Origin: Dimargaris cristalligena
Taxonomy: Eukaryota; Kickxellomycota; Dimargaritomycetes; Dimargaritales; Dimargaritaceae
DNA length: 19,946 nucleotides
Direction: 5' to 3'
Assembly (NCBI GenBank): GCA_027576995.1
Contig: JANBQC010000527.1
Coordinates: 1 to 19,946 of the forward strand
The translations under genes were made by a program, and so were the position numbers. This document shows positions 1 through 19,946 of the stretch, piece by piece (within the stretch, counting starts at the first letter, position 1; each line of letters starts with the position of its first letter). The notes beneath the pieces are model-generated. The model worked only from the letters and a program-made list of their open reading frames with translations. It did not search any database and was not told the DNA's origin.

Positions 1-47
1 ACTCGTCAGGGGCAGGGGCAGGGGCTCATTCACTCGTCAGGGGCGTA
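1..47. repeat. Short G-rich tandem repeat at window edge
   Basis: The unit CACTCGTCAGGGGC occurs twice (the first copy is cut by the window edge). Between the copies lies a run of AGGGGC hexamers. This is a local minisatellite-like patch. It is not seen elsewhere in the window, and its extent to the left is unknown. Positions 48-112 are A-rich and hold nothing recognisable. Confidence 0.6.
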
Positions 48-112
48 CTTCCAATAAGTGCGAAAAATAGATAAAAATAAAAGTAGGTAAAAAATGTGGT
101 AAGTTCACCACA

Positions 113-217
113 CTTTCATTTGTAAATGACCCACTGTTTTCTAGGAATTAGGGGGTTGTTGACATTGTTACTTGAAATAGAACTAGGCCTGCAGTCTTTA
201 TATTTCAGTTTAATTAG
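113..217 (+). pseudogene. Remnant of last exon of a repeat-family gene (copy L0)
   Basis: This stretch aligns with the last exon of the - strand copy ending at 18574. In the same frame the left copy reads V-D-I-V-T-stop-N-R-T-R-P from 158, and the right copy reads L-N-I-V-T-C-K-S-T-R-P. A Cys codon (TGT) in the right copy is therefore a TGA stop at 173-175 here. A second stop (TAG) follows at 215-217. The shared frame across both copies argues that the segment was once coding. The premature stop and the loss of similarity before about 113 say it is now broken. The protein is not recognised. Confidence 0.45.
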
Positions 218-547
218 AAGGGTGAAAATGTCCTGACTAAACATGAATTAATTATGCTATTATTATTTAGGGGCTGAACTAAACTGAACTTAGCAATACC
301 ACTGTTCTATAGTATTTGGGAGTAAGGGAGCCTTGATCTCTGAAGCATAGCCATGGACAACAATGGCCACCAGGGAGTAAAATGGTTGTTTTCCATAGGG
401 GCCAAGTCAGCTGCAATGGCAGTGGCTTCATCATTTCAATTGAATTGTCCACCATAGTATCTGTGGAGGGGGTTTTGGGTTGGGCTTTATTATGTGATTT
501 GGTGTTGGTATCCCTGATTCCTCATAATGAGCACCTACTTCCATGGG

Positions 548-592
548 CTAGGTGCTGTGTCCCCCAGCAGTATAAAACCCGAGCCCTGTTCC
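548..592 (+). promoter_or_regulatory. Conserved TATA core promoter of copy L1
   Basis: TATAAAA lies at 571-577 inside the best conserved part of the inverted repeat, preceded by CCCCCAGCAG. The first exon of the family begins about 70 bases downstream in both copies, a reasonable TATA-to-ATG spacing. Strong conservation of this patch against weaker flanks supports a functional core promoter, at least in the ancestor. Confidence 0.55.
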
Positions 593-647
593 CCCTGTTT
601 GGATTTCATTAATATTATCAGTCCAGGCATTCAATGTGAGCATAGCC

Positions 648-1911
648 ATAATAAAAAATATATTTTCAAAGAGCAAGGAGTGGCCTAGTAGGGACTATCC
701 TATGGCCAATGCAATTGCTCCCATTATCAAGCCCATCAAGTGGGCTTTCGAAAAGGTAGGTTATATTTATATAATATAATATTTTTTTGTTTTTCCCAAC
801 TAATGGGGCTGCCATCCTTTTATATACTGCACCAGATTTTCTTATTTAGCTGGAATTCTGGCATTTGGATGCCTGAGACCTGCTCTGAAAATGCGGAATT
901 ATTAATTAGGATAGCAATGAAGTGGTGATTCCTTGCATCAATGTAAATGGACCTAGCCTCATGCCTTTGTGTTTCTCCATAGATATGTGCTACCTATATG
1001 GCTATACCACTAATATGCTTGCCATTAATACAGTTATATAATTGCTCCTAACAATAGTTTCTACAATTCTATGTTTCTTTATTTGTATCTTTCCCATCAG
1101 ATGGTGAATGCATTTAGGCTACACAAAATAATTAGCCATAAAACAAAACTCTTGTGTTGCCCAACATATCAACTTTTATCTCCAACTGTGGGTGGCATGA
1201 CATCCTTAGTAATAAGCAGAAAGAAAGTGCTGTATTCAGCAACTGCTCCACTCCCAACTGTATTCCGCCATATCCCACCATGTAGGCAAAATGGCAGGTA
1301 GAGACTACCCCCTTGAACAGTTCACCCCAAATAAGGAATACCTGTGATAGCCTTACATTAGGGACACTGTCCTAATAATTACTGTGGATCTAAATTTCCT
1401 ACTTGGAATTTATAGGTTCAATATTTTTTCCCTTACCTCCCAACCTTCTTTGCATCTAACCACATCATACTGGTGTATAATGGCCTAAATCCCCATATCA
1501 CAAATGTAATGAAGTGGCCAATGTAATTTCCTCTCTTGGAGCATGCCACCTCCTATTCCTAAGTTGTAACTATTACCTTTTGTGTTTGCACTTTCCTCTT
1601 CTCATCTGCCACTAACTATTGCCAATTGCATTACCCATTTTTTACAATAAACAGTAATTTTCAAATATTTAATCTGAACTGGTGATATTCTGATTGTGTG
1701 TGGTTGATAATCTGATATAATGATTACATCTACCCCTGAAATTGACCCCTCCAACTTGGCAACCATCCAATCGGTTGTCACCAAGGAGCTGCCTTCCACA
1801 TCTTTGGGCAACACTGCTAGGGAGGTAATAGCTTTCCCCCAAAGTCCAATAAATCAAGCCCGGGTGTCAACTGCAGTGCAAATCCATTGGCTACAGTGTG
1901 GCCGCCTATAA
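648..1911 (+). pseudogene. Spliced repeat-family gene, copy L1, probably broken
   Basis: The first exon (648-755, 36 codons) aligns with the 37-codon first exon of the right copy and shares the motif RDYPMAN followed by I-I-K-P. The position of the right copy's ATG is ATA here (648-650). The first in-frame ATG is 702, inside the conserved motif, so the start is lost or moved. A GTAGGT donor at 756 is in the same phase as the right copy. CTAAT near 799 could be a branch point, and TTATTTAG at 842-849 a possible acceptor. Further collinear matches to the right copy are a Cys-Cys motif after an acceptor near 1101, an F-S-x4-P-S segment at 1426-1449 after TATAG, and a last exon (about 1710-1911) with S-D-x-x-I-x-x-T-P and N-L. 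I could not join these exons into one open frame. The function is not recognised; it may be a decayed gene or a badly resolved gene model. Confidence 0.4.
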
Positions 1912-2092
1912 GAAAAATAATCTCAATTCAAATTAGTATTCCTACGGGAGAGATTCGACTATAATTGATAGATAAAAATCCATTTGTTTAGATAGGCATT
2001 ACATGACAACTAGACACGTCTAGCTTTTCCCCGTATAAATATCAATTTTTTATTAATATGAATTAGCTGAGCTACATTTTACCTATATCAAC
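1912..2092. other. AT-rich spacer, nothing seen
   Basis: This is AT-rich DNA between the last exon of copy L1 and the putative end of the Tc1/mariner remnant. I see no ORF, RNA gene or repeat here. Confidence 0.5.
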
Positions 2093-2120
2093 TACAGTGG
2101 CTCCAAAAAGTGTACCAATG
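2093..2120 (+). mobile_element. Putative 5' terminal inverted repeat of Tc1/mariner element
   Basis: A TA dinucleotide is followed by CAGTGGCTCCAAAAAG, a sequence of the style seen at Tc1/mariner ends, which begin CAGT and sit at TA targets. It lies upstream of and on the same strand as the decayed transposase. The matching inverted end was not found downstream before the MPE1 gene, so the element is probably truncated or its 3' end has decayed. Confidence 0.35.
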
Positions 2121-2559
2121 TTTTTCACTTTTGGATTTAGAAAGGGATTACTTAGGCTCTAATAAAGGTATAAATAAATGGTTACAACCAGACGAGAACC
2201 CTTCCTTTCTAGTTAGTATGAATTAAACGATAGACTCGTATTTTTTATTTAATGACAAGACATGGCTGTTCTAAAATGACTAGTACATTGATACAATTTT
2301 TGAACTTGTTCAAAAAAAATGTGTTATTTGGCCTTATATATCAGTAATAAAAAGTGTGATTGATATTTATAGCCTTCCTCTCCAATTTATATCCTCTTTT
2401 ATTCCTTCCTGTCTAAGAACTACCCAACTTACGCATCAGAAATCCCATCCACAAGGCCAATAGGTGTAATATCACCCAGTACTTCAATTTTATTACTAAT
2501 AAGTAAAAAATTACTAACGAGCGTATTATAAGTTGTGCTATAATATAGTATGCTACTGA

Positions 2560-3310
2560 TGGGGTGCATTTAGGCCACCTCCGGGCCATTTTATCACAAT
2601 ATAAGAGTAGTAATCCAAATTTACTAACTTTACCAGTCTGTATTATATTAATGAACTCATGGCTAGAAGGAAGATAACTTCACTAGATATCCCCAATTTA
2701 ATCATAGAGGTGCTTGGGGTATCTGTACTAACCGGTATGGCACACAATACTCTCCATACAAAGGGATTAGGTATGAGTATTGAGTGCAAGAAGCAATTTT
2801 TTACAATCAAGAACGTGTGTAAGTATTTTGCCTGGCCAATTGCCCACAAAGACTGGACTCTGGATAATTGGAAGTATGTTGTGTAGTTATATAAGACTAT
2901 TAATAACTATTGCAGGCCAAATGGCCGCTACTTTATATGGAAATGTGATTCTGAGAGGGTCTAATTATATTATAATAATAAAACAGGCCCATCCAGGGGG
3001 TAGAAACATTATAATTTGGAACTGTTTTAAATATAATGGTGTAAGGTATATTACCAAAAAATAATAATCGACCGGTATCTCTTTAAGAAAATACATAAGA
3101 AAATTCAGCCCTCCTTGGGCATACATTACTGTATCAAAGTTGATTTAATTATCTTTTAGTAGGATTATATCCAGAAATACATGACTAAACATGACCATAA
3201 CAGTGTATATGTATTTTGCAGACCTGGATTTATGACTTCTTTCAGAACAATTCCATGAAAATTTACAGGATGCTTTCATTCATCTATGTTTATTTCCCAT
3301 GATTCGATTT
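2560..3310 (+). pseudogene. Decayed Tc1/mariner DDE transposase
   Basis: Translating across frames recovers the family's landmarks in the right order. These are: F-A-W-P-I-A-H-K-D-W-T with D-N-W-K-Y-V-V (about 2830-2883), then a TAG at 2884 where the family has the W of WSDE; N-G-R-Y-F-I-W-K (2920-2943); P-G-G-R with I-I-W-N-C-F-K-Y-N-G-V (about 2989-3043) in another frame; and L-I-I-F then TAG TAG then D (3145-3165), where the family has IIFQQD with the second catalytic Asp. The first catalytic Asp of WSDE is not preserved. A weak match continues to about 3310; the third acidic residue was not located. The transposase cannot be active. The limits are approximate, and the N-terminal DNA-binding part before 2640 is hardly readable. 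Confidence 0.85.
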
Positions 3311-3557
3311 CACGGATCTGTAGTTTGCTCGTTAACTGCGTTTATTACACTCTATATTACTACCCATGATATCAGTGTCTAAAAAATAGCAGACCTGATA
3401 ATGAATATCCAGGATACTGTTACACGATATCGAACATTTAAATCCATAATACATAACGATGCTATGTATGAAAAGGTTGCTGATATTGTGGTAATCCAAA
3501 GACAAACGGGTCACCGAGAAAATGGTAATCCGAATTAAATATCAGACTTGGCAGATT
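3311..3557. other. 3' flank of MPE1, no gene seen
   Basis: This is AT-rich sequence between the transposon remnant and the stop codon of MPE1. It should contain the MPE1 3' UTR and polyadenylation site (minus strand), but no clear canonical signal stands out. No other coding signal is supported. Confidence 0.4.
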
Positions 3558-6500
3558 CTATCTATGGCCCTTATTTCTAGCGGCGCCGACTAGTCGCTCT
3601 CCGTAAGTTGATTTATCCCTATCTTCATGATCACCATTGCTACGCTGGCGGTTACGGGATGATCGATTGTCCGGGCCATGGTCCCTACTGGACCGGCCAC
3701 TTGCATTACGATGGCGGGGGCTGCTTGGTCGTCGGTAGGGGTGATCTTGTTGCTCGTCGGCACGACGCCGACTTGTTGTAGTAGTTCGTGAAGTCGCCCG
3801 ATCCCGTGAGTAAGATGAAGATGCTGGTAATGGGGAAGGAGAGCGTCGGGCCCCGGAAGTTTTGTGAGAACGACCACTCCCGGCAATACGGATTCCTTCG
3901 CTTTGGGTTGTCGTGGTAGATGGACGGGTGCGGGAACGGGAAGGGGAGCGGGACCTACGGCGTTGGCGCTCGCGTGGGTAAGTGGAACTGGTAGTACGGC
4001 TGCGGCTATCGGGGCGATCCCGAGACCGAGACCGTTGGCGTGATTTCGCAGGGGAGGGAGACCTTACGCGACGGCGGGACGACCGATCGGAGTCGTGGTA
4101 GGAACGGGGATGGCGGTCGACTGGTGACCGGCGATCCCGTGGCCGGCTAGTCCGCCGATTGGGACTGGCCACCCTATGGTTACTATCGTATCGCTTTGGA
4201 CGGGACTGATACCGACTCGGGCTACGGCTTGAACGGCGGGAAGAGCGACGGGACTCGGATGTCATGGAAGGCTCGCGCCGGCGGGAGGAGGACCTACCGG
4301 ATCGGGAGCCGTTGGTACTTGTTCGTCGATTGCGACCGTGATTGGCGCTGGATGCAGGCGAGAAGTGGCTATCCGCGGGTTGGTCATTATCCGCTGGGAA
4401 AGATTTTGTGCTGTACGGACTACGTAGATTCTCTTGGATAGGTGACGAGCGTATCGGGTCAGGGGAAGGCCGGCGGGTTGGTGATGCGGATCGACGAGGT
4501 ACGCTTGCCTTACCATTCTCGAGTGGCGTGGAGTCCCGGTCAGAGCCAGCTCGATAAAGATCGGTTCGATCTGACGTTGGGGGACCTCGGCTCGGTGACC
4601 GTGAACATTGGCCAGGGCGGTCACTGGGTGACTGGCGAGAAGGGGCATCCATGTATTCCTGGGGGTTGGCATTATCGTTATAGTTGTCATTATAGTCGTT
4701 TAAGCGCTGGTCATAGTCATAGCTGTTCCCATTGCCATGATCATGGTCTTCGCTATGAGAATGAATATACATTTGCTGGTCGGGAACGCGGCCGTTATCC
4801 CCGGGGTAATCCTCATCATCGGTGTCGCCCGTATAGGAGGGCTGGGGAGACGCGTCGGTTGTGGGCCCATGTCCGCCAACCATGTATGGGTAGCCAGTAT
4901 TATGATTCGGGTTGTTAGGGTAGGCCTGGTTATTCTGGGGACCTCTCCATTGACCATTACCAGCAGCACTGCCCGGGTGCGAGTAGTAGGGCATACCCAT
5001 ATTCATTCGACCGGGCTGAGGATTGGGGTATCCATTACCAAGGGGTCGCATCATTCCCATGGGCATATTCATGGGGTTCATCCCCATTCCCATCCCCATC
5101 CCCATGCCCATATTCATGTTCATATTCATACCCATATTCATGGGGTACTGCGGGTTCATGTAGGGAGGGCGGGGACCACCCATGCCTGGGCGGAAGTAAG
5201 GGTAGGAGTTGTTTGGCGGGTACATGGGAGGCTGGGGGACATAGGGACGGAATCGATTATCCCGGGGACCGGCTCCTATGGATGGGCCTCGCATATCCGG
5301 TGGGCGGTTGTTTTGGACCGGTTTGGGCCCATCCGTTGGGTGAGTCATTTTGGACCCCGCCGACTCAGACTCGGCCGTTGCTACGGCTTCCGACTCGAGT
5401 TTAGAGCTGGGCGTTGGTGGCTGCGGCGTATCCGAGGTGGTAGGGGTCTGGGACTGGTTAGTCACCCACTGTTGGATATGGTGATCGATACGTTGGCGAA
5501 GCGCCGGGTCAGGAATGAGCTGGTCGGGCACGAGCGCTGACTTTTGACAGTGGGGGCAAGTAAAATGGGACGATGGGTGGGTGTCCAGGAGGGCCCCTGT
5601 AATGCAGTCGTCGCAATAGGCGGTTTGGCAGCACGGAGTGCGCACCGCCTCCTTGATTAACCCTTGGCATAACGCGCATTTGAAATCGGCCGGAACCGTG
5701 ATTCCCTCCAAACCCGCATCGGTTGCGACGGTTTGCTGCGACGACTTGTGGAACTTCTGCCAGGCCGCGTCATTGGCCTGGGCCACGACTAGGCTTCCGT
5801 CCTCAGTGACCATGGCGCCCTTGTCCTCGGGCAGGGCGTCGATCTTTTGAAGGAAGCTTTTGGGAATCCCCGTAGTACGCTTAATGCGGGGTTGTCCGAA
5901 ATTCTTTTCCGCGTTGGTTGGGCAATTGAAGATCCAATGACCCTTTTGACCGCACCGGTGGCACACGTAGTTGGGCGGAAGGGGTCGGTTAGCCTGTTGG
6001 CCGCCTCCAGGGCCCAGTGGATTGCGGGGCTGGGGCCGATACCGGTTAAGTTTAGCGTGGCTCGTCGCCAACTCTTCGGCCCGCTGTTCCCACTGCTGAG
6101 ACGACTGTTGGAACATGCGTTGGATCCCCTCCTCCTCGGTTAATGGCATTGAAGAGGAACCGAATTGCGACATGGACGAGCCGACATTCCAATTCGAAGA
6201 AGTGGCACCTCCCGTAGGGGTTGGGTTCGATGGGTAGCCAGAAGGGGCGCCTGATACCGGGGGATAGTTGCGGCCACCACCGCCGGAAAGTCCGCCGCCA
6301 TACCCAGACGAGAGACCTCCACCACCTCCCCCTCCTGTAGAACCGTGTCCGTGGCCATGGCCACCGCTACCGGCCAGACCGCTCCGGCCGGGCTTTACAG
6401 GGATACGACGTACGAATACCGATGTGTTCCGGGAGATTAAGGAATTGTCTTCGGTGTAGTCCTCACCGGTTTGGGCATTGGAAATGATAACGTCAAAGCT

Positions 6501-6626
6501 CTCGGGATCCAATTTATTGGCCTTTAGTACCTCCTGCTTGAGATCATAGAGAGAGATGGACAATCCGTCAAATACCACCGACGAATAGTTTTTAGACGCT
6601 TTGAATTTATAGTGGATCAGAGACAT
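3558..6626 (-). CDS. MPE1: Mpe1/RBBP6 homologue, pre-mRNA 3' end processing factor
   Basis: The product has 1022 residues and no introns. I start at the ATG at 6626 because the DWNN domain begins exactly there (M-S-L-I-H-Y-K-F). The open frame extends upstream only to a TTG, not an ATG. Domains: DWNN ubiquitin-like fold at 1-77; Gly-rich linker at about 80-120; CCHC zinc knuckle with C222, C225, H230, C235; conserved G-I-P-K-S-F-L at 253-259; RING/U-box-like domain with C317, C320, C332, C333, C338, C341, C357, C360; Pro-rich stretch; Met/Gly/Asn repeat at 495-526; Asp/His/Asn-rich patch near 600-655; Arg-Ser-rich tail from about 662 to the end. Family members are subunits of the cleavage and polyadenylation factor; RBBP6 also acts as a ubiquitin ligase. 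Yeast Mpe1 is under half this length and lacks an RS tail, so this protein resembles metazoan RBBP6 more closely. The identification is firm; the role of the tail is inferred. Confidence 0.95.
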   Translation of the reverse strand: MSLIHYKFKASKNYSSVVFDGLSISLYDLKQEVLKANKLDPESFDVIISNAQTGEDYTEDNSLISRNTSVFVRRIPVKPGRSGLAGSGGHGHGHGSTGGGGGGGLSSGYGGGLSGGGGRNYPPVSGAPSGYPSNPTPTGGATSSNWNVGSSMSQFGSSSMPLTEEEGIQRMFQQSSQQWEQRAEELATSHAKLNRYRPQPRNPLGPGGGQQANRPLPPNYVCHRCGQKGHWIFNCPTNAEKNFGQPRIKRTTGIPKSFLQKIDALPEDKGAMVTEDGSLVVAQANDAAWQKFHKSSQQTVATDAGLEGITVPADFKCALCQGLIKEAVRTPCCQTAYCDDCITGALLDTHPSSHFTCPHCQKSALVPDQLIPDPALRQRIDHHIQQWVTNQSQTPTTSDTPQPPTPSSKLESEAVATAESESAGSKMTHPTDGPKPVQNNRPPDMRGPSIGAGPRDNRFRPYVPQPPMYPPNNSYPYFRPGMGGPRPPYMNPQYPMNMGMNMNMNMGMGMGMGMGMNPMNMPMGMMRPLGNGYPNPQPGRMNMGMPYYSHPGSAAGNGQWRGPQNNQAYPNNPNHNTGYPYMVGGHGPTTDASPQPSYTGDTDDEDYPGDNGRVPDQQMYIHSHSEDHDHGNGNSYDYDQRLNDYNDNYNDNANPQEYMDAPSRQSPSDRPGQCSRSPSRGPPTSDRTDLYRAGSDRDSTPLENGKASVPRRSASPTRRPSPDPIRSSPIQENLRSPYSTKSFPADNDQPADSHFSPASSANHGRNRRTSTNGSRSGRSSSRRREPSMTSESRRSSRRSSRSPSRYQSRPKRYDSNHRVASPNRRTSRPRDRRSPVDRHPRSYHDSDRSSRRRVRSPSPAKSRQRSRSRDRPDSRSRTTSSTYPRERQRRRSRSPSRSRTRPSTTTTQSEGIRIAGSGRSHKTSGARRSPSPLPASSSYSRDRATSRTTTTSRRRADEQQDHPYRRPSSPRHRNASGRSSRDHGPDNRSSRNRQRSNGDHEDRDKSTYGERLVGAARNKGHR
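5049..5144 (-). repeat. Met-Gly/Met-Asn dipeptide repeat inside MPE1
   Basis: Residues about 495-526 of the MPE1 product are nearly all Met-Gly and Met-Asn dipeptides. On the + strand they are encoded by repeated CCCATC and CATATT hexamers. The hexameric DNA periodicity points to slippage expansion of a coding microsatellite, always a multiple of three so that the frame is kept. Confidence 0.8.
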
Positions 6627-7313
6627 GGCTAAATAAGGAATAGTTAATAGAGGTATCAATACTGAATTTTTGAAAGGGAGGGGGAGCTCTATGAAAAATA
6701 GGTAGATAAGCCAATTGCGCGTCTATGAGGGGGCGCGGGGGGAGGAGGGACTATAGAGAAGATTTTGAAAGAACCCAAACAAGGCTGTGGCCGAGAGTCG
6801 AGGGGGCGGTGGCGACGGTGACGGCAGCGCTGTTGGTGCAAATGGAGGTAAACTGAGATGGACGAAGAACAAGCCGTCTTTGAATACGGTTTTGTGACAA
6901 ATCGAGCTGTGAATGGGAAAGCCAAAAACTATTGCAATAAAAAAATATACTCAAGACGGACAAGGTAGTGAGAACCACCCAAGGCCCACTTGAGCGAGAC
7001 TATATATGGACTGCAATGGGGCTTAATAACCTCGTTTAGGAGGGCAAACGCGCTTTGGCGTACGTTTTTTGCCAATTTATCAATTCGAACAAGAGAGTGT
7101 CAAATCGCCAAAATGGACAGTACGAAGACCAGTGTAAATCAAGGAACTTCAAAGGCTTCTGATACGTGTCATAAACTAAGTACCCGTCTTTCTATAAACT
7201 AGGGGCAGCGGTCTCTGTAGAGTGCTTCTAATGCAGTAGCTGAGTATTTAAATTACTGTCCTGTTATTCTAGGCCCACAGTCTCCCACTGGATCCGACTT
7301 CATTGGTATTCAA

Positions 7314-7499
7314 TTATTTTAAGCTGGCTGTAGTACCGCCGCCTTTGGTGTATACTTTTGAGTCTTCAATGGTTTTCCTTTTCAACACACGTTCTCCACC
7401 ACCCCACAGCAGGCTATAATAGGTTTTAGCCATGTAATTACTGTACTGGCTGATATTGTCTAGACTGCTTCTTGGGTCGTATAGACGCCAGTTTGGCAT
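7314..7499 (-). CDS. Doubtful small ORF, 61 residues
   Basis: An ATG-started frame (7497-7499) runs to a TAA at 7314. It encodes a basic, Tyr- and Gly-containing peptide with the segment Y-S-L-L-W-G-G-G-E-R near the middle. Its composition looks more protein-like than other chance ORFs in these flanks, and it lies in the gap between two divergent genes with room on both sides. Against it: it is short, I recognise no family, and an overlapping out-of-frame ATG lies 25 bases upstream on the same strand. A possible GTAAGA donor near 7569 could mean a 5' exon exists. It may equally be chance. Confidence 0.3.
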   Translation of the reverse strand: MPNWRLYDPRSSLDNISQYSNYMAKTYYSLLWGGGERVLKRKTIEDSKVYTKGGGTTASLK

Positions 7500-7765
7500 A
7501 TTGATTGATGGAGTTGGACATCGTTTGACAGGATTTTGAAGGAAATAGCCACCCGCGGATGCTTTCTTACCTATTAATGAAAGGCCCTCTATTTACTCAG
7601 CCAGGTGCTGTTGTGTTGTATATAACTGGCCCAATTCGAGACTTTTGGACTCGTATAACTTAATTTATACAGCATGCTGATTAAATTGGGTTCCAGAGAG
7701 CCCGCCCACCCACTATCGTGGCAAGACTTGGGACACAAATTTAACTAGAAAAATCCGATTTAAAG

Positions 7766-7800
7766 GCAGCAGCAGCAGTAGTGGTAGTAGTTAGTAGTAG
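7766..7800. repeat. Trinucleotide microsatellite (GCA/GTA) upstream of NUP192
   Basis: A run of GCA triplets passes into GTA/TAG triplets about 430 bases before the NUP192 ATG. It is short and imperfect. If transcribed it would lie in the 5' leader; no function is implied. Confidence 0.65.
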
Positions 7801-8229
7801 TGTCCGTTTAGCCCACACTGGAAATGAGCGTGCCCTGGCTGGACTGAAGCGTCCTCATTGGCGAAGGCGAATGGTGTTTGAGTCCCGGCGGGGTCTATCT
7901 AGGGATGGTGTTCGTGTATTAGCTAGCTCTAACCCTACCCTACCAGCCTTAATTCCCGGGACTAAGAAGACCCTTCCAAGCCTCTGGCCATTACCTCCCC
8001 ACTTTTATTCTTACTCTCCAGGCCAAAGCCTAATGCTGGCTAGTCTCCTCTTGTTCACCGATATTCCTATATACTCCTCCCTTAGTTTTACCATCCGTCC
8101 AGCCGTGTCTATCCGGCTTTGTTTCCTTCCCCCGACTGTTCGACCCTCTCTGATCCGTTTGATCTGAAGGTGCCTTTTCTGTTTATTTACCTTCTTTATC
8201 CGGTTTAATTCCACTGCCCTCTCTCTCTA

Positions 8230-11200
8230 ATGGACACAACTGCCCCGACTTGGAAGCCCGACACATTTAAGTCGCTGTACGAGCTTCTCAGCGAGGCATG
8301 CGCGTTGCCCCAGGATCTAGTCGGTGAGCCCGCCCTTGAGGAAACCTCCCTCAGCCTGGTCAGGCATTTGCAGGCGGAGCTCCAAACCCATCTGGCCCCC
8401 GCCTTATTCCTCCCCGCTGCGACCAAGCGCAACCCGGAGCATCGCCGGCGGGTGGAAACCGACCAAGTGGCCGAAATTAACGGCGTCTTGCATCAATTGA
8501 ACGCCGACTTCTGCCAAGAAGTTCTCCGGTTGGCCGACTTTTTGAATATCGACGAATACCTAGCCGCGACCCTGATCCAATGTGGCCTGGATCACTGCGC
8601 TCGGTTTGAACGGCCCCCGGTAGAAACGGGGATTCTGCTCTATTATACCGAATCCCTGTATAACTACCTGTGTTTGGAATTCGTTGTCAAAATCGCGTTG
8701 GATGCCCAGCTTAACGAGCCCCTCCGTCAGGTGTGCGACTGGTTCCTCATGGAGTATGTCCTTCAGTCCGCGGCGACCAGTCCAGCCTCCTCAGCCTCCG
8801 CCTCGGGTAACCGTTCGTACAAAGACTATATAGCCCAGTGGCAGACAGCGTTGGGGTCCCAGAAGGCCGAAATCACCAAGTGGCGGACTCTCCAGGAGGA
8901 CGTCAAATGCCTGCCGACCACAGCCGCTCCTTCGGCTAACCAACCGGCCGCCACCCTTAGCAGCAGTACTCAGCCCCGAACCATCCAATCGGCTATGCCG
9001 TATGGCTTTAAGGTCGTGGAAGAGATCATCGATAAGGTGGCCCAGAGTCGTCTAGTGCTAGCTAACGCCCTTTTCCTCACCAGCTACTTCCGGGCCGTCC
9101 AGCCCCCGCAGCTACTGGCCCTGCTCAACCATGTTCGCCAGGAGGCCGATGCCGAGGACCCCGTGTCCCTGTATTTGCTAATCACCATTTTGGCTTCGAT
9201 TGACCTTACCGCGCCCGGATCGGTCACGCAAAGTGCAGTGTCTGATACCCAGGGCCAGCTGAGCGCCCACGCCAGCGTCATCACCCATATCAGTGAGATG
9301 CTGCAGGACGATACCAAATGGGTCACCACCTCCCACTACTTGCAGGGGCTACGGGGGTTGGTTATTCTCCAGTGGAGCCAGTATATGCTGCTCTGCCTGC
9401 ACCGTTACCCGGCCATCGAAAACCAACTGTCGGTACGGGAGGATTGGATCGAGCAGTGGGTCGAACGTGCCATCCAGCTCGGCGCATTCCCCTTTGCCAC
9501 CGAATACTGCCTGTCTTTCAAGACCATCGATCCCCAACGCTACGATTCCCCCGACCCCGCCGCGCCTGTTTTCTCTCAGAATGCCCTGTTTCTGGATGCG
9601 GACTTCCAGCAGCATATCAGTCTACAGCTGAGCCGTACTATTACGGGGTTGATTGCCAATATGTCCAGTATTCTGCGCCGTATGCGCTATCGCGAAGAAG
9701 ATAGTTACCTCCACCAACAGCAGCTGCCCCAGCTGCAAATCCAGCAACAGCAGCAACACCAGTATTCGAATTACCACCAGTATCCGCTACGACAGCCCGC
9801 CACGCCCCATCCCCTGCCCAAGCTCTCCCACGATATTGAGGATCTCTTTACCTTAGTTGCCACTCTTTACGCTGACGCTCCCGATCTGGGCCTTCGCTTC
9901 TGGATTGCCCTCTCCCCCGCTCAGCTACCCCTCACTGGCCAACCCCTCCTGACCGCTGACGATGAAAACGGCGGGGGCCGACTTGATCCTACCGATGAGC
10001 GCCTCCACGTGTTTCTCAAGTGGGCCAGTGACTGCCGGGTGCCGGGCATGATTCGGGCCTACTTTGACATGCTAGGGTCGCTTGCTACCGGTCCCCAGTG
10101 TGCCCAGTTCACCTACCTATTCCTTGATAATCACGGTGCGTCCGCCCAGGGTGGATTGGGTCGTCCCACCTTTGCTGCCGCCCAACCCACTAGCCTATGC
10201 TCCTGGTCAGCCCTCTTCGCCGCCCTGCAGTTCTATGCCCAGCGTTTGCGGCAGGCCGGCCCGCTACAGGTCCCCGCCGTATCGGCGGCCCTAGGATCCG
10301 GCGGCGATCAGACAGGGGCCGAAATCCCCCCCGACGAGGTGTCCTTGATTTTGGCCTTTCTACGTTTGCTCCGCCAAGCCGTGGCTTACTCGGCGGTGGT
10401 CCGCCTGGCCCTTTTCGAACACATCGAGTACCGGGTGTTGTACACTCTCTTCGACCTGTTGGGCTGCCGGGTGCCTATAATTCTTAAAGCGGCTATCCTC
10501 AAAACCCTAGCGGCATTCTGTGCCCCACCTCTCCGTACCGCCGCGAGCCCCCATATGGCTGCCGTCGATTCGGTCGACGCAGTGCTAGCTGTGGTCGACA
10601 TGGCCCAGCAGGTGTGGCATTTCTTGGAAATGTCTCAGACCATTCCCACCACCGGCGACTTGGGTGAATTACAGCGCTATTACCAGAAAAATCCGCTGGC
10701 ATCCTCTTCGGCTACGACAGGACTGGCAGTAGCAGGGGGCCAGCATTTATTTGCTTCGACCCTCCCAGCCATGGGTGCCACTTCGACAAAGGGCCCTTGG
10801 TACCCCCTCACCGGCCCAACCGTATCAGGTCTTTTGTACGAACTCGAAGAAATTGAGGCGGCCAAGGAAGTATATCCCGAGTCACTGGCTTTTGTGCGAT
10901 TACTGCTATCCTTAATCCAGTTACCTACTCGAGGAGGCTCGACCCAGCAGCCCCCTTCCGCCATCATCACGATGGGTACCTCCGACATCTCCTCCCTGGA
11001 CTATGGTGTTGCATCACCGACTATTCCTACCGAGTTGGGCGCGCCTTACCGACTCCCGGGCATCTCGCCCTACGTGACCGCGGTCCTGGACCATATTTTC
11101 CTCAAAGCTAACCAGCGGGGCTACCGGGTCCCCGAGGAGAATGGTTACCTTCACGACGCCTGTCTGGAACTGATTGAGCGCTGTCTGGAGACTCTTGATT

Positions 11201-14200
11201 TGACCGATTTTCTCCTGGACCCTACGGTCGCGAGCCTACCGAGCCAAATTCTCGGGGATACGGACGAGCTCGCGCGAGTCTTTGGCAATGGCGGCGACCC
11301 CGCCGGTGGGAAAGCCAACCAATCTCCCACCCTACCCGAGGGCCTGCGTAACACGCTCCGCCGACTGGTACTCCACCCTGGGTTTGAGATTGTCCTACGT
11401 TTCCTGTCGGGTTCCCAACTGCTGGAGGAGTTGCTGGGGTTGGTTATTAGCCACCCCGTGGACTCTATCAATAACACTGCGACCATGAGGACACGGGACT
11501 CCGCCCCCGTCCGTTCAGTACGCACCGTGCAACTGACTCTGCGAATCATCCGACGCCTACTGCATATCCAGTCCATCTTTTTACAGCAACTCTTCCCGCT
11601 CCTCAGCACTCCTTGGGTCCAGGCCCAACTCGGCTTCTCAGTGGCTCTTCAGCTCCCCGGTAGCCTGGTTCCTCTCGACCAGCTGCTCTTATTCCGGCAC
11701 CAGGCCATCGTCCAGATTGCCCTGTCCATCAACTGTCGGTCCAGCGAGGAGGTCTGTCTGCTGTCCATTCAAATCCTGAACCGGCTGTCCCAGTCCCCAG
11801 TATTCCTTGCCCATTCCCAGCCCTTGACTGACCTTCTACGTCGCGGGGCGGCGGGATCCATGCCCTTGGCCGCGCCCCCCAGCGGGGCCGGGGAAAGCCG
11901 CCTAGTCGCCTTATTCGACCATAGCGACGAGTCTCTCCGTATTCTGTTTGGGTATCTGGGTCGGCTCGAAATTGACGGACCGGAAATGATGGACGATGAG
12001 TCGGTTGGTGATTGCAAGTTCAATGGGAGCGGTTCCGGATTGGGCTTCTTGGGTTCTTCTCCTACCGACACCAATGATGCGTTCAGTGGGGGGGATGCTC
12101 CCGTCACCGCCAACACCATTCGCCTCGCCATTATCGACCTGATCTTGGCCAACCTGGCTCCTCAGCGGGGTCGCCCATCCCTGGCCCATTGGCTTCTAGG
12201 GTTTGATATCTCCTCTCCCGCGGCTATCCGTGATACCGAATTCGAAAGTCCCCAAGCGAACGCTACTGTTGGATCATCTAATATGGCTGTCCGTGGATTT
12301 GGGGGTCGCCGGCGCTACGTGAAAATGTCCTGCTTCCACATTATTATCCAGGCTCTCCGGGAAGGTACCCTTGACATCCAGTCCGCCGGTGACTCTGATG
12401 GGGAGGGCGGGGGCAGCGAAGGAATGAACCTTTTCGTACGGCACCCCGAATTTGCCACCCGCTGCTTCCATCTCATCTACAACCTAACCCTTGACCCATT
12501 CACCGGGCCACCGGTCATTAAATACTTGCGGGAAATGGAAGATTTCTGGCCTCGCCAGCTCGCCCTGTACCGCGGCTATTTAGGGCGTTTTGTGGAACCA
12601 ATCGTTCCCCGCTTCGATATCGAACAGGAAGGAATCGACGGTGTGCTTGGCGGAACCGCGGGTTGGACTGCCTTGGCCCGGGCCACCACTTGCATGCACC
12701 AACGGGCCTGGATGCTCCATTCTATGGCGCTTGAGCTGCAACTGCTTACAATCGCGAATGAGCGGACCCGTGCCCGCCAGCTAATGGAACTACTGTTCCG
12801 CCCCCATTCCGCCATCATGTCATCAACCTATGCCCAGTCCTCTGATGATGGGGATAGCGGGGGTTACCTCGACTACCAGCGACTGGTCCAGAGTCACCCC
12901 AACTCGGCGACTGACGCATTTTTGGAATCCTTCTGGTCCCATACGATAGCCTCTCGATTGGCCCGCCGTGGCGCCACCCCCGACAACGTGGATCCCCGCA
13001 CGGTAACTGTGGTCTGGTGGTTTTACGAATTTTTCAGCCTGTGGAACCAAGGTGCCCTGTTCTTCACCCAAGTCTTTGAACAGTTGGAGAACTCGTCCCC
13101 CGGTGGGACTACGGCAATGTCGTCCCTTGACTATTTTGACCATGTCAATACCGAGGCATTCTGCCGCCCGGATGAGGAGGGCTGTCCCGTTTATGACCTC
13201 CAGGCAGTGCAGTTGCAGCTCCAGGCGGAGTTGTTCCAACTGGAGCGCCGCGGCCGAATTACTACTCCCGGTCACCACCATCTGGCCCAGGCGGAAATTA
13301 ACCGGATTCTCAGGGTGCTGTTTGTCAAGTCACAACAGCTACGGTTTAACTACGCCCACACCCACGCCGTCCGCGCTTGGCAGCAGTTGATGGACGTGGC
13401 TCTAACCACTGGTTTCGACTGCCTCGGTGATATTTGCCGTACCCAGCAAGTTGGGCCCGGTAATGGGTCAACCGAGGTCTCGGGTGCGATGGGCTGGCAG
13501 TCAATGTCCATTTTCAGTGGCAACCACGGGGCTTCCCCGTCTCAGTCGTCCTCGCCGGGCATTACTTACCAACCGTGCGAAACCCTCCTGTTCCACTTAC
13601 TCGATACCTTCCTTACCCGCTTCGCCTTTGCCCTGACCTCCGACGAGGCCAATGCTCCGGCTATTCTGGAACATTTGGGTGGCGGTGTGCTCACCCTGTG
13701 TAGTAAACTGAACCAGGGTTTGAGTCCCCGGTTGGCCTCCATCTCGGCCACTCTGCTCCGAGACGCCCAGGACAGATTGGGTATGGCTAACTTCCCCCGC
13801 CACCCCATCGAGGCCCAATTCCCGGTGGAGTGGGTCACGGCCCTGTGGGAACGCTTGGTACCCTGTGCCTTGGAGACGGGTTCGTCACTTCAGTTACGGG
13901 GTAACATGTATGTTGCTTTACTTGGTATCCTGCGGTACTCCGGAGCCGTCGTGCGGGCTGATGAGGCTTTAATCACACTGCTCCCTGCTTCCCCTGCCTC
14001 TGGATCGGGGGTTGCTCTTCCGTCCGGTGGTTGGTCGGCTGCTATCGCTGGTGCGGGCGGTAGCTCTACTTCGACCGGACCCGGTGCCCTCGAAACCTCC
14101 CTTCTAGCTACCCTTCAATCTAACGGCAACCAGCTCCTAGAAATCGTGTCCCGGGATGCCACTGACAGTCCTGATGTGTGGCGTACCGTGGCCTTTTCCC

Positions 14201-16071
14201 TGCTTGAACAACTGGTACGGGTCTTTGCCCAACCTAGTCAGCCGAACAAATGGATCCAGGCGCTTACCCAGCGCACATACCTCCGCCACATGATTACGGC
14301 GCTCAAACGGGACGAGCTTAGCTTGGCCCAGACTCTGCAGGTCGACGCTGAATCACTCAACCCCCTGTACGTTTTCGAAAGCAAAATGAACCTCTTTTTG
14401 CGCATCGCCCAGCGACGCGACGGGGTGGAGAAATTGGTCGAAAATGGCCTTTTGGAGATTTTGGACGAATGCGATATTCTGGATCTGCAACCCCAGGTGG
14501 ACCTCGACCTGAAGCACACCCGTCTAGAGGATCTGGAGGAAGGGCATATCCAAATCCTGGAGCGATACCAGCATATCCTTACTCTGATCCTGCAGGTGCT
14601 TCTGGCTCTTGTGGTCAAGGCGGGCCAAGACCGGGCTACATTGGCCATCAAAGTGGGCCTATATCTGACCCGGCGCCGGCGTGTGCTCGAATCCGCCCTG
14701 GTAGGATTTAACTCGACGGTCACTCCCACTCTCCTTCGCCAGTCCGAATTACTCTCGGGATTCATACTGGCCCTTAGTCGGGCTATGCCAGCGCGTTCTA
14801 ACCCACACCCGAATCCCGCTGCCGCCACCGCTACTATTCCCGCCAAGGGATCGGCTCTCACCTTCCTATCCGGACAGGGCGGTGGTCAGCGTGACTTATT
14901 CGGGTTTGAACCGGCCATTTTGGCCCTCCTCGCCCGGTACCGCGATCCGGAATTCTGGACCACGCAATTACAGCCGGTGACGGAACGGGATAACCAGGCC
15001 GCCCGGACCATGGTTTACCGTGCCGAAGGCCATACCCAATCCCTCCTAGACTGGCAGGGAGGGGATTTACTCCTCCGTACTTTGCGTAATCTACTGGAAC
15101 TGGCGCTGTATTTATCGGCTGCGGCGACTTTCAATGGTCCACTGCCATCGTCCTCTTCGGTATCGGCTGCAGCCATGTGGTTCCGCCGGGGCGGAGGCGA
15201 CGAAGACCTCCGTGGTGGTTGTACTAATGTTTTCCGGCCTAAATTCACCTGGTCCCTGGCCGTACGGGATGGCGACGACTCTTTTGGTCGTGGGGTAACT
15301 TCGTCATACCCCAGTTCCCGCAATCAGCTTCACCCCTACTCGGCCAAAACCCCTTCTTTGGGTACTCTGGTGGTAATCCTAGCCCACTGTGTCCGGGCCC
15401 TCCAACAACAGACCACGGACCAGGCCTGGTTAAATCGATTGGGTGCTGATCCGTCCCGCTTGACTAGTGAAGAGGTGCAACAAATCCTGACCAGCTCGAC
15501 TGTGGCCAACTCTATTACCACGGCTTCCTCCTCCTCCGCCGGATCGTTTATCCCCACCGACGACTCGCATGGGCTGGCGCTCACACAGCGACAGGCCCTA
15601 GCGGATGCCGAAATCCGCCAACGGCTGAAGACTACCCACCTTCGACACCAAACCATTGTCCAGATTATCGAAAATACGCTGTACCTGCTGTGGCGTCATT
15701 TGGCTTATTACCTGGTGCCCTCCAATGAAACAGCGGCGTATCAGTCCGCCTACGCCGGCCGAAACGGCCCCGGAGGAAGCAGCGGTAGTGACGGTGCCCC
15801 TTCCTCCACCCTCGAGGTTTTTGCCCAGCTTTCCCCTCCTTCGGCTGACCAGCAGGCTTCCCTGCGCCTAGACGCTCTTACCGTTCTGCAGCCCTATTTG
15901 GCCGAACTGGCGGCTCTGGCATCTCAGGAGAAGCCCTCTCAGTCGAACGGGACCGCCGGTAGGACGGCGGTGGCTGCCTCTACCGAGTCAGGGGAGTCTA
16001 TGGTTTTTGTTCATCGACTGGTGCGCAAATTAACCGATCTGCTGCAAACTTCTCTTCATTACGGACAATAA
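8230..16071 (+). CDS. NUP192: Inner-ring nucleoporin of the Nup192/Nup205 family
   Basis: The product has 2613 residues from a single exon, starting at the ATG after a CT-rich leader and ending at TAA. Nup192/Nup205 is an alpha-helical solenoid scaffold of the nuclear pore inner ring. The call rests on the N-terminal block at 90-116 (L-N-x-D-F and L-A-D-F-L-N-I-D-E-Y-L-A), which fits the family pattern of helices followed by L-x-D-x-x-x-x-x-E-x-x-A. It also rests on the G-L-R-G-L-V-I-L-Q-W segment near 370, the helical, Leu-rich composition throughout, and the absence of FG repeats. The protein is much longer than yeast Nup192 (about 1680 residues) or human NUP205 (about 2010). Visible low-complexity inserts explain part of this: Ser/Ala-rich near 180-250, Gln-rich at 495-514, and Gly/Ser-rich near 1930 and in the C-terminal third. 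The related Nup188 is the main alternative and is less likely from the N terminus. Codon use is GC-rich, unlike the flanks. Confidence 0.85.
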   Translation: MDTTAPTWKPDTFKSLYELLSEACALPQDLVGEPALEETSLSLVRHLQAELQTHLAPALFLPAATKRNPEHRRRVETDQVAEINGVLHQLNADFCQEVLRLADFLNIDEYLAATLIQCGLDHCARFERPPVETGILLYYTESLYNYLCLEFVVKIALDAQLNEPLRQVCDWFLMEYVLQSAATSPASSASASGNRSYKDYIAQWQTALGSQKAEITKWRTLQEDVKCLPTTAAPSANQPAATLSSSTQPRTIQSAMPYGFKVVEEIIDKVAQSRLVLANALFLTSYFRAVQPPQLLALLNHVRQEADAEDPVSLYLLITILASIDLTAPGSVTQSAVSDTQGQLSAHASVITHISEMLQDDTKWVTTSHYLQGLRGLVILQWSQYMLLCLHRYPAIENQLSVREDWIEQWVERAIQLGAFPFATEYCLSFKTIDPQRYDSPDPAAPVFSQNALFLDADFQQHISLQLSRTITGLIANMSSILRRMRYREEDSYLHQQQLPQLQIQQQQQHQYSNYHQYPLRQPATPHPLPKLSHDIEDLFTLVATLYADAPDLGLRFWIALSPAQLPLTGQPLLTADDENGGGRLDPTDERLHVFLKWASDCRVPGMIRAYFDMLGSLATGPQCAQFTYLFLDNHGASAQGGLGRPTFAAAQPTSLCSWSALFAALQFYAQRLRQAGPLQVPAVSAALGSGGDQTGAEIPPDEVSLILAFLRLLRQAVAYSAVVRLALFEHIEYRVLYTLFDLLGCRVPIILKAAILKTLAAFCAPPLRTAASPHMAAVDSVDAVLAVVDMAQQVWHFLEMSQTIPTTGDLGELQRYYQKNPLASSSATTGLAVAGGQHLFASTLPAMGATSTKGPWYPLTGPTVSGLLYELEEIEAAKEVYPESLAFVRLLLSLIQLPTRGGSTQQPPSAIITMGTSDISSLDYGVASPTIPTELGAPYRLPGISPYVTAVLDHIFLKANQRGYRVPEENGYLHDACLELIERCLETLDLTDFLLDPTVASLPSQILGDTDELARVFGNGGDPAGGKANQSPTLPEGLRNTLRRLVLHPGFEIVLRFLSGSQLLEELLGLVISHPVDSINNTATMRTRDSAPVRSVRTVQLTLRIIRRLLHIQSIFLQQLFPLLSTPWVQAQLGFSVALQLPGSLVPLDQLLLFRHQAIVQIALSINCRSSEEVCLLSIQILNRLSQSPVFLAHSQPLTDLLRRGAAGSMPLAAPPSGAGESRLVALFDHSDESLRILFGYLGRLEIDGPEMMDDESVGDCKFNGSGSGLGFLGSSPTDTNDAFSGGDAPVTANTIRLAIIDLILANLAPQRGRPSLAHWLLGFDISSPAAIRDTEFESPQANATVGSSNMAVRGFGGRRRYVKMSCFHIIIQALREGTLDIQSAGDSDGEGGGSEGMNLFVRHPEFATRCFHLIYNLTLDPFTGPPVIKYLREMEDFWPRQLALYRGYLGRFVEPIVPRFDIEQEGIDGVLGGTAGWTALARATTCMHQRAWMLHSMALELQLLTIANERTRARQLMELLFRPHSAIMSSTYAQSSDDGDSGGYLDYQRLVQSHPNSATDAFLESFWSHTIASRLARRGATPDNVDPRTVTVVWWFYEFFSLWNQGALFFTQVFEQLENSSPGGTTAMSSLDYFDHVNTEAFCRPDEEGCPVYDLQAVQLQLQAELFQLERRGRITTPGHHHLAQAEINRILRVLFVKSQQLRFNYAHTHAVRAWQQLMDVALTTGFDCLGDICRTQQVGPGNGSTEVSGAMGWQSMSIFSGNHGASPSQSSSPGITYQPCETLLFHLLDTFLTRFAFALTSDEANAPAILEHLGGGVLTLCSKLNQGLSPRLASISATLLRDAQDRLGMANFPRHPIEAQFPVEWVTALWERLVPCALETGSSLQLRGNMYVALLGILRYSGAVVRADEALITLLPASPASGSGVALPSGGWSAAIAGAGGSSTSTGPGALETSLLATLQSNGNQLLEIVSRDATDSPDVWRTVAFSLLEQLVRVFAQPSQPNKWIQALTQRTYLRHMITALKRDELSLAQTLQVDAESLNPLYVFESKMNLFLRIAQRRDGVEKLVENGLLEILDECDILDLQPQVDLDLKHTRLEDLEEGHIQILERYQHILTLILQVLLALVVKAGQDRATLAIKVGLYLTRRRRVLESALVGFNSTVTPTLLRQSELLSGFILALSRAMPARSNPHPNPAAATATIPAKGSALTFLSGQGGGQRDLFGFEPAILALLARYRDPEFWTTQLQPVTERDNQAARTMVYRAEGHTQSLLDWQGGDLLLRTLRNLLELALYLSAAATFNGPLPSSSSVSAAAMWFRRGGGDEDLRGGCTNVFRPKFTWSLAVRDGDDSFGRGVTSSYPSSRNQLHPYSAKTPSLGTLVVILAHCVRALQQQTTDQAWLNRLGADPSRLTSEEVQQILTSSTVANSITTASSSSAGSFIPTDDSHGLALTQRQALADAEIRQRLKTTHLRHQTIVQIIENTLYLLWRHLAYYLVPSNETAAYQSAYAGRNGPGGSSGSDGAPSSTLEVFAQLSPPSADQQASLRLDALTVLQPYLAELAALASQEKPSQSNGTAGRTAVAASTESGESMVFVHRLVRKLTDLLQTSLHYGQ
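9712..9771 (+). repeat. Gln-rich tract inside NUP192
   Basis: Residues about 495-514 are mostly Gln, encoded by CAG/CAA repeats. They are followed by a His/Tyr-rich stretch and then by the resumption of Leu-rich helices. This looks like a disordered loop between solenoid helices, expanded by triplet slippage. Confidence 0.75.
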
Positions 16072-17187
16072 GTGGAGGGGGTTGTGAGGACCGCGATTTG
16101 TTTTTTTGTAGCTTCCTATTACACCGGATAAAGTGGCCAGGCGAGTTGGTCTTTGTCCCAATATTAATTTTTCTGCGTTAAGTAGCCGATCATAGTGGAG
16201 AGTATTTACGCACGCACACACACACACCTATATATATATCCTTTTAGAGGCATTGTAAATTGCCCTCCGCTATTGCTTTTTTCCCCAATTGGCACCTTTA
16301 ACCTTTTTTACATACTGATTGACTCGATCTCAATTTTACTTCTTTTTTTAAAAAATCATAATTACCATGGTTTTTGTCTGTTATTAATGAAATATACCTC
16401 CCATCCGTGTTCCTTTGTATGGTATTGCTCGTGAATTGACTTGATATTGTCTATTGTCTGTAATCATTATTTGTCAGATCATCTACTCTTGCTAGATTGG
16501 TACAGCGAGTTATTAGGAACACAGTACGTTAATCCAGTTCAGAGAGGTGTATCTTACCATTTTAAACTACGCTATGAGATTGATTTTTTAGCAACTCTTA
16601 GCTATTCTGGCCAGGTAGTTAGTATTACTAGTGTAGTATAATTACTGATGTGTATTGATGGGCTAGGGGGGGAGGGGATATGGGAGAGATTCAACTAGGC
16701 TGTATAACGAAATATCCATTGGATGAAGCAACTACTGCTGGAAAAACAAATTGTCCGCCCATTTCCCCTATAAATATCATTGGAAACGCTATATAGCTGG
16801 GCCAAATCGCACCCATATTGTATATACAGGTAGCGCCTTGTATCATTAGTCAGCTGTGGATAATTTAATCCTAGGATTGAGTCAAGGTTTTGATACAAAT
16901 GTTTAGTACTATAGAATAAGCTGCAGGAATACTAATGGGGTAATGTTAGAGTGTTATTAGCGAACAAATACAAATGTTTTAATTATAATGTGTTTATTGA
17001 ATAACAGGAAGGAAGTTAAGCGGCTCTTAATGAGCGTACGGGATTTAAACAGACGGATAGGAGCAATAGTCATCTAGAGCTCTAATTGGGGCAGACCGTC
17101 CAGTCCTTTTTATACTGGAGATTTTGATGAACCCATCTGCATATGCGTAGGGTCTATGCCAATGGGTTAGAGGGTTTGTTCTATGGG
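16072..17187. other. AT-rich intergenic region, no gene seen
   Basis: This 1.1 kb downstream of NUP192 holds its 3' UTR (T-rich just after the stop) and only short ORFs, several with non-ATG starts. I find no domain, RNA gene or copy of the repeat family here. The sequence also covers the 3' side of the minus-strand copy R1 ending at 17188. Confidence 0.5.
16211..16239. repeat. Compound (CA)n(TA)n microsatellite
   Basis: CA dinucleotides (with one CG interruption) run from 16211 and pass directly into TA dinucleotides up to about 16239. The tract lies about 140 bases after the NUP192 stop codon. Confidence 0.9.
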
Positions 17188-18151
17188 TTAAGCACACCTC
17201 GGGGGTGTCACAGGCACTGTATCTCTTTTGAGTCGGGTATAGTCATCTGGCAATCTGCCGGTTATTGCTGCGATTAGATTAGCCTCGTTTGGCGTCCCTA
17301 TAGTGTTGTCGGAGTTTGTAGCAGGCACGGGGGTTGTATGCACTTGTGTTGGTCTAACCAAACCTGTTGGGTCCTGGGTTGTTGGGTCGGCATTGGGCAC
17401 CCCCAGCGATATGTTATCAACAAGACCATTCATTATTATGGTATGTATTAAGTGGGTACTGTAACTAACCAGGTGCTCCATACTAATAGTCAAAGAGCTG
17501 GCAGGCAAATGTTGGTGTAGGGGGGCACTAGGATTTGGGCCAGGGGAAAACTATTGTAACAGACGAGTAGAAATCCCAAAGTGGTTTCAGAGATTCCTGT
17601 TAGGCCTAAAGGAAAGGAGTGGTGTCTGGGGTTGGGTGGAGGGGTACCCCAGTTGCGCAGTTGGGACTTACTTTCATCTCCCAAAGACATTTTTGATCTG
17701 TTGCCATTATGGTTGGATAGAAGGTAGGAGCATAGTGACAAATGGTTAGAAAATTGACATTTATAAGCAGTAGTAAGGCAACATTGCCCACTTTCATATG
17801 TATTGGAAGTAATTATATTAAAGGCAGCACAATGAACTGTAGACTTAATGCTTTCATTGAAGTAATGAACCACTGTTCCATTGCCGCCCCCTTTAACATG
17901 GCTGATAGAAAATCAAGTGGTGTCAGCTCTTAATATGCTCCCCCATAAATATTATACTATTAAGGCAGTATATAAACAGAAGTCGACCCAGCTACATATA
18001 TTAGTAAAAAAATTAAAACATAAATATAAATAGTACTTACTTTATTAAAAGCCCATACAACGGGCTTGATAATCAGTGCAATGGGATTTGCCATGGGATA
18101 ATCCCTATTGAGCCGATTCTTCTTGGATAGAATATAAAGCTTAATTTTCAT
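17188..18151 (-). CDS. Spliced repeat-family gene, copy R1, exons not fully joined
   Basis: Exon 1 is 18151-18041: an ATG, 37 codons with the motif RDYPMAN then I-I-K-P, and a perfect GTAAGT donor in phase 0. The TATAAAA lies 69 bases before the ATG. TACTAAT is a good branch point, with TAG acceptors soon after it and near 17902. A Cys-rich open stretch (about 17901-17672) has the spacing C-x15-C-C-x6-C-x8-C and ends at a second GTAAGT. The likely last exon is 17550-17188: 120 codons after AATAG, Pro/Thr-rich in its middle, with a TAA stop. Exon phases do not close cleanly by eye, so either an exon is missed or the copy is mildly broken. Copy L1 shows collinear matches to exon 1, the Cys-Cys segment and the last exon. 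No known family is recognised and no clear signal peptide is seen. Confidence 0.45.
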
Positions 18152-18705
18152 GGTTAACAGGTGCTTTGGTGAATTGTTTTATGTACTGAAAGAAAAACTA
18201 TAGAGGAACAGAACTTGGGTTTTATACTGCTGGGGAACACAACACCTAGTCCATGAAAGTGGGTGCTCCTATTAGGAAATAGTAAATACCAATATCAAGT
18301 CAAACAATGAAGTCCAACTGAAATTTTTCACTGGATATACTATGGTGGATAATTCTAAATAAATTATGAAGTTATGGCCACTGTAACTGACTGGGGCCCT
18401 AAGGAAGACAGCTGTTTTATTCCCTGGTGACCATTGTTGGCTGTAGTTATGCTTCAGCCATTAATGCTCCCTTACTGTCTAATATAATAAAATAGCAGTA
18501 TGGATACATTTGGTATATTTTGAATGTTAAATAGCAACAGTTCGGCTTATTCATATTTGGGTTTGACATTGTGCTAATCCTTCAGACTAAGCCCAATTAT
18601 GAAGGTCACAGGCCTAGTGCTTTTACAAGTCACAATGTTCAGTAAACATATGTTCCCATGAGGCGGCGGGTCTTTCACACACAATGGCAACCTTGGCCCA
18701 TTTGT
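17990..18705 (-). repeat. Right arm of long dispersed inverted repeat
   Basis: Partner of 113-800, in opposite orientation. It includes, in minus-strand order, the end of an upstream copy's last exon, the intergenic promoter, exon 1 of copy R1 and the first part of its intron. The two arms lie about 17 kb apart and enclose the MPE1 and NUP192 genes. Confidence 0.8.
18205..18249 (-). promoter_or_regulatory. Conserved TATA core promoter of copy R1
   Basis: TATAAAA on the minus strand (18226-18220) is preceded by CCCCAGCAG and lies 69 bases before the ATG of copy R1. By hand count 40 of 45 bases match the left copy at 548-592, with only transition differences. Confidence 0.6.
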
Positions 18706-18793
18706 AGATGCACTCATTTCCCTGTACAGTGTCTCGCCCATCCCTGCAGTAGTCAAGGACATCACTACTATCTCCGTAATGCCTTCAACAGGC
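18574..18793 (-). CDS. Last exon of an upstream repeat-family copy (R0), partial
   Basis: After a T-rich TTGTTTTAG acceptor an open frame runs about 73 codons to a TAG at 18574. It contains V-E-G-I-T-E-I-V-V, then T-A-G-M-G-E-T-L-Y-R-E-M, and ends S-L-K-D. Three other places in the window match it: 19765-19885 on the + strand shares EGI-x-E, VV and AGMG-x-x-L-x-R with V-K near the end; the last exon of L1 shares I-x-x-x-V and G-x-T with R-E; and L0 matches the final third. It ends about 420 bases upstream of copy R1 on the same strand, so R0 and R1 are arranged head-to-tail. The 5' exons of R0 should lie above 18794 and were not resolved. No known family is recognised. Confidence 0.5.
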
Positions 18794-19764
18794 CTAAAAC
18801 AATAAGCACAATAATTGTGCCCTCCCTATTCCTAACATGGCCTTTTATTCCTTTGTATCCCAGATTTCATTATATTATTATTTCCTATACATGTATTACC
18901 TATGCCCTCCTTCCCCTAAATCCCGGTCAAATGAATGGCTACAATAGTATTGTCAAAATTCCTTCAAGATATAGTCATGGGATGTCCCATTCAGCAGGAT
19001 TTATTGCCACCGCTGGTATTCAAAATATATCATAGGGGGATTAGCTGCTTTCAGCGATGGTTTTTATTAAATAGTCATTGTGAATATTAATGGCTATCCC
19101 ACTCCTTCCATTTATAGACAGGCACCCTATACTGCGTGAAAGTAGTATGTGCAAAGGGTGCCTAGTCCTATGGATTCAGTATTTACTTCCGAATAATTCA
19201 ACAATTATCCCCAAAACTATGCCTTGGAATTACGTGATATGGAGTTGTATGTAATGGCAATTTGAATCAATTTGGTTGTCATTCTGGGTCCCTATAGCTT
19301 TTAGAGTTCTCATTCAGATTCTGCTTGTTGTTGAATTCTGCATATATAATCCAACTAAGTTAGTGAATTAAATGTAAGATGCATACATCCATTTGAATTG
19401 CTTAAAATATACATAGTCTGCAGTAGTATGCAATAAGATTAAGCATCTAGAGGTACCTGCTGACCTCCAACTACGTTATCCCCTTTTGCGTGGTTTTACC
19501 GGTATATATATATTGGTGAAATTCTGCCCAGCTATATAAGGGTTTGCATTATATGTGCATGGGAGAATATATGGGAACTTTATTTTTAACTAGTAATATT
19601 GGCCTTATCAAATGGATTTGTCATTATACAACTTAGATGAACTTCTCCCATGTGATATGTATAAAGGGGAAAATGCAAGGAAGGAAAAGGGGATATGTGC
19701 AGAAATATAAGGGAGTGTCAGGCAGGGGAGAGGACGGATACTATGGTATCTTGTATTATACTAG
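18794..19764. other. AT-rich region between inverted exon copies, unresolved
   Basis: The outer parts of this stretch show weak inverted similarity to each other (around 18800-18980 on the minus strand against around 19600-19760 on the plus strand), continuing the match between copies R0 and P. 5' exons of both copies should lie here and overlap in opposite orientation. A TATATAAG at about 19534 on the + strand is a possible promoter for P. No exon could be fixed with confidence. Confidence 0.35.
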
Positions 19765-19885
19765 TCGAAGGTATCAAGGAGGGGGGGTAGTGCTGTTCTT
19801 GATTATTGCAGGGATGGGCAAGGTACTTCACAGGACAATAGGTATATTAACAAGTGGGTGGGGGATTCTTTCTGTAAAGAACTGA
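19765..19885 (+). pseudogene. Last exon of a repeat-family copy on the + strand (copy P), frameshifted
   Basis: After a TTATACTAG acceptor the sequence reads E-G-I-K-E in one frame. After a run of seven G bases (19781-19787) it continues V-V-L-F-L-I-I-A-G-M-G-K-V-L-H-R in the next frame, to a TGA at 19883. The minus-strand copy R0 keeps E-G-I-T-E and V-V together in one frame, so the G tract carries a frameshift here (real or an assembly error in a homopolymer). An AATAAA lies at about 19928, placed like a polyadenylation signal. The protein is not recognised. Confidence 0.5.
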
Positions 19886-19946
19886 AATCAAATCCTTGAA
19901 AACTGAACTTTATTTGAAAAGATAGATAATAAAAGGGAAAGGTGAT

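Follow-up and report, generated by a model that had tools for sequence, protein, structure and literature searches.

Evidence for a dispersed family of two-exon genes predicted to encode small basic proteins in the genome of the fungus Dimargaris cristalligena

The window analysed here, a stretch of DNA of 19,946 bases, is the whole of contig C524 in the Dimargaris cristalligena genome (27.1 Mb in 779 contigs). Fungi of the Dimargaritales type, which belong to the Kickxellomycotina, are parasites of other fungi. Two long reading frames occupy the interior of the window: a DWNN/zinc-knuckle frame on the minus strand (3558-6659) and a Nup192/205 frame of 2,613 codons on the plus strand (8230-16071). 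The closest proteins to the latter, in a search that scored 7985 candidates and passed seven proteins, belong to Dimargaris verticillata (46%), D. xerosporica (45%) and two Dispira species (44%). The outermost bases, 1-112 and 19872-19946, represent opposite ends of a single repeat, about 515-570 nt in length, that both window edges cut. Just inside them, one at each end, lie what are very probably two members of a dispersed microprotein gene family with two exons per gene, a reading drawn from the DNA itself. We call these members copy A and copy B, with the following predicted features:

121..570, plus strand: upstream block of copy A, common to copy B and to copies on contigs C515, C21, C170 and C428
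571..577, plus strand: TATA box of copy A (TATAAAA), 185 nt before the splice donor
642..755, plus strand: exon 1 of copy A, 38 codons, with ATA in place of the ATG seen in 14 of 16 copies; the start therefore looks lost
756..1100, plus strand: intron of copy A, 345 nt, GTAGGT...ATCAG, with the branch point CTAAC at 1048-1052
1101..1130, plus strand: equivalent of exon 2 in copy A, through which reading continues, the usual stop lying in another frame
17674..17697, minus strand: exon 2 of copy B, seven codons (IKNVFGR) and a stop
17698..18040, minus strand: intron of copy B, 343 nt, GTAAGT...ACAG, with the branch point CTAAC at 17745-17749
18041..18151, minus strand: exon 1 of copy B, MKIKLYILSKKNRLNRDYPMANPIALIIKPVVWAFNK
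18220..18226, minus strand: TATA box of copy B (TATAAAA)
18227..18679, minus strand: upstream block of copy B, the counterpart of 121-570

An earlier note on this DNA had described an inverted similarity between the two ends, and the alignment bears it out: positions 121-830 (plus) match 18679-17965 (minus) with 475 of 718 columns identical (66%, E 1e-89), and a repeat finder returns arms at 277-460/18337-18520 (74%), 474-592/18205-18323 (76%) and 675-772/18024-18121 (73%). Its count for the last 22 codons of exon 1, with 11 identical, 6 synonymous and 5 nonsynonymous between A and B, is exact, and the donors GTAGGT (A) and GTAAGT (B) do share a phase, both being phase 0. The upstream block, for which the note had proposed a 'last exon', gave no sign of one, the single coding-like stretch found there having failed a dN/dS check; the block may be regulatory or may be duplicated flank. 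An origin of A and B as one inverted duplication, a mirror pair, was rejected, since a tree built from 16 copies does not pair them: B groups with the copies on C170, C428 and C21 (84/83) and A groups weakly with another group (86/88).

The search for more copies of exon 1 that the note had proposed as a check uncovered 16 places. A 28-aa query from exon 1 accounts for 15 of these in the 27.1 Mb, 13 of them at E < 1e-3, and the weaker sixteenth, on C465, came from other queries (E 0.084 and 0.002). Besides A and B, the copies lie on C623, C457, C428, C170, C553, C21, C359, C498 (two, a and b), C656, C555, C111, C477 and C465. The search at the DNA level covers one genome of the order, and copy counts are lower bounds, so the family numbers at least 16 places; contig C515 holds upstream parts of two further copies, one cut by a repeat resembling a long terminal repeat (LTR) and the other by the contig end. 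Eleven of the 16 copies look intact (B, C623, C457, C428, C170, C21, C359, C498b, C656, C555 and C477), with a start, an open exon 1, a donor, an acceptor and a stop. Among the broken copies, A has ATA for its start and a stop out of frame, C498a has no ATG and no exon 2 was found for it, C111 and C465 have a TAG inside exon 1, and C553 has exon-2-like DNA without a preceding acceptor AG. All 15 copies from the exon-1 search lie within 6.5 kb of a contig end, a figure that has no control and includes some short contigs; this position fits assembly breaks in repeats. A family linked to telomeres was considered but gained no support, (TTAGGG)3 being rarer than its backward control (two occurrences versus four).

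A common gene model emerges from these copies, consisting of a TATA box, an ATG about 70 nt on, 37-38 codons, an intron of 331-360 nt (13 copies measured) and a short exon 2 with a stop. TATA-like motifs stand 178-187 nt before the donor in 14 of the 15 tabulated copies, and C170 has TATAAAC, a one-letter variant of the TATA box that the pattern missed. In 14 of 16 copies, codon -37 or -38, counted from the donor, is an in-frame ATG; at the remaining in-frame codons between -20 and -45, ATG occurs in one case out of 384. A shorter start is possible in A, B and C623, each of which has another in-frame ATG at codon -18. The donor is GTAAGT or a near variant, in phase 0. In 10 of 13 introns, versus 1.23 expected from letter shuffles, CTAAC, the usual branch point of fungi, lies 51-59 nt ahead of exon 2, the introns of C457, C555 and C477 being those without it. 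Exon 2 has nine codons, or seven in B, followed by a stop that is in register in 12 of 15 copies (B, C623, C457, C428, C170, C21, C359, C498b, C656, C555, C111 and C477) and, by eye, also in C465. Since TAA, TGA and TAG interchange here, it is the position of the stop and not its letters that is conserved. Because the exon-2 search pattern was drawn up once the copy alignments had been viewed, support for this exon comes from the shared stop, the branch point and dN/dS rather than from the pattern match.

Copy alignments confirm that the promoter and exon 1 are common to the family, as the earlier note had it. The scattered collinear matches that it reported downstream hold for the DNA but not as exons, since they fall in the intron and 3' flank of the two-exon model. 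A four-exon model with a membrane-spanning middle exon was dropped, C498b having a frameshift and C111 a stop in that exon; by eye, the other copies share no reading frame across the middle stretch, and we read it as intron. The intron was also considered as the home of a known RNA, and Rfam gave no match at gathering score in the window, L030 or L034.

Substitution patterns argue that exon 1 encodes a protein under selection, as the note had claimed. The core of exon 1, its last 24 codons, has a median dN/dS of 0.158, with every one of the 58 pairs that yielded a finite dS below 1; the comparison comprises 91 non-independent pairs of 14 copies, 33 of them without a usable dS, with C111 dropped for its stop, C465 left out, and A and C498a kept. 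Exon 2 has a median of 0.214, all 26 usable pairs being below 1 (66 pairs of 12 copies, 40 of them unusable, over nine codons, which are few). Identity is higher at first and second codon positions than at third positions or in the intron in seven of seven pairs, and in six of seven the intron is more alike than third positions, a comparison in which gapped alignment flatters the intron; for C170 and C428, identity is 72% in the intron, 71% at third positions, and 88 and 96% at first and second positions. The intron thus looks roughly neutral, with mild constraint possible. A coding scan ranks exon 1 as the top signal in five of six pair comparisons and second in the sixth, C359/C498b. Upstream of the gene in C170, C428 and C21, a minus-strand stretch at about -937 to -863, with a partial counterpart in B, reaches a coding z of up to 3.8. 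A second protein encoded there was rejected, since dN/dS is 0.60-0.81 within this trio and 0.71-0.86 when the three are compared with B, and third positions show no excess; the stretch is better read as conserved DNA than as protein; it doubles as an inner control, against which exon 1 in the same trio gives 0.09-0.19.

Within the aligned 1.1 kb, DNA conservation is highest in the second half of exon 1, which would also be expected of a functional spliced RNA whose open reading frame is incidental. We regard this as highly improbable in view of the slower first and second codon positions, the start and stop in register, the dN/dS well below 1, and the lack of an Rfam match in the sequences named above. 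Where the coding sequence does evolve fast is at the N-terminus: over about 13 codons, dN is 0.25-0.44 in the C170/C428/C21 trio versus 0.08-0.10 for the rest, and in C555/C477 dN is about equal to dS. The note had envisaged a diversifying multigene family with a conserved 5' end and a fast 3' end. A spliced, selected multigene family is supported, but its fast coding part is the N-terminus; no fast-evolving 3' coding part came to light, the predicted exon 2 being conserved together with its stop (median 0.21, with 26 of 66 pairs usable), though transcripts with other 3' exons may exist.

The repeat whose ends border the window begins with TGTAAAG and ends with CACCAC(A), is found whole on C515 and C623, and had at least 40 matches in a genome search (40 of 40 scored, out of 210 candidates). 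On C623, reading frames with reverse transcriptase, RNase H, integrase and chromo domains precede it by about 470 bases, and it is therefore probably the LTR of a Ty3/Gypsy chromovirus; no target-site duplications were seen by eye. This LTR-like repeat is unrelated to the microprotein family. The family copies could themselves be repeat units of a non-autonomous mobile element with the short reading frame as its coding relic, an alternative that the note had left standing. Homology between close copies does run past the gene on both sides, from -1758 to +1272 in C21/C428, and the copies are scattered and close to repeats. At the edges of several pairs inspected by eye, however, there were no common ends or terminal repeats, similarity fading or being cut by other repeats (several right edges are lost at contig ends), and these are old copies with a selected coding sequence, an intron and a stop. 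Against such an element, too, a 1.2-kb query from upstream of C428 (about -1.1 to -2.3 kb) matched one other place in the genome, 99 bases on C21, in a search less sensitive than local BLAST. The alternative has gained no support, and we judge it very unlikely. Local BLAST shows weaker similarity of the C428 upstream DNA, further out, to C21 and C170.

Nearness to LTRs brings to mind the wtf spore killers of fission yeast, and a selfish family of this type would kill cells that lack the gene. According to one account (PMC9562144), most wtf genes of Schizosaccharomyces pombe are flanked by solo LTRs, and wtf4 has exons 1-6 with a second start and promoter in intron 1. Like those genes, the present family is multicopy and spliced, and it includes decayed copies (5 of 16). 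The LTR-like repeat is within 4 kb of 7 of 14 loci (A, B, C457, C553, C111, C21 and C623), a count made without a background control, with C498a and C465 left out and shorter flanks at contig ends; nearness may mark no more than repeat-rich places. Unlike wtf, this family is predicted to have two exons, one conserved start, products of 44-47 aa and a conserved core under purifying selection. A layout of several exons and two overlapping products, the second starting in intron 1/exon 2, was not seen here, where two exons, the second of 7-9 codons, and a conserved stop are predicted with no sign of a second product. No sequence relation to wtf appeared through Pfam (12 members, E up to 1) or the protein search, neither of which is a direct comparison with wtf. 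A wtf-like killer family seems quite unlikely to us.

The predicted peptides are 44-47 aa long, with a pI of 10.2-11.6 and a net charge of +7 to +11 (11 peptides), and fall into three parts: a fast hydrophobic and basic N-terminus, a core that hardly varies (RDYPxAxPxxPIxKPIxW), and a basic C-terminus (IKxxFxxRK). Residues R16, D17, Y18, A21, P23, I27, K29, P30 and W33 (numbering of the B row) are invariant in an alignment of 12 rows, and no predicted peptide has more than one cysteine. By composition, none of 12 N-termini is a clear signal peptide; positions 2-10 contain 2-6 hydrophobic residues and, in 11 of the 12, no acidic residue, with basic and hydrophobic residues mixed. Amphipathicity of the C-terminal helix is at most suggestive, with shuffle p values of 0.029-0.63, below 0.05 in one of 11 peptides. 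For proteins of 26-82 aa, a collection of 5.8 billion sequences yielded 247 candidates and no match at E up to 10, and an open frame of 175 aa that surrounds exon 1 in C457 had no protein candidate. None of 12 members matched a Pfam family at E up to 1, and the one PDB match (E 0.34) was taken as chance. The protein search reaches only relatives that share short exact words, and genes so short often go unannotated, so the absence of relatives is weak evidence. Titles and abstract openings of the surveyed literature contain no description of the family.

Our best explanation joins this anatomy to a mechanism. Each copy would be transcribed alone, spliced and translated; the peptide's positive charge would let it act on membranes or nucleic acid; and many variants would be kept as the family antagonizes or evades a fungal host, competitors or other residents of the genome. 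Taken as a whole, and weighted to the anatomy, this explanation is probable in our estimation; the role as a cationic antagonist, proposed from the predicted peptides, is tentative in itself. More speculative and rather unlikely is a version in which these are a new class of LTR-neighboring killer or antagonist microproteins of fungus-parasitizing fungi, short and basic and encoded by spliced genes that annotation is apt to overlook, the fixed core acting and the variable N-terminus setting the target or self/non-self recognition. An arms race explains the low dN/dS of the core no better than an ordinary conserved role does.

A close rival of the cationic antagonist is an ordinary intracellular microprotein, whose N-terminus would be a mitochondrial-like targeting peptide and whose core and basic tail would form the mature part on an organelle complex or ribosome. 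The mixed basic and hydrophobic N-termini, all but one free of acidic residues, and the fast N-terminus ahead of a slow core are what this reading predicts, while 16 scattered and partly decayed copies would be unusual for an organelle subunit, and neither a Pfam relative nor a PDB match above chance level speaks for it. We consider it possible, though on the unlikely side.

Returning to the putative antagonist family, its small size and many copies recall small secreted effectors of fungi, including those of fungus-attacking fungi, and the source lineage is presumably one of mycoparasites, in keeping with that comparison. Unlike secreted effectors, these predicted peptides have no signal peptide that is clear from composition, at most one cysteine and no Pfam domain. 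They also resemble the orphan microprotein genes of fungi, those without detectable relatives (compare the review PMC12684174), being under 100 aa, with relatives not found and one genome so far. Unlike those orphans, the family is multicopy, its members have a common spliced structure, and comparisons of diverged paralogues give a dN/dS well below 1, which together indicate that it is long-lived and not transient. What has come to light is a coherent spliced family of at least 16 genes, mostly conserved to the branch point and stop, with no match in 5.8 billion proteins at the lengths searched. Should transcripts confirm it, the family would show how annotation can miss a microprotein whose coding sequence is interrupted by an intron of more than twice its length, and would offer a small, testable set of candidate peptides in an early fungal lineage.

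As for the two copies in the window, judged by their predicted features, B appears intact and A looks decayed. The exon-1 comparison of A with C623 still gives a low dN/dS (0.073/0.602), so the decay of A may be recent.

Upstream of exon 1, three of the other copies of the spliced microprotein family in this genome (C170, C428 and C21) share a stretch that looked coding-like in the scan and has a partial counterpart at copy B, the right-end copy:
L031, L030 and L033, about -937 to -863 from the exon-1 end, minus strand: conserved stretch
Its dN/dS of 0.60-0.86 speaks against a protein-coding reading and for conserved DNA. The upstream block of copy B also matches locus L002, at 85% over 658 columns as a whole, whereas at the end of contig C515 (L002 2797-2954 against window 18466-18623) a single difference was found in 158 bases, a near-identity that may reflect either gene conversion or assembly overlap. 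In both ATG-less copies, A at the left end (window 642-644) and C498a (L035, exon 1, near 219-329), codon -37 or -38 reads ATA; judged from sequence, either the start would have been lost or a non-ATG start may be used.

The surroundings of the family genes include a long reading frame and several repeats:
Window 8230-16071: Nup192/205 frame, open and unbroken over 2,613 codons, so that an intron is unnecessary
Window 1-112 and 19872-19946: opposite ends of a single LTR-like repeat that reads TGTAAAG...CACCAC(A) and is about 515-570 nt long
L028 3-2780: reading frames of a Ty3/Gypsy chromovirus, with RT, RNase H, integrase and chromo domains, adjoining copy C623
Window 16678-16818 and 19510-19654: dispersed repeat, about 145 nt

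Both contig ends break off within the LTR-like repeat, which matched at 40 of the 40 places scored among 210 candidates in the genome search. The chromovirus frames form three separate open pieces. The dispersed repeat occurs also close to copies C359, C498b and C623.
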